64,000 nt of DNA from Oscillospiraceae bacterium (GTDB lineage: Bacteria; Bacillota; Clostridia; Oscillospirales; SIG627). Position 1 is the first letter of the stretch. Each line of letters opens with the position of its first letter. Location: NCBI GenBank assembly GCA_015063605.1, contig SVTV01000012.1, forward strand, positions 1-64,000, given 5' to 3'. A program made the position numbers and the translations under genes. Shown here in pieces: positions 1-64,000 of this stretch. The notes beneath the pieces are model-generated. The model was not told the origin of the DNA. It did not search any database and was given only the letters and a program-made list of their open reading frames with translations.

Positions 1-31
1 GAGAGCGAACTGAACAGGTCAATTCGCTCTC
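1..31. repeat. Inverted repeat (hairpin) at window edge
   Basis: GAGAGCGAA (1-9) is the perfect reverse complement of TTCGCTCTC (23-31), giving a 9-bp stem with a 13-base loop. No T-run follows, so it is not a typical intrinsic terminator. Bases 1-109 also hold a short open frame that stops at TAG near 69, with no recognisable product; it may be the tail of a degraded gene that begins outside the window. Confidence 0.5.
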
Positions 32-109
32 AAATCTACCGAAATATGGGCTTTTTCCGCTATATTTAGCTGAGTGTTGAGGACTTTGAGGTGTAGGTAT
101 CATCAATTT

Positions 110-184
110 ACTTATGTTCTCATCAATGATCCGACAAAGGGGTACGGAATTTTTATCGAAAACATGCTGGAGGCGGCGGGGTAA
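110..184 (+). pseudogene. spoIVB: C-terminal remnant of a SpoIVB-type (S55) peptidase
   Basis: Bases 110-184 encode a 24-residue tail containing INDPTKGYGIFIENML and then a TAA stop. This matches the conserved C-terminal segment of SpoIVB, the serine protease of family S55 that signals sigma-K activation during sporulation, where the motif is preceded by GKLIGAVTHV. Here the homology starts abruptly at the Thr codon (ACT, 110-112) and the upstream frame is unrelated, so only the last few percent of the gene survives. The matching upstream half-motif lies at 1418-1468, on the far side of the XRE gene, with a complementary break point. Recognition rests on motif memory; no alignment was run. 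Confidence 0.6.
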
Positions 185-188
185 AACG

Positions 189-215
189 AAAGCCGGGGCG
201 GGAGCCTCGGCTTTT
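189..215 (+). terminator. Intrinsic terminator after the spoIVB remnant
   Basis: AAAGCCG (189-195) pairs with CGGCTTT (208-214) around a 12-base loop, and T-rich sequence follows. It lies 4 bases after the SpoIVB-like stop codon and 4 bases before the end of the convergent XRE gene, so it is probably the original terminator of the lost gene. Confidence 0.65.
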
Positions 216-218
216 GCT

Positions 219-1271
219 CTAATATACATATTGGCTCAATTTGTTAACTATCTCGATACACCGAGGATCACCTCTCAAGGCATCAAATGAGCTTTGGCCA
301 TTTATTATTTCGATTTTCTCCTTGCAATAGCAATATATACCGTCCGAATTCCATTTCCCGTCATTGTAACCACGAAATGCAGGCGATGAATTTACACCAT
401 CGTTGCTTTCGAAATGAACAGCATATTCACACATTTTTTCAAGCGCATCAAGTGCTTTATCATATTTACCGAGAAATGAGTAGAGCCCAGCGATTTCCAT
501 GTAATCATCCGCAATATAAGCAGAAAAATAATTGTAATCTTCATTTGGATACATAATCTGCATGATTTTTATGCTTTGCATCCTGATTTGTATTTTTTCC
601 TCAAGAGTATACATCGGAAAGTTAGCGATTTTCCCAAGGCAATGGGAAAGTCTTGATGAACAAAATTTTGCGTAATCCATTAATTCCATACGCTGTTTTT
701 CATCGCGGGTATTATTATAAACCATAAGCATATCTTCCCGAGATGCCCATGCATGGGACAATTTGTCGGAAATTCTAACTACTTCGTCATATTTTTCTCT
801 TTTTCCGGACATCATGATCCGTAATCTGTAAGCATGATTTTTGGGTCCGATTTCGGTACATTCATTTATTATTTTTTCGCAAAGTCGCTCTACTTCATCC
901 TCGTAGCCACTCATACAAACTAAAGTATCAGCAAGTCTTGCCATCAGTTCAAATGAACGCGGAAATTCCAATAAACCGCTTCGTGCAATCTCAGCAGCTT
1001 TCTTAAATTGTCCTGCACGGTAAAGTGAAAAGGATTCATCCATTATGCTATCTATTCTTTCTTTATCTTTATCACAATCCACTCCGAGTAAATAATCTGT
1101 AGTAACATTAAAAACCCTTGCCAGTAAGGGCAACTGAGAAATGTCGGGTGCAGTTCTGTCGCATTCCCATTGGGAAACGGCATTTGCAGTAATACCCAGA
1201 TATTCAGCAAGCTGTTCCTGGGTCATGTCACGTTCACGGCGAAGTTTTTTGATAGTTGATCCAATAGACAT
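219..1271 (-). CDS. XRE-family transcriptional regulator with helical C-terminal region
   Basis: This is a 350-residue cytoplasmic DNA-binding regulator. Residues 1-60 form a classical XRE/Cro helix-turn-helix (IGSTIKKLRRERDMTQ, then EYLGITANAVSQWE and the typical PDISQLPLLARVFNVT stretch). The rest is an alpha-helical, TPR-like region, a common layout for peptide- or stress-responsive Bacillota regulators; the ligand is unknown. An in-frame TTG at 1286 would lengthen it by five residues, but GGAGG overlaps those codons at the right spacing for ATG 1271, so ATG is preferred. A 14-bp palindrome (1295-1308) sits just upstream and could be an autoregulatory operator. The gene is flanked on both sides by spoIVB fragments, so it may be foreign cargo. 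Confidence 0.85.
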   Translation of the reverse strand: MSIGSTIKKLRRERDMTQEQLAEYLGITANAVSQWECDRTAPDISQLPLLARVFNVTTDYLLGVDCDKDKERIDSIMDESFSLYRAGQFKKAAEIARSGLLEFPRSFELMARLADTLVCMSGYEDEVERLCEKIINECTEIGPKNHAYRLRIMMSGKREKYDEVVRISDKLSHAWASREDMLMVYNNTRDEKQRMELMDYAKFCSSRLSHCLGKIANFPMYTLEEKIQIRMQSIKIMQIMYPNEDYNYFSAYIADDYMEIAGLYSFLGKYDKALDALEKMCEYAVHFESNDGVNSSPAFRGYNDGKWNSDGIYCYCKEKIEIINGQSSFDALRGDPRCIEIVNKLSQYVY

Positions 1272-1294
1272 TGTATCTACCTCCAAATTATATT

Positions 1295-1308
1295 CAAAAG
1301 CGCTTTTG
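1295..1308. promoter_or_regulatory. Palindromic operator candidate upstream of the XRE gene
   Basis: CAAAAGCGCTTTTG is a perfect 14-bp palindrome 24 bases upstream of ATG 1271, next to A/T-rich sequence containing minus-strand TATAAT-like hexamers. Its AAGCGCTT core also resembles LacI/CcpA-type operators. It is a candidate binding site for the XRE protein itself or for a catabolite regulator; no protein-DNA evidence exists here. Confidence 0.4.
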
Positions 1309-1417
1309 TGATTATATTATAACACATTTTCGCATATTTTCCACACAGCAGATTCACATTTATACTGAAGCGATACTTAAGTTTTGGTAGAAAGTGTGTT
1401 GTCCCTAATGAACATCG

Positions 1418-1468
1418 AACGTGAGCGGAAGCCCGATCATACAGGATGGAAAACTCGTCGGAGCTGTA
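1418..1468 (+). pseudogene. spoIVB: Internal remnant of a SpoIVB-type peptidase (SGSPI motif)
   Basis: Bases 1418-1468 translate to N followed by VSGSPIIQDGKLVGAV, the family-S55 active-site region of SpoIVB (normally GMSGSPI, with the catalytic Ser). A stop codon lies directly upstream in frame (1409-1411). The homology ends exactly at the Val before the conserved THV segment, and that next segment is the fragment at 110-184. The rest of the 1272-1594 interval (323 bases) contains the candidate operator, this remnant and the promoter at 1529-1557; I see no intact gene in it. Confidence 0.6.
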
Positions 1469-1528
1469 AGCCCACCTTCATTGAGGGTTAAAGCGGATTC
1501 TCTGAAAATTTGATAGTATAAAACAGTA

Positions 1529-1557
1529 TTGCTTTTCTCTTCTGTCTATGTTATAAT
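1529..1557 (+). promoter_or_regulatory. Sigma-A promoter for the PHP/GDPD operon
   Basis: TTGCTT (1529-1534) and TATAAT (1552-1557) are separated by 17 bases. The -10 box lies 38 bases before the TTG start of the PHP gene. Confidence 0.7.
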
Positions 1558-1594
1558 TACTCATCATAGGATCACAGTATAGGGAGATTCAATT

Positions 1595-2050
1595 TTGAAT
1601 TACAATTTTCACACACATACATATCTCTGCGGTCATGCCACCGGCCTTCCCGAAGAGTACATACAAAGAGCGATCACTTGCGGAATCGAGCACCTGGGAT
1701 TTTCAGACCATGCTCCAAGGCTTGTCGGCGGAAATGACAAAATAACTTCCCGAATGAAGGCATCCGAGCTTGAAGGATATGTAACGGAAATAAAAAGACT
1801 AAGAGAAAAATATAAGGATAAGATCGATTTGAGTATCGGATTGGAGATCGAATATTATCCGTCCTATTTTTCGGAAACATTAAAACGGATAAAGGAGTTC
1901 GGTATTGAATATCTGATCCTTGGACAGCATTTCAGCCGTGAAGAACGCAGCGGATATCAGTATGTTACTGCCCCCATCGCAGATGAGGACGATTTTAAGG
2001 AACATGTGGCGCAGGTAGTGGAAGGTATCCACAGCAGAGTTTTTACATAA
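1595..2050 (+). CDS. Truncated PHP-domain protein (histidinol-phosphatase-like)
   Basis: The N-terminal half of a PHP-superfamily phosphoesterase of the HisJ/HisK histidinol-phosphatase type. The NFHTHTYLCGHA start supplies the metal-binding HxH, followed by GFSDHAPR, GLEIEYY and ILGQHF, all characteristic of the family. At 151 residues it is little more than half the usual 260-270 and ends soon after the VVEG helix, so the second set of metal ligands (an HPD-type motif) is missing and activity is doubtful. The TTG start is chosen because AGGGAGA lies about 10 bases upstream and the protein begins at the usual place for the family. It is co-directional with the GDPD gene 46 bases downstream. 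It may be a decaying gene. Confidence 0.75.
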   Translation: MNYNFHTHTYLCGHATGLPEEYIQRAITCGIEHLGFSDHAPRLVGGNDKITSRMKASELEGYVTEIKRLREKYKDKIDLSIGLEIEYYPSYFSETLKRIKEFGIEYLILGQHFSREERSGYQYVTAPIADEDDFKEHVAQVVEGIHSRVFT

Positions 2051-2096
2051 GTATATTGGTATGCCCAAGCTTATTTTACTTTAGGAGGAATACAGT

Positions 2097-2882
2097 ATGA
2101 GAACCGTTTTAAAAGATCAACAAGTAAAGTATCCGCGAGTATGTGCGCACCGTGGTTTGATGGCATTTATGCCTGAAAACACTCTGCCTTCCTTGGCAGC
2201 AGCTGTTGCAATGGGAGCGTACGAGATCGAATTTGATCTGAGATGTACGAAGGATGGAGTTATCGTGTGTATTCACGATTACTCTATTGACAGGGTATCG
2301 GACGGAACGGGTCATGTTTGGGATATGACATACGAAGAATTGCTTCGATATGATTTCGGCGGTAAAATGGGAAGCCAATACAAGGGGTTAAAAATCCCCA
2401 CTTTCGAGCAGATCCTGCAGGCTTTTGCCGGACGTGTTATCATGAACATTGAACTGAAATCTATGAGACCCGATGAACCCTATCCCGAGGATATAATCAA
2501 GAAAATCGTTGCTCTGATAGAACAGTATGAATGCACGGAGTCTGTGTATTTTATGAGTCTGGACCACAGGGCTTTTCCCGTTCTGCAAAAGGTCGCTCCT
2601 CATATCGGACGTGCACCCGGAACAGGATATAATCCCAATTTGGATCTTGTACAGGCGGCATTGAATTTCGGCGCCAAAAAGATCCAGTTCGGATATGACT
2701 ACGCCGGATCCGATGAGGCTCTGAAGGATCTTTGCGAAAGAGCCCATGCGCATGGACTTCGCTGCAATATCGTGCTTGCCGACGAACCGGAATTGGCGAA
2801 GCATTATATTGCCCTTGGAGTAGATACCGTGTTTTCCAATAACTATCAGTATGTAGCGCAAGGGATATTTGACATAAAATGA
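2097..2882 (+). CDS. Glycerophosphodiester phosphodiesterase family protein
   Basis: A 261-residue cytosolic GDPD-family enzyme (UgpQ/GlpQ type) that hydrolyses glycerophosphodiesters to glycerol-3-phosphate and an alcohol. The catalytic and metal motifs are in order: AHRG near residue 18, PENTLPSL, EFDLRCTKDGVIVCIHD (Glu/Asp metal ligands and second His) and NIELK in the middle. There is no signal peptide, so it acts on intracellular substrates such as lipid head-group products. The start is set by AGGAGG 8 bases before ATG. It follows the PHP fragment and precedes an unrelated membrane protein. Confidence 0.88.
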   Translation: MRTVLKDQQVKYPRVCAHRGLMAFMPENTLPSLAAAVAMGAYEIEFDLRCTKDGVIVCIHDYSIDRVSDGTGHVWDMTYEELLRYDFGGKMGSQYKGLKIPTFEQILQAFAGRVIMNIELKSMRPDEPYPEDIIKKIVALIEQYECTESVYFMSLDHRAFPVLQKVAPHIGRAPGTGYNPNLDLVQAALNFGAKKIQFGYDYAGSDEALKDLCERAHAHGLRCNIVLADEPELAKHYIALGVDTVFSNNYQYVAQGIFDIK

Positions 2883-2951
2883 TATACTATATTTACAAAA
2901 ACAATCTATGGTGATATCCGTTTTCAGCCTTAAAATGAAAAGGAGAAGTTT

Positions 2952-3968
2952 ATGAAAGATAACAATTCGAATGATGTGATAACAAGATCCTATTTATTCA
3001 GTTTATTGGAGACCTTTGACACGGGAAAAGCAATCGTAGCAGCTCTTGCAATCGGCGTATTGGGATATCTTGCTAATTTACTGATGTCTCTATATAGCTT
3101 TATGTATTGGAACAGCTATTTTGAGTGTTTTAATCTGCCTCTGCAATACTTTGAAAGTGCTATGAATATCGAAAGCAATTTTTACGGTTTTGTAGTGGCG
3201 ATTCCAATTTGTATCGTGTATCTTTTGCTGCAGCTGAAATACAACAGCTGTATCAGAGCCGCCCTGGACCGAAATCCGAAACCTCTGATATACTGGCTTT
3301 TACGAAGCAGTACATACTACGCAATATTGATAGTTCACTTACTGTTCTCTTTCTTCCTGTTGATAGTTTTAAACGGCGGAAATGACTTTATCGTATCTTT
3401 AGTTATAAGTTCTTCAGTAATGAACACATTGATCTCAATCATTTCAGGAGTAAATATTTACAACCGGAATAAAGAATCACAATTCACCTCCCTGATACAA
3501 GACAGCGGTTTCCGGAAAGCGGTTGTGGTTATCGGCATTACGATTTTTATCTTATCGCTGTATTTTGTTTATATGCTCGGGTATTTTCAAAAGGTAATCT
3601 TAGTGGATATGCCTCAAATGATCTCAGTCGACAACGAAGAAACTACCCAACAATACGGTAAACTTTTGGAAACGGACAGCAGTTATATATGTGTACCGAT
3701 CTCATTCGAAAAAGATAATGAACATATCATGCACATAGAAAACAGCAGTTATCGTGTAATACCTAAGGAGGAGATCGTTACCATAACCGAAACTACTGCA
3801 TGGGTATTATACCGTGATAAGGGCTCGGGCGTCTTATTTGACTTCATCGGATATAAAGAAGATGCATTTTTCACACTGTTATACTGCAGCATTGCATTAT
3901 CGGTCGTTCTGCTTTACGGAGAATACTTTCTTTTCAAAAAACTGTATTCAGAAAACAAAAACGAGTAA
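2952..3968 (+). CDS. Six-TM membrane protein of unknown function
   Basis: I do not recognise this 338-residue protein. It is integral to the membrane, with about six hydrophobic helices: residues 28-52, 72-92, 120-140, 147-168, 189-213 and near the C-terminus (318-332). An extracytoplasmic or cytoplasmic domain of about 100 residues lies between helices 5 and 6. Its RBS (AAAAGGAGAAG) is well placed for ATG 2952. It lies 69 bases after the GDPD gene and 27 bases before the beta-mannosidase start on the same strand, so it may be transcribed with them, but nothing visible links their functions. Confidence 0.7.
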   Translation: MKDNNSNDVITRSYLFSLLETFDTGKAIVAALAIGVLGYLANLLMSLYSFMYWNSYFECFNLPLQYFESAMNIESNFYGFVVAIPICIVYLLLQLKYNSCIRAALDRNPKPLIYWLLRSSTYYAILIVHLLFSFFLLIVLNGGNDFIVSLVISSSVMNTLISIISGVNIYNRNKESQFTSLIQDSGFRKAVVVIGITIFILSLYFVYMLGYFQKVILVDMPQMISVDNEETTQQYGKLLETDSSYICVPISFEKDNEHIMHIENSSYRVIPKEEIVTITETTAWVLYRDKGSGVLFDFIGYKEDAFFTLLYCSIALSVVLLYGEYFLFKKLYSENKNE

Positions 3969-3995
3969 ACATAAATACTGAGTGAGGTGATCTGT

Positions 3996-6239
3996 ATGAA
4001 AACAATATCTTTAAACGGAAAATGGCAGTTATCGGGAAAACCCCAAGGATCGGATGCGGAAAAACCTATCTCGCTTGAAGGAAGTGTCCCGGGATGCGTG
4101 CAATACGACCTCTCCATGCAAGGATATCTCGAAAAGGATATTTACATGGGTGAGAACATTATCGCCGCCGAAAAGTACGAAAGCTATGAATGGTGGTACG
4201 AGCGCCGATTCGATGCTCCGGATGAAAGAAAAAATGTATTTTTGGTATTTGAAGGTGTTGATTGCCTTGCCGAATACTTTTTGAACGGCATCAAGATCGG
4301 AGAAAGTGACAATATGTTTATCAGTCACGAATTCAGGATAGACAGATACATCGAAGACGGAGAAAACGTATTAACGGTACACATTAAGTCGGCTGTTCTT
4401 GAGGCGGACCGTGAGGATTATACGCTGAAAATCCTGCGAAATCCCACTAATGTCGAAGGAAGACACATACGTAAAGCACCACACAGCTACGGATGGGATA
4501 TCATGCCGAGGCTTGTAACGGCAGGCATATGGCGTGATGTTAAGATCGAAGTCCGTGACAGTATTTATTTTTCGCAGTTCTTTTTTGATGCAAAAAGTGA
4601 GAATTGTATTTTTTATTATGTTCTTGATTTTGACAGAAATGATTTTGAAGACGTTGAAATCGAATTAACAGGCTCCTGCGGAGACGACAGCAGCTTTTCC
4701 AATCGGATCAAATGCCGTAAAAAAGCAGGTGTTATGTATTTTCACATCAATAATGTAAAGAAATGGTTTCCTTACGGATACGGAGATGCAAACGTTTATG
4801 ACGGAACCGCACGTATTTTCAGCCGCGGAGAGCTCGTTTGTTGTCAGAAGATAAGCTTTGGAGTCAGAAGCGTTAACCTTGAAAGAAGAGATCCCGCAGG
4901 AGAAGATGACGGACATTTCAGAATTCTTATAAACGGAATCGAGATCTTTTGCAAGGGGTCAAACTGGGTACCCCTGGATGCGATGCATCATCGTGACATC
5001 GAACGTTATTCATCCGCACTTGAGCTTGTGAAGGATATCGGCTGTAATATTTTGCGTTGCTGGGGCGGAAATGTATATGAAGACCATGAATTTTTCGATT
5101 TCTGCGACAGGAACGGTATAATGGTATGGCAGGATTTTGCTATGGCTTGTGCATCTTATCCCGAAAACGAAGCATTCAAAAAGAAGCTTGAAAAGGAAGC
5201 TGTTTCTGTTATTCGCAAACTCCGTAACCATCCTTCGATCATTGTGTGGGCAGGCGATAATGAGGTTGACAGCTGTACATCAACATATAACCCCGATAAG
5301 AATTCATTAACAAGGCAAGTGTTATCCGAATGTGTCGAGCAAAATGATATAGGCAGACCCTATCTTCCAAGCTCTCCCTATATAACGGGTGAAATGTATG
5401 AAAAGGGGGAAAGATCGCAGGTCTTGGGCTCACGGCTTATTGAGGATCATCTCTGGGGTCCCCGTGATTATTTTAAAAGTGATTTTTATAAAAACAATAA
5501 AGCGCATTTCGTAAGCGAAACGGGATATCACGGCTGTCCAAGCCTTGATTCAATCAAGAGGTTCATATCTCCCGACAAGGTATGGCCTTACAGCAAAAAT
5601 TCCGAATGGATACTTCATTCCAGCGACCAAAGAGGTAACGATGGAAGAGTAATGCTGATGGAAAAGCAGGTTCGCCAGCTTTTCGGTGAGGTTCCGAATG
5701 ATGCGGAGGAATACATTCTTGCCTCACAGATCTCTCAGGCAGAAGCAAAGAAATATTTCATCGAGCGTATGAGAGTGGGACGCCCCGAAAAAACCGGAAT
5801 AATCTGGTGGAATCTTCTTGACGGCTGGCCTCAGATGTCCGATGCGGTCGTTGATTATTACTTCACAAAGAAATTGGCTTACTATTATATCAAGCGTTCA
5901 CAGGCACCCTTCACTATCTGTGCCGACGAGATCAAGAATTGGAATCTTAATTTATATGCATGTAATGATACACTTGAAGGAAAGCATGGTCATATGACGG
6001 TAAAGGATGCTCTTACGGGTGAAATAATCCGTAATTGCGAATTTGAAGCAAAAGAAAATGCAAGCACACATATCGCTTCCCTTCCCGTTTTTTATTCGGA
6101 GCATAGGATCCTGATCTTCGAATGGGAGATAAACGGAGAGCGCGGCTTTAACCACTATCTTTGCGGATATCCACCCATATCACTTCAGATGTATAAAGAA
6201 TTTTTACAAAAATATGACCCGATAAACAGCTACCGCTGA
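3996..6239 (+). CDS. Glycoside hydrolase family 2 beta-mannosidase
   Basis: A 747-residue GH2 enzyme of the beta-mannosidase subgroup, removing terminal beta-D-mannose from mannan or N-glycan-derived oligosaccharides by a retaining mechanism. The architecture is an N-terminal jelly-roll (LNGKWQLSG, WWYERRF), an immunoglobulin-like domain, a TIM barrel from about residue 300 (CNILRCWGGNVYEDHEFFD) and a short C-terminal region. The acid/base is Glu423 in GDNEVD and the likely nucleophile is Glu508 in FVSETGYHG. No signal peptide is present, so it is probably cytoplasmic and acts on imported oligosaccharides. ATG 3996 is preferred over an upstream GTG at 3987 because GAGGTGA lies just before it. 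It is somewhat shorter than the usual 800-860 residues of the family. Confidence 0.9.
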   Translation: MKTISLNGKWQLSGKPQGSDAEKPISLEGSVPGCVQYDLSMQGYLEKDIYMGENIIAAEKYESYEWWYERRFDAPDERKNVFLVFEGVDCLAEYFLNGIKIGESDNMFISHEFRIDRYIEDGENVLTVHIKSAVLEADREDYTLKILRNPTNVEGRHIRKAPHSYGWDIMPRLVTAGIWRDVKIEVRDSIYFSQFFFDAKSENCIFYYVLDFDRNDFEDVEIELTGSCGDDSSFSNRIKCRKKAGVMYFHINNVKKWFPYGYGDANVYDGTARIFSRGELVCCQKISFGVRSVNLERRDPAGEDDGHFRILINGIEIFCKGSNWVPLDAMHHRDIERYSSALELVKDIGCNILRCWGGNVYEDHEFFDFCDRNGIMVWQDFAMACASYPENEAFKKKLEKEAVSVIRKLRNHPSIIVWAGDNEVDSCTSTYNPDKNSLTRQVLSECVEQNDIGRPYLPSSPYITGEMYEKGERSQVLGSRLIEDHLWGPRDYFKSDFYKNNKAHFVSETGYHGCPSLDSIKRFISPDKVWPYSKNSEWILHSSDQRGNDGRVMLMEKQVRQLFGEVPNDAEEYILASQISQAEAKKYFIERMRVGRPEKTGIIWWNLLDGWPQMSDAVVDYYFTKKLAYYYIKRSQAPFTICADEIKNWNLNLYACNDTLEGKHGHMTVKDALTGEIIRNCEFEAKENASTHIASLPVFYSEHRILIFEWEINGERGFNHYLCGYPPISLQMYKEFLQKYDPINSYR

Positions 6240-6244
6240 TCATG

Positions 6245-6506
6245 GGGCTGTCTCACTAACGTGAGCCAAGCCCTGAAATTGAACTCGATGAATTAAATTC
6301 ATCGTTTTGGCACCGAAATTACGTAAAAATTCGTACTAAAACACGCCAAAAACGTTCAAGTTTCATGAATTGCGAATTTCGCAATTCCAAATAGCGGGTT
6401 CCCGTCCCCTATTTTGTCCGCTGTTTTAGCGGGGCGTCGCTTAATGCGACGCCCCCAATAATCGTTAAGCAAGGCAATATCATTAAGAAATTCCGATGAT
6501 ATTGCC
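6245..6506. repeat. Cluster of six hairpins between GH2 and the BNR gene
   Basis: The 353-base gap 6240-6592 holds a run of inverted repeats. GGGCT...AGCCC with inner CTCAC/GTGAG (6245-6273) resembles the GGGCTTG hairpins near 23.1 and 24.3 kb. CGATGAAT/ATTCATCG (6286-6304) is an 8-bp stem, GAATTGCGA/TCGCAATTC (6367-6387) a 9-bp stem and CCGCT/AGCGG (6418-6432) a 5-bp stem. GGGGCGTCGC/GCGACGCCCC (6431-6455) is a perfect 10-bp stem, and GGCAATATCAT/ATGATATTGCC (6473-6506) a perfect 11-bp stem followed by T-rich sequence. The density suggests a small non-autonomous element or a structured RNA plus terminator. No ORF of note is present. Confidence 0.55.
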
Positions 6507-6512
6507 CTTCTT
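6473..6512 (+). terminator. Terminator-like hairpin upstream of the BNR gene
   Basis: An 11-bp perfect stem GGCAATATCAT/ATGATATTGCC with a 12-base loop is followed by CTTCTTT. It is the last hairpin of the cluster and directly precedes the promoter at 6517, so it probably insulates the next gene. Confidence 0.55.
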
Positions 6513-6516
6513 TATA

Positions 6517-6545
6517 TTGAAAGTATCTCCAAGGTATGTTATAAT
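6517..6545 (+). promoter_or_regulatory. Sigma-A promoter for the BNR/sialidase-fold gene
   Basis: TTGAAA (6517-6522) and TATAAT (6540-6545) are separated by 17 bases, 47 bases upstream of ATG 6593. The strong -10 box and exact spacing make this a confident call. Confidence 0.75.
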
Positions 6546-6592
6546 TCTATTACCGTGATAATTTTAAAAAGATACAAATACAGGAGATAAAA

Positions 6593-7993
6593 ATGAAAGG
6601 CACCAACACTTGGAGTTATCATCCTTACCGTCCGCTTTTAACGGATGTGGGAGACATATACATTTGCAGAGTAGTTCCGTATATTGACAAGATCCGATTC
6701 GAATGGCTCGATGCAGGTGAAGAAATATATTCGATATTTTTTAAAAAAAGAAGCGAAACGGATTTCTTCAAAGCGGGTGAAACAAAAAACGATTATTTTA
6801 TGATCGAAGGTCTTGAATGTGAAACGGATTATGAATTCTACGTTACCGCAAAAAGTAAAAAGAGCCGTATCAGGCTTGCACGATGCGGAAGGTCTGTGGG
6901 AACTACTGTGAATTATCTTCATCCCGACGACGAAGCTTATTCATTTTCCGGTCGGTATCTTTGTTCTCCTTCCCTTGTGCGTCACCCCGAAGGATTCCTG
7001 CTTGCTTCCATGGATCTTTTTGCGGGAAACTCCCCTCAAAATCTGACGCTTATATTCCGCTCGGATGATGACGGAGAGACATGGCATTATGTAAGTGAGC
7101 TTACACCATGCTTCTGGGGAAAAATGTTTATACATAAGGGTGAATTGTATATGCTTGCATGCTCCACGGAGTACGGAGATCTGCTGATAGGAAAATCAAC
7201 TGACGGAGGAAAAAGCTTTTCCTCTCCCGTTTGTTTACTTAGAGGCTCAAACGGTAAAAACGGAAACAGCGGAGTTCACAAAAATCCGCAAAATGTTGTA
7301 TATCACAACGGAAGACTGTATTGCACTCTTGAATGGGGATCATGGGCAAACAAGGACTACTGCCACGCCGCTATGGTAATGTCCTGCAATGTTGACGATG
7401 ATCTTCTCATCCCCGAAAGCTGGAGCTTCTCCGAGCCCTTGAAATTTTCACATTGGTGTGATGAAGTTTCTTCACTTCCTAAAAACACAATGATGATCGA
7501 AGGAACATTGACCGTGGCTCCCGACGGGAGATTAAAAAATATCATGCGTTTCGGTAAGTACCACAGAGCTTTGATCCTTGACGTTGATACGGAGGATCAT
7601 GAGGCACCGTTGAAATTCGACGGACTTATGGAATTTCCCGGAAATTATTCGAAATTCATGATAAAGAAAGACTCTGTATCGGGTTATTATTACTCAATTG
7701 CGACAATTGCTTACAGCGAAAACGACACACGCTCCCGTAATCTTCTTGCACTTCTGCGTTCCCGTGATCTTTCGAAATGGGAAACAGTCTGCAATGTTTA
7801 CGATCACCGACATGAGTCAAAGGAAAAGGTGGGATTCCAGTATGTTGATTTTGAATTTGAAGGAGAAGATATCATTTTCCTTTGCAGAACGGCTTTAAAT
7901 GACGCCCATAATTATCATGATGCAAACTATTCGATCTTCGACAGGATAAAGGATTTCCGCAATATAAATTCAAACAAAAGCGAAAACATTTAA
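6593..7993 (+). CDS. Sialidase-fold (BNR/Asp-box) glycosidase-like protein
   Basis: A 466-residue protein with an N-terminal fibronectin-III-like segment (about residues 18-105) and a six-bladed beta-propeller of the exo-sialidase superfamily. Two clear Asp boxes are visible (SDDDGETW and STDGGKSF), and YLCSPSLVRHPEGFLLASMD gives a typical first blade. Such propellers act as sialidases or other exo-glycosidases, or as binding folds; I cannot confirm the full sialidase Arg triad from sequence inspection, so the substrate is open. No signal peptide. ATG is preceded by AGGAGATAAA. The next gene (8023) follows after 29 bases with its own RBS, so they are probably co-transcribed from the promoter at 6517. 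Confidence 0.75.
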   Translation: MKGTNTWSYHPYRPLLTDVGDIYICRVVPYIDKIRFEWLDAGEEIYSIFFKKRSETDFFKAGETKNDYFMIEGLECETDYEFYVTAKSKKSRIRLARCGRSVGTTVNYLHPDDEAYSFSGRYLCSPSLVRHPEGFLLASMDLFAGNSPQNLTLIFRSDDDGETWHYVSELTPCFWGKMFIHKGELYMLACSTEYGDLLIGKSTDGGKSFSSPVCLLRGSNGKNGNSGVHKNPQNVVYHNGRLYCTLEWGSWANKDYCHAAMVMSCNVDDDLLIPESWSFSEPLKFSHWCDEVSSLPKNTMMIEGTLTVAPDGRLKNIMRFGKYHRALILDVDTEDHEAPLKFDGLMEFPGNYSKFMIKKDSVSGYYYSIATIAYSENDTRSRNLLALLRSRDLSKWETVCNVYDHRHESKEKVGFQYVDFEFEGEDIIFLCRTALNDAHNYHDANYSIFDRIKDFRNINSNKSENI

Positions 7994-8022
7994 TTGTCAT
8001 TTTATAAAAAAGGAGAAAAGAA

Positions 8023-8871
8023 ATGAAATTAAGAAATGCTTTATGGTTATTCGGTGTACCCGCACATGAAAATGATACACATGTCGGCGGATGGCTTCGC
8101 CATCGTGAGATCAAAGAACCTAATGACTTCCCTTCCACGGGCTCTTCAATGACACCTGCGGAGGCTTGTCTCTTCTTAGAAATCCCAAATGTCGTCATGG
8201 TGTGCTGTGACGGTATGCCCTCTCCCTTTTCACAGTACGCCGATAAATATCTTTATTCTTTCTTGCCTATGGAACGTGTATGGTGGTCTTCTATCGGAAG
8301 CGGAGGATACCGTGACGGCAGAGAGGAAGATTATATTCTTGCAAAGCGTAAGGAATATCCAAATCTTTGCGGATGTTATATGGATGATCCTCTTTGTCTT
8401 TTTGATAAATATCCCGAAGAAAGCCGATACACCATGGCGAAAGGATTTGTATCCGATCTGCGAAAAAAGCTTGACGCTTCAGGCGAGCATATTGACATCG
8501 TAGTCACATGGTATCCGTATATTTCAAGAGGTGACGACAGCGATATATATGAAGAGGTTGACGGTATAGCTTTATACACATGGAACTCCCTTGACCTTGA
8601 AAAGCTTGACAACGTTATGGAAGAAGCCAAAAAGAAATTCCCCAACAAAAAGATTTATTTGGGCGCATATCTATTTGACTACGATCGCAGTACCCCTCTT
8701 ACAGCAGAGCAAATGGAATTCCAATGCGAACGAGGTAAAAAATGGCTTCTTGACGGAACTATTTCAGGTATGATATTTGTCACAAATGCAGTAATGGCGC
8801 CCGGTATGCAGAACGATATCCGGCTTCGTAACTGGATAAAGAAAAACGGAGATTTGGAAATTCCGCAATAA
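8023..8871 (+). CDS. Unknown protein, probable TIM-barrel hydrolase
   Basis: I do not recognise this 282-residue cytosolic protein. Acid-rich motifs at strand-like ends (CCDGMP, YMDDPLC, TWYPYISRGDDSDIYEEVDGIALYTWN, YLGAYLFDYDR) resemble the (beta/alpha)8 barrels of uncharacterised glycoside-hydrolase-like proteins, but I cannot assign a family or catalytic pair. The RBS AAAAAGGAGAAAAG precedes ATG. It is translated directly after the sialidase-fold protein and its 3' end meets the convergent AraC gene at a shared terminator. The context suggests a role in glycan breakdown; that is inference. Confidence 0.65.
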   Translation: MKLRNALWLFGVPAHENDTHVGGWLRHREIKEPNDFPSTGSSMTPAEACLFLEIPNVVMVCCDGMPSPFSQYADKYLYSFLPMERVWWSSIGSGGYRDGREEDYILAKRKEYPNLCGCYMDDPLCLFDKYPEESRYTMAKGFVSDLRKKLDASGEHIDIVVTWYPYISRGDDSDIYEEVDGIALYTWNSLDLEKLDNVMEEAKKKFPNKKIYLGAYLFDYDRSTPLTAEQMEFQCERGKKWLLDGTISGMIFVTNAVMAPGMQNDIRLRNWIKKNGDLEIPQ

Positions 8872-8884
8872 ACAAGAAAACATT

Positions 8885-8916
8885 AAGCATCCCGATGTTT
8901 TATTTACGGGATGCTT
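8885..8916. terminator. Bidirectional terminator between unknown gene and araC
   Basis: AAGCATCCCG (8885-8894) pairs perfectly with CGGGATGCTT (8907-8916) with a 12-base loop and TTTTCT after it. The right arm overlaps the last codons of the convergent AraC-family gene. Confidence 0.75.
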
Positions 8917-9682
8917 TTCTGTATTCCGAGGGAGTCATATTCAAGCTTTTTTTAAAATAATCATTAAAATTTCTCACACTTTGAAAACCGCTTCCCAAAG
9001 CTATATCAGTAATATCACCGTCGGTGTTTTCCAAAAGCTCTATTGCCGTTTCAAGACGGTACATATTGACAAAATGAGTAAATGACATGTTGAAAATATT
9101 TTTGAAACAGCGGGACATATAGTTATAATCATAAGAAAATGCATTCGCAACATCTCTCAATGAAATATTTTCCGTGTGCTTTTCGGAAACGAAATCTGCG
9201 ATAAGGGATATTATTTCAGCCTTTTTGCCGTCCTTTTCAACCAATCTGACCGAGGATAGGTACTCCTCGCAAAGACAGTACAAACATGATTTCAACGTAT
9301 ATTTCGTAAGATTCTCATTCTCTATGAGCCTGCATTTCACATAGGTTCTTACCGGATAACTTACCTCAAAGCGAAGCTTTTCTCCTGTCTTTCCTGAGAT
9401 CTCTTTTGAAAAGGAATGGACAAAATCTCCCGAAAAGACGAGTATCCAATACATTGAATCCTTTTCGGGTACATAACTGTGGATATCGTAAGGAAGGCAC
9501 AGACCGAATTCACCCTCTGTCAACTTACAGAAAACGTTATTAAGAGTGCATTTAACGCTTCCCTTTATTACATAGATCAACTCTAAGTTTTTATGAAAAT
9601 GATTTTCCCAGACCGCATCGGAATAAACAGCAGTATTGAAGCTGTAATTCGTAATGGAATTACTTAGTTGATGAAAGAACAT
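8900..9682 (-). CDS. AraC-family transcriptional regulator
   Basis: A 260-residue sugar-responsive activator type. The N-terminal half is cupin-like (HKNLELIYVIKGSVKCTL, FGLCLPYDIHSYVP) and would bind the inducer. The C-terminal third has the double helix-turn-helix of AraC/XylS proteins: ISLRDVANAFSYDYNYMSR, then ITDIALGSGFQSVRNFNDYFKK and TPSEYRK. ATG 9682 is preferred to a TTG four codons upstream because GAGG lies 6 bases before the ATG. It is divergent from the glycyl-radical enzyme operon, whose promoter lacks a -35 box, so it most likely activates that operon (inference). Confidence 0.88.
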   Translation of the reverse strand: MFFHQLSNSITNYSFNTAVYSDAVWENHFHKNLELIYVIKGSVKCTLNNVFCKLTEGEFGLCLPYDIHSYVPEKDSMYWILVFSGDFVHSFSKEISGKTGEKLRFEVSYPVRTYVKCRLIENENLTKYTLKSCLYCLCEEYLSSVRLVEKDGKKAEIISLIADFVSEKHTENISLRDVANAFSYDYNYMSRCFKNIFNMSFTHFVNMYRLETAIELLENTDGDITDIALGSGFQSVRNFNDYFKKSLNMTPSEYRKASRK

Positions 9683-9714
9683 ACTAAACCTCAAAAAGAT
9701 AAAATACTGCTGAT

Positions 9715-9744
9715 ATTATAACAAATAATGCGAGAATTTGTCAA
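9715..9744 (-). promoter_or_regulatory. Promoter of the araC-family gene
   Basis: On the minus strand, TTGACA (9739-9744) and TATAAT (9715-9720) are separated by 18 bases. Both hexamers are perfect, indicating good basal expression of the regulator. Confidence 0.75.
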
Positions 9745-9754
9745 GTACTTGCTT

Positions 9755-9760
9755 TATAAT
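9755..9760 (+). promoter_or_regulatory. Probable activator-dependent -10 box of the GRE operon
   Basis: A perfect TATAAT lies 18 bases before the GRE start codon, but the hexamer 17 bases upstream is GAGAAT rather than a -35 box. The region upstream overlaps the araC promoter. Such a promoter would need an activator, and the adjacent AraC protein is the obvious candidate. Confidence 0.45.
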
Positions 9761-9778
9761 TAAAATAGGAGGGATCAT

Positions 9779-11764
9779 ATGAACAACGAATTATATAATT
9801 TTATAGTTAATAAGGAGCATCACAGATTCAGGCACAAATCCTGCCTTGAACTTGCAAAAGAATATCACTCAAAAAATCTGTCCCCCATCGAACGAATGGC
9901 AGACCGTTTTGAACGTCTGACAAATGAAGAAAAGCCCGTTATACTCGACGGAGAACAAATAGTGTTCATGAGAACAGTTTCCGATCTTCCCGATATTTTT
10001 ACCGAAGAAGAATGGAACGGTATAAAAGATAAGCATTACATACATGAGCTCGGCTTTATGTCAAATCTTTCACCGAATTATTATTCCGCTATATCCTCGG
10101 GACTTCTTTCGAAAAGAGAAACAGCTGATGTATACGGAAAGCGGGCTATTGACAATATTATAAAGCTTTCCGACAAATATCTTCAAGAGGCAAGGAGGAT
10201 CGGGAGAAAAGATATTGAGGCGGTGCTGACACAGGTACCGAGGTACGGTGCAAGAAATTTTCGTGAAGCCTTACAGTTTTTCAGAATACTTCATTTTGCG
10301 TTATGGCTTGAAGGAAATTATCATAATACGATAGGACGGTTTGATAAATACATGTATCCTTATCTGAAAAAAGATATGGAGAACGGTATCCTTACCGAAG
10401 AGAGCGCTTTGGAATTATTGGAGGATTTCTTTTTATCATTCAATAAAGACAGCGATATATACACGGGTGTCCAGCAGGGCGACAACGGTCAGAGCATGAT
10501 GCTCGGAGGAATTGACGAAAACGGAGATGACGTATATAACCTTCTTTCCGAATTATGTCTCAAGGCTTCTTACGATCTCAAAATGATCGACCCGAAGATC
10601 AATCTGCGTGTATCGAAAAATACACCGAAGGAACGTTTCACAGAAGCCGCAAAGCTTACAAAAGCGGGACTCGGCTTACCTCAATACTCAAATGATGATA
10701 TCGTTATTCCCGCATTAAAGAAATTGGGATACGATCATAATGATGCTGTCAATTATACCGTAGCGGCATGTTGGGAATTCATTATACCGAATGTAGGCGG
10801 TGATGTCGCCAATATCGGAGCTCTCTCTTTCCCTAAAGTTATCGATAAGGCTTTACATAATGATCTCGAAAGAGCTCAGAGCTACGAAGAGTTTTTCGGT
10901 TATGTCAAAAAAGAGATACAAAAGGAATGCGACAAAATTTGCGATAACATAAAAGATCTTTGGTTTATTCCCTCTCCTTTTATGAACGTTTTAATGGATT
11001 GCGATATTTATAACGGCGGAAAGTATAACAACTTCGGCATTCACGGAACCGGAATTGCAACAGCTTCGGACTCTTTGGCTGTTATCAAAAAGTATGTCTT
11101 CGATGAAAAAGATCTAAGCAAAGGTGAGCTTATAATTGCCGTTGATTCAAACTTCGAAAATCGCCCCGAGCTTTTGCATAAATTACGATTCCAAGCTCCA
11201 AAGCTCGGAAACAACGATGATTATGTCGATGATATCGCCACAAGGCTTCTTGATGAGTTTGCGGAAGCCCTGAAGGGCAAAACAAATTGCAGAGGCGGAA
11301 TATACAGAGCAGGTACGGGAAGTGCCATGTATTACCTATGGCATGCTAACGAAATAGGTGCGTCCCCCGACGGCAGACGTGCTAAGGAACCATTCGGAAC
11401 AAATTTCTCTGTTTCGCTTTTCGCAAAAGTAAAAGGACCGGTGTCGGTCATCGCTTCTATGACAAAACAGCATTTTGAAAATGCAATAAACGGCGGACCT
11501 CTCACCCTTGAATTTCATCAAAGTATTTTTTCGGATGATGACGGAATCGAGAAAGTCGGAATGCTTGTCAAGAGCTTCATTGACAGAGGCGGTCATCAAT
11601 TACAGCTCAACACTGTAAATCTTGAAAAGATGCTCGATGCGCAAAAGCATCCCGAATTACATAAACAGCTTGTAGTCAGGATATGGGGCTGGAGCGCATA
11701 CTTTGTAGAGCTCGATAAGGAATATCAGGACCACGTGATCGCAAGACAGGCATATACCATATGA
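9779..11764 (+). CDS. Glycyl-radical enzyme, pyruvate formate-lyase superfamily, unknown substrate
   Basis: A 661-residue cytosolic glycyl-radical enzyme (GRE). The active-site cysteine is Cys331 in TVAACWEFIIPN, equivalent to the GCVE loop of GRE eliminases: one Cys followed by residue-Glu, not the Cys-Cys of true pyruvate formate-lyase. The radical glycine is Gly637 in RIWGWSAYF, where family members normally have RVxGYSAxF, so Trp replaces the usual Tyr. It is clearly shorter than characterised GREs (about 760-850 residues). The activase overlaps its stop by 4 bases, confirming the type. GGAGG precedes ATG. The operon also carries a GH51 arabinofuranosidase, so a sugar-derived or plant-glycan-derived substrate is plausible; the reaction is unknown. 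Oxygen sensitivity is expected. Confidence 0.88.
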   Translation: MNNELYNFIVNKEHHRFRHKSCLELAKEYHSKNLSPIERMADRFERLTNEEKPVILDGEQIVFMRTVSDLPDIFTEEEWNGIKDKHYIHELGFMSNLSPNYYSAISSGLLSKRETADVYGKRAIDNIIKLSDKYLQEARRIGRKDIEAVLTQVPRYGARNFREALQFFRILHFALWLEGNYHNTIGRFDKYMYPYLKKDMENGILTEESALELLEDFFLSFNKDSDIYTGVQQGDNGQSMMLGGIDENGDDVYNLLSELCLKASYDLKMIDPKINLRVSKNTPKERFTEAAKLTKAGLGLPQYSNDDIVIPALKKLGYDHNDAVNYTVAACWEFIIPNVGGDVANIGALSFPKVIDKALHNDLERAQSYEEFFGYVKKEIQKECDKICDNIKDLWFIPSPFMNVLMDCDIYNGGKYNNFGIHGTGIATASDSLAVIKKYVFDEKDLSKGELIIAVDSNFENRPELLHKLRFQAPKLGNNDDYVDDIATRLLDEFAEALKGKTNCRGGIYRAGTGSAMYYLWHANEIGASPDGRRAKEPFGTNFSVSLFAKVKGPVSVIASMTKQHFENAINGGPLTLEFHQSIFSDDDGIEKVGMLVKSFIDRGGHQLQLNTVNLEKMLDAQKHPELHKQLVVRIWGWSAYFVELDKEYQDHVIARQAYTI

Positions 11765-12522
11765 ACGGTTTTATCTTTGATATCAAAGAAATGGCTGTCC
11801 ATGACGGTCCCGGTATAAGAACCACCGTATTTTTCAAGGGATGTCCATTAAGATGCAGATGGTGCCACAATCCCGAAGGCTTTATATCGGCGCAGCAGCT
11901 TATGTTCAAGGAAGCAAAATGCATTCATTGCGGTCAATGCAGAAAAGATTGCTATCACGAGGAATGCAAGCCGTTCGGAAGATGTATCCGTTCATGTCCC
12001 GAAAATTGTCTTGAGATCGTCGGAAGGAATGTCTCATCAAAAAAGCTTGCCGACGAACTGAAGCGATCGGCTGATATTTTAGGAGAAGGCTTCGGAGGCT
12101 TTACGTTTTCGGGCGGTGAGCCTTTGATGCAAGCGGAATTTCTTTTTGAATTAATAAACGAGCTTAAAGGGTATCATCTTTGTATAGAGACAAGCGGATA
12201 CGCTTCTGCGGAAATATTCAAAAGAGCAACAGATAAGCTTGATCTTATTATAATGGATATAAAGCTTGCCGACAACGGACAGCACAGAATATACACGGGA
12301 GTCGGAAACGAAAAGATACTTGAAAACTTTTATTATCTTAAAAACAGCGGAAAGCCGCATATTATACGTACTCCGCTTATCCCCGGCATTACCGATACGG
12401 ATGATAATCTTATTAAGATCGGTGAGTTGATAAAGGAAAGCACATGGGAAAAGCTTCCCTACAACAAAATAGCAGGGGCAAAATACAAAATGCTTGGAAT
12501 GGATTACAATATAAAGGAGTAA
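11761..12522 (+). CDS. Glycyl-radical enzyme activating enzyme (radical SAM)
   Basis: A 253-residue radical-SAM activase that installs the glycyl radical on the upstream GRE. The SAM-cluster motif is Cys28-x3-Cys32-x2-Cys35 (GCPLRCRWCHNP). An inserted Cys-rich ferredoxin-like region follows (CIHCGQC, RCIRSCPENC, about residues 56-83), as in GRE-eliminase activases but not in the short PflA. TFSGGEPL is the GGE SAM-binding motif. Its ATG overlaps the GRE stop (ATGA), giving translational coupling. The GH51 gene follows after 6 bases. An assignment as generic PflA would be misleading. Confidence 0.9.
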   Translation: MNGFIFDIKEMAVHDGPGIRTTVFFKGCPLRCRWCHNPEGFISAQQLMFKEAKCIHCGQCRKDCYHEECKPFGRCIRSCPENCLEIVGRNVSSKKLADELKRSADILGEGFGGFTFSGGEPLMQAEFLFELINELKGYHLCIETSGYASAEIFKRATDKLDLIIMDIKLADNGQHRIYTGVGNEKILENFYYLKNSGKPHIIRTPLIPGITDTDDNLIKIGELIKESTWEKLPYNKIAGAKYKMLGMDYNIKE

Positions 12523-12528
12523 CCGAAA

Positions 12529-13974
12529 ATGAAAAAGATATATCTCATGTACCCACAGAAAACAGGCAGAATAGCGCCCGAAATATACGGACATTTTACC
12601 GAGCATATCGGCGGTGTAATATATGACGGAATATGGGTGGGAAAGGATTCAGAAATCCCTAATATAAACGGCTTCAGAAAAGAAATAATAGAAAAAATGC
12701 GTGTCATCAAAGCACCCGTTATACGTTGGCCCGGAGGATGCTTCGCCGAAAGCTACGATTGGCGTGACGGTATCGGAGTGGATCGCCCCGTAAGATTGAA
12801 TTGGTGGAAGAATTCTGACGGAAAGACAGAGCCCAACGAAGTGGGAACACACGAATTTGCCGATTTTTGCGAATTCTGCGGCGCAAGTGCATATTTTGCG
12901 GCAAACATGACAAGCGTACCGCCTCTCCACATTCAGAGATGGATGGACTATTGTCTGTCTCCGAAGGGTTCCACGACTCTTGCGCTCGAGCGTGAAAGAA
13001 ACGGTCACCCCGAACCTTTTAACATCCCTTATTGGGGCGTGGGAAACGAAAATTGGGGAGACGGCGGAGACATGACTCCCGATCACTATGCGGATGAATA
13101 CAGACGTTATTCCATAGTTATGGGAAATTGCGCGCCCAAAGCAGAGCTTTACGCTTGCGGCTCCAATGCTTTTGATTATAACTGGACAACGGAGACTATG
13201 AGGAAGCTCCGCACATCAAGAAAGCATATCAACGGCTTTGCAATGCATTATTATTGCGGGTGTGCGGGTGATCCTCTTGAATTCACAAAGGAAGAATGGA
13301 CAGAGCTTTTGAAAAAAGCCGCACGCATGGAAGAGATAATCGAAAAAAATTGGCATATTATAAGCGCTTACGGAATGGAAGACCGTGCAAAGCTTGTAAT
13401 TGACGAATGGGGATGCTGGCATCCCGGCGGATCCGGTCCAAGCAAGGGTGGAAACCTTTTCGAGCAGCAAAGCACAATGCGTGATGCCATGGTATCGGCA
13501 CTTACATTGAACATATTCAACAAGCACTGCGATAAGATCCGTATGGCGAATGTTGCACAGCTTGTAAATAACCTGCACGCACTGTTTTTGGCAGGCGGGG
13601 AGCATTGCATAACAACGCCCACTTATCACGTTTTCGATATGTATAAGGAGCATCAGGGAGCAGATTCCATAAATGTTACCGTAACGGATAATGAAAAATT
13701 TGAAAATTCTTTGACGGTATCGGCTTCATTCAAAGATGGAAAGACCCTTGTTACAATAGGAAATCTTTCCTGCACCGAGGATGCTGAATTCACTTTGGAG
13801 GCGGTAGGCATGGAAATTTCAAAAGATGCCGAAGCAGCTCTCCTTACAAGCGATGATATGCATTCTCACAATACATTCGATTCTCCCGAAAATGTTGTAC
13901 CGATAAATGTTGATATAGACCTTACAAAGGCTGTTACTATACCCAAGAACAGTATTATGTCGATAAGATTTTGA
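12529..13974 (+). CDS. abfA: GH51 alpha-L-arabinofuranosidase
   Basis: A 481-residue intracellular GH51 enzyme that releases L-arabinofuranose from arabino-oligosaccharides with retention. The signature IAPEIYGHFTEHIGGVIYDG opens the barrel, VIRWPGGCFAESYDWRDGIG follows, the acid/base is Glu174 in GVGNENWG and the nucleophile is Glu293 in VIDEWGCW. The C-terminal beta-domain is complete. AAGGAG overlaps the end of the activase gene, so it is the third cistron of the GRE operon. This suggests that arabinose-containing glycans supply the pathway. Confidence 0.92.
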   Translation: MKKIYLMYPQKTGRIAPEIYGHFTEHIGGVIYDGIWVGKDSEIPNINGFRKEIIEKMRVIKAPVIRWPGGCFAESYDWRDGIGVDRPVRLNWWKNSDGKTEPNEVGTHEFADFCEFCGASAYFAANMTSVPPLHIQRWMDYCLSPKGSTTLALERERNGHPEPFNIPYWGVGNENWGDGGDMTPDHYADEYRRYSIVMGNCAPKAELYACGSNAFDYNWTTETMRKLRTSRKHINGFAMHYYCGCAGDPLEFTKEEWTELLKKAARMEEIIEKNWHIISAYGMEDRAKLVIDEWGCWHPGGSGPSKGGNLFEQQSTMRDAMVSALTLNIFNKHCDKIRMANVAQLVNNLHALFLAGGEHCITTPTYHVFDMYKEHQGADSINVTVTDNEKFENSLTVSASFKDGKTLVTIGNLSCTEDAEFTLEAVGMEISKDAEAALLTSDDMHSHNTFDSPENVVPINVDIDLTKAVTIPKNSIMSIRF

Positions 13975-13982
13975 TTTTTATT

Positions 13983-14285
13983 ATGAACACAAAAGACTGT
14001 ATAAATGAAAAAGTGAACAGGATCACAGTTATGGAGACGTATCTCAATACACTGCTTAACGCTGTTGAATCAAGACCTGAAAGTGTATTCGAAAATAACG
14101 AGCTTCACGAAATGCTTATAAAGCTTACGGAATATTACGAAAGTCCTTTATGGATGGAGGATTACGAAAGCGATGAGCGTGGTGAGCTTCCGAAGGAGCT
14201 CAAAAGAGGTGTTCTTTCCGAGGACGGAGTATATTTGCTGATTGAAAGTATTACAGAATACATAAAAGCTTCGGGAAACATTTGA
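13983..14285 (+). CDS. DUF4298-family small protein
   Basis: A 100-residue soluble, mostly helical protein. The pattern LTEYYESPLWMEDYESDERG followed by LPKELKRGVLSEDGVY is the DUF4298 signature as I recall it; no function is known to me. ATG 13983 is taken as the start; a TTG at 13971 overlapping the GH51 stop would add four residues. No strong RBS is visible for either, so translation may depend on coupling to the GH51 gene 8 bases upstream. It ends at a bidirectional terminator. Confidence 0.7.
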   Translation: MNTKDCINEKVNRITVMETYLNTLLNAVESRPESVFENNELHEMLIKLTEYYESPLWMEDYESDERGELPKELKRGVLSEDGVYLLIESITEYIKASGNI

Positions 14286-14308
14286 ACGAAATAAAGCATT
14301 ATAAAAAC

Positions 14309-14357
14309 AAGCACTTATGACAGAGATCATGCTCTTTTCATAAGTGCTTCATTTTTA
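14309..14357. terminator. Bidirectional terminator, GCACTTATGA stem
   Basis: AAGCACTTATGA (14309-14320) pairs perfectly with TCATAAGTGCTT (14338-14349). T-rich sequence follows on the plus strand, and the A-run before it gives a T-run on the minus strand. The ten-base stem core is identical to that of the terminator at 60646. Confidence 0.8.
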
Positions 14358-14387
14358 TTTATCGGCAGCCATTGACAATTTTAATTA

Positions 14388-16268
14388 TTATTTATCGAAA
14401 AGATACCAGATATTCTTTTCAAATGTTGCTTTGATCTTGGATCTTGCGGGAATAGCGATTCCGTATCCGGGATCGTTGGCATAATAAGTATCGAATTCGG
14501 TCATCAAGTCAAGCTCGCCCGTAGGCTCGGTATACTCTGTAACGGAATCGTAGCCTTTGTTTGTGGTAGCCGCTTCAGGAAGGCTCGTTTCGATATCGGA
14601 ATAGCGGAATGCCATACGCATAAGTCTGATATTGTTTCTGCAAGCGGGAGAGGTGGTCTTGGAAAGTGCGGAATCGTAAAGCTTATATACCTTTTCCTTA
14701 TCGATATTATTCATAAGCCAGATACCCGCTGTCATTATCTCGCACTGTCCGTCGAGAACGGATTCAGCGTAGCGTATAATTTCAGCCACATCATCTGCAC
14801 CCTCTCCGAAGAGCTTTTTGAATCTTTCGAGATTATCCTCCATAGACAAGGAAATATCGTAGGAAGAGCGTCCGAAGCAATAGAAGTTGAAGATATTGTT
14901 CCACATATTGAAAAGCTCTATCTGTGTGCACCAGCCTGCAAAACCGAGCTTATTCATACGTGTTGTGAGCGCCTGTATTTCATCAGCCATGGGAAGATAA
15001 CGCTGTCTTCCCTGATATACACCCATGTAATAATCGTAATATCTTACCTGTGCACCGTGCTCATGCCATTTTATAAGGTTATCCTCAAAGAACGTGCCTA
15101 TAAGCGATGTTCCGTCGGGCTTTCCGCAGGTACGGAGTCCCGATTCGTGCCATGTAGCCTCTTCAACGATTATACAGTCATCGATGACAGCATCATCGGG
15201 ACAGTCAAAGATATCAACGTAAGCGGATATCTGTATCATGATTTCGGGAAACTCTTCACGTACTATTCTTGCAACGGAATTACATACGTACAAATAGTTT
15301 TCCGTCTTTGAATACTTGGAGCAAGCTTCACAGCAGCACTGTTTAGCAAATCCGTCATTGGGATTGAAGAGAACTTCCTTTACCTGAGTATTCTTTCTGA
15401 GCCATGATTTCATGTTTTCAGCAAGAGTCCTTATCATTTCCTCATTGCGGGAGCAAAGTATCCACTGCCCCCATTCATTAACTGCCTCATATCTCGTTCC
15501 GTCCTCCTGAAGGCGGTAAAACTCGGGATGAGTCTCATAATAATGCTCGGGGAAATAAGCGTTTCCTCTGGGAGGCAGGAAAAGCGTTGTCGCTTCGTGG
15601 AGACCGACGCCGAACTGCATACCGCGTCGCATAGCTTCCTCACGGAAACCGTTTTTACCCATCTTTTCATAAATGGAAGACCATGTGTATATAAGGTTAT
15701 ATCTGTTTTTGCAAAGCCAATCAAGAAAATCGTTATTGAGAGAACGATCGGGGTTTCCGTTGGGATCTTCATACTGAACGACTCCCGCTCTCTGGATAAG
15801 GTCGCAGCAGGGCTTGATATATTCAATATCTTTGAAGGAAATCTCATCAAGCACGGGAACGATCTCGCCGCCGGGAACCTCGGGAGTGGTAAACGCCGCA
15901 AGAACACATCCGCAGTATCTTTCCAAAAGCTCATATACCGCATAAACCACACCTCTGTGATTAAAATCGTCGGTACCTGCAACGATAAGCACGGAATCCT
16001 CGGGAGATTTAATGTATATACCTTCGGGACCGGGGCAGACAGCACGGAAATCCGCATCACTGATATATTCAGACGTATAACCGTTTCTTGAGGGAGCTCC
16101 CACAAGTATCGTATAATCGGCTTTTTCATCCTTTTCAGATCTTATAACTGAAGAAGCTTTTATAACTTTTCCGAGATAGCGAGCCAGCTCTTCAGCCGCA
16201 AATCTTTCCGGAGAAGTGGGATCTGACGGTAAAATAATATTGATCTTTGTTTTTTGTGTAAGTATCAT
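14388..16268 (-). CDS. DUF4838 domain protein, alpha-glucuronidase-like N-terminus
   Basis: A 626-residue protein. The N-terminal about 130 residues (FAAEELARYLGKVI, ILVGAPSR, IVAGTDDFNHRGVVYAVYELLERYCG) match the alpha/beta glycohydrolase-like N-domain seen in GH67/GH20-type and DUF4838 proteins. The middle is a DUF4838-like barrel (GLHEATTLFLPP, HPEFYRLQEDGTRY, NDGFAKQCCCEACSKY, EEATWHES). DUF4838 proteins occur in polysaccharide-utilisation contexts, but the activity of this one is unknown. The open frame continues far upstream, but TAAGGAGTT lies just before ATG 16268 and a promoter sits at 16329-16357, so that start is used. No signal peptide. Confidence 0.78.
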   Translation of the reverse strand: MILTQKTKINIILPSDPTSPERFAAEELARYLGKVIKASSVIRSEKDEKADYTILVGAPSRNGYTSEYISDADFRAVCPGPEGIYIKSPEDSVLIVAGTDDFNHRGVVYAVYELLERYCGCVLAAFTTPEVPGGEIVPVLDEISFKDIEYIKPCCDLIQRAGVVQYEDPNGNPDRSLNNDFLDWLCKNRYNLIYTWSSIYEKMGKNGFREEAMRRGMQFGVGLHEATTLFLPPRGNAYFPEHYYETHPEFYRLQEDGTRYEAVNEWGQWILCSRNEEMIRTLAENMKSWLRKNTQVKEVLFNPNDGFAKQCCCEACSKYSKTENYLYVCNSVARIVREEFPEIMIQISAYVDIFDCPDDAVIDDCIIVEEATWHESGLRTCGKPDGTSLIGTFFEDNLIKWHEHGAQVRYYDYYMGVYQGRQRYLPMADEIQALTTRMNKLGFAGWCTQIELFNMWNNIFNFYCFGRSSYDISLSMEDNLERFKKLFGEGADDVAEIIRYAESVLDGQCEIMTAGIWLMNNIDKEKVYKLYDSALSKTTSPACRNNIRLMRMAFRYSDIETSLPEAATTNKGYDSVTEYTEPTGELDLMTEFDTYYANDPGYGIAIPARSKIKATFEKNIWYLFDK

Positions 16269-16328
16269 TTTTAACTCCTTAATACATTTTGCCGGGACAA
16301 AAGCTCTTTTCCTCGGTCTTGCATTTTC

Positions 16329-16357
16329 ATTATAGCACAAACGAAGAAATAAAGCAA
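16329..16357 (-). promoter_or_regulatory. Promoter of the DUF4838 gene
   Basis: Minus-strand TTGCTT (16352-16357) and TATAAT (16329-16334) with a 17-base spacer, 61 bases upstream of the ATG. Confidence 0.7.
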
Positions 16358-16464
16358 TACGGCAGAACGATGACTTTTTCATTTTTCCAAATGTCTGTTT
16401 TAGTGTTTTTAACCCCAGCTCAGATAATAACAGATCCACAGTGAAAAAAACGTCATGCTTAAGA

Positions 16465-16493
16465 TTGACACAGAATGTATAATATGATATAAT
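16465..16493 (+). promoter_or_regulatory. Consensus promoter of the aldolase operon
   Basis: TTGACA (16465-16470) and TATAAT (16488-16493) are exactly 17 bases apart, a perfect sigma-A consensus, 31 bases before ATG 16524. It is back to back with the DUF4838 promoter in a 255-base divergent region. Confidence 0.85.
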
Positions 16494-16523
16494 CGTTACA
16501 AATAAGCACAAGGAGAAAATCGC

Positions 16524-17447
16524 ATGGAAATATTCACCACTATGATAACTCCCTTCAAAAAAGATGGGGGCGTTGACTATGAAACTGCGGAAAAATATGT
16601 AGATTGGTATTTTGAGAACGGTATCGACGGCATTTTTGCGGTATGCCAATCGAGTGAGATATTCTTTCTTTCGCTTGAAGAAAGAGTGGAACTCAACAGG
16701 CGTGTTTACAAAAGAGCGAAGGAGCTTGAAAAAGCCTCCGGAAGAAAATTCACAGTAGTATCCTCGGGTCATGTGGGAAACACCTTTGAAGAGCAGACAA
16801 AAGAACTTAATGCTATTTGGGATTCGGGAACGGATGCTCTTATCCTTATAACAAACCGCCTTGACATCAACAACGAGGGCGACGATGTGTGGATAGATAA
16901 TTGCAGAAGGATCATCGCTTCCCTTCCTGATGACGTTAAGCTCGGCTTGTACGAATGCCCTTATCCTTACAAGAGACTTGTAACACCGAAGATACTTGAC
17001 TTTTGTCTTGAAACGGGAAAGTTTTACTATATGAAGGATACCTGCTGTGATGCCGGTGTCATAGCCGAAAGGTGCAAACAGCTTGAAGGTTCTCATTTCA
17101 AGCTGCTTAACGCAAATTGCCAGACACTTCTTGAAAGTATAAAGAGCGGCGGTAAGGGTTATTGCGGCGTAATGTGCAATTTCCATCCTAAGCTCTATGC
17201 TCTGTTAAACAAGTATTATGAAACAGAGCCCGAAAAGGCAGAGCTTATACAAAGCTTTATTTGCGCCTTCGGATTCACCGAAGCTCTTCCCTATCCCATT
17301 ACCGCAAAGTATCATATGGGGTTGTGCGGTATACCCACCGAGCTTACCGCAAGGTGCAGACACTCAGGCGACTTTAACGAATACGCCGCAAGCTGTATGA
17401 GACAGATGAAGTCGGCTTCCGACTATCTTGAAGGAATTTTGAAATAG
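16524..17447 (+). CDS. DapA/NanA-family class I aldolase
   Basis: A 307-residue TIM-barrel Schiff-base aldolase of the dihydrodipicolinate synthase/N-acetylneuraminate lyase superfamily. The Schiff-base lysine is Lys171 in YYMKDTC and the catalytic tyrosine is Tyr143 in GLYECPYP; the 28-residue interval equals that of E. coli DapA. The usual GGT(T/S)GE loop is replaced by VCQSSEI, so it is not a standard DapA or NanA; an acid-sugar or keto-deoxy-sugar aldolase fits the catabolic neighbourhood. It is read from a consensus promoter, and the unknown gene at 17469 follows after 21 bases. Confidence 0.82.
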   Translation: MEIFTTMITPFKKDGGVDYETAEKYVDWYFENGIDGIFAVCQSSEIFFLSLEERVELNRRVYKRAKELEKASGRKFTVVSSGHVGNTFEEQTKELNAIWDSGTDALILITNRLDINNEGDDVWIDNCRRIIASLPDDVKLGLYECPYPYKRLVTPKILDFCLETGKFYYMKDTCCDAGVIAERCKQLEGSHFKLLNANCQTLLESIKSGGKGYCGVMCNFHPKLYALLNKYYETEPEKAELIQSFICAFGFTEALPYPITAKYHMGLCGIPTELTARCRHSGDFNEYAASCMRQMKSASDYLEGILK

Positions 17448-17468
17448 CGGAAAGGAGATTATACTGCC

Positions 17469-19085
17469 ATGTTAAAAAACACGCTTCCTAAAGATGAACC
17501 TTTTATTATTCTCAGCGATGATGGATTTTCTCAATTTTTCCTTTCAGACCCGGATGCCCCCATCGAAAAGTTCATGGAGGAAACGGTCGGCTATCTCCGT
17601 GATTATCCCGGTGTTAAAGTAAAAGCGTTTGGTGTCGGACCGGGCAGCGTATTCACCTATAATACCAAGGTTGGTGACGTATTTATGGAGAATGTTCACC
17701 CTCAGGCACACAATATCTGCCGTGACGGAGATCTGAAAGCTCGTGATATGGTAAAAAAGCTTAACGATTCGGGAAAGGATTCACTGACACGTGTCGTTGA
17801 AATGTGTCATAAGATGGGGATAGTTCCATGGTCACGATTCGAAATGAACCATGAATACGGTCCTTGTTCAGAAGATAATTTTACATATGCTTGCTTGGTT
17901 GGCAGATTCACCAAGGAACACCTTGAGTACCGTGTAACAATGCCTGACGGAACGACTTATCCCAGCCCCCTTCTTGATTTCAAACATAAGGCAGTTCGTG
18001 ATTTCAAAACAGCTATAATAAAAGAGGTTGCGGAGCATGGAATGGAAGGTATAATCCTTGATTTCTGCGTATATCCTCCTTTGTTTTCCGATGCAAAAAG
18101 GGATGGTCATTTTATAACCGATTTCTTGAGAAATGCAAGAAAAGCTCTCGACGAAGTCGGTAATCGGGAAAATCGTCATATTGATCTTGCTGTTCGCATA
18201 GAGGAGGATTGCGCGGAACGTCTTAATATGGATTGGAAAGCTTGGATAAAAGAAGGTATCATTGATTGGATAGCGCCTTCTTTCCGATACTGCGGTGCCT
18301 TTTACGAGGCTCCCGTGGATAAGTTTCTTAAGGAATGTGAAGGAACCGATTGCCGTGTCATCACCTACATAAATATGGAAAATGTAAGCAGACTGACTAC
18401 CGATCCCAATCCGTTTCACAGCCGTTCGGGTATCAGCAGTATAACAGACCGTCCGTATTTACCCCGAAGATTTTATGCCCGGGCATACAGCGGAGTTAAA
18501 AGCGGTGCAACGGCAATGCAGCTTGCCACAAGCACCGGACACATGGATGGAAAGAAAACTCTTCACTGGCACCCCATGCTTGAAGTACTTGCCGACAACA
18601 ATAAATTAAAATACGCAGAAAAGGAATACGATTTTGATTACAACGGAACAATGCCTGCTGATCTGACAGGCGATTCAAATGTATTTACACATTCAGTTAT
18701 AATAGGAGACGAGCCCGAGGATATCAAGACAGCCACATTTATTCTTTATGCGAGAGGCTTGACTTCTGCCGAATCGGTAGTCCTTAATATAAACGGACAC
18801 GAAACAGTGCTTACGGAGGATGATTTACATTGGTCACCTCTTGACGAGCCCATACTTCCTTCAAAGGATTCTATGGGAGGAATAACAGCATACAACCCTT
18901 ACCATCTGGCACGTATTCCCGAATGGTGGAACATTTGCCGTAATGAAATCGGCATTTCTCCTCATTGGCTGGTTTGCGGTAAAAACACTGTTACTCTGAC
19001 ATATCGCATAGAGGAAGGAAAAACACCTATCCGCAGATTAGTTGCCGGAGATCTTGCATTTATAATAACCCCAAAACAAAAATGA
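17469..19085 (+). CDS. Uncharacterised GH-like TIM-barrel protein
   Basis: A 538-residue cytosolic protein that I cannot place in a named family. The N-terminal about 370 residues look like a glycoside-hydrolase-type barrel (WSRFEMNHEYGP, GIILDFCVYPP, IDLAVRIEEDC, DWIAPSFRYCGAF, VITYINMENVSR). The C-terminal about 140 residues look like a beta-sandwich (ADLTGDSNVFTHSV, VVLNINGHETVLTEDDLHW, NTVTLTYRI). Candidate acids cluster in barrel-end motifs but no pair is certain. AAAGGAG precedes ATG. Operon with the aldolase suggests it releases or prepares that enzyme's substrate (inference). Confidence 0.68.
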   Translation: MLKNTLPKDEPFIILSDDGFSQFFLSDPDAPIEKFMEETVGYLRDYPGVKVKAFGVGPGSVFTYNTKVGDVFMENVHPQAHNICRDGDLKARDMVKKLNDSGKDSLTRVVEMCHKMGIVPWSRFEMNHEYGPCSEDNFTYACLVGRFTKEHLEYRVTMPDGTTYPSPLLDFKHKAVRDFKTAIIKEVAEHGMEGIILDFCVYPPLFSDAKRDGHFITDFLRNARKALDEVGNRENRHIDLAVRIEEDCAERLNMDWKAWIKEGIIDWIAPSFRYCGAFYEAPVDKFLKECEGTDCRVITYINMENVSRLTTDPNPFHSRSGISSITDRPYLPRRFYARAYSGVKSGATAMQLATSTGHMDGKKTLHWHPMLEVLADNNKLKYAEKEYDFDYNGTMPADLTGDSNVFTHSVIIGDEPEDIKTATFILYARGLTSAESVVLNINGHETVLTEDDLHWSPLDEPILPSKDSMGGITAYNPYHLARIPEWWNICRNEIGISPHWLVCGKNTVTLTYRIEEGKTPIRRLVAGDLAFIITPKQK

Positions 19086-19120
19086 TCTGATCGGATCATT
19101 TCCAATCGATTTAAAAAATC

Positions 19121-19152
19121 GAGGTTGACTCACATTAAAATGGGTCAACCTC
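19121..19152. terminator. Terminator between the aldolase operon and deoD
   Basis: GAGGTTGAC (19121-19129) pairs perfectly with GTCAACCTC (19144-19152). The preceding A-rich TTTAAAAAATC gives a T-run for the minus strand and moderate T-richness follows on the plus strand. It lies between convergent genes. Confidence 0.65.
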
Positions 19153-19174
19153 TGTTCATTTTATGATGAAATTT

Positions 19175-19903
19175 TTATTTATCTGCTTTAACAGCCGTTT
19201 CCAGCGCAAGAGACATCATTTCCTTAAAGGATGTCTGTCTTTCTTCGGCGGATAATTCTTCACCCGTTATGATATTGTCCGATATAGTGCAAATTGCGAG
19301 AGCATTTTTTCCGCTTCGTGCGGCATTCATATACAGCGCCGCCGCTTCCATTTCGACAGCCATAATACCCATCTTACACCATTTCTTATTGGAGTCGGCA
19401 TCGTCGCCATAGAAGACGTCGGAGGAAAGAAGATTTCCTACACGGTATTTAAGACCGAGCTCCTTTGCAGAGGAAATGCACTTTTCCATGAGTTCATAGC
19501 TGCATATGGGAGCAAATGTTCCCGGGAGATTGAAATTTGATGCGTAATTTGAATCGGTGGAAGCACCCATACCTATGACTATATCACGCAAGCGGATGCT
19601 TTCGTTCAAGGCACCCGCGGAACCGATGCGGATTATATTATCCACATCGAAAAAGTTGAAAAGCTCATATGAGTAAATGCCCATTGAAGGCATCCCCATT
19701 CCGCTTGCCATAACGGATACCTTAGTGTTCTTATAGTATCCGGTATAGCCGTGTATACCTCTTACATTATTAACGAGCTTTGCATCTTCAAGAAAATTTT
19801 CCGCAATAAACTTTGCACGGAGAGGATCGCCGGGCATAAGCACCGTAGAAGCAAAATCCTCGGGAGATGCATTGATGTGAGCGGTAGGGTACGGTTTTGA
19901 CAT
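19175..19903 (-). CDS. deoD: Purine-nucleoside phosphorylase DeoD
   Basis: A 242-residue hexameric (trimer-of-dimers) purine nucleoside phosphorylase that cleaves purine (deoxy)ribonucleosides with phosphate for salvage. Hallmarks: AHINASPEDFASTVLMPGDP at the N-terminus, GMGMPSMGIYSYEL, IRIGSAGAL, and VEMEAAALY with the ribose-binding Glu, then TISDNI with the catalytic Asp near the C-terminus. The length is normal. It follows the deacetylase-like gene by 25 bases on the same strand and probably shares its promoter. Confidence 0.95.
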   Translation of the reverse strand: MSKPYPTAHINASPEDFASTVLMPGDPLRAKFIAENFLEDAKLVNNVRGIHGYTGYYKNTKVSVMASGMGMPSMGIYSYELFNFFDVDNIIRIGSAGALNESIRLRDIVIGMGASTDSNYASNFNLPGTFAPICSYELMEKCISSAKELGLKYRVGNLLSSDVFYGDDADSNKKWCKMGIMAVEMEAAALYMNAARSGKNALAICTISDNIITGEELSAEERQTSFKEMMSLALETAVKADK

Positions 19904-19928
19904 TTATATACCTCTCTTATCGTCTGAA

Positions 19929-21275
19929 TTAATAAATCGTTCTCTTTGTTCCCTTGGCAAGTCTGTAGGTCCAGCTCTGGAGTCTGAATCTGTCGGTAAT
20001 ATATTTATCTTCAAAGGACTCGCTGTGCACCCATGACCCTTTGAGGTTAAGATCACGCACCCTGGGGAACTGATCCATATCTATCTGCCAGGAAGCGGGC
20101 TTGATGACAGTCTTGTCGGCTCCGCACAAAATTTCGAGTGCGGCACGAAGCCAATCGGCAGGACCTACATCATAAGAACCTACGGTAAATTTTTCGGGAA
20201 GGAAATAATTACCCACATCAGCAATAGCCTTTGCTGATTCCTTCATCTCTTCGACTGTTACGGTAATTTCCTTATCCGCAGCATAAGGTGTATTCAGGAA
20301 TCCGTATACAAATCCGCATTCATGGGAAGCTTTTCCGAGAAGGAAATCTCTGCAGGCGAGGAATATATCCGTAATACAATATGAATCGGGAGTAGTTACG
20401 GGGAAAAAGAGCTCATTAAGCTGTGCTTTTATTCCGGGTATTTCTTCGATCTTTAATGTTCTCTTATCCTTGCAGTACATGTCGGCAAGCTCGGAGTAAG
20501 TAACTATTTTGAATCTCGGATCAGCTTTGATCTTCTTTACCAGATATGTAAAGTTTTCATAGAATTTTGCGGTATCTTCCTTTGTTTTGGGTTTGGAAAG
20601 CTTCCATTCCGCTTCGGGAGTGTTCTTTCCGAAGAAGTTTACTATGTCGCAGAATTCATCAATTATAGCCATCTGGGGATGGTGTGCCAATACATATACA
20701 TCCTTTTCAGCCGCTACAGATTCAAATTTTGCATCCAAAACCTCTTTGGTTGCACCGATAAGATATCTGTCAAGATACAGATGATAGTCTGTGGACAATA
20801 TATTGCAGCTCCATACGTTTCTTCCTCTTACGGCATCCTGAAGATCGTCACCGCAATAAATGGGGACACCCATTTCGGCATATCCGTAATGAGCTACATA
20901 AGAAGTGGAGGCACCCGGAGGGCATGCTGCCGGAAAATAGTCAACTCCGAATATGTCCGAGGTGATGGCTCTTGCTTTCTTCTCATTATCGAAGAATCTG
21001 CTCTTAGCTTCTTCGAAGTCTTCGATGTCCGTATATTCATTTATTGTGGGATGCCATGAATGAGCGTAAGAATGGAGATCGATCTCATGATATTTCAATG
21101 CATCGATAATATCCTGTCTTCCCCACTTCACAAGTGCTTCCGCAAGCTTTCCAACGATATTGAAGCATCCTCTTACTCCTTCATCTTTCAATATATTGGC
21201 ACAATTAAGTATGCCGTCTGCGGCTTGAGGATTAACATAATCCTCTGTATCAAAACTGAAAACTATATAAGTCAT
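19929..21275 (-). CDS. Polysaccharide deacetylase-like protein with C-terminal extension
   Basis: A 448-residue NodB-homology (CE4-like) protein. Motif 1 is VFSFDTEDYVNP with Asp9 and Asp12. Motif 2 is HSYAHSW with His68 and His72 as metal ligands, and PPGAST takes the place of motif 3. The NodB domain ends near residue 270; the last about 180 residues are an unrecognised extension with no clear repeat. No signal peptide is visible, unlike most wall or chitin deacetylases, so it may act on small cytoplasmic N-acetylated or amide substrates. It is first in an operon with deoD, with a good promoter at 21327-21355. Confidence 0.78.
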   Translation of the reverse strand: MTYIVFSFDTEDYVNPQAADGILNCANILKDEGVRGCFNIVGKLAEALVKWGRQDIIDALKYHEIDLHSYAHSWHPTINEYTDIEDFEEAKSRFFDNEKKARAITSDIFGVDYFPAACPPGASTSYVAHYGYAEMGVPIYCGDDLQDAVRGRNVWSCNILSTDYHLYLDRYLIGATKEVLDAKFESVAAEKDVYVLAHHPQMAIIDEFCDIVNFFGKNTPEAEWKLSKPKTKEDTAKFYENFTYLVKKIKADPRFKIVTYSELADMYCKDKRTLKIEEIPGIKAQLNELFFPVTTPDSYCITDIFLACRDFLLGKASHECGFVYGFLNTPYAADKEITVTVEEMKESAKAIADVGNYFLPEKFTVGSYDVGPADWLRAALEILCGADKTVIKPASWQIDMDQFPRVRDLNLKGSWVHSESFEDKYITDRFRLQSWTYRLAKGTKRTIY

Positions 21276-21326
21276 ATTTTTAAAATCCTTTCATAATGCG
21301 GGATATATGAAAAAACCCTTTATTAT

Positions 21327-21355
21327 ATTATACAATAAGTAAAAGATTAAGTCAA
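21327..21355 (-). promoter_or_regulatory. Promoter of the deacetylase-deoD operon
   Basis: Minus-strand TTGACT (21350-21355) and TATAAT (21327-21332) with a 17-base spacer, 52 bases upstream of the start codon. Confidence 0.72.
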
Positions 21356-21393
21356 TGTATATTATTGAGGTAATAAAACTTTTTAAAAGGAAA

Positions 21394-21422
21394 GAGCTTG
21401 CCTCCCAAAGAAGGACAAGCTC
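21394..21422 (-). terminator. Terminator of the 144-aa gene
   Basis: GAGCTTG (21394-21400) pairs with CAAGCTC (21416-21422). Read on the minus strand it is followed by TTTCCTTTTAAAAAG, T-rich. It is 25 bases after the stop codon of the minus-strand gene at 21447. Confidence 0.6.
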
Positions 21423-21446
21423 CGCAAGGATCATTCTAATATGACA

Positions 21447-21881
21447 TTATAAAAATTCACGTATATCTACTGCCAGACGCTCTTCAAGATTAATAAGCCT
21501 CTTTGCGATATCCTTGGATACTTCATCGGCAGCTTTATATTTGTTAAGGTATCTGCCGAGAGATTTGACTCCCATATTACATCCGTCGGTAATAAGATCT
21601 GCAATTGTCTTATCGGATTCATTCATTATCAGCATCACATTTGTTTTCATCCAAGACATGCTTTTTGCGACAGGATCGGGATCCTTCCCATCATCACCGT
21701 ATTTATCAAGAAGCTCCTGAAGCTCGGAATTAAGCTTTTCATGCTCGTTGCGGCAATCTGTGAGATATCTCTTCAATTTTTCGTCTCCCGCATATTCAAG
21801 AACATCATTGATCGAAGCAATTCCCATTTTTACTCCTGCGTCACATTCTCTCATAAGTCTTATCGTATCTTTTTCTATCAT
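21447..21881 (-). CDS. Small all-helical protein, ferritin-like-bundle candidate
   Basis: A 144-residue soluble, highly charged protein predicted to be a four-helix bundle: helices about 2-28, 32-60, 72-100 and 105-140, with no transmembrane segment. The heptad-like pattern and length resemble the DUF2383/ferritin-like stress proteins of Bacillota, but the metal-ligand pattern is not clear, so the family is uncertain. It is a single-gene unit with its own terminator. An 18-bp perfect palindrome (21919-21936) lies 38 bases upstream of the ATG and probably controls it. Confidence 0.7.
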   Translation of the reverse strand: MIEKDTIRLMRECDAGVKMGIASINDVLEYAGDEKLKRYLTDCRNEHEKLNSELQELLDKYGDDGKDPDPVAKSMSWMKTNVMLIMNESDKTIADLITDGCNMGVKSLGRYLNKYKAADEVSKDIAKRLINLEERLAVDIREFL

Positions 21882-21918
21882 TGTTGTATCCTTTCCGTTA
21901 TAAAAATTGGATAAATAT

Positions 21919-21936
21919 ATTATTCCCGGGAATAAT
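21919..21936. promoter_or_regulatory. 18-bp perfect palindrome, candidate operator
   Basis: ATTATTCCCGGGAATAAT is a perfect palindrome centred on CCCGGG between the 144-aa gene (minus) and the first CBM9-like gene (plus). The 357-base gap 21882-22238 otherwise holds only the promoter at 22173 and a 69-codon open frame that I reject as coding. The even spacing and symmetry suggest a homodimeric repressor site; the regulator is unknown. Confidence 0.45.
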
Positions 21937-22172
21937 GGAATTATGAGCAGAAAAACTCAGATTGAGCATATGCTTATACAATATCGGACATTTTAAGCAA
22001 AAAAACAATACAGATAAGAAGAGATCAAGAAAGTCCGTTTTTAAAGTAACAAGCAAAAAAGGAAAAACAAAAGACAGTTTTGCTTCGTATTTTTGCTGAA
22101 ATGCCAATGATTCAAGTTATATTTTAGCAATTATGAACAATTTTCGACATCGAAATTTGTGCAACAAGTATA

Positions 22173-22201
22173 TTGATTTATTCTTCGGACAGTTGTATAA
22201 T
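22173..22201 (+). promoter_or_regulatory. Promoter of CBM9-like gene 1
   Basis: TTGATT (22173-22178) and TATAAT (22196-22201), 17-base spacer, 37 bases before ATG 22239. The leader is short compared with genes 2 and 3. Confidence 0.75.
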
Positions 22202-22238
22202 AGAAGTATCAAATTCCTCAACAAAAGGAGACATTGAA

Positions 22239-23075
22239 ATGAAAAAACTTTCTCTCGCGTTAGCGATACTCATGCTCGCTCTCGCACTCGCAGTTCCCGC
22301 ATCCGCAGCAACCGGTAAGGGTTCTTATGGTGAAGTTCCTGTTTACAAGGACGGCATCACAATTGATGGTAAACTTGATGAAGCTTACACAAAGCTCGGA
22401 CTTAAGATCGACTGTACAAAAGACTTCGACGATGGCAGATATAAGTCTGACACAGAAGCTTGGATCTATGTTCTTCACGATGGCGAATATCTTTATGTAG
22501 CATTCGACGTAAACGATCCCTACGACATCGATGTAAAGAATTATCCCGAAGCACACGCTAACTCCGATAACTCCTGGAGACAGAGCGGCGTTGAGCTTTT
22601 CCTCGACTGGAAAAACAGCGGCTCCAACTTCGCTAAGTACCAGACATGGATCGACGGTCGTTCCTGGACAGAAGGAACAGCTAAGGGTAAGGAATCCACT
22701 TACTACAAGGAAGTTAAGACAACATCCAACGTATCCGCTAAGAACTATATCATCGAGATGAAGCTCCCCATCATGGAAGGCGCTAAGACAGGCAGCGAAG
22801 TTGGTTTCAACGCTATGATCACATCCAATGATTCTCTCGCAGCCGGTAACCAGGATCACGTTGCTTGCACACTTCCCGGAAAGTCCAATGATGCTCCCGA
22901 TTTCTTGAACATCACACTTTCTGAAAAAGTGGTTAAGCTCCCCGAAGCTCCCAAGGAAGAGCCCAAGGAAGAACAGAAGCCCACAGAAAATCCCACAACA
23001 GGCGATCCCATAACAGTTCTTGCTATAATCGCAGCTGTTTCCGGTGCGGGCGTTGTTATCTCCAAGAAGAGATAA
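22239..23075 (+). CDS. Secreted CBM9-like protein with NPTTGD sorting tail, copy 1
   Basis: A 278-residue exported surface protein. Residues 1-25 are a signal peptide ending in VPASA. Residues about 28-230 form a CBM9/DOMON-like carbohydrate-binding beta-sandwich (GITIDGKLDEAYTKLG, GEYLYVAFDVNDPYDID, QSGVELFLDW, YIIEMKLPI, GSEVGFNAMITSND). A Pro/Glu/Lys linker (EEPKEEQKPTE) leads to NPTTGD, a hydrophobic helix and a KKR tail, which is a sortase-type sorting signal of the NPxTG class; no sortase lies in the window. AAAGGAG precedes ATG 22239. It is the first of three tandem paralogues. Confidence 0.85.
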   Translation: MKKLSLALAILMLALALAVPASAATGKGSYGEVPVYKDGITIDGKLDEAYTKLGLKIDCTKDFDDGRYKSDTEAWIYVLHDGEYLYVAFDVNDPYDIDVKNYPEAHANSDNSWRQSGVELFLDWKNSGSNFAKYQTWIDGRSWTEGTAKGKESTYYKEVKTTSNVSAKNYIIEMKLPIMEGAKTGSEVGFNAMITSNDSLAAGNQDHVACTLPGKSNDAPDFLNITLSEKVVKLPEAPKEEPKEEQKPTENPTTGDPITVLAIIAAVSGAGVVISKKR

Positions 23076-23113
23076 GTCTTTTTAAAAGATTAATATTCTT
23101 ACTGTAAGATGCG

Positions 23114-23143
23114 GGGCTTGTGTCACCAACGTGATGCAAGCCC
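23114..23143. repeat. GGGCTTG hairpin after CBM9-like gene 1
   Basis: GGGCTTG...CAAGCCC with an inner TCAC/GTGA pairing around a CAAC loop. The hairpin lies 38 bases after the stop, has no T-run and recurs almost unchanged at 24310-24339, with a degenerate relative at 6245-6273. The 359-base gap 23076-23434 holds this hairpin, a promoter and a conserved leader, and no gene. Confidence 0.65.
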
Positions 23144-23249
23144 TAATTCTCATTCGAAGATGTTATTTTCTCACTGTTTTAACATACAATCGACCTTGTT
23201 TTGTATCTTTTTACTAAATTTGGTCAAACATTATTGTATATTCAGTATA

Positions 23250-23278
23250 TTGATTATTCCATACTATTCTTGTATAAT
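23250..23278 (+). promoter_or_regulatory. Promoter of CBM9-like gene 2
   Basis: TTGATT (23250-23255) and TATAAT (23273-23278) with a 17-base spacer, in the same context as the promoter at 24446. Confidence 0.78.
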
Positions 23279-23284
23279 TAATAT

Positions 23285-23434
23285 GTCGTTTATATTAACA
23301 AAAAATGATAATCCGAATAAGATCAATCATTAGGTTTTATTCGCTCGGAAGATATAATGCTCACACGGCAGAAGCACAATTTTGACGAGGTGTATTATAT
23401 AGCTTCCGCATCACAAGAAAGGAAAGGTAAAATA
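23285..23434 (+). promoter_or_regulatory. Conserved ~150-nt 5' leader of CBM9-like gene 2
   Basis: From the predicted transcription start to ATG 23435 the sequence is nearly identical to 24481-24630, including GATAATCCGAATAAG, TTTTATTCGCTCGGAAGA and GACGAGGTGTATTATA. An AATGAT...ATCATT pairing is possible near the 5' end. Copy 1 has no such leader. It may be a cis-regulatory RNA or simply the product of recent duplication. Confidence 0.4.
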
Positions 23435-24271
23435 ATGAAAAAACTTTCTCTCGCGTTGGCGATACTCATGATCGCGCTCGCACTCGCAGTTCCCGCATCC
23501 GCAGCTAAGGGCAAGGGCAGCTTCGGCGAAGTTCCTCTTTACAAGGGCGGAATCACAGTTGACGGTAAGATCGATGAAGCTTATACAAAGCTCGGCCTTA
23601 AGGTTGACTGTACACTCGACTTCGACGACGGAAGATATAAGTCCGATACAGAAGCTTGGATCTACGTTCTTCATGACGGCGAATACCTTTACATTGCATT
23701 CGACGTAAACGATCCCTATGATATCGACGTTAAGAATTATCCCGAAGCACACGCTAACTCCGATAACTCCTGGAGACAGAGCGGCGTTGAGCTTTTCATC
23801 GACTGGACAAACGGCGGAGCTAAATTTGCTAAGTACCAGACATGGATCGACGGCCGTTCCTGGACAGAAGGAACTGCTAAGGGCAAGGAAACAACTTACT
23901 ACAAGGAAGTTAAGACAACATATAACGTATCCGCAAAGAACTACGTTATAGAAATGAAGCTCCCCATCATGGAAGGTGCTAAGACAGGTTCCGAAATTGG
24001 TTTCAATGCTATGATCACTTCCAACGATTCTCTCGCAGCCGGTAACCAGGACCACGTATGCTGCACACTCGCAGGCGTTTCCGGTGATGTTGGCGCTTAT
24101 AAGAACGTAACTCTTTCTTCCACAGAAGTTAAGATGCCTGAGCCTCCCAAGGAAGAGCCCAAGGAAGAACAGAAGCCCACAGAAAATCCCACAACAGGCG
24201 ATCCCATAACAGTTCTTGCTATAATCGCTGCTGTTTCCGGTGCGGGCGTTGTTATCTCCAAGAAGAGATAA
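23435..24271 (+). CDS. Secreted CBM9-like protein with NPTTGD sorting tail, copy 2
   Basis: A 278-residue paralogue closely similar to copy 1 over its whole length. It has the same signal peptide, a CBM9-like sandwich (GITVDGKIDEAYTKLG, GEYLYIAFDVNDPYDID, SGVELFIDW, GSEIGFNAM), an identical linker and an identical NPTTGD sorting tail. An in-frame start 26 codons upstream is ignored because the signal peptide begins at ATG 23435, behind GAAAGGAAAGGT. Differences cluster near residues 130-145 and 220-240, where ligand-binding loops might lie. It is predicted to sit on the cell surface and bind glycans. Confidence 0.85.
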   Translation: MKKLSLALAILMIALALAVPASAAKGKGSFGEVPLYKGGITVDGKIDEAYTKLGLKVDCTLDFDDGRYKSDTEAWIYVLHDGEYLYIAFDVNDPYDIDVKNYPEAHANSDNSWRQSGVELFIDWTNGGAKFAKYQTWIDGRSWTEGTAKGKETTYYKEVKTTYNVSAKNYVIEMKLPIMEGAKTGSEIGFNAMITSNDSLAAGNQDHVCCTLAGVSGDVGAYKNVTLSSTEVKMPEPPKEEPKEEQKPTENPTTGDPITVLAIIAAVSGAGVVISKKR

Positions 24272-24309
24272 GTCTTTTTACAAGATAAATATTCTTACTG
24301 TAAGATGCA

Positions 24310-24339
24310 GGGCTTGTGTCACCAACGTGATGCAAGCCC
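24310..24339. repeat. GGGCTTG hairpin after CBM9-like gene 2
   Basis: Near-exact copy of the hairpin at 23114-23143, at the same distance after the stop codon. The 359-base gap 24272-24630 repeats the arrangement of the previous gap (hairpin, promoter, leader), so the duplicated unit is 1,196 bases. Confidence 0.65.
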
Positions 24340-24445
24340 TAATTCTCTTCGTTTGATGTTATTTTTTTATCGTTTTCACATGAATTCGACCTTAATTTGG
24401 TGGTTTTCGCCAAATTCGGTTAATAAATATTGTACAATCAGCATA

Positions 24446-24474
24446 TTGATAATCCCAAGGACTTATTGTATAAT
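24446..24474 (+). promoter_or_regulatory. Promoter of CBM9-like gene 3
   Basis: TTGATA (24446-24451) and TATAAT (24469-24474) with a 17-base spacer. Confidence 0.78.
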
Positions 24475-24480
24475 TAATAT

Positions 24481-24630
24481 GTCGTTTTTATTAAAGAAAA
24501 ATGATAATCCGAATAAGAACAATCATTCGGTTTTATTCGCTCGGAAGATATAATGCTCACACGGCTGAAGTACAATTTTGACGAGGTGTATTATAAAGCT
24601 TCCGCATTACAAGAAAGGTAAGGTAAAATA
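24481..24630 (+). promoter_or_regulatory. Conserved ~150-nt 5' leader of CBM9-like gene 3
   Basis: Second copy of the leader described at 23285-23434, with only scattered substitutions. It ends in GAAAGGTAAGGT as ribosome binding region before ATG 24631. Confidence 0.4.
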
Positions 24631-25491
24631 ATGAAAAAACTTTCTCTCGCGTTGGCGATACTCATGATCGCGCTCGCACTCGCAGTTCCCGCATCCGCAG
24701 CTAAAGGCAAGGGCAGCTTCGGCGAAGTTCCTCTTTACAAGGGCGGAATCACAGTTGACGGTAAGATCGATGAAGCTTATACAAAATTAGGTCTCAAGAT
24801 CGACGCTACTCAGAGCTTTGACACCGGAAGATATAAGTCCGATGCAAAAGCATGGCTTTATATGCTCCACGACGGTGCTAATCTTTACCTCGTTTATGAT
24901 GTAAGTGATCCTTACGATCTCGACGTTTCTAAGTATCCTAAGGAAAACGAAGACGGCGGTGCTTGGAAAAACACAGGTACAGAGCTTTACGTTGACTGGG
25001 GATGCACAGGTGCTGTTTCCACAATGGCTAAGGTTTGTGCGTGGATCGACGGTCGTTTCTGGGGTGCAGGCGGAACATTGACAGCAGGTGACAATGTTAA
25101 GACTTATGTATCCGAATACAAAACAGTTATAGACAAAGCTAATAAGAAGTATGTTCTCGAGTTCAAACTTCCCTTCAATGACGGTGCTAAGATAGGCAGT
25201 GAGATCGGCTTCAACGCTATGATCACGTCTAATGATGACATCTCTAAGGGTAACCAGGACCACATCACTTGTACACTTCCCGGCGTATCCAACTCAGCTG
25301 CAGAGTTCAAGAATGTAACAATTTCCGGTACAGAAGTTAAGATGCCCGAGCCTCCCAAGGAAGAACCTAAGGAAGAGCCCAAGGAAGAACAGAAGCCTAC
25401 AGAAAACCCCACAACAGGCGATCCTATAACAGTTCTTGCTATAATCGCTGCTGTTTCCGGTGCGGGTGTTGTTATCTCCAAGAAGAGATAA
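24631..25491 (+). CDS. Secreted CBM9-like protein with NPTTGD sorting tail, copy 3 (divergent core)
   Basis: A 286-residue paralogue. The signal peptide and first about 50 residues and the last about 45 residues are essentially identical to copy 2, but the centre differs strongly (SFDTGRYKSDAKAWLYMLHD, DPYDLDVSKYPKENEDGGAW, ELYVDWGCTGAVSTMAKVC). The ends have therefore been homogenised or recombined while the binding face diverged. The linker has one extra EEPK unit. It is predicted to be wall-anchored by an NPTTGD-recognising sortase. It is followed by a strong terminator at 25575. Confidence 0.85.
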   Translation: MKKLSLALAILMIALALAVPASAAKGKGSFGEVPLYKGGITVDGKIDEAYTKLGLKIDATQSFDTGRYKSDAKAWLYMLHDGANLYLVYDVSDPYDLDVSKYPKENEDGGAWKNTGTELYVDWGCTGAVSTMAKVCAWIDGRFWGAGGTLTAGDNVKTYVSEYKTVIDKANKKYVLEFKLPFNDGAKIGSEIGFNAMITSNDDISKGNQDHITCTLPGVSNSAAEFKNVTISGTEVKMPEPPKEEPKEEPKEEQKPTENPTTGDPITVLAIIAAVSGAGVVISKKR

Positions 25492-25574
25492 TAAGTTTTG
25501 AACTTGGACTATAGGCATTATGATGCTGCAATAGATTACAAACATCCCTTTAAACAATAAATCATTTTCGTTTT

Positions 25575-25602
25575 GGCTGTGCCTTTTGGCACAGCCTTTT
25601 TT
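25575..25602 (+). terminator. Terminator of the CBM9-like cluster
   Basis: GGCTGTGCC and GGCACAGCC form a perfect 9-bp stem with a TTTT loop, followed by six T. A textbook intrinsic terminator. Confidence 0.9.
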
Positions 25603-25618
25603 CTGTTTCAAATAAAAA

Positions 25619-25656
25619 GTATGCTCATCCCGCAGATAATGCAGAAATAAGCATAC
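25619..25656 (-). terminator. Terminator of the atp operon
   Basis: Read on the minus strand, GTATGCT pairs with AGCATAC around a 24-base loop and is followed by TTTTTATTTG. It starts 9 bases after the atpC stop codon. Confidence 0.7.
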
Positions 25657-25664
25657 CGTATCAT

Positions 25665-25924
25665 TTATTGAAATTTGAAGGTTCCCGAAAGAAGAGTTGC
25701 AGCATTCTTACCTACGGTCAGAAGACCGCCGTCGGAATTTGCTATTCTTTTAGTTCCATCGGGAAGAAAGATCGTGCAGGGTGCCTTTACAAGGTAAGTA
25801 ACAAAGGGTATATGCCCTGCCATAACAGCAAGGTCGCCCTCGACACCTCTGACATCAAGCTTTACGACTTCCCCGTCAAAAATATTACCGTCGGGTGAAG
25901 AAACCGTCAATCTGAAGGTATTCA

Positions 25925-25925
<1 letters not shown>
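25665..25925 (-). CDS. atpC: F1 ATP synthase epsilon subunit, short form
   Basis: An 86-residue epsilon subunit of the F1 central stalk. The N-terminal beta-sandwich is complete (FRLTVSSPDGNIFDGEVVKLDVRG, GDLAVMAGHIPFVTYL, ANSDGGLLTVGKNAATLLSG). The C-terminal helical hairpin of normal 130-140-residue epsilon subunits is absent: a stop follows directly after the sandwich and a terminator comes next. That hairpin mediates ATP-dependent auto-inhibition, so this enzyme should lack that brake. The ATG overlaps the atpD stop (TAATG), giving translational coupling. Confidence 0.9.
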
Positions 25926-27325
<1,400 letters not shown>

Positions 27326-27356
27326 TTATGACCATTCCTTTCTGCTTAGCTTCTAT

Positions 27357-28166
27357 TCAGCTTCCGCTTCCGGCTACGATCTCTGTAATCTCCTGAGTGA
27401 TCGCACCCTGTCTTGCTCTGTTATATTCAAGCTGTAATCTGTCTATCATTTCCTTGGCATTCTTGCCCGCACTTTCCATAGCCATTCTTCTTGCGGCAAC
27501 CTCACAGGCAAAGCTCTCTCTGAGAGTGGCTATCATCATCCCTGCCACGTATTCTCTTACCGCATTGTTCAATACAGCTTTTTGGTCAGGCTCAAAAATT
27601 ATGTCTAAGTTTGAACCGTTTTCGGCTTTTGTAAGCGGTAATATCCATTTGATACGGGCTTCCTGTGTCATAACGGAGACGTATTCTGTATACAAAATAC
27701 CGAGGCGATCAAACCCTCCCGCTCTGAAATCGGAACAAAGCTTTTCCGAAAGCTCATAGGCTTCATCGAAGTAGTATCTTTCCGAAGAATTGATATCTTC
27801 GCCGTATCTTTCACAAGCTCTCTTTCCGACCGGTATAAACTCTGCATCAGGAAAAAACGATGCAAGACGGAAGACATTTGCATTGTAACCGCCTGCAAGA
27901 CCTCTGTCGCCTGCAATTATTATGATCCTTGTACGCGGAGAATCTGAGGTTACAGGTCTCATATAAGGGCTTTCCAAGGAATCCGGATCGCTTGTAAGAA
28001 GAGAAATTGATCTTTCAAGCACCTCTGTATATTCCCTTGCCTTCAGCATAGCTTCCGAGGCTCGCCTTATCTTGGAGGAAGCAACAAGCTCCATAGCTTT
28101 TGTAAGCTGAAGTGTAGAGGTAACGCTTTTAATGCGGCCTCTGAGCGCTTTTGTATTACCTGCCAT
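27357..28166 (-). CDS. atpG: F1 ATP synthase gamma subunit
   Basis: The 269-residue central shaft subunit. The N-terminal coiled-coil half begins LRGRIKSVTSTLQLTKAMELVASSKIRRA, and the C-terminal helix has ARRMAMESAGKNAKEMIDRLQLEYNRARQGAITQEITEIV, both diagnostic of gamma. The Rossmann-like middle (IIIAGDRGLAGGYNANVFR) is present. It is slightly shorter than the common 285-290 residues. It starts 3 bases after the atpA stop. Confidence 0.97.
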   Translation of the reverse strand: MAGNTKALRGRIKSVTSTLQLTKAMELVASSKIRRASEAMLKAREYTEVLERSISLLTSDPDSLESPYMRPVTSDSPRTRIIIIAGDRGLAGGYNANVFRLASFFPDAEFIPVGKRACERYGEDINSSERYYFDEAYELSEKLCSDFRAGGFDRLGILYTEYVSVMTQEARIKWILPLTKAENGSNLDIIFEPDQKAVLNNAVREYVAGMMIATLRESFACEVAARRMAMESAGKNAKEMIDRLQLEYNRARQGAITQEITEIVAGSGS

Positions 28167-28169
28167 GGC

Positions 28170-29657
28170 TTATACCAATTCCTTCAAAACTGCTACAAGC
28201 TCTTCTTCATCGGAAGGCTCATAGAAGCCCGATTCCATACGGTTGAGCCATTCGCTCTTTTCGTTTTCGAGCTTTGCGAAAAGCCTGCTCTGGAACTCAT
28301 TTATATCTTCAACCGCAACTGTGTCAAGATATCCTTTTACTGCGGCGTATACAATTGCGACCTGGCATCCTACTCTTATGGGAGAGTTTCTTCCCTGCTT
28401 CAATACCTCAACTATTCGTTCGCCGAGAGCAAGTCTCGCCTTTGTATCTGCATCGAGATCGCTTCCAAACTGAGCGAAGGACTGCAATTCACGATACTGA
28501 GAATATATAAGCTTCAACTCTCCGGATACTTTTTTCATTGCCTTTAGCTGAGCAGATCCTCCAACACGGCTTACGGATATGCCGGGATTTATTGCGGGCA
28601 TGATACCCGAATGGAAAAGCTCTGTTTCGAGGAATATCTGACCATCGGTTATGGAAATAACGTTTGTGGGGATATATGCAGAGACGTCTCCCGCCTGAGT
28701 TTCAATGATCGGTAGAGCAGTTATGGAGCCGCCTCCGAATTCGGGAGCAACACACGCTGCTCTTTCGAGAAGTCTTGAATGGAGATAAAAAACGTCGCCG
28801 GGATAAGCTTCTCTGCCCGGAGGACGACGGATAAGCAAGGATAATGCTCTGTATGCAACGGCGTGCTTACTCAAGTCATCGTATACTATAAGAACGTCCT
28901 TACCCTGCTCACGGAAATATTCCGCCATTGCACATCCGCTGTAAGGAGCGATATACTGCAAGGGTGCGCTTTCCGAAGCACCTGCGGAAACGATTATGGT
29001 GTAATCCATTGCACCGCTGCTTATAAGCTCACCTGCAAGCTGTGCTACGGATGTATTCTTCTGACCTATTGCAACATAGATACAGATAACACCTGTTCCC
29101 TTCTGATTAATTATTGTATCAAGAGCTATCTCGGTCTTACCTGTCTGACGGTCACCGATGATAAGCTCACGCTGTCCTCTTCCTATGGGTATCATGCTGT
29201 CTATTGCCTTAATACCTGTCTGAAGAGGTACGCTTACGCTTTTTCTTTCAATTATGCCGGGAGCCTCCGATTCAATGGGACGGGTACCGCTGTAAGCGAT
29301 GGGGCCCTTTCCGTCGATAGGCTCACCCAAGGCGTTGACAACTCTTCCGAGAAGCTTTTCGCCTACGGGTACCGAAAGCACCTTACCCGTTCTGTGAACG
29401 GATGCGCCCTCACGTATTTCATTTTTATTGGAGAGGATAGCAACGGAAACGGTTTCTTCTTCCAGGTTCTGAGCCATACCGAAGCTTCCGCCTTCGAACT
29501 CAAGCAGCTCATTTGCCATACAGTTGCGAAGTCCGTAAACACGAGCTATTCCGTCACCTACAAGAATGACCTTGCCGGTCTCTTCCATAGATACGCGGGC
29601 TTTATAATTCTCTATTTGAGTTTTTATTATATTACTGATCTCGCCGGGATTGTTCAT
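28170..29657 (-). CDS. atpA: F1 ATP synthase alpha subunit
   Basis: The 495-residue regulatory nucleotide-binding subunit. The N-terminus [12 protein letters not shown] matches the delta-binding helix, P-loop GDRQTGKT is in the middle, and [39 protein letters not shown] is the near-invariant alpha signature; SRVGGSAQ and the helical C-terminus complete it. Its start overlaps the atpH stop by 4 bases. Confidence 0.98.
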
Positions 29658-30184
29658 CCTTTAATCACTCCCTTTACCTTTTGCAGATGCTTTTCAACAC
29701 TTCCGTCAAAGGTCATGTCATCCATTTCCACCTTCAAACCGCCCAATAAAGAGCTGTCCTGAATGTAGACTGCATCCACCTTTTTTCCCGATAAAGCTTC
29801 AAGCTTTTCTTCCAAAGCCTTCTTTTGCTTATCATCCAAGGGGACAACTGAATAGACCCTTGCATTGGTGCGGTTATGAGCCTCGCGGACAAATTCCGCA
29901 TACTCTTCCACACATTCACCCAAAGCTTTCATATGTCCGTTCTCGCAGAGAAGCTTGACAAACGAAACGATGTACTCGGGCATATTGTCGGCAAATGCCG
30001 ATTCTATGGCATTCAATCTTTCCGACAATGGAATCGCCGGAGAAGAAAGAAATTCAATATATTCCGGAGCTTCACTTACCAAATCATATATAACAGCAAG
30101 GGACTCCGAGAATCTTTCGATCTGCCCGTTTTCAGCCGCAAGCGTGAAAAGAGCTTTTGAATACTCTTTACTTATTGTCGGCAT
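29654..30184 (-). CDS. atpH: F1 ATP synthase delta subunit
   Basis: A 176-residue stator subunit (delta/OSCP) linking F1 to the b-subunit stalk. The family pattern is seen at [30 protein letters not shown] and the C-terminal [28 protein letters not shown] 30184 is chosen, since AGGTG lies 7 bases upstream; a GTG at 30193 is also possible. It overlaps the end of atpF by 17 bases and atpA by 4. Confidence 0.93.
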
Positions 30185-30683
30185 TTTCTTCACCTATTTT
30201 ACTGATAAAGGAATCTATCATCTGCTTATGATCATCCGTATTGATCTCTCTTTCAAGCACTTTTTCTGCTATGAGAGCGGAGACCTCTGCAATTTCCTTC
30301 TTTATGCCGTCCTCTGCCTTTGATATTTCGAGGGCAGCCTCTTCCTTTGCCTGACGCACGATAATATCAGCCTTTGACTTTGCATCGGCTATTATCTCAT
30401 TTTCTCTTGCATGGGCAATATCAACAGCGGATTGTATCACATTATCCGCTTCCGCTTTTGCATTTGACAATTTTTCTTCGTAAGCCGCCCTATCGGACAA
30501 AGCTTTTCTTTTAGCTTCCTCAGCATCATTATACTGTCCGTCAATCGCTGCCTGACGGGCGTTGAGCACATTCTTAACGGGTGTGTACAAAAACTTTTTT
30601 ATAAGCAAAAAAAGTATAAGAAGATTGAGAAGCGAAGCCAAAGTCTGCCAAATGTTTATAGAAATAATATCTAATGTTGGCAT
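30168..30683 (-). CDS. atpF: F0 ATP synthase subunit b
   Basis: A 171-residue peripheral stalk protein with one N-terminal membrane helix (residues about 10-28, IWQTLASLLNLLILFLLIKK) and a long charged coiled coil, the standard b-subunit layout. Only one b-type gene is present, so the stalk is a homodimer. It precedes atpH with a short overlap. Confidence 0.95.
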   Translation of the reverse strand: MPTLDIISINIWQTLASLLNLLILFLLIKKFLYTPVKNVLNARQAAIDGQYNDAEEAKRKALSDRAAYEEKLSNAKAEADNVIQSAVDIAHARENEIIADAKSKADIIVRQAKEEAALEISKAEDGIKKEIAEVSALIAEKVLEREINTDDHKQMIDSFISKIGEENADNK

Positions 30684-30735
30684 ATCATCTTTCTCCGTTG
30701 TTTTAAGTTATAAGTAATCTTAGTACAACAAAGGA

Positions 30736-31047
<312 letters not shown>

Positions 31048-31074
31048 TCAATTTATTAATCACGGAAGAACCGC

Positions 31075-31977
31075 TTAATTATTGACTTTTTTGTTTTTCG
31101 CATTTTCTATCATGCGTCTTCTTTCATACTCCTCTGCCGGGAATGCTCCGGAAATATTGAGCATGGTCAGCATTGCGAAAATAAATGCCTGGAGACAGCC
31201 GCTGAACAAATCGAAGTATACAGACAAAACAGCAGGCAGACCTATCTGAAACAATGGAATATCCGCAAGGAATCCCGGAAGCGAGCCGAGAAGCATTGTG
31301 GAGAGACCGCCCAAAGCAGCCGCAACGAGAGTCGACACAACGGTACCCGAAAGAACATTTCCGTAATGGCGGAAGCTCATTGAAACGGGTGTGGCAAATT
31401 CACTTATAAAGTTGATGGGTGCGAGTATCGGAACGGGTTCGAGGAAGCCTTTAATATAATACATCGGACCGCATTTCAACTTATAATATGTTATCAGAAT
31501 AAATACAAGGATCGCCCATCCCGCAACGATATTTATATCGGATGTCGGCGGGAAAAGTCCCAAAAGCGAAAGAAGGCTTGAAAAAGCCGAAAGAGCAAGA
31601 ATTGATATTATAAAAGGAGAATAGCCCTTAAAATACTCGCCCATATTTTCATTAACAAGGGCATCAACCTTTTCAACAGCCCATTCGGCAAGATGCTGTC
31701 TTTTCAGAACAACACGCTCGCTTATACCGTGAGTAATAAAACGGCAAAAGAAGAATATAGTTATAAGAACCATAAGAGAATTGACCTGGGACTCGGTTAT
31801 GGGAAAGTCCTGTATAGGCATAGGTATCGTAAAAAATATACGAGCACCGCTTATGGAAATGCCCTCGGAGGGGACATTGGTAAGAATCTTCAGAACGACG
31901 GCAAATGCCAACGGAAGGATCATCATGACTATATAGAAAATATCTGTAATTCTGAAGCGGCGGGAAGCTGCATCCAA
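31075..31977 (-). CDS. atpB: F0 ATP synthase subunit a
   Basis: A 300-residue polytopic stator subunit that forms the ion half-channels next to the c-ring. The essential Arg lies in SMSFRHYGNVLSGTVV, preceded by PINFISEFATPV, and the C-terminal helix contains QAFIFAMLTMLNISGA. About five to six membrane helices are visible. A longer than usual soluble N-terminal loop (residues 30-70) and a charged KNKKVNN tail are present. Confidence 0.95.
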   Translation of the reverse strand: MDAASRRFRITDIFYIVMMILPLAFAVVLKILTNVPSEGISISGARIFFTIPMPIQDFPITESQVNSLMVLITIFFFCRFITHGISERVVLKRQHLAEWAVEKVDALVNENMGEYFKGYSPFIISILALSAFSSLLSLLGLFPPTSDINIVAGWAILVFILITYYKLKCGPMYYIKGFLEPVPILAPINFISEFATPVSMSFRHYGNVLSGTVVSTLVAAALGGLSTMLLGSLPGFLADIPLFQIGLPAVLSVYFDLFSGCLQAFIFAMLTMLNISGAFPAEEYERRRMIENAKNKKVNN

Positions 31978-32023
31978 AATATATCACCTCTTTGCTTTAA
32001 GTTTTAAACGCAGTCTGCGAGAA

Positions 32024-32410
32024 TCAATCCTTGTCCTTGATGGTCAAAGAACGAACGGTGACGGACAACCTTGGAAAAATGAAGGGTATCACAACGGCAA
32101 TAATATCAAAGATCGGAACGGCATATCCGATCACAGCAACGACAAGAAGAAAAACCATTCTGAGATTCTGAGATAGTTTGACAAGATTTCTTGCCTCCTT
32201 CTCTTCCTTCATAACCGCCGACTGCACCGTAAGTCCCATCAGAAAGAAATTGGCAACGGCAGCGAAATACCCGAGAAGGTTCCCGAAAAGAACCGCTGTA
32301 TTCCATTTTCCAATCGCAAGATAAACAGCCTGCATCAATAAACTGAATACTACCGAAAAGCAAGCAACATAAAATGTTTCTTTGAGCACGGTAGGGTCGA
32401 TCTTTTTCAT
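32024..32410 (-). CDS. atpI: ATP synthase subunit I-like protein
   Basis: A 128-residue small membrane protein with four hydrophobic helices (about 12-32, 38-60, 80-98 and 100-115), first gene of the atp operon. The position and helix pattern fit AtpI, which assists c-ring assembly. Sequence conservation in this family is low, so the call rests largely on synteny. The promoter is at 32504-32532. Confidence 0.82.
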   Translation of the reverse strand: MKKIDPTVLKETFYVACFSVVFSLLMQAVYLAIGKWNTAVLFGNLLGYFAAVANFFLMGLTVQSAVMKEEKEARNLVKLSQNLRMVFLLVVAVIGYAVPIFDIIAVVIPFIFPRLSVTVRSLTIKDKD

Positions 32411-32503
32411 ACTTTTATCATTCCATTCAATAAAGAAGATACTTCATACAAAGAAGAGTTATCAATCAAAATTAATAACATCCCGATTTGCAAAAATCAA
32501 TTA

Positions 32504-32532
32504 ATTATAACATATTTTTGATTTTTTTGCAA
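32504..32532 (-). promoter_or_regulatory. Promoter of the atp operon
   Basis: Minus-strand TTGCAA (32527-32532) and TATAAT (32504-32509) with a 17-base spacer, 94 bases upstream of atpI. The 359-base gap 32411-32769 holds this promoter; on its MATE-proximal side I see no clear plus-strand promoter or structured element. Confidence 0.7.
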
Positions 32533-32769
32533 TAGTTTTTTTACTTAAATAATATGCTGAAGCATTTTTTCAAATAATGATACCTTTATAAAGATCAGCA
32601 TCATATCCTTCGACGCTCACGAGCGCAGTTTCTAAACCATTTCTACTCCGAAGGCGCTTCTGTTGTCAATAAGAATATAAAAAACGGAGAATATGACCAA
32701 TGCAAGGTACTCTTTTGATGTTTAATATAAGGGGAAGTTTTTCTCAAATAAATAAAAAAGAGACATACG

Positions 32770-34239
32770 ATGAATAAAACAAAGGATACATCTTCGGATT
32801 CAAAATTCATACAAATGACTACAGCTCCCGTGGAGAAGCTTATAATCAAGCTGGCTGTTCCCACGATCATATCGATGCTCGTCACTACCTTTTACAATTT
32901 AGCCGATACATTGTTCGTCCGACAGCTTGAAAACGATTCTATGGTCGCAGCAGTGGGAGTAGTACTGCCGCTGATGTCAATTATCCAGGCATTCGGTTTT
33001 TTCTGCGGTCACGGTTCGGGAAACTACATATCGAGAGCATTCGGACGTAAGGATTATAATGATGCAAAGATAATGGCTTCAACGGGATTTTTCTATGCTG
33101 TAGTCTTCGGTCTTGTTATTACCGTCGGCGGTCTTCTGTTCACCGATCAGCTCACATTCATTCTCGGCGCCAAAACAGAAGCCACATCTATTGCCACAAA
33201 GGAATACATGAAATGGATACTGATCGCCTGCCCGTTCATGACAGGAGCAATTGTAATCAACAATCAGCTCAGGATGCAGGGAAATGCATTCTTTGCGATG
33301 GTCGGTCTGACTACCGGTGCAATTCTCAATTGTATTCTTGACCCGATCTTTATATTTAAAAGCGGAGACACTATCTTCAATGGTTCTGTTACCATCCCCT
33401 TTGGTGTCGGTCTCGGAGTCGAGGGAGCGGCTCTTGCAACTGCAATAAGCCAGGTATGTTCGTTTATTCTACTATTTATCGGAATGTACAAAAGCGATGC
33501 CATAAAGATCAATTTACGTTCAATATCGCTGCGGTATTTCAGCGGGATAGTACAAGGGGGTCTTCCCTCTCTTGCACGTCAAGGACTTGCAAGCGTATCC
33601 ACCGCTTGTCTCAATCATTCGGTAGGTCTTTTTATTTCCGATGAAATAATGATAGATGCGGTTCAGGCGGCTATGACGGGAGTATCGAAGATAACACTTT
33701 TCCTCTCATCCGCTCTTATCGGATTCGGTCAGGGCTTCCAGCCCGTATGCGGATTCAATTACGGAGCAAAGCTTTATGACAGAGTTATAAAGTCATACTT
33801 TTTCTGCATTAAGGTAGCCTGCGTCGCCCTTGTCATCTTTTCCGCTCTCGGATTTATATTCTCCGATGCGATTACTCTCGCCATTGCAGGAAGCACGGAG
33901 CTTTCCTCGGCAATTGCTTCATTCACCTTTAAGGCTCAGCTTATCGTATTCCCTCTTCAGGCATGGAGTATGCTTTGCAATATGATGCTGCAGAACATCG
34001 GTATGACATTCCGCGCGACCGTAGTCGCCATGTCGCGTCAGGGATTGGCGTTTATACCGATAATATTCCTTCTTCCGTTGATTATAAAGCTTATGGGGTT
34101 TGATCCGTTGTTGGGAATAGAAACAGCTCAGGCAGTTTCAGATGTGGTAGCATTTATCATTTCTCTTCCTATCGGAATAGGAGTTATAAATGAAATGAGA
34201 AGAGAAAGCGTTAAACAGAGATCGGGTACAGAATCTTAA
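32770..34239 (+). CDS. MATE-family multidrug/cation efflux transporter
   Basis: A 489-residue, 12-helix inner-membrane antiporter of the MATE/NorM-DinF superfamily. The signature LIIKLAVPTIISMLVTTFYN, ADTLFVRQL and the repeat half beginning IVQGGLPSLARQGLASVS, with GFGQGFQPVCGFNYGA in the second half, are typical. It probably exports organic cations or metabolites using Na+ or H+. It starts a plus-strand run with the M20 and C26 hydrolase genes, 17 and 8-17 bases apart. Confidence 0.9.
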   Translation: MNKTKDTSSDSKFIQMTTAPVEKLIIKLAVPTIISMLVTTFYNLADTLFVRQLENDSMVAAVGVVLPLMSIIQAFGFFCGHGSGNYISRAFGRKDYNDAKIMASTGFFYAVVFGLVITVGGLLFTDQLTFILGAKTEATSIATKEYMKWILIACPFMTGAIVINNQLRMQGNAFFAMVGLTTGAILNCILDPIFIFKSGDTIFNGSVTIPFGVGLGVEGAALATAISQVCSFILLFIGMYKSDAIKINLRSISLRYFSGIVQGGLPSLARQGLASVSTACLNHSVGLFISDEIMIDAVQAAMTGVSKITLFLSSALIGFGQGFQPVCGFNYGAKLYDRVIKSYFFCIKVACVALVIFSALGFIFSDAITLAIAGSTELSSAIASFTFKAQLIVFPLQAWSMLCNMMLQNIGMTFRATVVAMSRQGLAFIPIIFLLPLIIKLMGFDPLLGIETAQAVSDVVAFIISLPIGIGVINEMRRESVKQRSGTES

Positions 34240-34256
34240 ACGAAAGGATAATTTCG

Positions 34257-35399
34257 ATGAACGATATGCTTTTCAAAACAATCGATTCTCTCAATGAGCA
34301 ATATATTTCATTTTGGGAAGAGATCTGCAACATAGAAACACCCACACTACACAAGGAAGGAATTGACAGAGCAAGCACCCTGATTTCCGAAAAAGCAAAG
34401 GAAAAGGGTTGGATGGTAGAGGTATACCCTATGGATATCGCCGGAGATCTTGTATCGATAACGATGAATCCCGATTCAGACGGTGCGCCCATAAGCTTCT
34501 CGGGACATCTTGACACCGTTCATCCGTTGGGTTCGTTCGGAACACCTGCCGTAAAACGAGACGAAACAAAGATTTACGGTCCGGGCGTTACCGATTGCAA
34601 AGGTGGAATCGTGGCAGGTTTTATGGCTATGGATGCCTTGGACAGATGCGGATTTAAGGGTAGACCAATACATCTGCTTTTGCAGGTTGACGAGGAAAGT
34701 AGCCTTTCAAAAAAGTTTTCAATAAAATATATTGGTGAAAAAGCAAAGGATTCAATAGCATTTATCAACCTTGAAGGAAGCTCCCGGGGAAAGGTATGCG
34801 TTGAACGAAAAGGCATTGTTACATTTACATTTACGGTAACAGGAGTAGAAGCCCATTCATCAAATTGCGCCAAGCTTGGATCTAATGCAATTCTTGAAGC
34901 AGCCCACAAGATCATTGAGCTGGAAAAATTGAAGGATGATGACGGACTTACGTGTAATTGTGGTGTAATTAACGGAGGAACAGTTGCAAATACAGTTCCG
35001 GGAAAATGCGTTTTCAAGGCCAACATACGCTTTTCAACTTCGGAACAGCTTGAATGGGTACGTAATTACGTAAATGAGATTGCAGAAACGGTATATGTAT
35101 CGGGATGTACCACCGAGGTGGTTCAATCCGGTTTTCGTTTAGCGATGGAGAGGTGCGACCGAAATCTTGAGCTTGTTGACCGCATAAATACAGTTTTGGC
35201 AAAAAATGAAATGGAACTGCTCACACCCTTCAAGAGAAAGGGCGGTTCGGATGCTGCAGATATTACTTCCTTCGGCATACCTTGTGTTGACTCATTGGGA
35301 GTAGAAGGCGGAAGGATACACTCTCCCGAAGAATATGCATATCTCGATTCCCTTTCAAGATCCGCAAAGATTCTTGCTGTGATCGCAAAGGATCTGTAA
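34257..35399 (+). CDS. M20-family metallopeptidase/deacylase
   Basis: A 380-residue dizinc hydrolase of the M20 (ArgE/DapE/CPG2) family. Metal and catalytic motifs in order: SFSGHLDTVHP, GPGVTDCKGG with the bridging Asp, QVDEES with the catalytic Glu pair, a dimerisation lid domain (residues about 185-290) and GGSDAADI with a final metal ligand region near the C-terminus. It cleaves peptide or acyl-amino-acid bonds; the substrate is unknown. The context with a gamma-glutamyl-hydrolase-like protein and a MATE exporter suggests amino-acid amide or peptide breakdown. Confidence 0.88.
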   Translation: MNDMLFKTIDSLNEQYISFWEEICNIETPTLHKEGIDRASTLISEKAKEKGWMVEVYPMDIAGDLVSITMNPDSDGAPISFSGHLDTVHPLGSFGTPAVKRDETKIYGPGVTDCKGGIVAGFMAMDALDRCGFKGRPIHLLLQVDEESSLSKKFSIKYIGEKAKDSIAFINLEGSSRGKVCVERKGIVTFTFTVTGVEAHSSNCAKLGSNAILEAAHKIIELEKLKDDDGLTCNCGVINGGTVANTVPGKCVFKANIRFSTSEQLEWVRNYVNEIAETVYVSGCTTEVVQSGFRLAMERCDRNLELVDRINTVLAKNEMELLTPFKRKGGSDAADITSFGIPCVDSLGVEGGRIHSPEEYAYLDSLSRSAKILAVIAKDL

Positions 35400-35416
35400 A
35401 CTCGGAGGTGATTTAT

Positions 35417-36079
35417 ATGTCATTGAAGATATTACTTTCAGGAAAAGGAAATATACAAAATTATATAAATGCATTAAACGCTTGTCAAGCCGAAGCAGAG
35501 GGTGGATACCTTCCCGATATCTCAAGCGAAGGATATGACGGTCTTATTTTATGCGGCGGCGGAGATATCCATCCAAGATACTACGGAAAAAAGATCGACG
35601 GTTCGGATGAAGAGCGTATAGATACCGCAAGAGATGAATGTGAGTTTTCCCTTATACGCGAATTCATAAGATGCGGGAAACCCGTTTTCGGTATTTGTCG
35701 CGGTCATCAGGTATTGAATGTTTATTTCGGCGGTGATATGATACAGCATATTCCTACATGGGAATCTCACAAACGTGAAGGTGATGCCGTACACTTGGCA
35801 AAAGCAGAAGATGCAAGCTTTCTTTCCCCTTTATACGGAGAAAGCTTCTGCATCAACAGTATGCATCATCAAGCTGTCAATAACTTGGGAAAAGGACTAA
35901 AGGTAATACTTCGTTCAGCTTCGGACGGAGTTATCGAGGCTTTGGTACATGAGTCTCTTCCCGTTATCGGAGTGCAATTCCATCCCGAAAGAATGTGCGC
36001 AGAAAAAAGACGCCGTGATACAGTTGACGGTATACATATTTTCAAGCATTTTCTGAATATGTGTGATAAAAGCAGATAA
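35417..36079 (+). CDS. Gamma-glutamyl hydrolase-like class I glutamine amidotransferase (C26)
   Basis: A 220-residue PuuD/C26-type hydrolase that removes gamma-glutamyl groups from amines or peptides. GLILCGGGDIHPRYYG is the family signature, the nucleophile is Cys94 in GICRGHQVLN, and the His-Glu pair is in VQFHPERM. ATG 35417 is preferred to GTG 35408, since GGAGGTG lies 8-14 bases upstream of it. It is shorter than PuuD (about 250 residues) at the N-terminus but carries all catalytic residues. Confidence 0.87.
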   Translation: MSLKILLSGKGNIQNYINALNACQAEAEGGYLPDISSEGYDGLILCGGGDIHPRYYGKKIDGSDEERIDTARDECEFSLIREFIRCGKPVFGICRGHQVLNVYFGGDMIQHIPTWESHKREGDAVHLAKAEDASFLSPLYGESFCINSMHHQAVNNLGKGLKVILRSASDGVIEALVHESLPVIGVQFHPERMCAEKRRRDTVDGIHIFKHFLNMCDKSR

Positions 36080-36084
36080 AAAAC

Positions 36085-36112
36085 TCCCTCGGATAATCTA
36101 CTTTCCGAGGGA
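36085..36112. terminator. Bidirectional terminator
   Basis: TCCCTCGGA (36085-36093) pairs with TCCGAGGGA (36104-36112). The A-run before it gives GTTTTTT on the minus strand, serving the creatininase gene; the plus side is less T-rich. Confidence 0.75.
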
Positions 36113-36130
36113 ATACTATTTCGATCTATA

Positions 36131-36856
36131 TCACCATTCTTCTTTTACTGCATACTTCAGAGCGTTATTAATATACGCTTCGGCTTTATCGAGCATCATA
36201 TTGAATATCTTCTCGCCCTTTTCCTTTGTAGCCAAAGAAGGCTCGCCCCACACTCCCGTGGGGCTTAATTTATGTACGGGAGTGTAATTCAAAAAATTCT
36301 GGGGAACATCGGGAACAAAATCGTTTTTCATCATTTCTTCCTTGTTTACAAGCTCTTCAAAGAGATAAAGCATCAATGATGTTTCGCTTTCTCCCGCATG
36401 GACCTCGTTCTTTTTTGTATCCATTATCTGCTTTACATCATCGTCAACGTCGGGAGCGTAAATAATGATCTGAAGATCATTTTTCGTTGCATTCAGCTCT
36501 CTCACGGCGGGAAAAGCCGCAAAGATTCCTCCGTGACCCAGAATAAGAATGACTTTTTTGAAGCCTTGGGAATGGAGGGATCCTATTATATCCTGAAGCA
36601 TTGTATAAAATGTAGACGGACGCATCCAAACGCTTCCCTTTTTGCCTTTGTGTTCATAACAGGTCGATATCGGAAGAACAGGAAGAAGGAGGGCGTCAAA
36701 TCTTTCGGCAAGCTTTTCGGAAAAGGCTTCAGCAAACATTGCATCCGTACCGATGGGAAGATGTGAGCTGTGCTGCTCAACGCTTCCGAGGGGAATAACA
36801 GCAGTATCAATATTAGCGGCTTCTATTTCTTTTTGAGTATTTCTGTAAGTAAGCAA
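36131..36856 (-). CDS. Creatininase-family amidohydrolase
   Basis: A 241-residue metal-dependent cyclic-amide hydrolase of the creatininase superfamily. Motifs: VIPLGSVEQHSSHLPIGTDA (metal Glu, His and Asp), ILGHGG and VHAGESETSLML. Members hydrolyse creatinine, formylated amines or lactams; the substrate here is not evident. I place the start at TTG 36856 because GGAGA lies 6 bases upstream and the protein then begins LTYRNTQKEIE, as in relatives; a GTG at 36883 would add nine residues. The NahK-like kinase lies upstream on the same strand. Confidence 0.85.
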   Translation of the reverse strand: MLTYRNTQKEIEAANIDTAVIPLGSVEQHSSHLPIGTDAMFAEAFSEKLAERFDALLLPVLPISTCYEHKGKKGSVWMRPSTFYTMLQDIIGSLHSQGFKKVILILGHGGIFAAFPAVRELNATKNDLQIIIYAPDVDDDVKQIMDTKKNEVHAGESETSLMLYLFEELVNKEEMMKNDFVPDVPQNFLNYTPVHKLSPTGVWGEPSLATKEKGEKIFNMMLDKAEAYINNALKYAVKEEW

Positions 36857-36918
36857 TTCAATTCTCCAAATGAGGGATACCACCTAAAAGACAGTATCCC
36901 TGCTCGTTTCAATAATAT

Positions 36919-38004
36919 TCAGCTTTCGATTATATCACGGATTATCCATTGAAGCTCGTTGTATTTTCTCTTTATGTCTTTTGCAAGCTTCAATTGACAA
37001 CGTGTACGGACAAGGTTATGTCCCGGATAATTACACTTAAAATATTTATCACCGGTAAGATAATCGTCAAGAAAACGTGATGCCAATTCAACGGTTATCG
37101 AGAAGGAAGCCAATACGAGATTGTCTATTTCCTCCTGAGTAAACGAATCCTTGACCTCACCGATAAATCCTCGTGCAAATGCACGGAATTTTGCCGTATC
37201 AAAGAATACCTTGGATATATCCGGTTCATCCTCAACGGAGGTATTTGCTATAAAGCGGACAGCATCGCCAAAATCGTACATACCCATGCCCGGCATTATC
37301 GTGTCAAGGTCGATAACTATAAGAGGTCTCTTTGTTATTCTGTCGAAAAGAACATTATTGGCTTTTGTGTCATTGTGAGCGACTCTGACGGGAAGCTCTC
37401 CGTTGGCAAATCTGACACTGAGTTCAGATGCCATATCCTTCACCGAACGGATATACTCAAGCTCAGCCGCTACCTCACATGCTCTGCCGTATTCGTCCTT
37501 TTCGGCATCCTCGAAAAGCTTATCTATGCGCTTTTTGGTGTAATGAAAATCTTTTATGGTCTCATGAAGAACGGAACCGTCAAAATCGGAAAGCTGCATC
37601 TGAAAATGACCGAAGGCTTCGCCCGTGGATTGAATAATCGAAAGATCGTCCGAGGAATTGAAGGTTACCGACTCGACATAATTTCTGACACGCCAAAAAT
37701 AATCCTCGTCGCCTATGTAGTAATTCTCACCGCTGTCAATGTGGTGGAAATGAAGTGTGACCTGATCGGGATACTTCTCGCGAATGTGAGTGGTGACGCG
37801 GTCAATATTCTCCATTATTTCAATGGGATTCTTAAACACAACTGTATTTACCTTCTGAAACAGGTATGATTTAAGCGAGTTATCTGCTTCAACATACGTC
37901 ACTTTGTATGTTGAATTAATATTACCATGGGTTATAGTATCGTACGAATATATACTTCCTTTAAGTCGGAATTTTTCACCGACACTCTTTAAGGTGTTAA
38001 ACAT
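36919..38004 (-). CDS. APH-fold kinase, N-acetylhexosamine 1-kinase-like
   Basis: A 361-residue small-molecule kinase of the aminoglycoside-phosphotransferase/choline-kinase fold. The catalytic loop is VAHNDTKANNVLFD and the metal-binding Asp lies in VIDLDTIMPG. Length, the N-terminal HGNINSTYKV segment and the C-terminal HNLVRTRCQLKLAKD stretch fit the NahK group, which phosphorylates N-acetylhexosamines at C1 in Bifidobacterium glycan salvage. Other sugar or amino-alcohol substrates cannot be excluded. It has its own promoter about 100 bases upstream and precedes the creatininase gene. Confidence 0.78.
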   Translation of the reverse strand: MFNTLKSVGEKFRLKGSIYSYDTITHGNINSTYKVTYVEADNSLKSYLFQKVNTVVFKNPIEIMENIDRVTTHIREKYPDQVTLHFHHIDSGENYYIGDEDYFWRVRNYVESVTFNSSDDLSIIQSTGEAFGHFQMQLSDFDGSVLHETIKDFHYTKKRIDKLFEDAEKDEYGRACEVAAELEYIRSVKDMASELSVRFANGELPVRVAHNDTKANNVLFDRITKRPLIVIDLDTIMPGMGMYDFGDAVRFIANTSVEDEPDISKVFFDTAKFRAFARGFIGEVKDSFTQEEIDNLVLASFSITVELASRFLDDYLTGDKYFKCNYPGHNLVRTRCQLKLAKDIKRKYNELQWIIRDIIES

Positions 38005-38056
38005 TGAAACTCCAAATTAATTATTTACGCACAATGCGTATAGTCTTTATAATAAT

Positions 38057-38073
38057 ATTCCGGATTATCCGAA
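38057..38073. promoter_or_regulatory. Imperfect palindrome in the kinase leader
   Basis: TTCCGGATTATCCGAA-like dyad, with CGGAT/ATCCG arms, lies between the promoter at 38101 and the kinase start, a position suited to a repressor. Confidence 0.3.
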
Positions 38074-38100
38074 AAAATTTAAAGCAATGCCAATGATATG

Positions 38101-38129
38101 ATTATAGCATTATTCCTTTGAATTGTCAA
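38101..38129 (-). promoter_or_regulatory. Consensus promoter of the kinase-creatininase unit
   Basis: Minus-strand TTGACA (38124-38129) and TATAAT (38101-38106) separated by 17 bases: perfect sigma-A consensus. Confidence 0.85.
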
Positions 38130-38175
38130 TACAAAACTCATTAAAATTTCAATTGTCAAAATTCATTCAAAAAAA

Positions 38176-38223
38176 GACAGAGACCGTAAAGCCTCTGCTT
38201 ACTGCACGGCTTATGTCTCTGTC
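38176..38223 (-). terminator. Terminator of the GH-like gene at 38252
   Basis: GACAGAGAC (38176-38184) pairs with GTCTCTGTC (38215-38223). Read on the minus strand the stem is followed by a run of T. It ends the long minus-strand run and insulates the kinase promoter. Confidence 0.8.
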
Positions 38224-38251
38224 CTTAAGCTTTTATTAATTTAGATCACGG

Positions 38252-40237
38252 TCACTCTATTACTGCATAGATACCCGAACCGGAAATATCAAACTTGACA
38301 ATATATCCGTTTTCTGTCTTTGTTATTTCAACATCTCTTGCTCCGCCGAATTCATAGGATTTTACCTTGCCTTCACGGAAAGCGGGAAGATCCTTACCCG
38401 TAATTTCTATCTCATATACGTGATCGGTGATCTGGCTTTCAATCTTATCGAGAACCTTGGTTCCGAATGTTGATATCCACTTATGAGGAACGCCCGTCAA
38501 AGCGGTATTCATTATATGGAGAATGAGTCTGCCGTCAGATTCTACCTTTGCACGGAACACTCTTCTCTTATCGCCCTTCAATACCTTGACTGTGGGAACT
38601 ATCAAGCCCTCTTCAATAAGCCTCGGAAGATCCGCAGAACCGTTGACAATATAAAGTCCGTCATATTTTACGCTGAGAAGCTCTTCGGAGAGTGCTTTTT
38701 CACGCTCATAACCATTTTCGTCGTAAAGTCCGAAAGGAAGGGTCATAATAAGCTTTCCGCCGTGTGAAAGATATGTCTTTATCGCTTCAAACTGTGCATC
38801 GGATACGCACGCATTGCTTTCCATAACGATAGGTGTATCCTCGGTAAGAAGTGCTTCGGCATCAGCCAATTCTCTGTATCTTACAAATCTGTAATCTACA
38901 TTATTTCTTACAAAGCTCTGTGCCCATCCGTTTACGAGAGTCCATACCTCTTCGCCCTTTTCGTTTTTCCATCCGTTCATTCTGTTGTATCTGCTGTTTA
39001 CAAGACGAACATTAAGAACATTTTCACACTTCAAGGGATCGATGGGGCTGTTTGCTTCTTCCCAACGGTAAATGGGAGTTACAAGATCTTCTTCCTTGGG
39101 AAGATCATCGGGGACATCGTCCAGACGGCCTGCCATTGTGCTTGACCAGTTGGTTGCACCCCAGAAGCGTGCAAGAGCCCATCCGAAATAAGCACTATCT
39201 TCAAATGTTGTATAGCTCAGTGCTATTGCGGGAGCATTGCCCATCTTCTTCGCAATGTCTCTCTGCTGCATTGCCTCGGCATCCTTAGATACCCAATTTA
39301 CAGCATTGGATATAAGACCGCAGTTTTCAAGCATAACAAGGTCAAGAGTATCGGCTGCACTTTCAAGATCAAGAGAAAGAGCATTGAGCACCATGGGACC
39401 TGTAGCGGAGCAGCAGGTGAAGAGAGGAATATTACCGACGGTTTCCTTAACCATCTTAATATGATCGTTTATGGAATCGGTCCTCATTTTAAGGTAAGAT
39501 CTGAACGCAGGGCTCTTATAATTACCCCATGTATACGGATGACCGGAGGTATCACCCCAAAAATCCTTATCGTCGAGAGAAGGTATCTCATAACCGTAAT
39601 CTCTTCTGAAGCGTTCTCTGCAGTACTCGCATCCGCAAACGGTAAGTCCGCCGTATTCACACATATCATCGACTTCTATTGCATCTATCGGAACTTCGGC
39701 AATAAGTCTTTCCAGATATTTCTTATGCATATCGAGAAAACCGGGATTATTGTGGCAGAACAATTCAGCCTGATAATTGGGTGTATAGCCTCTTGAACCG
39801 TCTCTGAAATCGACCTCGCAGATATCCCAGAATCTGTGTCCTTCATACTGTGCGAATTCAGCCGCCTTGAAATCCTTGTGGAGAAGGATGTGGTGGCGGT
39901 GGGATCTGTGAAGCTTATAAAATTCATCAAGTCCTCTGGGTCTTTCGATAAGGTTGCAGGAATAATGCTCAACGAACTTTATTCCGTACTTATGAAGCTC
40001 ATCGCAAACATCCTTAAGATATCCGTGAACGTTCTGAAAATAATCCGCATAGTCAAAACGCATATGCAAACCGTAATTCATTACCGCATCGATACCGGCA
40101 TCATGAAAAGCCTTTGCACGCTTTTTTATCTTATTCTTTACCGTTATATCGGGCCAGAGAACGACATCGACATCATTCCACCAGCTCGCCATTCTTTTCG
40201 GTTTAAATTCCGAGTTATACTGTCTTTTAGGTTCCAT
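38252..40237 (-). CDS. Uncharacterised glycoside-hydrolase-like protein
   Basis: A 661-residue cytosolic protein with a probable N-terminal TIM barrel (residues about 20-400: KAFHDAGIDAVMNYG, IKFVEHYSCN, DICEVDFRDG, AIEVDDMCEYGG, CGCEYCRERFRRDYGYEIP). A beta-galactosidase-trimerisation-like Rossmann domain follows (about 440-560: ELADAEALLTEDTPIVM, YLSHGGKLIMTLPFG) and then a beta C-terminal domain. This domain order recalls GH42-type enzymes, but the sequence is not a typical GH42. Glu/Asp residues in AIEVDDM and DICEVDF are catalytic candidates. It lies 52 bases after the transglutaminase-like gene. Confidence 0.7.
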   Translation of the reverse strand: MEPKRQYNSEFKPKRMASWWNDVDVVLWPDITVKNKIKKRAKAFHDAGIDAVMNYGLHMRFDYADYFQNVHGYLKDVCDELHKYGIKFVEHYSCNLIERPRGLDEFYKLHRSHRHHILLHKDFKAAEFAQYEGHRFWDICEVDFRDGSRGYTPNYQAELFCHNNPGFLDMHKKYLERLIAEVPIDAIEVDDMCEYGGLTVCGCEYCRERFRRDYGYEIPSLDDKDFWGDTSGHPYTWGNYKSPAFRSYLKMRTDSINDHIKMVKETVGNIPLFTCCSATGPMVLNALSLDLESAADTLDLVMLENCGLISNAVNWVSKDAEAMQQRDIAKKMGNAPAIALSYTTFEDSAYFGWALARFWGATNWSSTMAGRLDDVPDDLPKEEDLVTPIYRWEEANSPIDPLKCENVLNVRLVNSRYNRMNGWKNEKGEEVWTLVNGWAQSFVRNNVDYRFVRYRELADAEALLTEDTPIVMESNACVSDAQFEAIKTYLSHGGKLIMTLPFGLYDENGYEREKALSEELLSVKYDGLYIVNGSADLPRLIEEGLIVPTVKVLKGDKRRVFRAKVESDGRLILHIMNTALTGVPHKWISTFGTKVLDKIESQITDHVYEIEITGKDLPAFREGKVKSYEFGGARDVEITKTENGYIVKFDISGSGIYAVIE

Positions 40238-40289
40238 TTCAAAATCCTTTCATCAACGTTTGATTTTGTTTATTCGGTCAAAGACCTTT

Positions 40290-43200
40290 TTATATTACAT
40301 TCATAATATACCGACCGTATATTTTTCCGATAATGCCGGAATTTCTGTATATCGAATCGGTTATCCTGAAAATATAATCACTTATCGTCTGTTTTTCCTG
40401 AGTTGTGAGTTCAACAGACGAAAACTCATTTTCCTGCAAACGGCTCAAGACCTCAACAAGCCCCTTCTTATCAAAGGTCATTATACTTCCGTCGGTATAC
40501 TTTTCAAGCTTTGAGAAAGCATTGTCCGAAAAACAGACCATGCTCTCATAATCTTTAACAGATACGCCGACATATCCGAATACCTTAATAAGGTATTTCA
40601 TCATCGCCGTTCCGCCTTGCTTTCCCTGCATCAAGAAGCTTCTTGCCCTTCTTTTTCGGGTGAGTACAGGACGCATAGCTACAGACGCAATAATCAGAAA
40701 TACAGCCGTTATCACTAATGCATACCAAACACCGGAGGAAATCTCATATTTTTGTTCCGTTGGCGGAAGAGGTTCGGGCTCGTCATTATCAGTATCGTCA
40801 TCGGGTATATCCGTATCGTTGTTACCGCTTCCCGGTATTTCCGTTGGCGGTGCATCGGAAGAAGGATCACCCCCACCCCAGGGAGAATTTCCGTAGCCTG
40901 CCGTAGGCTCAAATATCATCCAACCGATACCTTCAATGTAAGCCTCAACCCATGCATGAGCGTTCTTATCCAAAACGGAATACTGATATACGGTATCAGC
41001 ACCGTATTTGGCGGGTATCGCCTCATTGGCATCAGCATAATAGCCTTCAGCATATCTTGCGGGAATCCCTCCCAAACGCAGAAGATTTACCATTGCCGTG
41101 GCAAAATGCGTACAGTACCCTCTTTTGGTATCGAATATAAAGCTTTCTATATAGTCACCGCCGCCATTATCTCCCGGTACGGGAGAGGTAGTATAAGTAT
41201 AATTATTGCTGAAATACTCTGCCAGAAGAAAAGCCGATTCAAGATCCGAACCGCTTTCCCTTGTTACCTCTTCATAAAGACGCTTCATTCTTTCGCTTGA
41301 AGCTATTTTCTCGGTAAGCCCGAGATACTCCTCGTAAACGTATTTCTCGTATTCGTCCTCGATAAGTGCAGTCTCATAAAACACATCAAGGAGATATTCT
41401 ATATCGCTGTCATCGGCAATCTCCAATATCCTCTTATCGTGCTGAGGCACAGTGGATCTTAATGAATAAAGTGTTTTCTCCGGACCCAATGACTTGAGAA
41501 GCTCCTTGAAATACTCATAAAGACGGATATTTTCTTCCGTTGCGGATATGAAATCATCGCTCGAATAATCGGGTACATATGCGGATGACCTGTACTTAAT
41601 AGTCTGTTCGCCGCGGTGGGCAAATGCTTCACGGGACAGGTCGCTTCCCTGTGTCATATAATATACGGAATCTCCGAGAAAATGAAGCTCGTAGCCCATT
41701 TCGTATGATATTCTGTTCGGTACGGAATATGAGGGTACCAGAAGAAGATGAGCTCCCGGCTCGGTATATGCTATAGTGGACAGAATATAATCGAATCCTA
41801 TATTGTTAAGAGTATTACTCGTTCTTGACAAAAAATCGGCGTAAGATGTATACAGAACATCGGGCATGAAGCCTTCTCCGAATCTTTGTTTGAAGCGTAT
41901 CATATCAAGAGGATCGGCATCATTCCATTTTCCGTTATCGTATTCCTTGCCTATCCACCCGCGCAGATAAAAGGATTCTCTGCGTGAGGTATCGGCAATG
42001 ATCTTCAACGTATCATCAAACTCTATGGGATCGTCCGAAACGTTTCCGCCGCCGATATCTCCTCCTATTATTTCGGATGTTATGTTACCGCTGTTGCCCA
42101 TGTACGCCTGAATAAGCGCACGCACAGTCCTCATCTGACCGTCAAGAATATCTATCTTAGGAAATGCACCGAGACTTGCAGGGGCAGCAAGTGTAAAAAC
42201 CATCAGCGCAGACATAGCTAAAGTTACTATTCCTATGAATCCCTGTTTAGCGTGCGAGGGTAAAGACAGCCTTGCGCGTTCGTTTTTCACTTTCTTTTCC
42301 GAAAGCTTTTCGGGGGATCTCTCGATAGCCGCTTCCTTTTTGAGTGAGCTCCTTTTGAGTGCATCGGAAAAAAGCAAAATGTAGGAGGTCAAAACAGCGG
42401 CTGATATAAGTATAATACTGATAAAAGAAAAATGAAATCCGAAAAAGAAGGTGACGAAAGTGATAACGAGAGAAAAGACTCCCATCAGAATATATCTGAA
42501 CTTAGCACCAAGAAACAAAAAAGCGGAAAAAGGAATTATCAGAAGCTGCCAGAAAGTCATCATGCGAAGAGAAATCTTATAGAAATTCTCCGATGCTCTC
42601 AATGTCTCTATCTGAGAGAGAGTAAATACTCCTCCGGGCAGTGTATCATCAATGATGAAATTACCTTCGGCGAGCTTGTGGTAGACATGGCTGACGATAT
42701 AATTTATGTCACCCGCCACATCATCCAGAATACCTATAACGAATACCGTAGTTATAAGTATTACTGCAATCAAAATTATCAGAGCACTCCATACCACCGT
42801 TTTATTTGTCTCTTTCAGCTTAAATGAAGTGAAGTATATCAGAATACAAATGAGAGATATGACTGCATAAGAAACAACATTCAATACTGTAGGTATCAGT
42901 TCCATTGAATCGAGAAAAATAAATACATAAGCAGATGACAAAAGTGCAAAGCATACTATTCTCTTCAATGAAAGTGACGCTTCACTCATACCTATAATGC
43001 TGTCGTCCTTGATATTCGTTCTTAAATGAAACCCTTTACCTTTAAGGCTTTTCTCATAGGTCACCATAAAGAATACAGATGCCAACGAACAGATCAAAAG
43101 TGCAAATGTATTATTTGTAGGATAAAAGCCTATAAAAAAAGAAAAGATAATGTATGCTCCGACGAAAGCTCCCAAATATATACTTCTTATCTTCTTCCCC

Positions 43201-43808
43201 ATTATGCTGTATACGCAGACTGCAGAGAAGATCAAAGCGATAAACGCACATATCTCTGTAGAAAAAACGGTAAACTGTCCCTCTTCGGATATCCAAACGG
43301 AAGAAACAGTCGGATCGGGGAGAAATGTATAGCCTTTTTCGTAAAGCAATCCGCAGACATATTCATAGAAAAAACGAGCAGCATCAATGGGATGCAAATG
43401 CATCAATCCACAGAAGCGCAACAGTATAAACGCTGTGGGCAACAAAAGGACAGCTCCGAATATCCGAAGCTTATTACCGAGAGCTATCAATGAAAAAGAA
43501 GCACATGAAAAGACGGTAAGAGCGATCAACGAAAATACATCGGGTGCAAATCCGTAGCCCTCTGCCATGCATAATACGAAAGAAACAGCGAGTACACTGA
43601 TGCATATACATTTTGCAATACATCCCGCTGTGTTGACTATCTTATTCTCTTTCGCGTCCTCATCATTCTTCTGACAGAATGTCATCATCGCATCATCTTC
43701 CGAGGCATGAGCATTGGCGAAGGTGTTTTCAGAGCGCAAAAGTGCATCGCGCTGCGATCCTGCGCGAGTCTTTTTTTCTTCTGTTTTCAGCCAATGCTTG
43801 TTTTTCAT
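40290..43808 (-). CDS. Large membrane transglutaminase-like (TgpA-type) protein
   Basis: A 1172-residue protein. The N-terminal about 560 residues are polytopic, with roughly a dozen hydrophobic helices. An extracytoplasmic domain follows with a transglutaminase-like core near residues 860-985. The triad is Cys899 in RGYCTHFATAMVNLLR, His951 in NAHAWVEAY and an acidic position in WMIFEPTAG, where Glu replaces the usual Asp. Next come a Pro/Asp/Thr linker (about 985-1020), one more helix and a cytoplasmic C-terminal domain. The layout matches TgpA/DUF3488-DUF4129 proteins, whose role is poorly known, but it is unusually long. It lies downstream of Mini-RNase III and the beta-helix array on the same strand. 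Confidence 0.85.
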   Translation of the reverse strand: MKNKHWLKTEEKKTRAGSQRDALLRSENTFANAHASEDDAMMTFCQKNDEDAKENKIVNTAGCIAKCICISVLAVSFVLCMAEGYGFAPDVFSLIALTVFSCASFSLIALGNKLRIFGAVLLLPTAFILLRFCGLMHLHPIDAARFFYEYVCGLLYEKGYTFLPDPTVSSVWISEEGQFTVFSTEICAFIALIFSAVCVYSIMGKKIRSIYLGAFVGAYIIFSFFIGFYPTNNTFALLICSLASVFFMVTYEKSLKGKGFHLRTNIKDDSIIGMSEASLSLKRIVCFALLSSAYVFIFLDSMELIPTVLNVVSYAVISLICILIYFTSFKLKETNKTVVWSALIILIAVILITTVFVIGILDDVAGDINYIVSHVYHKLAEGNFIIDDTLPGGVFTLSQIETLRASENFYKISLRMMTFWQLLIIPFSAFLFLGAKFRYILMGVFSLVITFVTFFFGFHFSFISIILISAAVLTSYILLFSDALKRSSLKKEAAIERSPEKLSEKKVKNERARLSLPSHAKQGFIGIVTLAMSALMVFTLAAPASLGAFPKIDILDGQMRTVRALIQAYMGNSGNITSEIIGGDIGGGNVSDDPIEFDDTLKIIADTSRRESFYLRGWIGKEYDNGKWNDADPLDMIRFKQRFGEGFMPDVLYTSYADFLSRTSNTLNNIGFDYILSTIAYTEPGAHLLLVPSYSVPNRISYEMGYELHFLGDSVYYMTQGSDLSREAFAHRGEQTIKYRSSAYVPDYSSDDFISATEENIRLYEYFKELLKSLGPEKTLYSLRSTVPQHDKRILEIADDSDIEYLLDVFYETALIEDEYEKYVYEEYLGLTEKIASSERMKRLYEEVTRESGSDLESAFLLAEYFSNNYTYTTSPVPGDNGGGDYIESFIFDTKRGYCTHFATAMVNLLRLGGIPARYAEGYYADANEAIPAKYGADTVYQYSVLDKNAHAWVEAYIEGIGWMIFEPTAGYGNSPWGGGDPSSDAPPTEIPGSGNNDTDIPDDDTDNDEPEPLPPTEQKYEISSGVWYALVITAVFLIIASVAMRPVLTRKRRARSFLMQGKQGGTAMMKYLIKVFGYVGVSVKDYESMVCFSDNAFSKLEKYTDGSIMTFDKKGLVEVLSRLQENEFSSVELTTQEKQTISDYIFRITDSIYRNSGIIGKIYGRYIMNVI

Positions 43809-43834
43809 GGCATTTCGTCTCCTTATATACTACT

Positions 43835-44224
43835 TTATTCGGACTCCTCTTTTTCTCCGCACGGAAAGCCCAGCTCAAAAAGCTCCCTGTTGCGTTCGTT
43901 ATTGTTGATATAATAATTATATCCGAACACAGCTTCAAGTCCCGTAGCTATCCTGTAAGTATACAGCGACGTATTTCTCGGATTTGAATTGCTTTTTGCG
44001 TTTTTTCCGTGTCTGAATATTTCGGCTTCATCCTCCGAAAAATGATCCGCCAATCTCTTTGCCGCCTCCGCCTGAAAGGGTGCGCTGACATACGAAAGAG
44101 ATTCTTTATTGCAGCTCTGAGGATTTGCCCCTTTTATTTTAATCAATCTTTCCCTTACGAGCACCTCGAAAACAGAGTCTCCGAGATAGCTCAGAAGGAG
44201 AACATCGGGTAATTCTTTGATCAT
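43835..44224 (-). CDS. mrnC: Mini-ribonuclease III
   Basis: A 129-residue RNase III catalytic domain without a dsRNA-binding domain, which matures 23S rRNA in Bacillota. LLLSYLGDSVFEVLVRERL is the Mini-III signature with the metal Asp, then KSNSNPRNTSLYTYRIATGLEAVFGYNYY with the second acidic site. The length and motifs are complete. It sits between the beta-helix array and the transglutaminase-like gene, 26 and 33 bases from its neighbours, so it is probably co-transcribed with them, which is an unusual context for this housekeeping gene. Confidence 0.93.
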   Translation of the reverse strand: MIKELPDVLLLSYLGDSVFEVLVRERLIKIKGANPQSCNKESLSYVSAPFQAEAAKRLADHFSEDEAEIFRHGKNAKSNSNPRNTSLYTYRIATGLEAVFGYNYYINNNERNRELFELGFPCGEKEESE

Positions 44225-44257
44225 TATGTATTCCTGACTTATTTATTATCTGAAAGC

Positions 44258-45682
44258 TTATTTTACGACGGTACGCTTCTCGATGCCGAAAATATTATCG
44301 TATGTCTTCATTTTCTCGCCCGTAATAACGCTGTAATTATACTGATTTACGGGATTCAACAGAATATTATGGAAAAATGTATAGTGCTCCACGGGTACGC
44401 CGCGCACATGAAAAGGATTCATGGGGGAAAGGAATGTATTATTATACATTTCAACGTATTTCCCCGCTATATTTGTACCGTCTCCTCTGTCTCTGCCGCC
44501 GTGCATATCGTAAACATGATCGAGAAAATCTCCCATTTCAATGTTATGCCTTGCGATATAATATGTATCGGCAGTACCTGAGCCGGCTATGGAATGGCGG
44601 TTGAAATTGCAGAGATTATATTCCACTATACCGCCGCCTCCGACAAACTGAATGCCGTAGCCCAAGCCTTTTATCTGATTATGGTGAACGTAATTGTGAT
44701 GGAAGAGGTGATCGTCACCGTAAACACAGACCGCACTGTATGAAAAGCCTGACAACTCGCAGTTATCTATCTCTACATTGTTGCCGTCAACGATTATTCC
44801 GAGAACTACTGTATAGCGGTAAAAATAGCTGCTTCCCGGAGGATTCGGGACAGAAAAAGCGCGGTAGTGATGTTCAACGTGCTGCAAACCGTCGGGGCCT
44901 TGAAAAGCCAGACCTGTAATGCGTGAATCATCGGCGCATGTTATAAGCTTTGTAGTTGTAAAGGGAGGAACGACGCCTGAGCCTACTATCCTGCCTCCCG
45001 TGGAAACAGAACCGTCCTCACGTACATATCCTCTGTCGGATGCTAAGGTCACACCTTTATTGAGGCAAATATGGAATCCTCCGTTTTCGGCATCGGGCAT
45101 CTCCATAGTAAAGTCTATAGTCACATCGGAAGGAATAAAAATAACCTCTCCGGGCTGTGCTTTTTTCGATGCCTCAACAAGCTCCGTATAGGAATGTACT
45201 ATATAGTCGCCTGTTGTGATAATGTCATCGTAGCCTATGCCTCCTCCGATGGGAGGAACATCTTCAGCCGCATATGCACCGTAAACGGTATCACCGACGG
45301 CAATTGACAAAGAATCGTAATATTTCAAATAATTAGAATATGATGCCAATTCAATTACCGCATCTTCAATAATGGGATATATTTCCTTGGGATCGAAGGA
45401 GCCCGACTTCTCTTTTGCATATTCAAGCTTATTTTTTACATATTCCGTATCTCCGTACCAATTGGATGTAAGTATATCCGGGTAAACGGGTACATCGCTT
45501 TTGAAGTTTTCCGCAGGAAAGCTATCGACTCTGTGTGGGATTAGTTTTGCATCGCCCGATACGTTTGCCGCAATCTCCGAATCATCGGAAATGAGAAAGC
45601 TTCCCGTTACAAAACCGCCTACAAGACTTAATATAGAAATGATCGTTAAAAATAATGCTGTTGATGCTTTTGATCTGAACAC
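44258..45682 (-). CDS. Beta-helix array member 1 (membrane-anchored)
   Basis: A 474-residue protein, promoter-distal member of the ten-gene array. One N-terminal hydrophobic segment (about residues 6-30, LFLTIISILSLVGGFVTGSF) anchors or exports it. A helical region and the shared GGGIGYDDIITTGDYIV segment follow, then a right-handed parallel beta-helix (GVTLASDRGYVREDGSVSTG, ITGLAFQGPDG, VEIDNCELSGFS, YVHHNQIKGLGYG). The family core is MHGGRDRGDGTNIAGKYVEM. GTG 45682 is chosen because AAGGAG lies 8 bases upstream, inside the longer open frame starting at 45706. Subgroup A with the next two genes. Function unknown; a lyase or glycan-binding surface role is inference. Confidence 0.82.
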   Translation of the reverse strand: MFRSKASTALFLTIISILSLVGGFVTGSFLISDDSEIAANVSGDAKLIPHRVDSFPAENFKSDVPVYPDILTSNWYGDTEYVKNKLEYAKEKSGSFDPKEIYPIIEDAVIELASYSNYLKYYDSLSIAVGDTVYGAYAAEDVPPIGGGIGYDDIITTGDYIVHSYTELVEASKKAQPGEVIFIPSDVTIDFTMEMPDAENGGFHICLNKGVTLASDRGYVREDGSVSTGGRIVGSGVVPPFTTTKLITCADDSRITGLAFQGPDGLQHVEHHYRAFSVPNPPGSSYFYRYTVVLGIIVDGNNVEIDNCELSGFSYSAVCVYGDDHLFHHNYVHHNQIKGLGYGIQFVGGGGIVEYNLCNFNRHSIAGSGTADTYYIARHNIEMGDFLDHVYDMHGGRDRGDGTNIAGKYVEMYNNTFLSPMNPFHVRGVPVEHYTFFHNILLNPVNQYNYSVITGEKMKTYDNIFGIEKRTVVK

Positions 45683-45748
45683 AACCGCCGCTCCTTGAAA
45701 ATTCACTTAATAATACTTGAAAGATATACGGTAACAAGCTTTTGATAG

Positions 45749-47158
45749 CTACTTAACCACCGTCTGCTTTTCTATACCGAAAATATTATCGTATATCTTC
45801 ATTTTTTCACCCGTAAGTACACCGTAATTATATTGATTGACGGGATTTAAAAGAATATTGTGGCAAAATGTATAATATTCAACAGGCACTCCGCGTATAT
45901 GAAAGGGTCTGCTTGCGGTAAGAAAAGTATTATTATACATTTCAACATACTTTCCCGCTATATTTGTTCCGTCTTTTCTGTCCGCACCGCCGTGCATATC
46001 GTAAACGTGGTCGAGTGATTCGCCCATATCCACATTATACCTTGCGGTATAGTAGCTGTCGCCGTAGCCCGATCCCGCTATGGAATGGCGGTTGTAATTG
46101 AAAAGATTATATTCGATAAGACCGCCGCCGTGACCGAAGCTTACACCGTATCCGAGACCGTTTATCTGATTATGATGTATATAATTATGGTGGATATAAC
46201 ATTCATATGCTGAAACGCCGATTGCATAAGATGAAAATCCCGAAAGCTCGCAATTGTCTATCTCCACATTGTCTCCCAGGATCGAAACGCCTCCCGCAAT
46301 CGGAAATCTGTAGTAATAATCATGCCCGGGAGCGTTTATAACGGAGAACGAACGGTAATGATGCTCAAGATGTCTGTTTCCATCGGGTCCCTGAAGTGTG
46401 ATACCCGTGATCCTTGCATCCTTATTGCAATAGACAAAACCCGTAGTTATGGAAGGGGTATCGATACCGCATCCGTAAAGCTTCGCACCCGTGGAGACAG
46501 TTCCGTCTTCACGTACATAGCCTCTGTCGGATGCCAGCGTTACACCTTCATTAAGATACACGTAATAGCCTTTATTATCCGCATCCTTTATTTCCATTGT
46601 AAGATCGATGGATACATCGGAAGGAATGAATATCACCTCACCCGAGGATGCTTTTTTACAGGCATCGAGCAGCTCGGTGTACGATCTTACTATGTAATCT
46701 CCTGTAGTGTGAATATCGGGATATCCGACACCGCCGCCAAAAGTCGGCACTCCTTCTTTTGTATATGCACCGTAAATCGTATCCCCCTTCGTTATCGACA
46801 AGGTATCCATGTACTTAAGATAGTTTGAATAGGAAGCCAAAGATCCGTATGCGCTGTTAACATAGTAATAAACGTTTTCTGCGTTGAGCTTATCCGCTCC
46901 CTCCATGGCACTTTCAAGCATCTTTTTAACATACTCTGTATCGGGATACCAATTGGACGTAAGTATCTCGGGGTACAGTGCCGTGTCGGTCTCAAAGAAA
47001 TATGCGGGATGGCTTTCCAAGGACGGAGGCTCAGCGATAGGATGTCTTATCGTTTCGCTTTCGGTATTTTCATCAAAGACTACATTTCCGAGAGCATAAC
47101 CTCCCCAAAGACAGGACAACAAAATAATTACCGTTAAAAAAACCGAAATGATCCTCAT
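45749..47158 (-). CDS. Beta-helix array member 2 (membrane-anchored)
   Basis: A 469-residue paralogue with an N-terminal hydrophobic anchor (residues 3-25), no clear signal-peptidase site and no C-terminal sorting motif. The helix core carries GGGLIEYNLFNYNRHSIAG and the family segment MHGGADRKDGTNIAGKY. It is closest to members 1 and 3: all three share EHHYR-SFSV/AFSV-type motifs and the end sequence YDNIFGIEK(Q/R)TVVK. This one has ITLQGPDGNRHLEHHYRSFS. It lies 66 bases upstream of member 1's GTG start. The RBS is a distant AAGGAGG. Confidence 0.84.
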   Translation of the reverse strand: MRIISVFLTVIILLSCLWGGYALGNVVFDENTESETIRHPIAEPPSLESHPAYFFETDTALYPEILTSNWYPDTEYVKKMLESAMEGADKLNAENVYYYVNSAYGSLASYSNYLKYMDTLSITKGDTIYGAYTKEGVPTFGGGVGYPDIHTTGDYIVRSYTELLDACKKASSGEVIFIPSDVSIDLTMEIKDADNKGYYVYLNEGVTLASDRGYVREDGTVSTGAKLYGCGIDTPSITTGFVYCNKDARITGITLQGPDGNRHLEHHYRSFSVINAPGHDYYYRFPIAGGVSILGDNVEIDNCELSGFSSYAIGVSAYECYIHHNYIHHNQINGLGYGVSFGHGGGLIEYNLFNYNRHSIAGSGYGDSYYTARYNVDMGESLDHVYDMHGGADRKDGTNIAGKYVEMYNNTFLTASRPFHIRGVPVEYYTFCHNILLNPVNQYNYGVLTGEKMKIYDNIFGIEKQTVVK

Positions 47159-47237
47159 TCTGATACTTCAAACCTCCTTGAAAAGCATTGATACGAAACA
47201 TAAACGGCATCTGACCGCATTACAATATTACAGCTTA

Positions 47238-48656
47238 CTATTTAACCACCGTCTGCTTCTCTATACCGAAAATATTGTCATATATCTTGACATTTTCACC
47301 GGTGAAAAAGCTGTAATTATAATTTCTTTTGGGATTTAAAACGATGTTGTGGTAGAAATTCTGATACTCTACGGGAACGCCTCTCATGTAATAAGGATTC
47401 ATGGGAGAAAGGAATGTATTATTATACATATCAACATATTTACCCGCAATATTTGTTCCGTCGCCTCTGTCACGTCCGCCGTGCATATCGAACATATGAG
47501 AAAGCGATTCGCCCATTTCCACATTGTATCTTGCCGTATAGTAGCTGTCCGCAGGACCGGAGCCGGCTATGGAATGGCGGTTATAATTGAAAAGATTATA
47601 TTCGATAAGACCGCCGCCGTGACCGAAGCATATTCCGTATCCGAGACCGTTAGTCTGGTTGTGATGGATATAGTTATGGTGGAAATAATTCTCATAGCTT
47701 GCAACGCTTACAGCCTGAGATGAAAAACCGGAAAGCTCGCAATTATCGATCTCCACATTATCGCCTCTGAGAAGGATACCCGAGCAAAGAGGGAAAAGGT
47801 AATAATAATCATGTCCGGGAGGGTTGCTTACGGAAAAAGCTCTGAAATGATGCTCGAGATGCTTGCTCGGATCAGGACCCTGCATCGTAATTCCCGTGAC
47901 ACGTGTATTCTTTTCACAATAAACGAAATTTGATGTTATCGAAGGGTTGACTATACCCGTTCCGTAAAGCTTTGCGCCTGTTGATATAGTACCGTCTTCA
48001 CGAACAAAGCCTCTGTCTGAGGCAAGAGTAACGCCTTCCTTAAGGTAGATATATGCTCCGCTCGGTGTTGCCTTCTGCTCCATGGTAAGATCCAAAGAAA
48101 CGTCTGAGGGGATGAATATTACTTCCCCTGACTTTGCTTTCTCGCAGGCTTCAACGATCTCGGCATATGTACGTACTACATAATCGCCTGTGGTGAATAT
48201 CTCATGATATCCCTTGCCGCCGCCTATGGGAGAGCTTCCCTCTTCCGTATAAGCTCCGTAAACGGTATTTCCGATCTTTACGGAAAGGGTATCCTCATAT
48301 TTCAAATAATTTGAATAAGAGCCCAAAGTGATAATAGCGTTTTCGACAAAATAATATGTATTTTCCGCATTGAGCTTCATCGCCTCGCTCTTTGCGCTTT
48401 CAAGCATATTCTTTACATATTCGGTATCCGCAAACCAGTTCGCCGTAAGAACATCGGGATCTATCACGGTATCATATTCATATGCATATTCGGGAAATGA
48501 CTCCACTGCGTGAGCCTTCAATCCGATTTCGGAAGGATTATCGGATACTTCATTTTTCGGTAAAACTGCATTTCCAAAAAGGTATCCGCCCCAAAGTGCA
48601 ACTAAGGAAATTACGGTCGTTATCAACACATATGTTTTTTTCATAGATTTAACCAT
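47238..48656 (-). CDS. Beta-helix array member 3 (membrane-anchored)
   Basis: A 472-residue paralogue of subgroup A. The N-terminal anchor is YVLITTVISLVALWGGYLFG (about residues 9-28). Conserved blocks: SPIGGGKGYHEIFTTGDYVV, GVTLASDRGFVREDGTISTG, ITMQGPDPSKHLEHHFRAFS, NQTNGLGYGICFGHGGGLIE and MHGGRDRGDGTNIAGKYVDM. Position 48656 is an ATG; a second ATG four codons later is equally plausible, since GAAAGG lies upstream of both. The ITTGDYIVxxxxEL pattern preceding the helix recalls the opening of polysaccharide-lyase beta-helices, but no lyase catalytic Lys/Arg set could be confirmed. Confidence 0.84.
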   Translation of the reverse strand: MVKSMKKTYVLITTVISLVALWGGYLFGNAVLPKNEVSDNPSEIGLKAHAVESFPEYAYEYDTVIDPDVLTANWFADTEYVKNMLESAKSEAMKLNAENTYYFVENAIITLGSYSNYLKYEDTLSVKIGNTVYGAYTEEGSSPIGGGKGYHEIFTTGDYVVRTYAEIVEACEKAKSGEVIFIPSDVSLDLTMEQKATPSGAYIYLKEGVTLASDRGFVREDGTISTGAKLYGTGIVNPSITSNFVYCEKNTRVTGITMQGPDPSKHLEHHFRAFSVSNPPGHDYYYLFPLCSGILLRGDNVEIDNCELSGFSSQAVSVASYENYFHHNYIHHNQTNGLGYGICFGHGGGLIEYNLFNYNRHSIAGSGPADSYYTARYNVEMGESLSHMFDMHGGRDRGDGTNIAGKYVDMYNNTFLSPMNPYYMRGVPVEYQNFYHNIVLNPKRNYNYSFFTGENVKIYDNIFGIEKQTVVK

Positions 48657-48700
48657 GCCTTTCTAATTTTTCCGTACCCACAGTAGAACATACTGCAAAA

Positions 48701-50158
48701 TTATTGTATACGAAGTTCTCCCGTCTTAAGATCATATACATTGTCCTTTATCTCAACATTTTTACCGTTAAGACGAGACCAATTATAATCGGTCACTTTG
48801 TTTAGCAACACATTATTCCTGAAAAACTGATATTCAAGAGGAACACCTCTCAGAAGATAGGGATTTGCATCGCAAAGGAACGTGTTGTTATACATTTCAC
48901 AATACTCACCCGCAATATTTGTTCCGTCGGTCCTTCCGTAGTCGCCGCCTCCGTGCATATCGAAGCAATGCTGTAAGGATTCTCCCATTTCAACATTGAA
49001 GCGTGCGATATAAGCCGTGGGAGGCTTACCCGTGGAGGCTATAGAATGACGGTTGAAATTGAACAGATTATATTCAACTATCGATACGGCACCGTCTCCG
49101 TGAGAAACGCCGTATCCTCTTCCCTGAGTCTGATTGTGATGGATATAACAATGGTGAACGTGTATATCCTTTATTTCGCCGTGGTTGATAAAGATCGCCG
49201 CATGACCGAAGCCGGTGATCTCGCAATTATCTATTTCGACGCCGCTTTCCATAATAACAAATCCATCGGTAGAAGCTGTTGTAAGCTTATTGTAGTAAGC
49301 GTGCATCGGAGGATTCGGAACGGAAAAAGATCTGTAATGATGCGGCAGACAACGGTTGGGATTTGCTCCCTGCAGGGTCAGACCCGTTATACGGGCATTT
49401 CCGTAAACCTCAAATACTCTGCCGGACAAATGTCTTTGTATAAAGACAGCGCCTCTTGAAACGGTTCCGTCTTCCCTCACATAACCTCTGTCGGATGCAA
49501 GTGTGACACCTGCGGGAATCTTCAGAACGCCCTTCTCTGCCGAGATCATGGTAAGCTCGATTGCCGCATCGCCTTTTATAAATATTACTTCGCCGCTTTT
49601 AACGGTCTCTAACGCTTCCAGAAGCTCTTTTGCATTTGATACAATATGATCGCCCGTGGTAATGATAGCCTTATAACCAATACCGCCTCCGATGGGCGAA
49701 TCACCTTCATTTACATAAGCGCCGTACTTTTTTCCTTCTCGTTCAACATTCAATGTGTCAAGATAATCGGTATACCTTGAATATGATCCGGCTTCTCTTA
49801 CCGACTCGTAAAGAAGCTCCAAAGTCTTTGTGTTATCTTCGCTATTCTTTGCTTCCACAAGCATTGAATGTATCTTCTCATAATCTCCGTACCAAGTATT
49901 TGAGATCACAAGAGGGGAAAAGGAGGTACCGTATTCCACATTCTCTGCAGGGTATTCGGTTACCTCTGCACAAGGAAGCGACGTTTTGATATTAGTTTTA
50001 TCTTTGTTCATGATTTCACCATTGGGAATAATATCTTGAGAAGGAATTATAAACAAAGCTGCAGAAGATCCCGGCAGCAATGTTATCAATAAGGCACACA
50101 AAATACCCATTGCAAGGCTTACCGCACATACAGCGGCAATTTTCAAATTCTTATTCAT
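48701..50158 (-). CDS. Beta-helix array member 4 (intermediate type)
   Basis: A 485-residue paralogue, the longest of the array. The N-terminal anchor is IAAVCAVSLAMGILCALLIT (about residues 7-26), with a longer polar neck. Its core departs slightly from the consensus: MHGGGDYGRTDGTNIAGEY contains a two-residue insertion. The C-terminal strand YDLKTGELRIQ replaces the usual IFGIxxxTVVK. It also has SIVEYNLFNFNRHSIAS and LQGANPNRCLPHHYRSFSV. GGAGAGCAG is the RBS. It sits between subgroup A (members 1-3) and subgroup B (members 5-8) in both position and sequence. Confidence 0.83.
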   Translation of the reverse strand: MNKNLKIAAVCAVSLAMGILCALLITLLPGSSAALFIIPSQDIIPNGEIMNKDKTNIKTSLPCAEVTEYPAENVEYGTSFSPLVISNTWYGDYEKIHSMLVEAKNSEDNTKTLELLYESVREAGSYSRYTDYLDTLNVEREGKKYGAYVNEGDSPIGGGIGYKAIITTGDHIVSNAKELLEALETVKSGEVIFIKGDAAIELTMISAEKGVLKIPAGVTLASDRGYVREDGTVSRGAVFIQRHLSGRVFEVYGNARITGLTLQGANPNRCLPHHYRSFSVPNPPMHAYYNKLTTASTDGFVIMESGVEIDNCEITGFGHAAIFINHGEIKDIHVHHCYIHHNQTQGRGYGVSHGDGAVSIVEYNLFNFNRHSIASTGKPPTAYIARFNVEMGESLQHCFDMHGGGDYGRTDGTNIAGEYCEMYNNTFLCDANPYLLRGVPLEYQFFRNNVLLNKVTDYNWSRLNGKNVEIKDNVYDLKTGELRIQ

Positions 50159-50187
50159 CTGCTCTCCGTTTATAATTTAGTTATATG

Positions 50188-51564
50188 TCATTCTCTTACG
50201 ATCACACCGCTTATACCGAAAATATTATCATATATTTCGACATTTTCACCTGTCAATCTATTTGAATTAAAAGATTCATAACGATTGAGAACATTGTTGT
50301 GATAGAAAACCTGATATTCTTCGGGAACGCCTCTGAGCCAATAAGGGTGGGCATCGGAAAGAAATGTATTATTATATATTTCGCAATATGTTCCCGCTAT
50401 ATTGGTTCCGTCTCCTCTGTCTACACCGCCGTGGATATCAAAATTAGTACTGAGTGAATCACCCATTTCGACGTTAAAGCGGGCAATATATCCCGTTTTG
50501 GGCGCACCGTTGGCGGCAATTGAATGGCGATTGAAATTAAACAGACAGTATTCTACGATGGATTCGGAATCGGTTTCATGGCATACTCCGTAACCGAGAC
50601 CTTGTGCCTGATTATGGTGTATATAGCAATACTGTACAAGAAGATTTTTTACGCTGTTGTAAGGAATTATGCCCGCATAACCGAATCCCGTTATTTCGCA
50701 GTTATCTATTCGTACATCGTTACCAACAGCCAAAATACCGTAGGTCGATACGTACCCGAGGGTATAGTAATATGCTTTTCCTCTGGGATTTGATCCGTAA
50801 TTAGCTCTGTAATGATGAGCTATGTGTTGATTGGGATCGCCGCCCATGAGAGTAAGTCCCGTGATCCTTCCGCCTTCTTGCACGTCAATGGCTCTTCCCG
50901 AAGCGGATACTGTTCTGAGAACCGCACCGTATGATACATTCCCGTTGTCGCCCACATGACCTCTGTCAGAAGCAAGAGTAACTCCCTGCTTTACTATAAG
51001 GTGATTAGAGGTTATATCTATGGAAGCATCACCTTTTATAAATACGACTTCCCCGCTTTTTGCCTTTTCCAAAGCATCGAGAAGTTCGTCAATATTTGAA
51101 ACAATATAATCACCTGAGGTAATGATATCTTTATATCCCACACCTCCGCCGATAGGCGAATCACCATCATTCACGTAAGCACCGTACTTTGTTCCGTTAA
51201 CTTCAAGACATATCTTTTCTTTATATTGATAATAACGGGAATACGAACCCATATTATTGATCGCATTCCAGATGGAATTCGCAATAACTTCATGCTTCAC
51301 AGAACTTTTTACTGCTCTGTTTTTCTGGGATTCAAGTATACTGTGGATGCTTTCGGCATCGTAATACAAAGCATTGGAGAGAATATCGGGCACAAATCTT
51401 ATTCCGTATTCAACTTCTTCGGCCTCAAAGCTCTCAATGTACAGCGACTCAAGAAATATTTTCTTTCCTTCCATACCAAACGGAAGCAAAAATGAAATCA
51501 AAGCACCCAATATCAGAGAAGATAAAGATATAATGATCGCAGTAAGTTTTTTGTCCATTGTCAT
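50188..51564 (-). CDS. Beta-helix array member 5
   Basis: A 458-residue paralogue. The N-terminal hydrophobic segment is about residues 7-26 (LTAIIISLSSLILGALISFL). Core blocks: SPIGGGVGYKDIITSGDYIV, GVTLASDRGHVGDNGNVSYG, LMGGDPNQHIAHHYRANY, NQAQGLGYGVCHETDSESIV and IHGGVDRGDGTNIAGTYCEI. It has the GGDPNQHxAHH motif of subgroup B. GAGGTG stands before two candidate ATGs (51564 and 51558); the second has the better spacing. It lies 29 bases upstream of member 4. Confidence 0.83.
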   Translation of the reverse strand: MTMDKKLTAIIISLSSLILGALISFLLPFGMEGKKIFLESLYIESFEAEEVEYGIRFVPDILSNALYYDAESIHSILESQKNRAVKSSVKHEVIANSIWNAINNMGSYSRYYQYKEKICLEVNGTKYGAYVNDGDSPIGGGVGYKDIITSGDYIVSNIDELLDALEKAKSGEVVFIKGDASIDITSNHLIVKQGVTLASDRGHVGDNGNVSYGAVLRTVSASGRAIDVQEGGRITGLTLMGGDPNQHIAHHYRANYGSNPRGKAYYYTLGYVSTYGILAVGNDVRIDNCEITGFGYAGIIPYNSVKNLLVQYCYIHHNQAQGLGYGVCHETDSESIVEYCLFNFNRHSIAANGAPKTGYIARFNVEMGDSLSTNFDIHGGVDRGDGTNIAGTYCEIYNNTFLSDAHPYWLRGVPEEYQVFYHNNVLNRYESFNSNRLTGENVEIYDNIFGISGVIVRE

Positions 51565-51633
51565 TCACCTCAAATGGCTGTTATACCGATACGGCGGTGA
51601 TAAAAACCGCCGTATCAGAGATCAAAAAACACT

Positions 51634-53052
51634 TTATTTTCTTACGGTCTTGTTCTCGATATCAAAGATATTGTCATATATCTTGACATTCTTGGCAACA
51701 AGCTTGCCCGTATTATACTGAGAGTACTTATTTACGCATACGTTATGGTAGAACAACTGATAATCCTCAGGAATACCGCGCATCCAATAGGGGTTGGTAT
51801 CAGCAAGGAAGGTATTATTATACATTTCGCAATAAGTACCTGCAATATTTGTTCCGTCTTTTCTGTCAGATCCGCCGTGGATATCAAAGCAATGGCTGAG
51901 TGAGCTTCCCATTTCGATATTGAATCTTGCGATATAACCCGTTGTGGGAGCACCCGTTGCCGCTATGGAATGGCGGTTGTAATTGAAGAGACAGTATTCT
52001 ATTATCGATTCGGTTCCGTTGTGATGGGAGATACCGTATCCAAGACCGTTTGCCTGGTTATGGTGTATATAGCAATGGGTAACGTGAGTTCCCTTTACTT
52101 CCTGCTTCAAGAATATAGCACCGTGACCGAAGCCTGCGATCTCACAATTATCTATGGTAACATTATTTCCGACTACATATATACCGTCCGTCTGAAGGGA
52201 TGAAAGCTTATAGTAGTAGGAATGGCCGGGAGCATTTGCCACGCTGAAAGCTCTGTAATGGTGCGCAAGATGCTGATTGGGATCTCCGCCGGTAAGGATA
52301 AGACCCGTAACACGAGAGCCCTCGGAGGCATATATAGCCTTATTTGACATTGAGGAAGAATAGATCTTTCCGCCCGTGGAAATGGTTCCGTCCTCATGCT
52401 CGAAGCCGCGGTTCGATGCAAGTGTAACACCCGGCTTAACGTCAAGATATCCGCCCGAGCTGACAATTGTGGATATATCTATTCCGGCGTGCTCCTCAAG
52501 ATAAATAACCTGACCGCTCTGAGCCTTATCAAGTGCATCCTTAAGCTCGGAAAGCGTATCTACAACATAATCACCCGTAGTGAATATCTCTGTATATCCG
52601 CCGCCACCGCCTATGGGAGCCGCACCCTCTTCAACGTATGCACCGTATTTGACGCCGTTCACCTCGATGCAAAGATCCTTTTCGTACTGATAGTATCTTG
52701 AGAAGGATCCGAGCTCTGTAAGAGCCTCGTTGAGCTTTTCGACAACGTTTTTATTATTTGTATTACCCTTTACAACCTTTTCCTTTTGATCGCGAAGAAT
52801 ATTCATTACGCTTTCGGTATTACCGAACCATACGTTGGAAACTATATTCGGAACGAATTTATAGCCGTAATCAACATTCTCAGCCTCAAAGGCTTCTATC
52901 GATACAGGTGTAAGTGCCGCTTTTTTTGATCCTTTTTCACTGCCATGCTCTGTTGCGCCTCCTTCGGGAGCTTTGATCAGCAAAGCTCCGAGAAGGATAC
53001 CGATAACGAGAGATACAACAGCGGAAGCGATCGGTATTAAATTTGATTTCAT
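51634..53052 (-). CDS. Beta-helix array member 6
   Basis: A 472-residue subgroup B paralogue. The N-terminal anchor is residues 5-26 (LIPIASAVVSLVIGILLGAL), followed by a charged neck (EHGSEKGSKKA). Core: APIGGGGGYTEIFTTGDYVV, GVTLASNRGFEHEDGTISTG, LTGGDPNQHLAHHYRAFSVA, NQANGLGYGISHHNGTESII and IHGGSDRKDGTNIAGTYCEM. GGAGG lies 5 bases before the ATG. It is very similar to members 7 and 8, suggesting recent duplication. Confidence 0.84.
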   Translation of the reverse strand: MKSNLIPIASAVVSLVIGILLGALLIKAPEGGATEHGSEKGSKKAALTPVSIEAFEAENVDYGYKFVPNIVSNVWFGNTESVMNILRDQKEKVVKGNTNNKNVVEKLNEALTELGSFSRYYQYEKDLCIEVNGVKYGAYVEEGAAPIGGGGGYTEIFTTGDYVVDTLSELKDALDKAQSGQVIYLEEHAGIDISTIVSSGGYLDVKPGVTLASNRGFEHEDGTISTGGKIYSSSMSNKAIYASEGSRVTGLILTGGDPNQHLAHHYRAFSVANAPGHSYYYKLSSLQTDGIYVVGNNVTIDNCEIAGFGHGAIFLKQEVKGTHVTHCYIHHNQANGLGYGISHHNGTESIIEYCLFNYNRHSIAATGAPTTGYIARFNIEMGSSLSHCFDIHGGSDRKDGTNIAGTYCEMYNNTFLADTNPYWMRGIPEDYQLFYHNVCVNKYSQYNTGKLVAKNVKIYDNIFDIENKTVRK

Positions 53053-53116
53053 AATGCCTCCGTGTAATTCTATATTAGAGGATACCGCCAGGAAGCGTAA
53101 AACGCTTCAGATTAAA

Positions 53117-54526
53117 TCATTTAACAACCGTTTTGTTCGCAATACCGAAGATATTATCAAACATTTTAACTTTGTCTGCAACAAGCTTACCCTTATTGTA
53201 AGCACTCAAGGGCTGCTTGACAACGTTATTATGGAATTCCTGATACTCCTCGGGGATACCTCTGAGCCAATAGGGATATGTATCCGCAAGGAAGGTATTG
53301 TTATACATTTCGCAGTAAGTTCCCGCTATATTCGTTCCGTCGCCTCTGTCGCTGCCGCCGTGAACGTCGAAGCAGTGGCTGAGGGAGCTTCCCATTTCAA
53401 CATTGAATCTTGCGATATAACCTGTTGTGGGTGCGCCTGTAGCCGCTATTGAATGGCGGTTATAATTGAAGAGACAATATTCTACTATAGATTCGGTATT
53501 ATTGCCGTGGCATACACCGTATCCGAGACCGTTTGCCTGATTGTGGTGGATGTAGCAATACTGTACGAGAACATCCTTTACACCGGGAGCGAGATTGACT
53601 GCCGCATGACCAAATCCGCCGAGCTCACAGTTATCAACTCTTACGCCGTTGCCGATAACGTGGATACCGTCAGTGGAAACGGATGTTAGTCTGTAATAGT
53701 AAGAGGAACCGCCCATGCCGCCCTGGAAAGCTCTTGCATGATGTGCAAGGTGCTGATTGGGGTCACCGCCGGTAATTACAAGACCTGTTACACGGGAGCC
53801 CTCGGAAGCATATATAGCTTTATTTGCCATAGAGGAAGAGTATATTCTGCCGCCTGTAGCAATGGTTCCGTCTTCATTCTTATAGCCTCTGTTGGAAGCA
53901 AGAGTAACACCGGGCTTGAGATCGAGATATTTACCTACGTTTACAAGAGAGGATATATCGATAGCCGCATGACCTTCAATGAATATCACTTCGCCACTCT
54001 GCGCCTTGGAAATGGCATCTGTAAGCTCGGAGAATGTATCTACAACGTAATCACCGGTTGTAAATATTTCTTCGTAATCGCCTCCGCCTCCTATGGGTGC
54101 CTCACCCTCTTCAACGTAAGCACCGTACTTTACACCGTCTACCTCGATGCAAAGCTGATCCTCGTAGTCATAATATCTTGAAAAAGAACCGAGCTCGGTC
54201 AAAGCGTTGTCAAGCTGACCCAAAAGTGTTTTTTCGGTCGATTTACCGTCTACCACCTTTGTTTTCTGGTTTTCAAGGATCTTATAGACCTGTTCCGCAT
54301 TTCCGAACCAAATATTCGAAACGATATTGGGAACGAATGTATAGCCGTAATCAACAGCCTCTGCGGGATACTCTATGAGCTCCGGAGGAGTTATCGGCTG
54401 ACCTTTATTGTTTTTGATAATTCCGATAGTATTGGAATCTTCTCCTCCGGTAAGAAGAGTACCTGCCAATATGCCCGCAACGAGGCATATTACAGAGACC
54501 GCTATCGGTAATATTTTATTCTTCAT
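53117..54526 (-). CDS. Beta-helix array member 7
   Basis: A 469-residue subgroup B paralogue with an N-terminal anchor at residues 4-25. Core: APIGGGGDYEEIFTTGDYVV, GVTLASNRGYKNEDGTIATG, ITGGDPNQHLAHHARAFQGG, NQANGLGYGVCHGNNTESIV and VHGGSDRGDGTNIAGTYCEM. It differs from members 6 and 8 mainly in the loop after HHARAF, where FQGGMGGS replaces FSVANAPGH. CAGGAG is well placed before ATG. Confidence 0.84.
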   Translation of the reverse strand: MKNKILPIAVSVICLVAGILAGTLLTGGEDSNTIGIIKNNKGQPITPPELIEYPAEAVDYGYTFVPNIVSNIWFGNAEQVYKILENQKTKVVDGKSTEKTLLGQLDNALTELGSFSRYYDYEDQLCIEVDGVKYGAYVEEGEAPIGGGGDYEEIFTTGDYVVDTFSELTDAISKAQSGEVIFIEGHAAIDISSLVNVGKYLDLKPGVTLASNRGYKNEDGTIATGGRIYSSSMANKAIYASEGSRVTGLVITGGDPNQHLAHHARAFQGGMGGSSYYYRLTSVSTDGIHVIGNGVRVDNCELGGFGHAAVNLAPGVKDVLVQYCYIHHNQANGLGYGVCHGNNTESIVEYCLFNYNRHSIAATGAPTTGYIARFNVEMGSSLSHCFDVHGGSDRGDGTNIAGTYCEMYNNTFLADTYPYWLRGIPEEYQEFHNNVVKQPLSAYNKGKLVADKVKMFDNIFGIANKTVVK

Positions 54527-54585
54527 TTATTTCTCCTGAAACTGCGTATAAGAAAAGCTCTTATCACGCAACAAATTTCCTAAAA

Positions 54586-55998
54586 CTACTTTTTTACTGT
54601 TTTGGTCTTGATGCCGAAAATATTGTCATAAATATTGACATTCTTTCCGACAAGCTTACCTACATTATAGCTTGTATACGGATTTATGCAGACATTTCCG
54701 TAAAAGTTCTGATATTTCTCGGGTACACCTCGCAACCAATAGGGATTGGTATCGGCAAGAAATGTATTGTTATACATCTCGCAGTATGTTCCCGCAATAT
54801 TTGTACCGTCTTTTCTGTCGGCACCGCCGTGGATATCGAAGCAATGGCTGAGAGAGCTTCCCATTTCTATATTGAATCTTGCAATATATCCGGTCGTGGG
54901 AGCACCCGTTGCCGCTATGGAATGGCGGTTATAATTGAAAAGATTATATTCTATGACAGATTCCGCATCGTCCCAATGGCAGACACCGTAACCGAGTCCG
55001 TTAGCTTGATTGTGGTGGATGTAGCAATACTTTACAACGGCATTTTTTACTCCTATGTAAAGATTTACGCCCGCATCTCCGAATCCTGCTATCTCGCAAT
55101 TATCCACGGTCACATTATTTCCCACAACATGTATTCCGTCCGTAGCCACGGATGTAAGGCTGTAATAATATGAATGACCGGGTGCATTTGGAGCACTGAA
55201 GGCTCTGTAATGGTGTTCAAGATGCTGATTAGGATCTCCGCCTGCGAAGATAAGACCCGTGACACGGGAATTATCATAAGCATACAAGGCTCTGTTTGCC
55301 ATGGAGGTGCTGTATATCTTACCGCCCGTGGAAACTGTACCGTCTTCATAGGTGTGACCGCGGTTTGATGCTAAGGTTACGCCCTCTTTCAGCTCAAGGT
55401 ATTTACCCTGAATAACGAGTGTAGTAATATCTATTGCGGCATTGCCTTCTATGAATACTACCTCACCGCTCTGCGCCTTGGAAAGAGCATCCGTAAGCTC
55501 GGCAAGAGTTCTGACTACATAGTCACCCGTGGTGAATATTTCGCTGTAGCCCTTACCGCCTCCTATGGGAGGGGCACCTTCCTCAACATATGCACCGTAT
55601 TTTTTGCCGTCTACCTCGATGCAAAGCTCGCTCTCATAATCGTAATATCTCGAAAAAGATCCGAGCTCCATCAAGGCTTCATTGATCTTTTTCGAAACCG
55701 TACCTGCATTTACGGTATTTTTCAAAAGCCCGGATTTCTGCATCTCAAGTATCTGCCAGACCGCTTCGGTATCACCGTACCAAAGATCGGAAACAATATT
55801 CGGTACAAAAAGATAGTCATAATCGACCGTTTCGGCAGGATATTCGGACACTTCCTCTGCTGAAAGGAGGGTCGCATCATCCTTTATCTCGGAAGCATTT
55901 TCAATATCCGTTATGCTTCCCGTAAACGCTGTGCCGGTAATTATACCGACCAGTAAAAACACCACCGCACATATAACGGGCATAAGTAAATTTTTCAT
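54586..55998 (-). CDS. Beta-helix array member 8
   Basis: A 470-residue subgroup B paralogue. The N-terminal anchor is residues 3-28 (LLMPVICAVVFLLVGIITGT). Core: PPIGGGKGYSEIFTTGDYVV, GVTLASNRGHTYEDGTVSTG, FAGGDPNQHLEHHYRAFSAP, NQANGLGYGVCHWDDAESVI and IHGGADRKDGTNIAGTYCEM. AGAGG precedes ATG by 7 bases. It ends FGIKTKTVKK, close to members 6 and 7. Confidence 0.84.
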   Translation of the reverse strand: MKNLLMPVICAVVFLLVGIITGTAFTGSITDIENASEIKDDATLLSAEEVSEYPAETVDYDYLFVPNIVSDLWYGDTEAVWQILEMQKSGLLKNTVNAGTVSKKINEALMELGSFSRYYDYESELCIEVDGKKYGAYVEEGAPPIGGGKGYSEIFTTGDYVVRTLAELTDALSKAQSGEVVFIEGNAAIDITTLVIQGKYLELKEGVTLASNRGHTYEDGTVSTGGKIYSTSMANRALYAYDNSRVTGLIFAGGDPNQHLEHHYRAFSAPNAPGHSYYYSLTSVATDGIHVVGNNVTVDNCEIAGFGDAGVNLYIGVKNAVVKYCYIHHNQANGLGYGVCHWDDAESVIEYNLFNYNRHSIAATGAPTTGYIARFNIEMGSSLSHCFDIHGGADRKDGTNIAGTYCEMYNNTFLADTNPYWLRGVPEKYQNFYGNVCINPYTSYNVGKLVGKNVNIYDNIFGIKTKTVKK

Positions 55999-56023
55999 AT
56001 TATACCTCTTAATTTTTGGAGGA

Positions 56024-57271
56024 TCACTTCAGCACTTCCATATCGTCAATGCCGAAGACATTTTCATAGATCTCGTACTTTTCGCCTTCAAGATAATGAT
56101 AAAGATCACGTTTTCCGAACACGATATTATGATGAAATCTGTGATATTCCTCGGGAACTCCTCTGACGTGATATGGGCTTCGCTCGGAAAGAAGCGTGTT
56201 ATCGTGGATATCGCAATAGGTACCTGCAATATTCGTACCGTCTTTTCTGTCTCTTCCGCCGTGCATATCATAAACATGATCGAGACATTCTCCCATATTT
56301 ATATTATATGAGGCATCGTAGCCCGTAACGGGAGCTCCGCTGTTTGCAACATCGTGGCGGTTAAAATTGAAAAGATTGTACTTTATGACAGAGGTCGCGC
56401 CTCTTCCGTGAGATACACCGTAACCGAGACCTTTGCCTTGGTTATGGTGGATATAATTGTGATGTATATAGGCATCGGCGGCATTTGCACTGAGACTTAC
56501 AGCCGCGCAGGGAAATCCCGTTATCTCACAGTTATCCACCTCAAGGTTTTTTCCCGTAACCACAAAACCGCTCATGCTTATAGCACCCAGGGTGAAATAA
56601 TACTTATGCGGCTCGGGTTTATCGGTATAGAAGGACCTCGTATGATGTGCTACATGCTTATCGGGATCGCATCCCTTTAATCTCAGTCCTGTGATCCTCA
56701 CATCGGAATCGACCTTAAACATATGCTTCCAATCGAGTGAGTGAACGCATATCATCCCGCCGAGAGAAAGTCGTCCGTCATCAAAGCATCTGCCTCTGTC
56801 GGAAGCAAGTGTTATACCTTCCTTTATTAACAAAGGGTTATTTCCCTCTATCAAAGCGGAAACGTCAATTACCGCATCGCTTCTTATGAAGATCGTCTGA
56901 CCTTTTTCGGCTTTGTCCAAAGCTTCCTTTAATTCCGAAGCGTTACTTACCGTATAGTCGCCGGATGTGAATATATCATTATATCCTACTCCGCCTCCTA
57001 TACACGGTTCGCCTTCCTCGGTATATGCACCATAGCGCACTCCGTCTTTTTCAAAAGAAAGCTTATCCTTGTATTTCGGATATTTTGAAAAGCCGCCGAA
57101 TTCATTAATAGCATCATCGAGCTTTTCGAGTACCTCTTCCCTGTCGAAGCTTTTGCTCTCGAGAGAAGTCTTTATATCCGAAAGCACGTTGAGGACATTT
57201 TCGGGATCTCCGTATAATATTCCCGTAAGTATCTTCCCGTAAGCGGGAAAGGCTTTACTGTTACAATTCAT
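56024..57271 (-). CDS. Beta-helix array member 9, lacking the N-terminal anchor
   Basis: A 415-residue paralogue whose beta-helix is intact (PCIGGGVGYNDIFTSGDYTV, GITLASDRGRCFDDGRLSLG, KGCDPDKHVAHHTRSFYTD, NQGKGLGYGVSHGRGATSVI, MHGGRDRKDGTNIAGTYCDI). The first about 50 residues, including the hydrophobic anchor, are missing. The frame is closed by TGA 12 bases before the ATG, and no convincing RBS is seen. It may be N-terminally truncated and unexported, or translated by reinitiation from the upstream gene. The C-terminus FGIDDMEVLK is also divergent. Confidence 0.72.
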   Translation of the reverse strand: MNCNSKAFPAYGKILTGILYGDPENVLNVLSDIKTSLESKSFDREEVLEKLDDAINEFGGFSKYPKYKDKLSFEKDGVRYGAYTEEGEPCIGGGVGYNDIFTSGDYTVSNASELKEALDKAEKGQTIFIRSDAVIDVSALIEGNNPLLIKEGITLASDRGRCFDDGRLSLGGMICVHSLDWKHMFKVDSDVRITGLRLKGCDPDKHVAHHTRSFYTDKPEPHKYYFTLGAISMSGFVVTGKNLEVDNCEITGFPCAAVSLSANAADAYIHHNYIHHNQGKGLGYGVSHGRGATSVIKYNLFNFNRHDVANSGAPVTGYDASYNINMGECLDHVYDMHGGRDRKDGTNIAGTYCDIHDNTLLSERSPYHVRGVPEEYHRFHHNIVFGKRDLYHYLEGEKYEIYENVFGIDDMEVLK

Positions 57272-57328
57272 AATTCGTTGATATCAACGGTCACTGCCGT
57301 TTGAATCGATTTTGATAAAAATCGGTTA

Positions 57329-58726
57329 TTATTCAGCTGCAGCTTCGCCTGTTGCAGCCGCCTTTTCGTTCCATGTCATAGCATAAGGAGCTGTGATATT
57401 GAACGCATTGTTTCTGAATGTGGAATTTGCCTTAATAGCTTCTCTGTACGCTTCGGGACCGTAGAAAAGGTTTGCATCGTACTGAGATTCGTCAAGAGAG
57501 AAGAGGTTGTTCTCTACTGTGTAAGTACCGGGCATACCCTCAAATCTTATGGGAAGAGTGGAACCGAGAACCGTGTTGTTCTTAATTATAACGGATGTAC
57601 CGCTCTGCTTCATACCTTCAACAATGCTGGAGTTAACGCTGGAGGGCTTGATGTAGAACATAGCTCCGAGACTGTTACCTACTTCAACATTGTTGTATGC
57701 CTCGAAGGAGCCTGCTGTTGCGCCGCTCATTGTGATGGCATTTCTGCAGTTGCTGAAAAGGTTGTACTCAAGCTTTACATTTGCCTTTGTAACGAGAACG
57801 CCGTTGCCGTTACCCGCACCTCTTACATGGTGGATATAGCAATGGTGGATATGGATGGTACCAACATTTGTGGAAATACCCGATCCGTTGAAACCGGAGA
57901 TCTCACAGTTATCGATAACGAGATTGTCGCCCTGAGCAACAAAGCCTACTGTTGTTGAGTACTTTTCTTCGCCTTCATGTGTTGTGGCATCGGAGCCCTG
58001 AAGAACGAGACCTGTTATACGAACATTGTGATGTGTCTTGAACATTGTGGAAAGGTGAAGAGAATACTTCAATACTCCGCCGCCGGATCCGCGGTGTCCT
58101 CTGTCGGAGGCAATGGTAACGCCCTGCTTGATCTGACAGTTGGGATAATCGGTTACAGCCATATCGGAGATATCGATGACAGCACCGGACTGAATGAAAA
58201 TAACGTCGCCCTCCTTGGCATTCTTTACTGCCGCATAGAAGGTGTTATCGTCTGTAACAATAAAGTCACCCTTTGTGAAAACATCCTTGTAGCCTTCACC
58301 GCCTCCTATGGGACCCTGTTCGTTGCCTGCAGCACCGTAAACGGTTCCGTCTTCACCGGTTATGGATGTCTTATCTATGTAGTCATAGTAATAACCGAGC
58401 TGTTCAAGCTCTCTTATCGCACTTTCAAGCTCGCTTGCAAGAGTCTTGTCATTGAGCTTGCCGTTTTCTATACCGTATCTAATAAGGTTAAGCTTTTCAA
58501 AAAGCGCATTGTTATCCGGGAAAAAGCTTCTTGAAGTCACGGATATACCTTCTGTCATGTTTTTCAAATCAAGTACAACTCCTTCACTTACATTTCCTTC
58601 GCCGGTTGAAGTTGTTCCGGGAAGATCGCTGCTGTTATTACCGCCCTTAATGAGAGCTACGGTGCCAAAACCGATTGCAAAGCAAAGCACTGCGGCAATA
58701 CAAGACAATAAAACTTGTTTTTTCAT
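57329..58726 (-). CDS. Beta-helix array member 10 (promoter-proximal, divergent)
   Basis: A 465-residue paralogue, first gene of the array transcript. The N-terminal hydrophobic segment spans about residues 5-27, followed by a Ser/Thr/Gly-rich neck. It keeps the shared fold (GPIGGGEGYKDVFTKGDFIV, GVTIASDRGHRGSGGG, ITGLVLQGSD, VIDNCEISGFNGSGI, YIHHVRGAGNGNGV). It lacks the family core: HGGxDRxDGTNIAG is replaced by FYIKPSSVNSS and SGTSVIIKNNTVL. If those residues are catalytic or ligand-binding, this member has lost or changed the function. ATG 58726 is preferred over GTG 58735; AGGGTG lies upstream. An Ala/Glu-rich tail ends it. Confidence 0.83.
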   Translation of the reverse strand: MKKQVLLSCIAAVLCFAIGFGTVALIKGGNNSSDLPGTTSTGEGNVSEGVVLDLKNMTEGISVTSRSFFPDNNALFEKLNLIRYGIENGKLNDKTLASELESAIRELEQLGYYYDYIDKTSITGEDGTVYGAAGNEQGPIGGGEGYKDVFTKGDFIVTDDNTFYAAVKNAKEGDVIFIQSGAVIDISDMAVTDYPNCQIKQGVTIASDRGHRGSGGGVLKYSLHLSTMFKTHHNVRITGLVLQGSDATTHEGEEKYSTTVGFVAQGDNLVIDNCEISGFNGSGISTNVGTIHIHHCYIHHVRGAGNGNGVLVTKANVKLEYNLFSNCRNAITMSGATAGSFEAYNNVEVGNSLGAMFYIKPSSVNSSIVEGMKQSGTSVIIKNNTVLGSTLPIRFEGMPGTYTVENNLFSLDESQYDANLFYGPEAYREAIKANSTFRNNAFNITAPYAMTWNEKAAATGEAAAE

Positions 58727-58835
58727 AAAAAACACCCTATAAACTCAAAAAAACATCATTCCCGTAGAATCAATTTCATTGAGTTTACCCTTTTAAAGAT
58801 TTACTTAATTGAAGCTTAAAAAGCTACTTACAGAA

Positions 58836-58864
58836 ATTATACATATTATTAACCGTTCTGTCAA
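58836..58864 (-). promoter_or_regulatory. Consensus promoter of the beta-helix array
   Basis: Minus-strand TTGACA (58859-58864) and TATAAT (58836-58841) separated by exactly 17 bases. It leaves a leader of about 100 bases before ATG 58726. No other promoter this strong was found inside the array. Confidence 0.85.
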
Positions 58865-58882
58865 GATTTTACGGAAAATTTG

Positions 58883-58911
58883 TTGATTTTTTCTTTCAAA
58901 AAGTGTACAAT
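58883..58911 (+). promoter_or_regulatory. Divergent promoter of the nuclease-like gene
   Basis: TTGATT (58883-58888) and TACAAT (58906-58911), 17-base spacer, back to back with the array promoter and 59 bases before ATG 58970. This excludes the longer open frame beginning at 58880. Confidence 0.6.
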
Positions 58912-58969
58912 AGACTGTACGGAGAGCAGTTTCTCTGTTAATTACAGGATCAATTTATCAATTATCAAC

Positions 58970-59758
58970 ATGAAGACAAAAGCAGATACAGAAAACAAAA
59001 ACGGCAACAGATATTCCGAAAGGCTTGACAAGGCTCTCGAAAACGCCTCTAACGCCGTAAAGGACAATAAAAATATCGGTGTAATGAAAGAAAAAACATT
59101 GCACTCTGTAATGAAATACTTTTACGAACCCGACAGCTCATTTCACGAGGTAAAGTCGGGCAGGTTCGTTGCGGATATATTGAGAGATGACACTGTAATC
59201 GAAATACAGACATGCTCATTCAGACCCATAGCAAAAAAAGTAAACGAAATACTTGAAAGCGGTTACAAGCTCATCCTTGTTCGTCCCATAGACGGAGTAA
59301 AGTATTTGTCATGGATAAGCGAAGACGGAAGCGTAAGCGAGCCGCGGAAGTCACCGAAAAAGGAAACTGTCTTTTCCGTTCTGCCCGAGCTTTACTATCT
59401 CGGTGATACTGTTTTTCATGAAGATTTTACGCTGAGAATAGTATCATGCGAAATGCACGAATACCGTATTGCGGACGGTTGGAGCGCAGACGGAAAGAAA
59501 GGCTCACACAGACATAATAAAATTCCGAAAGAAATCCTATATTCGGTTGACATATCGAAGAAATTGGATTATAATATGTTATTGCCGGATGAGTTACCCG
59601 AAATATTTACCGCTAAGGAGTTTGCGTCACTGACACATCTTCGGAAATTACGTTTAAGCATGGCGCTTTCGTTTTTGAAGAATATCTCATTAATTGAGCA
59701 ATGCGGTAAAAAAGGCAACGCTTATTTATACAGAAGATGTCCGGATAATGTCTTGTAA
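58970..59758 (+). CDS. Unknown protein, PD-(D/E)XK nuclease-like candidate
   Basis: A 262-residue soluble protein of unknown function. The N-terminal half contains GVMKEKTLHSVMKYFYEPD, then FVADILRDDTVIEIQTCSF. An Asp followed by a beta-strand and Glu-Ile-Gln is the arrangement of divergent PD-(D/E)XK nucleases, and the preceding helix fits that fold. The C-terminal region (LPEIFTAKEFASLTHLRKLR) looks like a winged-helix domain. Both assignments are inference. The start is placed at ATG 58970 downstream of the promoter; the RBS is weak. The Mrp-family gene follows 25 bases later. Confidence 0.62.
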   Translation: MKTKADTENKNGNRYSERLDKALENASNAVKDNKNIGVMKEKTLHSVMKYFYEPDSSFHEVKSGRFVADILRDDTVIEIQTCSFRPIAKKVNEILESGYKLILVRPIDGVKYLSWISEDGSVSEPRKSPKKETVFSVLPELYYLGDTVFHEDFTLRIVSCEMHEYRIADGWSADGKKGSHRHNKIPKEILYSVDISKKLDYNMLLPDELPEIFTAKEFASLTHLRKLRLSMALSFLKNISLIEQCGKKGNAYLYRRCPDNVL

Positions 59759-59783
59759 TATACAGAAAGGAAATATAATATAA

Positions 59784-60629
59784 ATGAGTGAAAATTGCAC
59801 ACACGATTGCAGTACCTGTAAAAGCAACTGCAAGGACAGAGATAAAAAGAGTCTTCTCGCAAGCCTCAACCCCATGGCAAAGGTAGATCACGTTATCGCC
59901 GTTGTCAGCGGTAAAGGTGGTGTGGGAAAATCCTCCGTCACCTCCCTTTTAGCAAGAGAATCCGCAGAACACGGATATAACACGGCTATATTGGATGCGG
60001 ATATAACAGGTCCTTCCATTCCCGGAATATTCGGTCTTACCGAAAATGCGGAGGGCTGCGAGGGTAATATATTCCCCGTCGTAACTGAGGCGGGCATTCA
60101 GGTAATGTCCACAAACCTTCTCCTCAGAGACAGAACCGATCCCGTTGTCTGGAGAGGTCCCGTTATAGCGGGAACGGTAAAGCAGTTCTGGTCCGATGTA
60201 GTCTGGAAGGACGTAAACTATATGTTCGTGGATATGCCTCCCGGAACAGGCGACGTTCCCCTTACGGTGTTCCAATCTCTTCCCGTTGACGGTATCATCA
60301 TAGTATCTACTCCTCAGGAGCTTGTCTCCATGATAGTTACAAAGGCGGTAAAAATGGCTTCCATGATGAACATTCCGATAATCGGTATAATCGAAAACAT
60401 GGCATGGCTCGAATGTCCCGACTGCGGAAAGAAGATATATCCCTTCGGCGAATCTCACTTCGAAAGGATCGCTGAAAAATTCTCTCTCACCGCTCTTGAC
60501 AGCCTGAAGATCAATCCCAAAATTGCAGAGGTATGCGATGAGGGTCTCATGGACAATTATTACGACGGTACCATGAAAAAGACTTTCGATATCATCGAAA
60601 AGAAGATGGCTGAAAAGAAGCCCGAATAA
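59784..60629 (+). CDS. Mrp/NBP35-family Fe-S cluster carrier ATPase
   Basis: A 281-residue ATP-dependent Fe-S carrier or assembly protein (ApbC/Mrp type). The N-terminus has a Cys-rich CTHDCSTCKSNC segment as in NBP35-like members. The deviant Walker A is SGKGGVGKSS, then DADITGPSIPGIFG and VDMPPGTGD, and the bridging-cluster motif is CPDC near residue 214. It plausibly supplies clusters to Fe-S enzymes such as the radical-SAM activase in this region. GAAAGGA precedes ATG. It ends at the bidirectional terminator at 60646. Confidence 0.92.
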   Translation: MSENCTHDCSTCKSNCKDRDKKSLLASLNPMAKVDHVIAVVSGKGGVGKSSVTSLLARESAEHGYNTAILDADITGPSIPGIFGLTENAEGCEGNIFPVVTEAGIQVMSTNLLLRDRTDPVVWRGPVIAGTVKQFWSDVVWKDVNYMFVDMPPGTGDVPLTVFQSLPVDGIIIVSTPQELVSMIVTKAVKMASMMNIPIIGIIENMAWLECPDCGKKIYPFGESHFERIAEKFSLTALDSLKINPKIAEVCDEGLMDNYYDGTMKKTFDIIEKKMAEKKPE

Positions 60630-60645
60630 GCAAAAAAATAAAAAT

Positions 60646-60690
60646 GCACTTATGAGTATGCTTTTTGCAGAATTCATAAGTGCTTTTTTA
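60646..60690. terminator. Bidirectional terminator, GCACTTATGA stem
   Basis: GCACTTATGA (60646-60655) pairs with TCATAAGTGC (60674-60683) and is followed by TTTTTTATTTT. A-rich sequence in front serves the convergent minus-strand gene. The stem is the same as at 14309-14349 while the loop differs. Confidence 0.85.
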
Positions 60691-60692
60691 TT

Positions 60693-61412
60693 TTAATTCA
60701 TTTCCTCTATATGATGCACGTATTCGAGAGTGGAAAGAGCTTCGATTATCTCGCTGTGCTTCTTGTACTTCTTCAATTCATCGCTTGATATGGTAACCGC
60801 TACGGAATAGACGCTGAGTCCCGAATTGAGATATGCGGGATTTGACTCGATATCGTCTATGCGAAGTCCCAATTTTCTTATGGTTGCCGTAAATTCCGGA
60901 AGATTGCTTTTATTTTTCAACTCAAGGTGCATCTCGAAATGATTTGATCGGTTTTTAAGATATGCTTCAAAGGGAGGAAAAAGCGAAAGGCATGAAATGA
61001 GAGCCGCAAAACCGATAAGCGTCACGGTATAATAACCCGCACCTACGGTAAGACCGAGGATACCGCACGCCCATAGTCCGAAGGATGTGGTAAGACCCTT
61101 TATCTTGTTTCGTGAGCTGAAAAGAATGGAGTTACTGCTTATCACGGCAATTCCTATTACGGCAGCTGCCGAAACAAAGGGGATACCGTTAGTAAGCATT
61201 ATAAGATACGAATCAAAAAGAGATGCAAGAGATGATGCAAGGCTCACTATCATAAATGTACGAAGCCCTGCGGCATGGCGTTTGCTTGCCCTTTCACATC
61301 CGATAACAGCCGCAAGAAGCACGGCTATCATTATTCTCAATAAAATAGAAAAAACATTTATTTCACTTGACCATGTGCCAAGAAGAAAAGCAATGGGATC
61401 TGTGTATTTCAT
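60693..61412 (-). CDS. MgtC/SapB-family membrane protein
   Basis: A 239-residue protein with an N-terminal membrane domain of about five helices. The MgtC signature is seen in LLRIMIAVLLAAVIGCERASK, RHAAGLRTFMIVSLASSLAS and TSFGLWACGILGLTVGAG. A C-terminal ACT-like cytoplasmic domain of about 85 residues follows. The family is linked to magnesium limitation and inhibition of F-ATP synthase in pathogens; in commensals the role is unknown. It is 29 bases downstream of the antiporter gene on the same strand. Confidence 0.9.
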   Translation of the reverse strand: MKYTDPIAFLLGTWSSEINVFSILLRIMIAVLLAAVIGCERASKRHAAGLRTFMIVSLASSLASLFDSYLIMLTNGIPFVSAAAVIGIAVISSNSILFSSRNKIKGLTTSFGLWACGILGLTVGAGYYTVTLIGFAALISCLSLFPPFEAYLKNRSNHFEMHLELKNKSNLPEFTATIRKLGLRIDDIESNPAYLNSGLSVYSVAVTISSDELKKYKKHSEIIEALSTLEYVHHIEEMN

Positions 61413-61441
61413 AAAATTCTCCTTTAGATCTTTACGATCTT

Positions 61442-62905
61442 CTAACGTCTGTTTATAAATCGTCTGTGCCGCTGTGAAGCATAATATTCGTACTGCTCGT
61501 CGGCAGCCTCGTCAAATGCCTTCTCTTCCTCAGCCAAGGTGCTTTCACGCTCGGGAAGCTCTTCTCTGATCTTCCCTATCCGTTCGATAAGGATGTCAAC
61601 GGTACTCTTCTTTTCCCCTGATTCATTGAATTCATCCACGGGGGCGATATCCTCAAGCTTATCCGAGTACGAGCCGGAAAGATAGAGGGAAAGCTTGGCA
61701 CAAACGGGACCGGCTATTTCATACATTATACCTGCGGCAAGAATTATTGTATGAAGGGCGCTTCCCGTTTCACCTCCTATCATACGTGAGCCGAGGGAAG
61801 CGAGACCTATGGCAACGCCCGCCTGCGGAATAAGGGCAAGCCCGAGATAATTTCTGACGGAGCTTGATTTTTTCGTCACAAGACATCCTAAGAATGCGCC
61901 GCCGTATTTTCCGACTATGCGTACAACAAAATATACCAATGCAATAACGAGATATGAAATGCCACCCAGCGATGAGGACGAATCAAGCAAAGCGCCAAGA
62001 TCGAAGCAGATACCCGACCTTACGAAAAATATAAGCAGGATGGGAGGGCTGAAGTAATTGAGCTGTTTGAAAAGTCTGTCATCTCCCGTGATATTTATGT
62101 ATACCATGCTCATGGACATACAACCAAGCAGCGGCGATACATCGAGAACCGCACATATTCCGCAAAAAGCGAAAAGGATAGCGGTGGAAATAATGAGACG
62201 ATTATCGTTTGTCCGTGTCTTCGGCATCAAAAGCTTAAGGAAAAAGCCGAATGCTCCTCCTAAGATCATAACACCTATATTCATAATAAGCGGTGTAAAT
62301 ACCGATAGAAAGCTTACGGAGCTTTCGCCTTCAATAAAGCCTATGACGACCGAAACGCATACGCTGTATGCCATGAGTCCGATTATATCGTCTATGGCAA
62401 TCACCTGCAGAAGCGTGTCCACAAAATCGCCTTTTGCGCCTGTTTGACGGATAGTCATTACCGTGGATGACGGAGCCGTAACCGATGCCAGAGAACCGAG
62501 CAATGCGGAAAAAGCTATATCCAATCCGAGAAGAAAATGCGAGCACAGAAAGATAAGAAGCGATGATGCCAAGGCTTCAAGAACGGCAATAACCGTCACC
62601 TTTGCCCCGTTTTTCTTGAGAGATGAAAACTTGAAAAACTCTCCTGCGCTGAAGGCTATGAAGGCTGTGGCTATATCCGCAACAAAGTCCATTCCCTCTA
62701 TTACATTCATCGGAACCAGATTGAGGCAATACGGACCTATGAATATACCCGCAATGATGTAGGCGGTAACATTGGGAAGCCGCAGAAGCTTTGTTATTCT
62801 TGTCATCGCAAAGCCGATAAAGAGGATAGCCGCTACGGTAATGACTACCGATGCAACAGGAGACGATATATTCAATTTTGCGTAAAGATCTCCTATTTCG
62901 GACAC
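61442..62905 (-). CDS. CPA2-type cation:proton antiporter
   Basis: A 487-residue protein with about 12 membrane helices of the Na+/H+ exchanger (KefB/CPA2) family, followed by a charged cytoplasmic tail of about 75 residues without a TrkA-N domain. Recognisable segments: TRITKLLRLPNVTAYIIAGIFIGP, LGSLASVTAPSSTVM, IAIDDIIGLMAYSV with the paired ion-binding Asp residues, and VRIVGKYGGAFLGC. The start is uncertain: the GTG used lies directly on AGGAGGT, so initiation may occur slightly downstream. It could exchange Na+ or K+ for H+ and so act with the predicted Na+ ATP synthase. Confidence 0.88.
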   Translation of the reverse strand: MSEIGDLYAKLNISSPVASVVITVAAILFIGFAMTRITKLLRLPNVTAYIIAGIFIGPYCLNLVPMNVIEGMDFVADIATAFIAFSAGEFFKFSSLKKNGAKVTVIAVLEALASSLLIFLCSHFLLGLDIAFSALLGSLASVTAPSSTVMTIRQTGAKGDFVDTLLQVIAIDDIIGLMAYSVCVSVVIGFIEGESSVSFLSVFTPLIMNIGVMILGGAFGFFLKLLMPKTRTNDNRLIISTAILFAFCGICAVLDVSPLLGCMSMSMVYINITGDDRLFKQLNYFSPPILLIFFVRSGICFDLGALLDSSSSLGGISYLVIALVYFVVRIVGKYGGAFLGCLVTKKSSSVRNYLGLALIPQAGVAIGLASLGSRMIGGETGSALHTIILAAGIMYEIAGPVCAKLSLYLSGSYSDKLEDIAPVDEFNESGEKKSTVDILIERIGKIREELPERESTLAEEEKAFDEAADEQYEYYASQRHRRFINRR

Positions 62906-62928
62906 CTCCTTAATGTTTAAGTAAATTG

Positions 62929-64000
62929 TTATATCACCTTATACTTACCCTTCTTGTATCTGAAGTAAATAACGGAGAAAATGATAATATTTGTAAACGC
63001 CGTGCAAGCCCACGAGACCGTAAAGCATGTTATAAGATTATTGTATGTGGGATATAAAGGATATATTGTTTTCATCCAGAATGCGCGGAGAAGGAGCACC
63101 CATACCACGGAATTGACAGAGCTCCATATCGGATATCCGAATGCATGTACGGCATTTCCCACAACTGCGCTTATCGTAACAAAAATATATGCAGAAGAAA
63201 GCATATCATTTCTGATAAGGGCAAATTTTACCGCTTCAATATCGTCTTTTATAAAAATATGCATCCAATATTCATTTGTGAACAAAACGGTAAGGCTCAC
63301 AACAGTATTTACAACAAAGCAGAGTCCCATGTTATACCATAGTGATTTTTTTACACGGTCGGGCTTTCCCGCACCGAGATTCTGACCGATAAATGTGGAG
63401 GTAGCGGCACCGAAAGCATTTCTGAAGGCAGCCGTCATTTGCTCTGCCTGAACAGCGGCGCTGTTGCCCGCCATGCAAGCCACGCCGTGGCTGTTGATAG
63501 CGGAAGCTATCTGCAGATTCGCCAACGGGTATATCAGCGTTTGCAGAGACAAAGGGAGACCAAATCTTAAAAGGAGCTTAAAGGAAGCAAAATGGAATCG
63601 TATACGCTTTATTTCGACACGCATCGCACCATCAAGAGAGCAAAGTCTGAACATTACAAGAGTTGCTGCAAGTATCTGCGAGGCTGCTGTTGCTACGGCG
63701 ACTGCGGCAACCTTCTGAGTGAGTACAAGACAAAGGATTATATTGAGAAGAACATTTAAAAGACCGCTTGCAATCGCATAATACAACGGTCTTTTCGTAT
63801 CTCCCGAGGAGGTCAAAACAGATGAACCGTAATTATACAACAGAATGGCGGGAGAAGCGCACAAATAAATGCGGATATACAGAACTGCGTCATTGATACA
63901 TTCATCGGGACAATCGATCCAACGCAGAAGAGACGGCGAAAATACGATACCTGCCGCCGCAATAAGCACTCCGAAAACAACTGCCATCACGATAGCGGTG
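62929..64000 (-). CDS. MATE-family transporter, 5' end outside the window
   Basis: The C-terminal about 357 residues of a MATE efflux protein; the reading frame runs through base 64000 without a start, so about 90-100 N-terminal residues are missing from view. It shows the second-half repeat (FKLLLRFGLPLSLQTLIYP) and GAATSTFIGQNLGAGKPDRVKK, the usual MATE segment. Remaining helices: about ten. It is not a close paralogue of the MATE gene at 32770. The antiporter gene lies 23 bases downstream on the same strand. Confidence 0.88.
   Translation of the reverse strand, partial: TAIVMAVVFGVLIAAAGIVFSPSLLRWIDCPDECINDAVLYIRIYLCASPAILLYNYGSSVLTSSGDTKRPLYYAIASGLLNVLLNIILCLVLTQKVAAVAVATAASQILAATLVMFRLCSLDGAMRVEIKRIRFHFASFKLLLRFGLPLSLQTLIYPLANLQIASAINSHGVACMAGNSAAVQAEQMTAAFRNAFGAATSTFIGQNLGAGKPDRVKKSLWYNMGLCFVVNTVVSLTVLFTNEYWMHIFIKDDIEAVKFALIRNDMLSSAYIFVTISAVVGNAVHAFGYPIWSSVNSVVWVLLLRAFWMKTIYPLYPTYNNLITCFTVSWACTAFTNIIIFSVIYFRYKKGKYKVI

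Follow-up and report, generated by a model that had tools for sequence, protein, structure and literature searches.

An operon-like array of ten predicted β-helix proteins, most of them anchored, with a conserved candidate active site and one stripped copy in an Oscillospiraceae genome

The window analysed here, a stretch of 64,000 nucleotides of contig SVTV01000012.1 from an Oscillospiraceae bacterium (GCA_015063605.1), carries ten ORFs arranged head to tail on the minus strand at 44258–58735. In order of coordinate they have 482, 469, 472, 485, 458, 472, 469, 470, 415 and 468 codons, and the gaps between them measure 42, 79, 44, 29, 69, 64, 59, 25 and 57 nt. An earlier, sequence-only reading of this DNA had described the same ORFs (415–485 codons, gaps of 25–79 bases) and ended the array at 58726; this is an ATG nine bases into an ORF that opens with GTG, and it is likely the start of gene 10. 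The ten proteins align with 58 invariant columns, and no further copies of the family occur in the 2.67-Mb genome. Alignment bears out that nine of the ten share an HGGxDRxDGTNIAG signature and an HHNQ motif; gene 10 lacks the signature. Hydrophobic N-terminal segments, previously claimed for most members, are present in eight intact genes and in gene 10, with none in gene 9. The typical architecture is a short N-terminal anchor, then a helical stretch and then a β-helix, and the proteins are predicted to be tethered at the cell surface. Twenty-four key residues, numbered throughout as in gene 6 without its initiator Met, served to score 158 domains or fragments: R214, R246, H264, R266, Y279, D300, N301, E303, H325, H329, H330, Q332, Y338, R359, H360, Y372, N377, H386, D389, H391, D395, R396, D398 and R424. 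The features of the locus are listed below, the anchors and β-helix domains as predicted.

44258..45706, minus strand: gene 1 (last in the array), anchored β-helix protein, 482 aa, 23 of 24 key residues
45749..47158, minus strand: gene 2, anchored β-helix protein, 469 aa, 24 of 24 key residues
47238..48656, minus strand: gene 3, anchored β-helix protein, 472 aa, 24 of 24 key residues
48701..50158, minus strand: gene 4, anchored β-helix protein, 485 aa, 24 of 24 key residues, signature loop with a small insertion
50188..51564, minus strand: gene 5, anchored β-helix protein, 458 aa, 22 of 24 key residues
51634..53052, minus strand: gene 6, anchored β-helix protein, 472 aa, 24 of 24 key residues, the modelled member
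51850..51888, minus strand: gene 6 signature FDIHGGSDRKDGT (F388–T400)
51970..51975, minus strand: gene 6 R359-H360, unchanged in intact domains and shared with the archaeal and gammaproteobacterial relatives
52054..52065, minus strand: gene 6 HHNQ motif (H329–Q332)
53117..54526, minus strand: gene 7, anchored β-helix protein, 469 aa, 23 of 24 key residues
54586..55998, minus strand: gene 8, anchored β-helix protein, 470 aa, 23 of 24 key residues
56024..57271, minus strand: gene 9, intact domain with 24 of 24 key residues, no hydrophobic anchor
57329..58735, minus strand: gene 10 (first in the array), anchored, active-site set stripped, 10 of 24 key residues
58740..58787, minus strand: inverted repeat TAAACTCAA...TTGAGTTTA in the leader between promoter and gene 10
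58836..58864, minus strand: σ70-type promoter TTGACA-17-TATAAT, 12 of 12 positions, about 100 bases upstream of gene 10

The perfect promoter site before gene 10 is consistent with the earlier proposal that one promoter serves all ten genes. Because a second promoter-like site, with 11 of 12 matching positions, lies immediately upstream of gene 4, we regard a single promoter as likely rather than proved. The leader inverted repeat is a perfect 9-bp repeat that occurs once in the genome, and it may be an operator or a leader hairpin across the ribosome-binding region; an Rfam scan of the window returned no RNA family. The flanks are ordinary, with a gene for an RNase III-domain protein (129 aa) and one for a transglutaminase-domain protein downstream of the array, and an Mrp-type ATPase, MgtC and transporters upstream. 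Elsewhere in the window, a 661-codon ORF at 38252–40237 (minus strand, the array's orientation) has no Pfam or NCBIfam match, and a group of minus-strand genes at about 25925–30683 includes an ATP synthase alpha/beta-type subunit at 28170–29657 (minus strand).

Structure prediction makes us confident that the array proteins are right-handed β-helices, as had been proposed from the sequence. The AlphaFold2 model of gene 6, built for 471 residues from 88 sequences, has this fold at pLDDT 89.3, and the core domain of a Planctomycete homologue was modelled at pLDDT 94.2. Compared with solved structures, the two models matched more than 400 chains at Z ≥ 8, mostly β-helices. The PL31 lyase 6kfn came first or tied first for both (Z 25.0/25.5, rmsd 2.8/2.5, 251/246 residues aligned), followed by the alginate epimerase/lyase 8ja4/8jaz and AlgE4/AlgE6 (Z 23.0–25.4). 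Other β-helix proteins matched at Z of about 21–24, so the lead of the PL31 and epimerase structures, 1 to 3 Z units, is a pointer to chemistry and not proof of it. Phage proteins also share the fold, and a Foldseek comparison with viral models, which gave generic tailspike-type matches, was set aside.

Sequence searches placed the family nowhere more specific. The Pfam Beta_helix model (PF13229), a generic fold model without a function, has its cut-off passed by three of the ten array proteins, and most members fall below it. No GH28 or pectate lyase model matched any of the ten in Pfam at E up to 1, PDB searches with ten-member and 88-member profiles gave no significant match, PHROGs and NCBIfam yielded nothing useful, and a phage collection contained no match. 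Across the Pfam, NCBIfam and PDB profile searches there was thus no match to a characterised enzyme, and no described sequence family appears to cover the array proteins.

A small set of polar residues is nearly invariant in the family: Y338, R359-H360, Y372, N377, D389-x-H391 and, usually, R424. Our scan of genome contigs retrieved loci by the patterns DNCE..GF and HHNQ, and the constancy of these two motifs is therefore partly a selection effect, which does not touch the other residues; R359, H360, Y372, D389, H391, D395, R396, D398 and R424 lie outside both patterns and are near-constant across phyla. Haloarchaeal, Serratia and Aeromonas relatives keep Y338, R359, H360, Y372, N377, D389 and H391, whereas D395 and D398 are not retained in the archaeal and gammaproteobacterial proteins. 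Conserved asparagine columns occur at N301, N377, N412 and N436, many histidines are conserved, and no lysine column reaches 85% conservation in an alignment of 78 relatives. According to the strand list of the model, Y338, R359, H360, Y372, N377, D389 and H391 would sit at the same corner of consecutive coils (the ends of strands 327–331 and 354–358, the starts of 338–342, 360–364 and 388–390, and 421–423). This placement fits a groove, with the clustering of the residues deduced from the coil register.

The near-invariant polar set argues for an enzyme, and the array family very probably is one that is uncharacterised. The suggestion that a His/Asp/Arg cluster forms an active or binding site thus agrees with its conservation across phyla and in distant relatives, with tyrosine added to the cluster. 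Mean identity among the paralogues is 62% in the coils around the site and 29–37% at the N-terminus; since the site coils are the most conserved part, the nine intact copies probably act on similar substrates. For the same reason the idea that the paralogues provide a range of specificities is weakly supported, its favourable side being that the copies are old and each has been retained.

We put at roughly even odds the reading that best explains these observations, namely that these are carbohydrate-active enzymes held outside the cytoplasm by a membrane tether, with a right-handed β-helix catalytic domain and uronate lyase or epimerase chemistry, and with gene 10 as a partner. Nine copies would each retain the same active site, lined up at a corner of adjoining coils. 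R359 and R424 would hold an acidic group on the substrate, which is most likely the carboxylate of a uronate, while H360 and H391 with Y372 and Y338, assisted by D389, would take up and donate protons. The outcome would be β-elimination or C5 epimerisation with no catalytic lysine, and the reaction would most likely take place at the cell surface, with acidic sugar polymers as substrate. The individual parts differ in strength: we hold with good confidence that the proteins are carbohydrate-active enzymes and, given that, find a lyase or epimerase distinctly likelier than a hydrolase. Glycoside hydrolases of the same fold and location, in which general acid–base catalysis falls to two of D389, D395, D398 and E303 and anionic sugars are bound by the arginines, are a serious if rather unlikely alternative. 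D389 and D398 are constant in the core family, D395 and E303 nearly so, and the fold matches GH28 polygalacturonases and GH110 at Z of about 22–24. However, the residues that archaeal and gammaproteobacterial relatives preserve are R359-H360, Y372 and D389-x-H391 rather than D395 and D398, and no GH model, GH28 included, scored above its Pfam cut-off.

What the sequence-only reading overlooked is the nature of the tenth gene: it is a stripped copy, and other genomes have fused counterparts of it. Complete domains fall into two groups, intact (17–24 of 24 key residues) and stripped (at most 14), and gene 10 has lost H264, R266, Y279, Q332, Y338, H360, Y372, H386, D389, H391, D395, R396, D398 and R424. 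Many Clostridia homologues are two-domain proteins in which a stripped N-terminal domain is fused to an intact C-terminal one, a pattern seen in nearly every such protein except one (L118 in genome G003), whose C-terminal domain is matched only in part. In the tree, gene 10 groups with the N-terminal domains of the two-domain proteins L030 and L035 (SH-aLRT 98), apart from the intact genes, and by its sequence it is a free-standing relative of the stripped domain. Most two-domain homologues have a lipobox-like signal, whereas the window proteins have signal anchors. Gene 9, which lacks an anchor and a clear Shine–Dalgarno sequence, is in frame with gene 10, from which it is separated by a 57-nt gap (57272–57328) that begins directly after a tandem TAA TAA; together the two genes are laid out like the fused protein. 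Folding of this junction was no better than that of shuffled sequences. Given that the same stripped domain precedes an intact one in fused proteins of related Clostridia, we propose that gene 10 could be a non-catalytic partner or substrate-binding subunit at the start of the operon.

A broader formulation is offered tentatively, with the odds somewhat against it: the proteins may belong to a new, lysine-free R-H / Y / D-x-H CAZyme family of bacteria and archaea, with a pseudo-enzyme/enzyme pair in Clostridia that is either fused or split. On the same tentative footing, the pair would be fused in lipoproteins and split here into gene 10 and nine partners, and the active site would be one not found in described β-helix lyases, epimerases or hydrolases.

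The contig scan found at least 76 family loci. Most belong to Bacillota, Planctomycetota, Hydrogenedentota, Gemmatimonadota, Latescibacterota, Armatimonadota and Poribacteria, and other phyla are represented by isolated cases; in all, homologues occur in about ten bacterial phyla and, more distantly, in haloarchaea and Gammaproteobacteria. The distant relatives (L125, L126, L127 and L128) are plasmid-borne, in Halocatena, Aeromonas, Haloarcula and Serratia, and the Haloarcula copy belongs to a surface-polysaccharide region, its neighbours being sulfatase-like, polysaccharide deacetylase and glycosyltransferase genes. Within the order of the source organism, the family is present in 11 of 394 genomes and 5 of 168 genera, a patchy occurrence. 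Some Gemmatimonadota, Latescibacterota and Poribacteria members (L056, L058, L075, L076, L085, L088, L090, L094, L098 and L099) have no signal peptide and start directly with the domain (MFGSEMEPLGQTW or MFNARP). They are probably cytosolic, judging by these N-termini, and the substrate of the family therefore need not be a polymer outside the cell.

Other Clostridia have tandem arrays too, as do two Armatimonadota-like genomes, so the earlier statement that no system of this form is described holds for the family and not for the arrangement. Genome G090 has about ten tandem members with short loops on one contig (L115) and genome G079 has six (L116); these lack most of H264, R266 and Y279 and retain the other key residues. 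Orthologous pairs link the two arrays, and therefore tandem arrays arose more than once and are kept. In the present array, genes 1–3 (SH-aLRT 100) and genes 6–8 (SH-aLRT 98) form clades, and the tree places homologues from L029, L030 and L035 within the set of array genes, which makes the array copies older than the split of those lineages. Pairwise dN/dS is 0.14–0.22 for the four paralogue pairs with computable dS, rough values given that dS is near saturation (1.6–2.3). The paralogues are thus old and under purifying selection.

These results bear on two readings that take the copies themselves as the point. Redundant amplification, with the copies raising the dosage of a single activity and gene 10 as a decaying duplicate, would suit the nearly identical key residues of the nine genes and the high conservation of the site region, but we consider it very improbable: the paralogues are old, with homologues of other genomes nested among them, orthologous pairs connect G079 and G090, and the frame of gene 10 is open, with relatives kept elsewhere as fused domains. 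Pneumococcal PfbA is a β-helix adhesin. Its fold matches at Z 22–23, and the array proteins are predicted surface proteins, so that the array could be imagined as a supply of variant adhesins or antigens, as the sequence-only reading suggested. Such variation is improbable in old paralogues under purifying selection (dN/dS about 0.15) in an array with no tandem or inverted repeats and no phase-variation repeats; moreover, the polar set is near-invariant across phyla and some homologues lack a signal peptide.

Gene neighbourhoods across genomes, which had been suggested as a check, were informative for single-copy homologues and not for the Clostridia arrays, which have no conserved partner genes. 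Single-copy homologues are found near Amidohydro_2, GFO/IDH/MocA, GH130, BNR, sulfatase, heparinase-like and 2-hydroxyacid dehydrogenase genes. Comparing adjoining genes with genes more than 5 kb away in the same loci, in small counts throughout, we found Amidohydro_2 in 5 of 112 neighbours (fewer than 2 or absent among the distal families listed), GH130 and BNR_2 in 3 each (absent among the distal families listed) and GFO/IDH/MocA in 4 (against 2 distal). Several families are thus commoner near the homologues than away from them, and the neighbours lean to sugar catabolism. In four Phycisphaerae-type loci (L061, L062, L063 and L070), the immediate upstream neighbour of the family gene encodes about 460 aa and is Ceramidase_alk-like in the two scanned individually; as a partner it was rejected, being specific to that lineage. 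An enzyme acting on something other than carbohydrate, or a metal-binding protein, would be either NosD-like or a lyase of small molecules, for example the β-helix DHS dehydratase 8wm1 (Z 22.4–22.8). Faint NosD-like scores, the structural match to 8wm1, the many conserved histidines and the members without a signal peptide would fit such a protein, yet we think it improbable, since the scores against the NosD copper family TIGR04247 are 17.9 and 23.1 bits, far under the cut-off of 300, most members are exported and the neighbours lean to sugar catabolism.

For the preferred reading of uronate chemistry, the source genome gives a mixed record: it encodes the uronate isomerase UxaC (contig C56:78492–79805), but KDPG aldolase (PF01081) was not found in it, which counts against this reading. 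The genome also has three further tandem clusters, of 3, 3 and 2 genes, of another β-helix family (PF12708/PF13229), one of them flanked on one side by a GH2 enzyme with a ROK regulator and on the other by a GFO/IDH gene:

L129:5035-9788, plus strand: second-family cluster
L130:4804-9199, minus strand: second-family cluster
L131:4874-8082, minus strand: second-family cluster

This second family aligns with both AlgE4 (hhalign P 2.2e-15) and the array family (P 7.7e-7), scores that β-helix repeats can inflate, and would link the array distantly to the epimerase/lyase group.

With a fixed active site, a range of about ten phyla and no described function, the family is a promising candidate for a new CAZyme class and of interest for the breakdown of acidic polysaccharides by bacteria of herbivore guts and sediments. 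The array offers nine natural variants of one active site and a natural inactive copy, a set suited to tests of specificity and of pseudo-enzyme function.

Among known systems, the PL31 lyase PsAly (6kfn) is the best structural match; it too is a secreted right-handed β-helix with an Asn ladder and conserved His, Arg, Tyr and Asp near the cleft. PsAly uses Tyr184 and Lys221 with a cation (PMC6796002). In contrast, the array family has no conserved lysine, judged by alignment and not by superposition, and no sequence match to PsAly.

The AlgE epimerases (AlgE4, 2pyg; AlgE6, 5lw3) also have a β-helix catalytic module and are the next-best folds (Z 23.0–24.6), and Azotobacter vinelandii encodes several extracellular paralogues, AlgE1–7, with differing product patterns (PMC12350332). 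Direct profile alignment of the array family with AlgE4 and AlgE6 gave no credible alignment (hhalign probability <3%), and the DPH motif of the AlgE site (Tyr149/Asp152/His154/Asp178) is absent from the conserved columns of the array family. Both families contain an RH that looks alike, but its alignment was inconsistent and we dropped it. The array proteins have no R-modules and are anchored, whereas AlgE enzymes are released. The PF12708 (Pect-lyase_RHGA_epim) proteins of the source genome (contigs C60, C55 and C4) are likewise tandem β-helix proteins with a remote profile match, but they form a separate family of about 480–550 aa with a DFGAxGDGxxDDT-type N-terminus absent from the array proteins.

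PL1 is also a β-helix family. In Dickeya, pelADE and pelBC are clusters of duplicated polysaccharide lyase genes (PMC10319131); they differ in having two to three genes, belonging to PL1 and being freely secreted, and the account of these clusters mentions no stripped member. We found no description of an array like the present one in the open-access literature searched. Clusters of β-helix carbohydrate enzymes are already known, in the Dickeya pel genes and the AlgE paralogue set; the family itself, the set of active-site residues and the pairing of stripped with intact domains appear to be new and undescribed.
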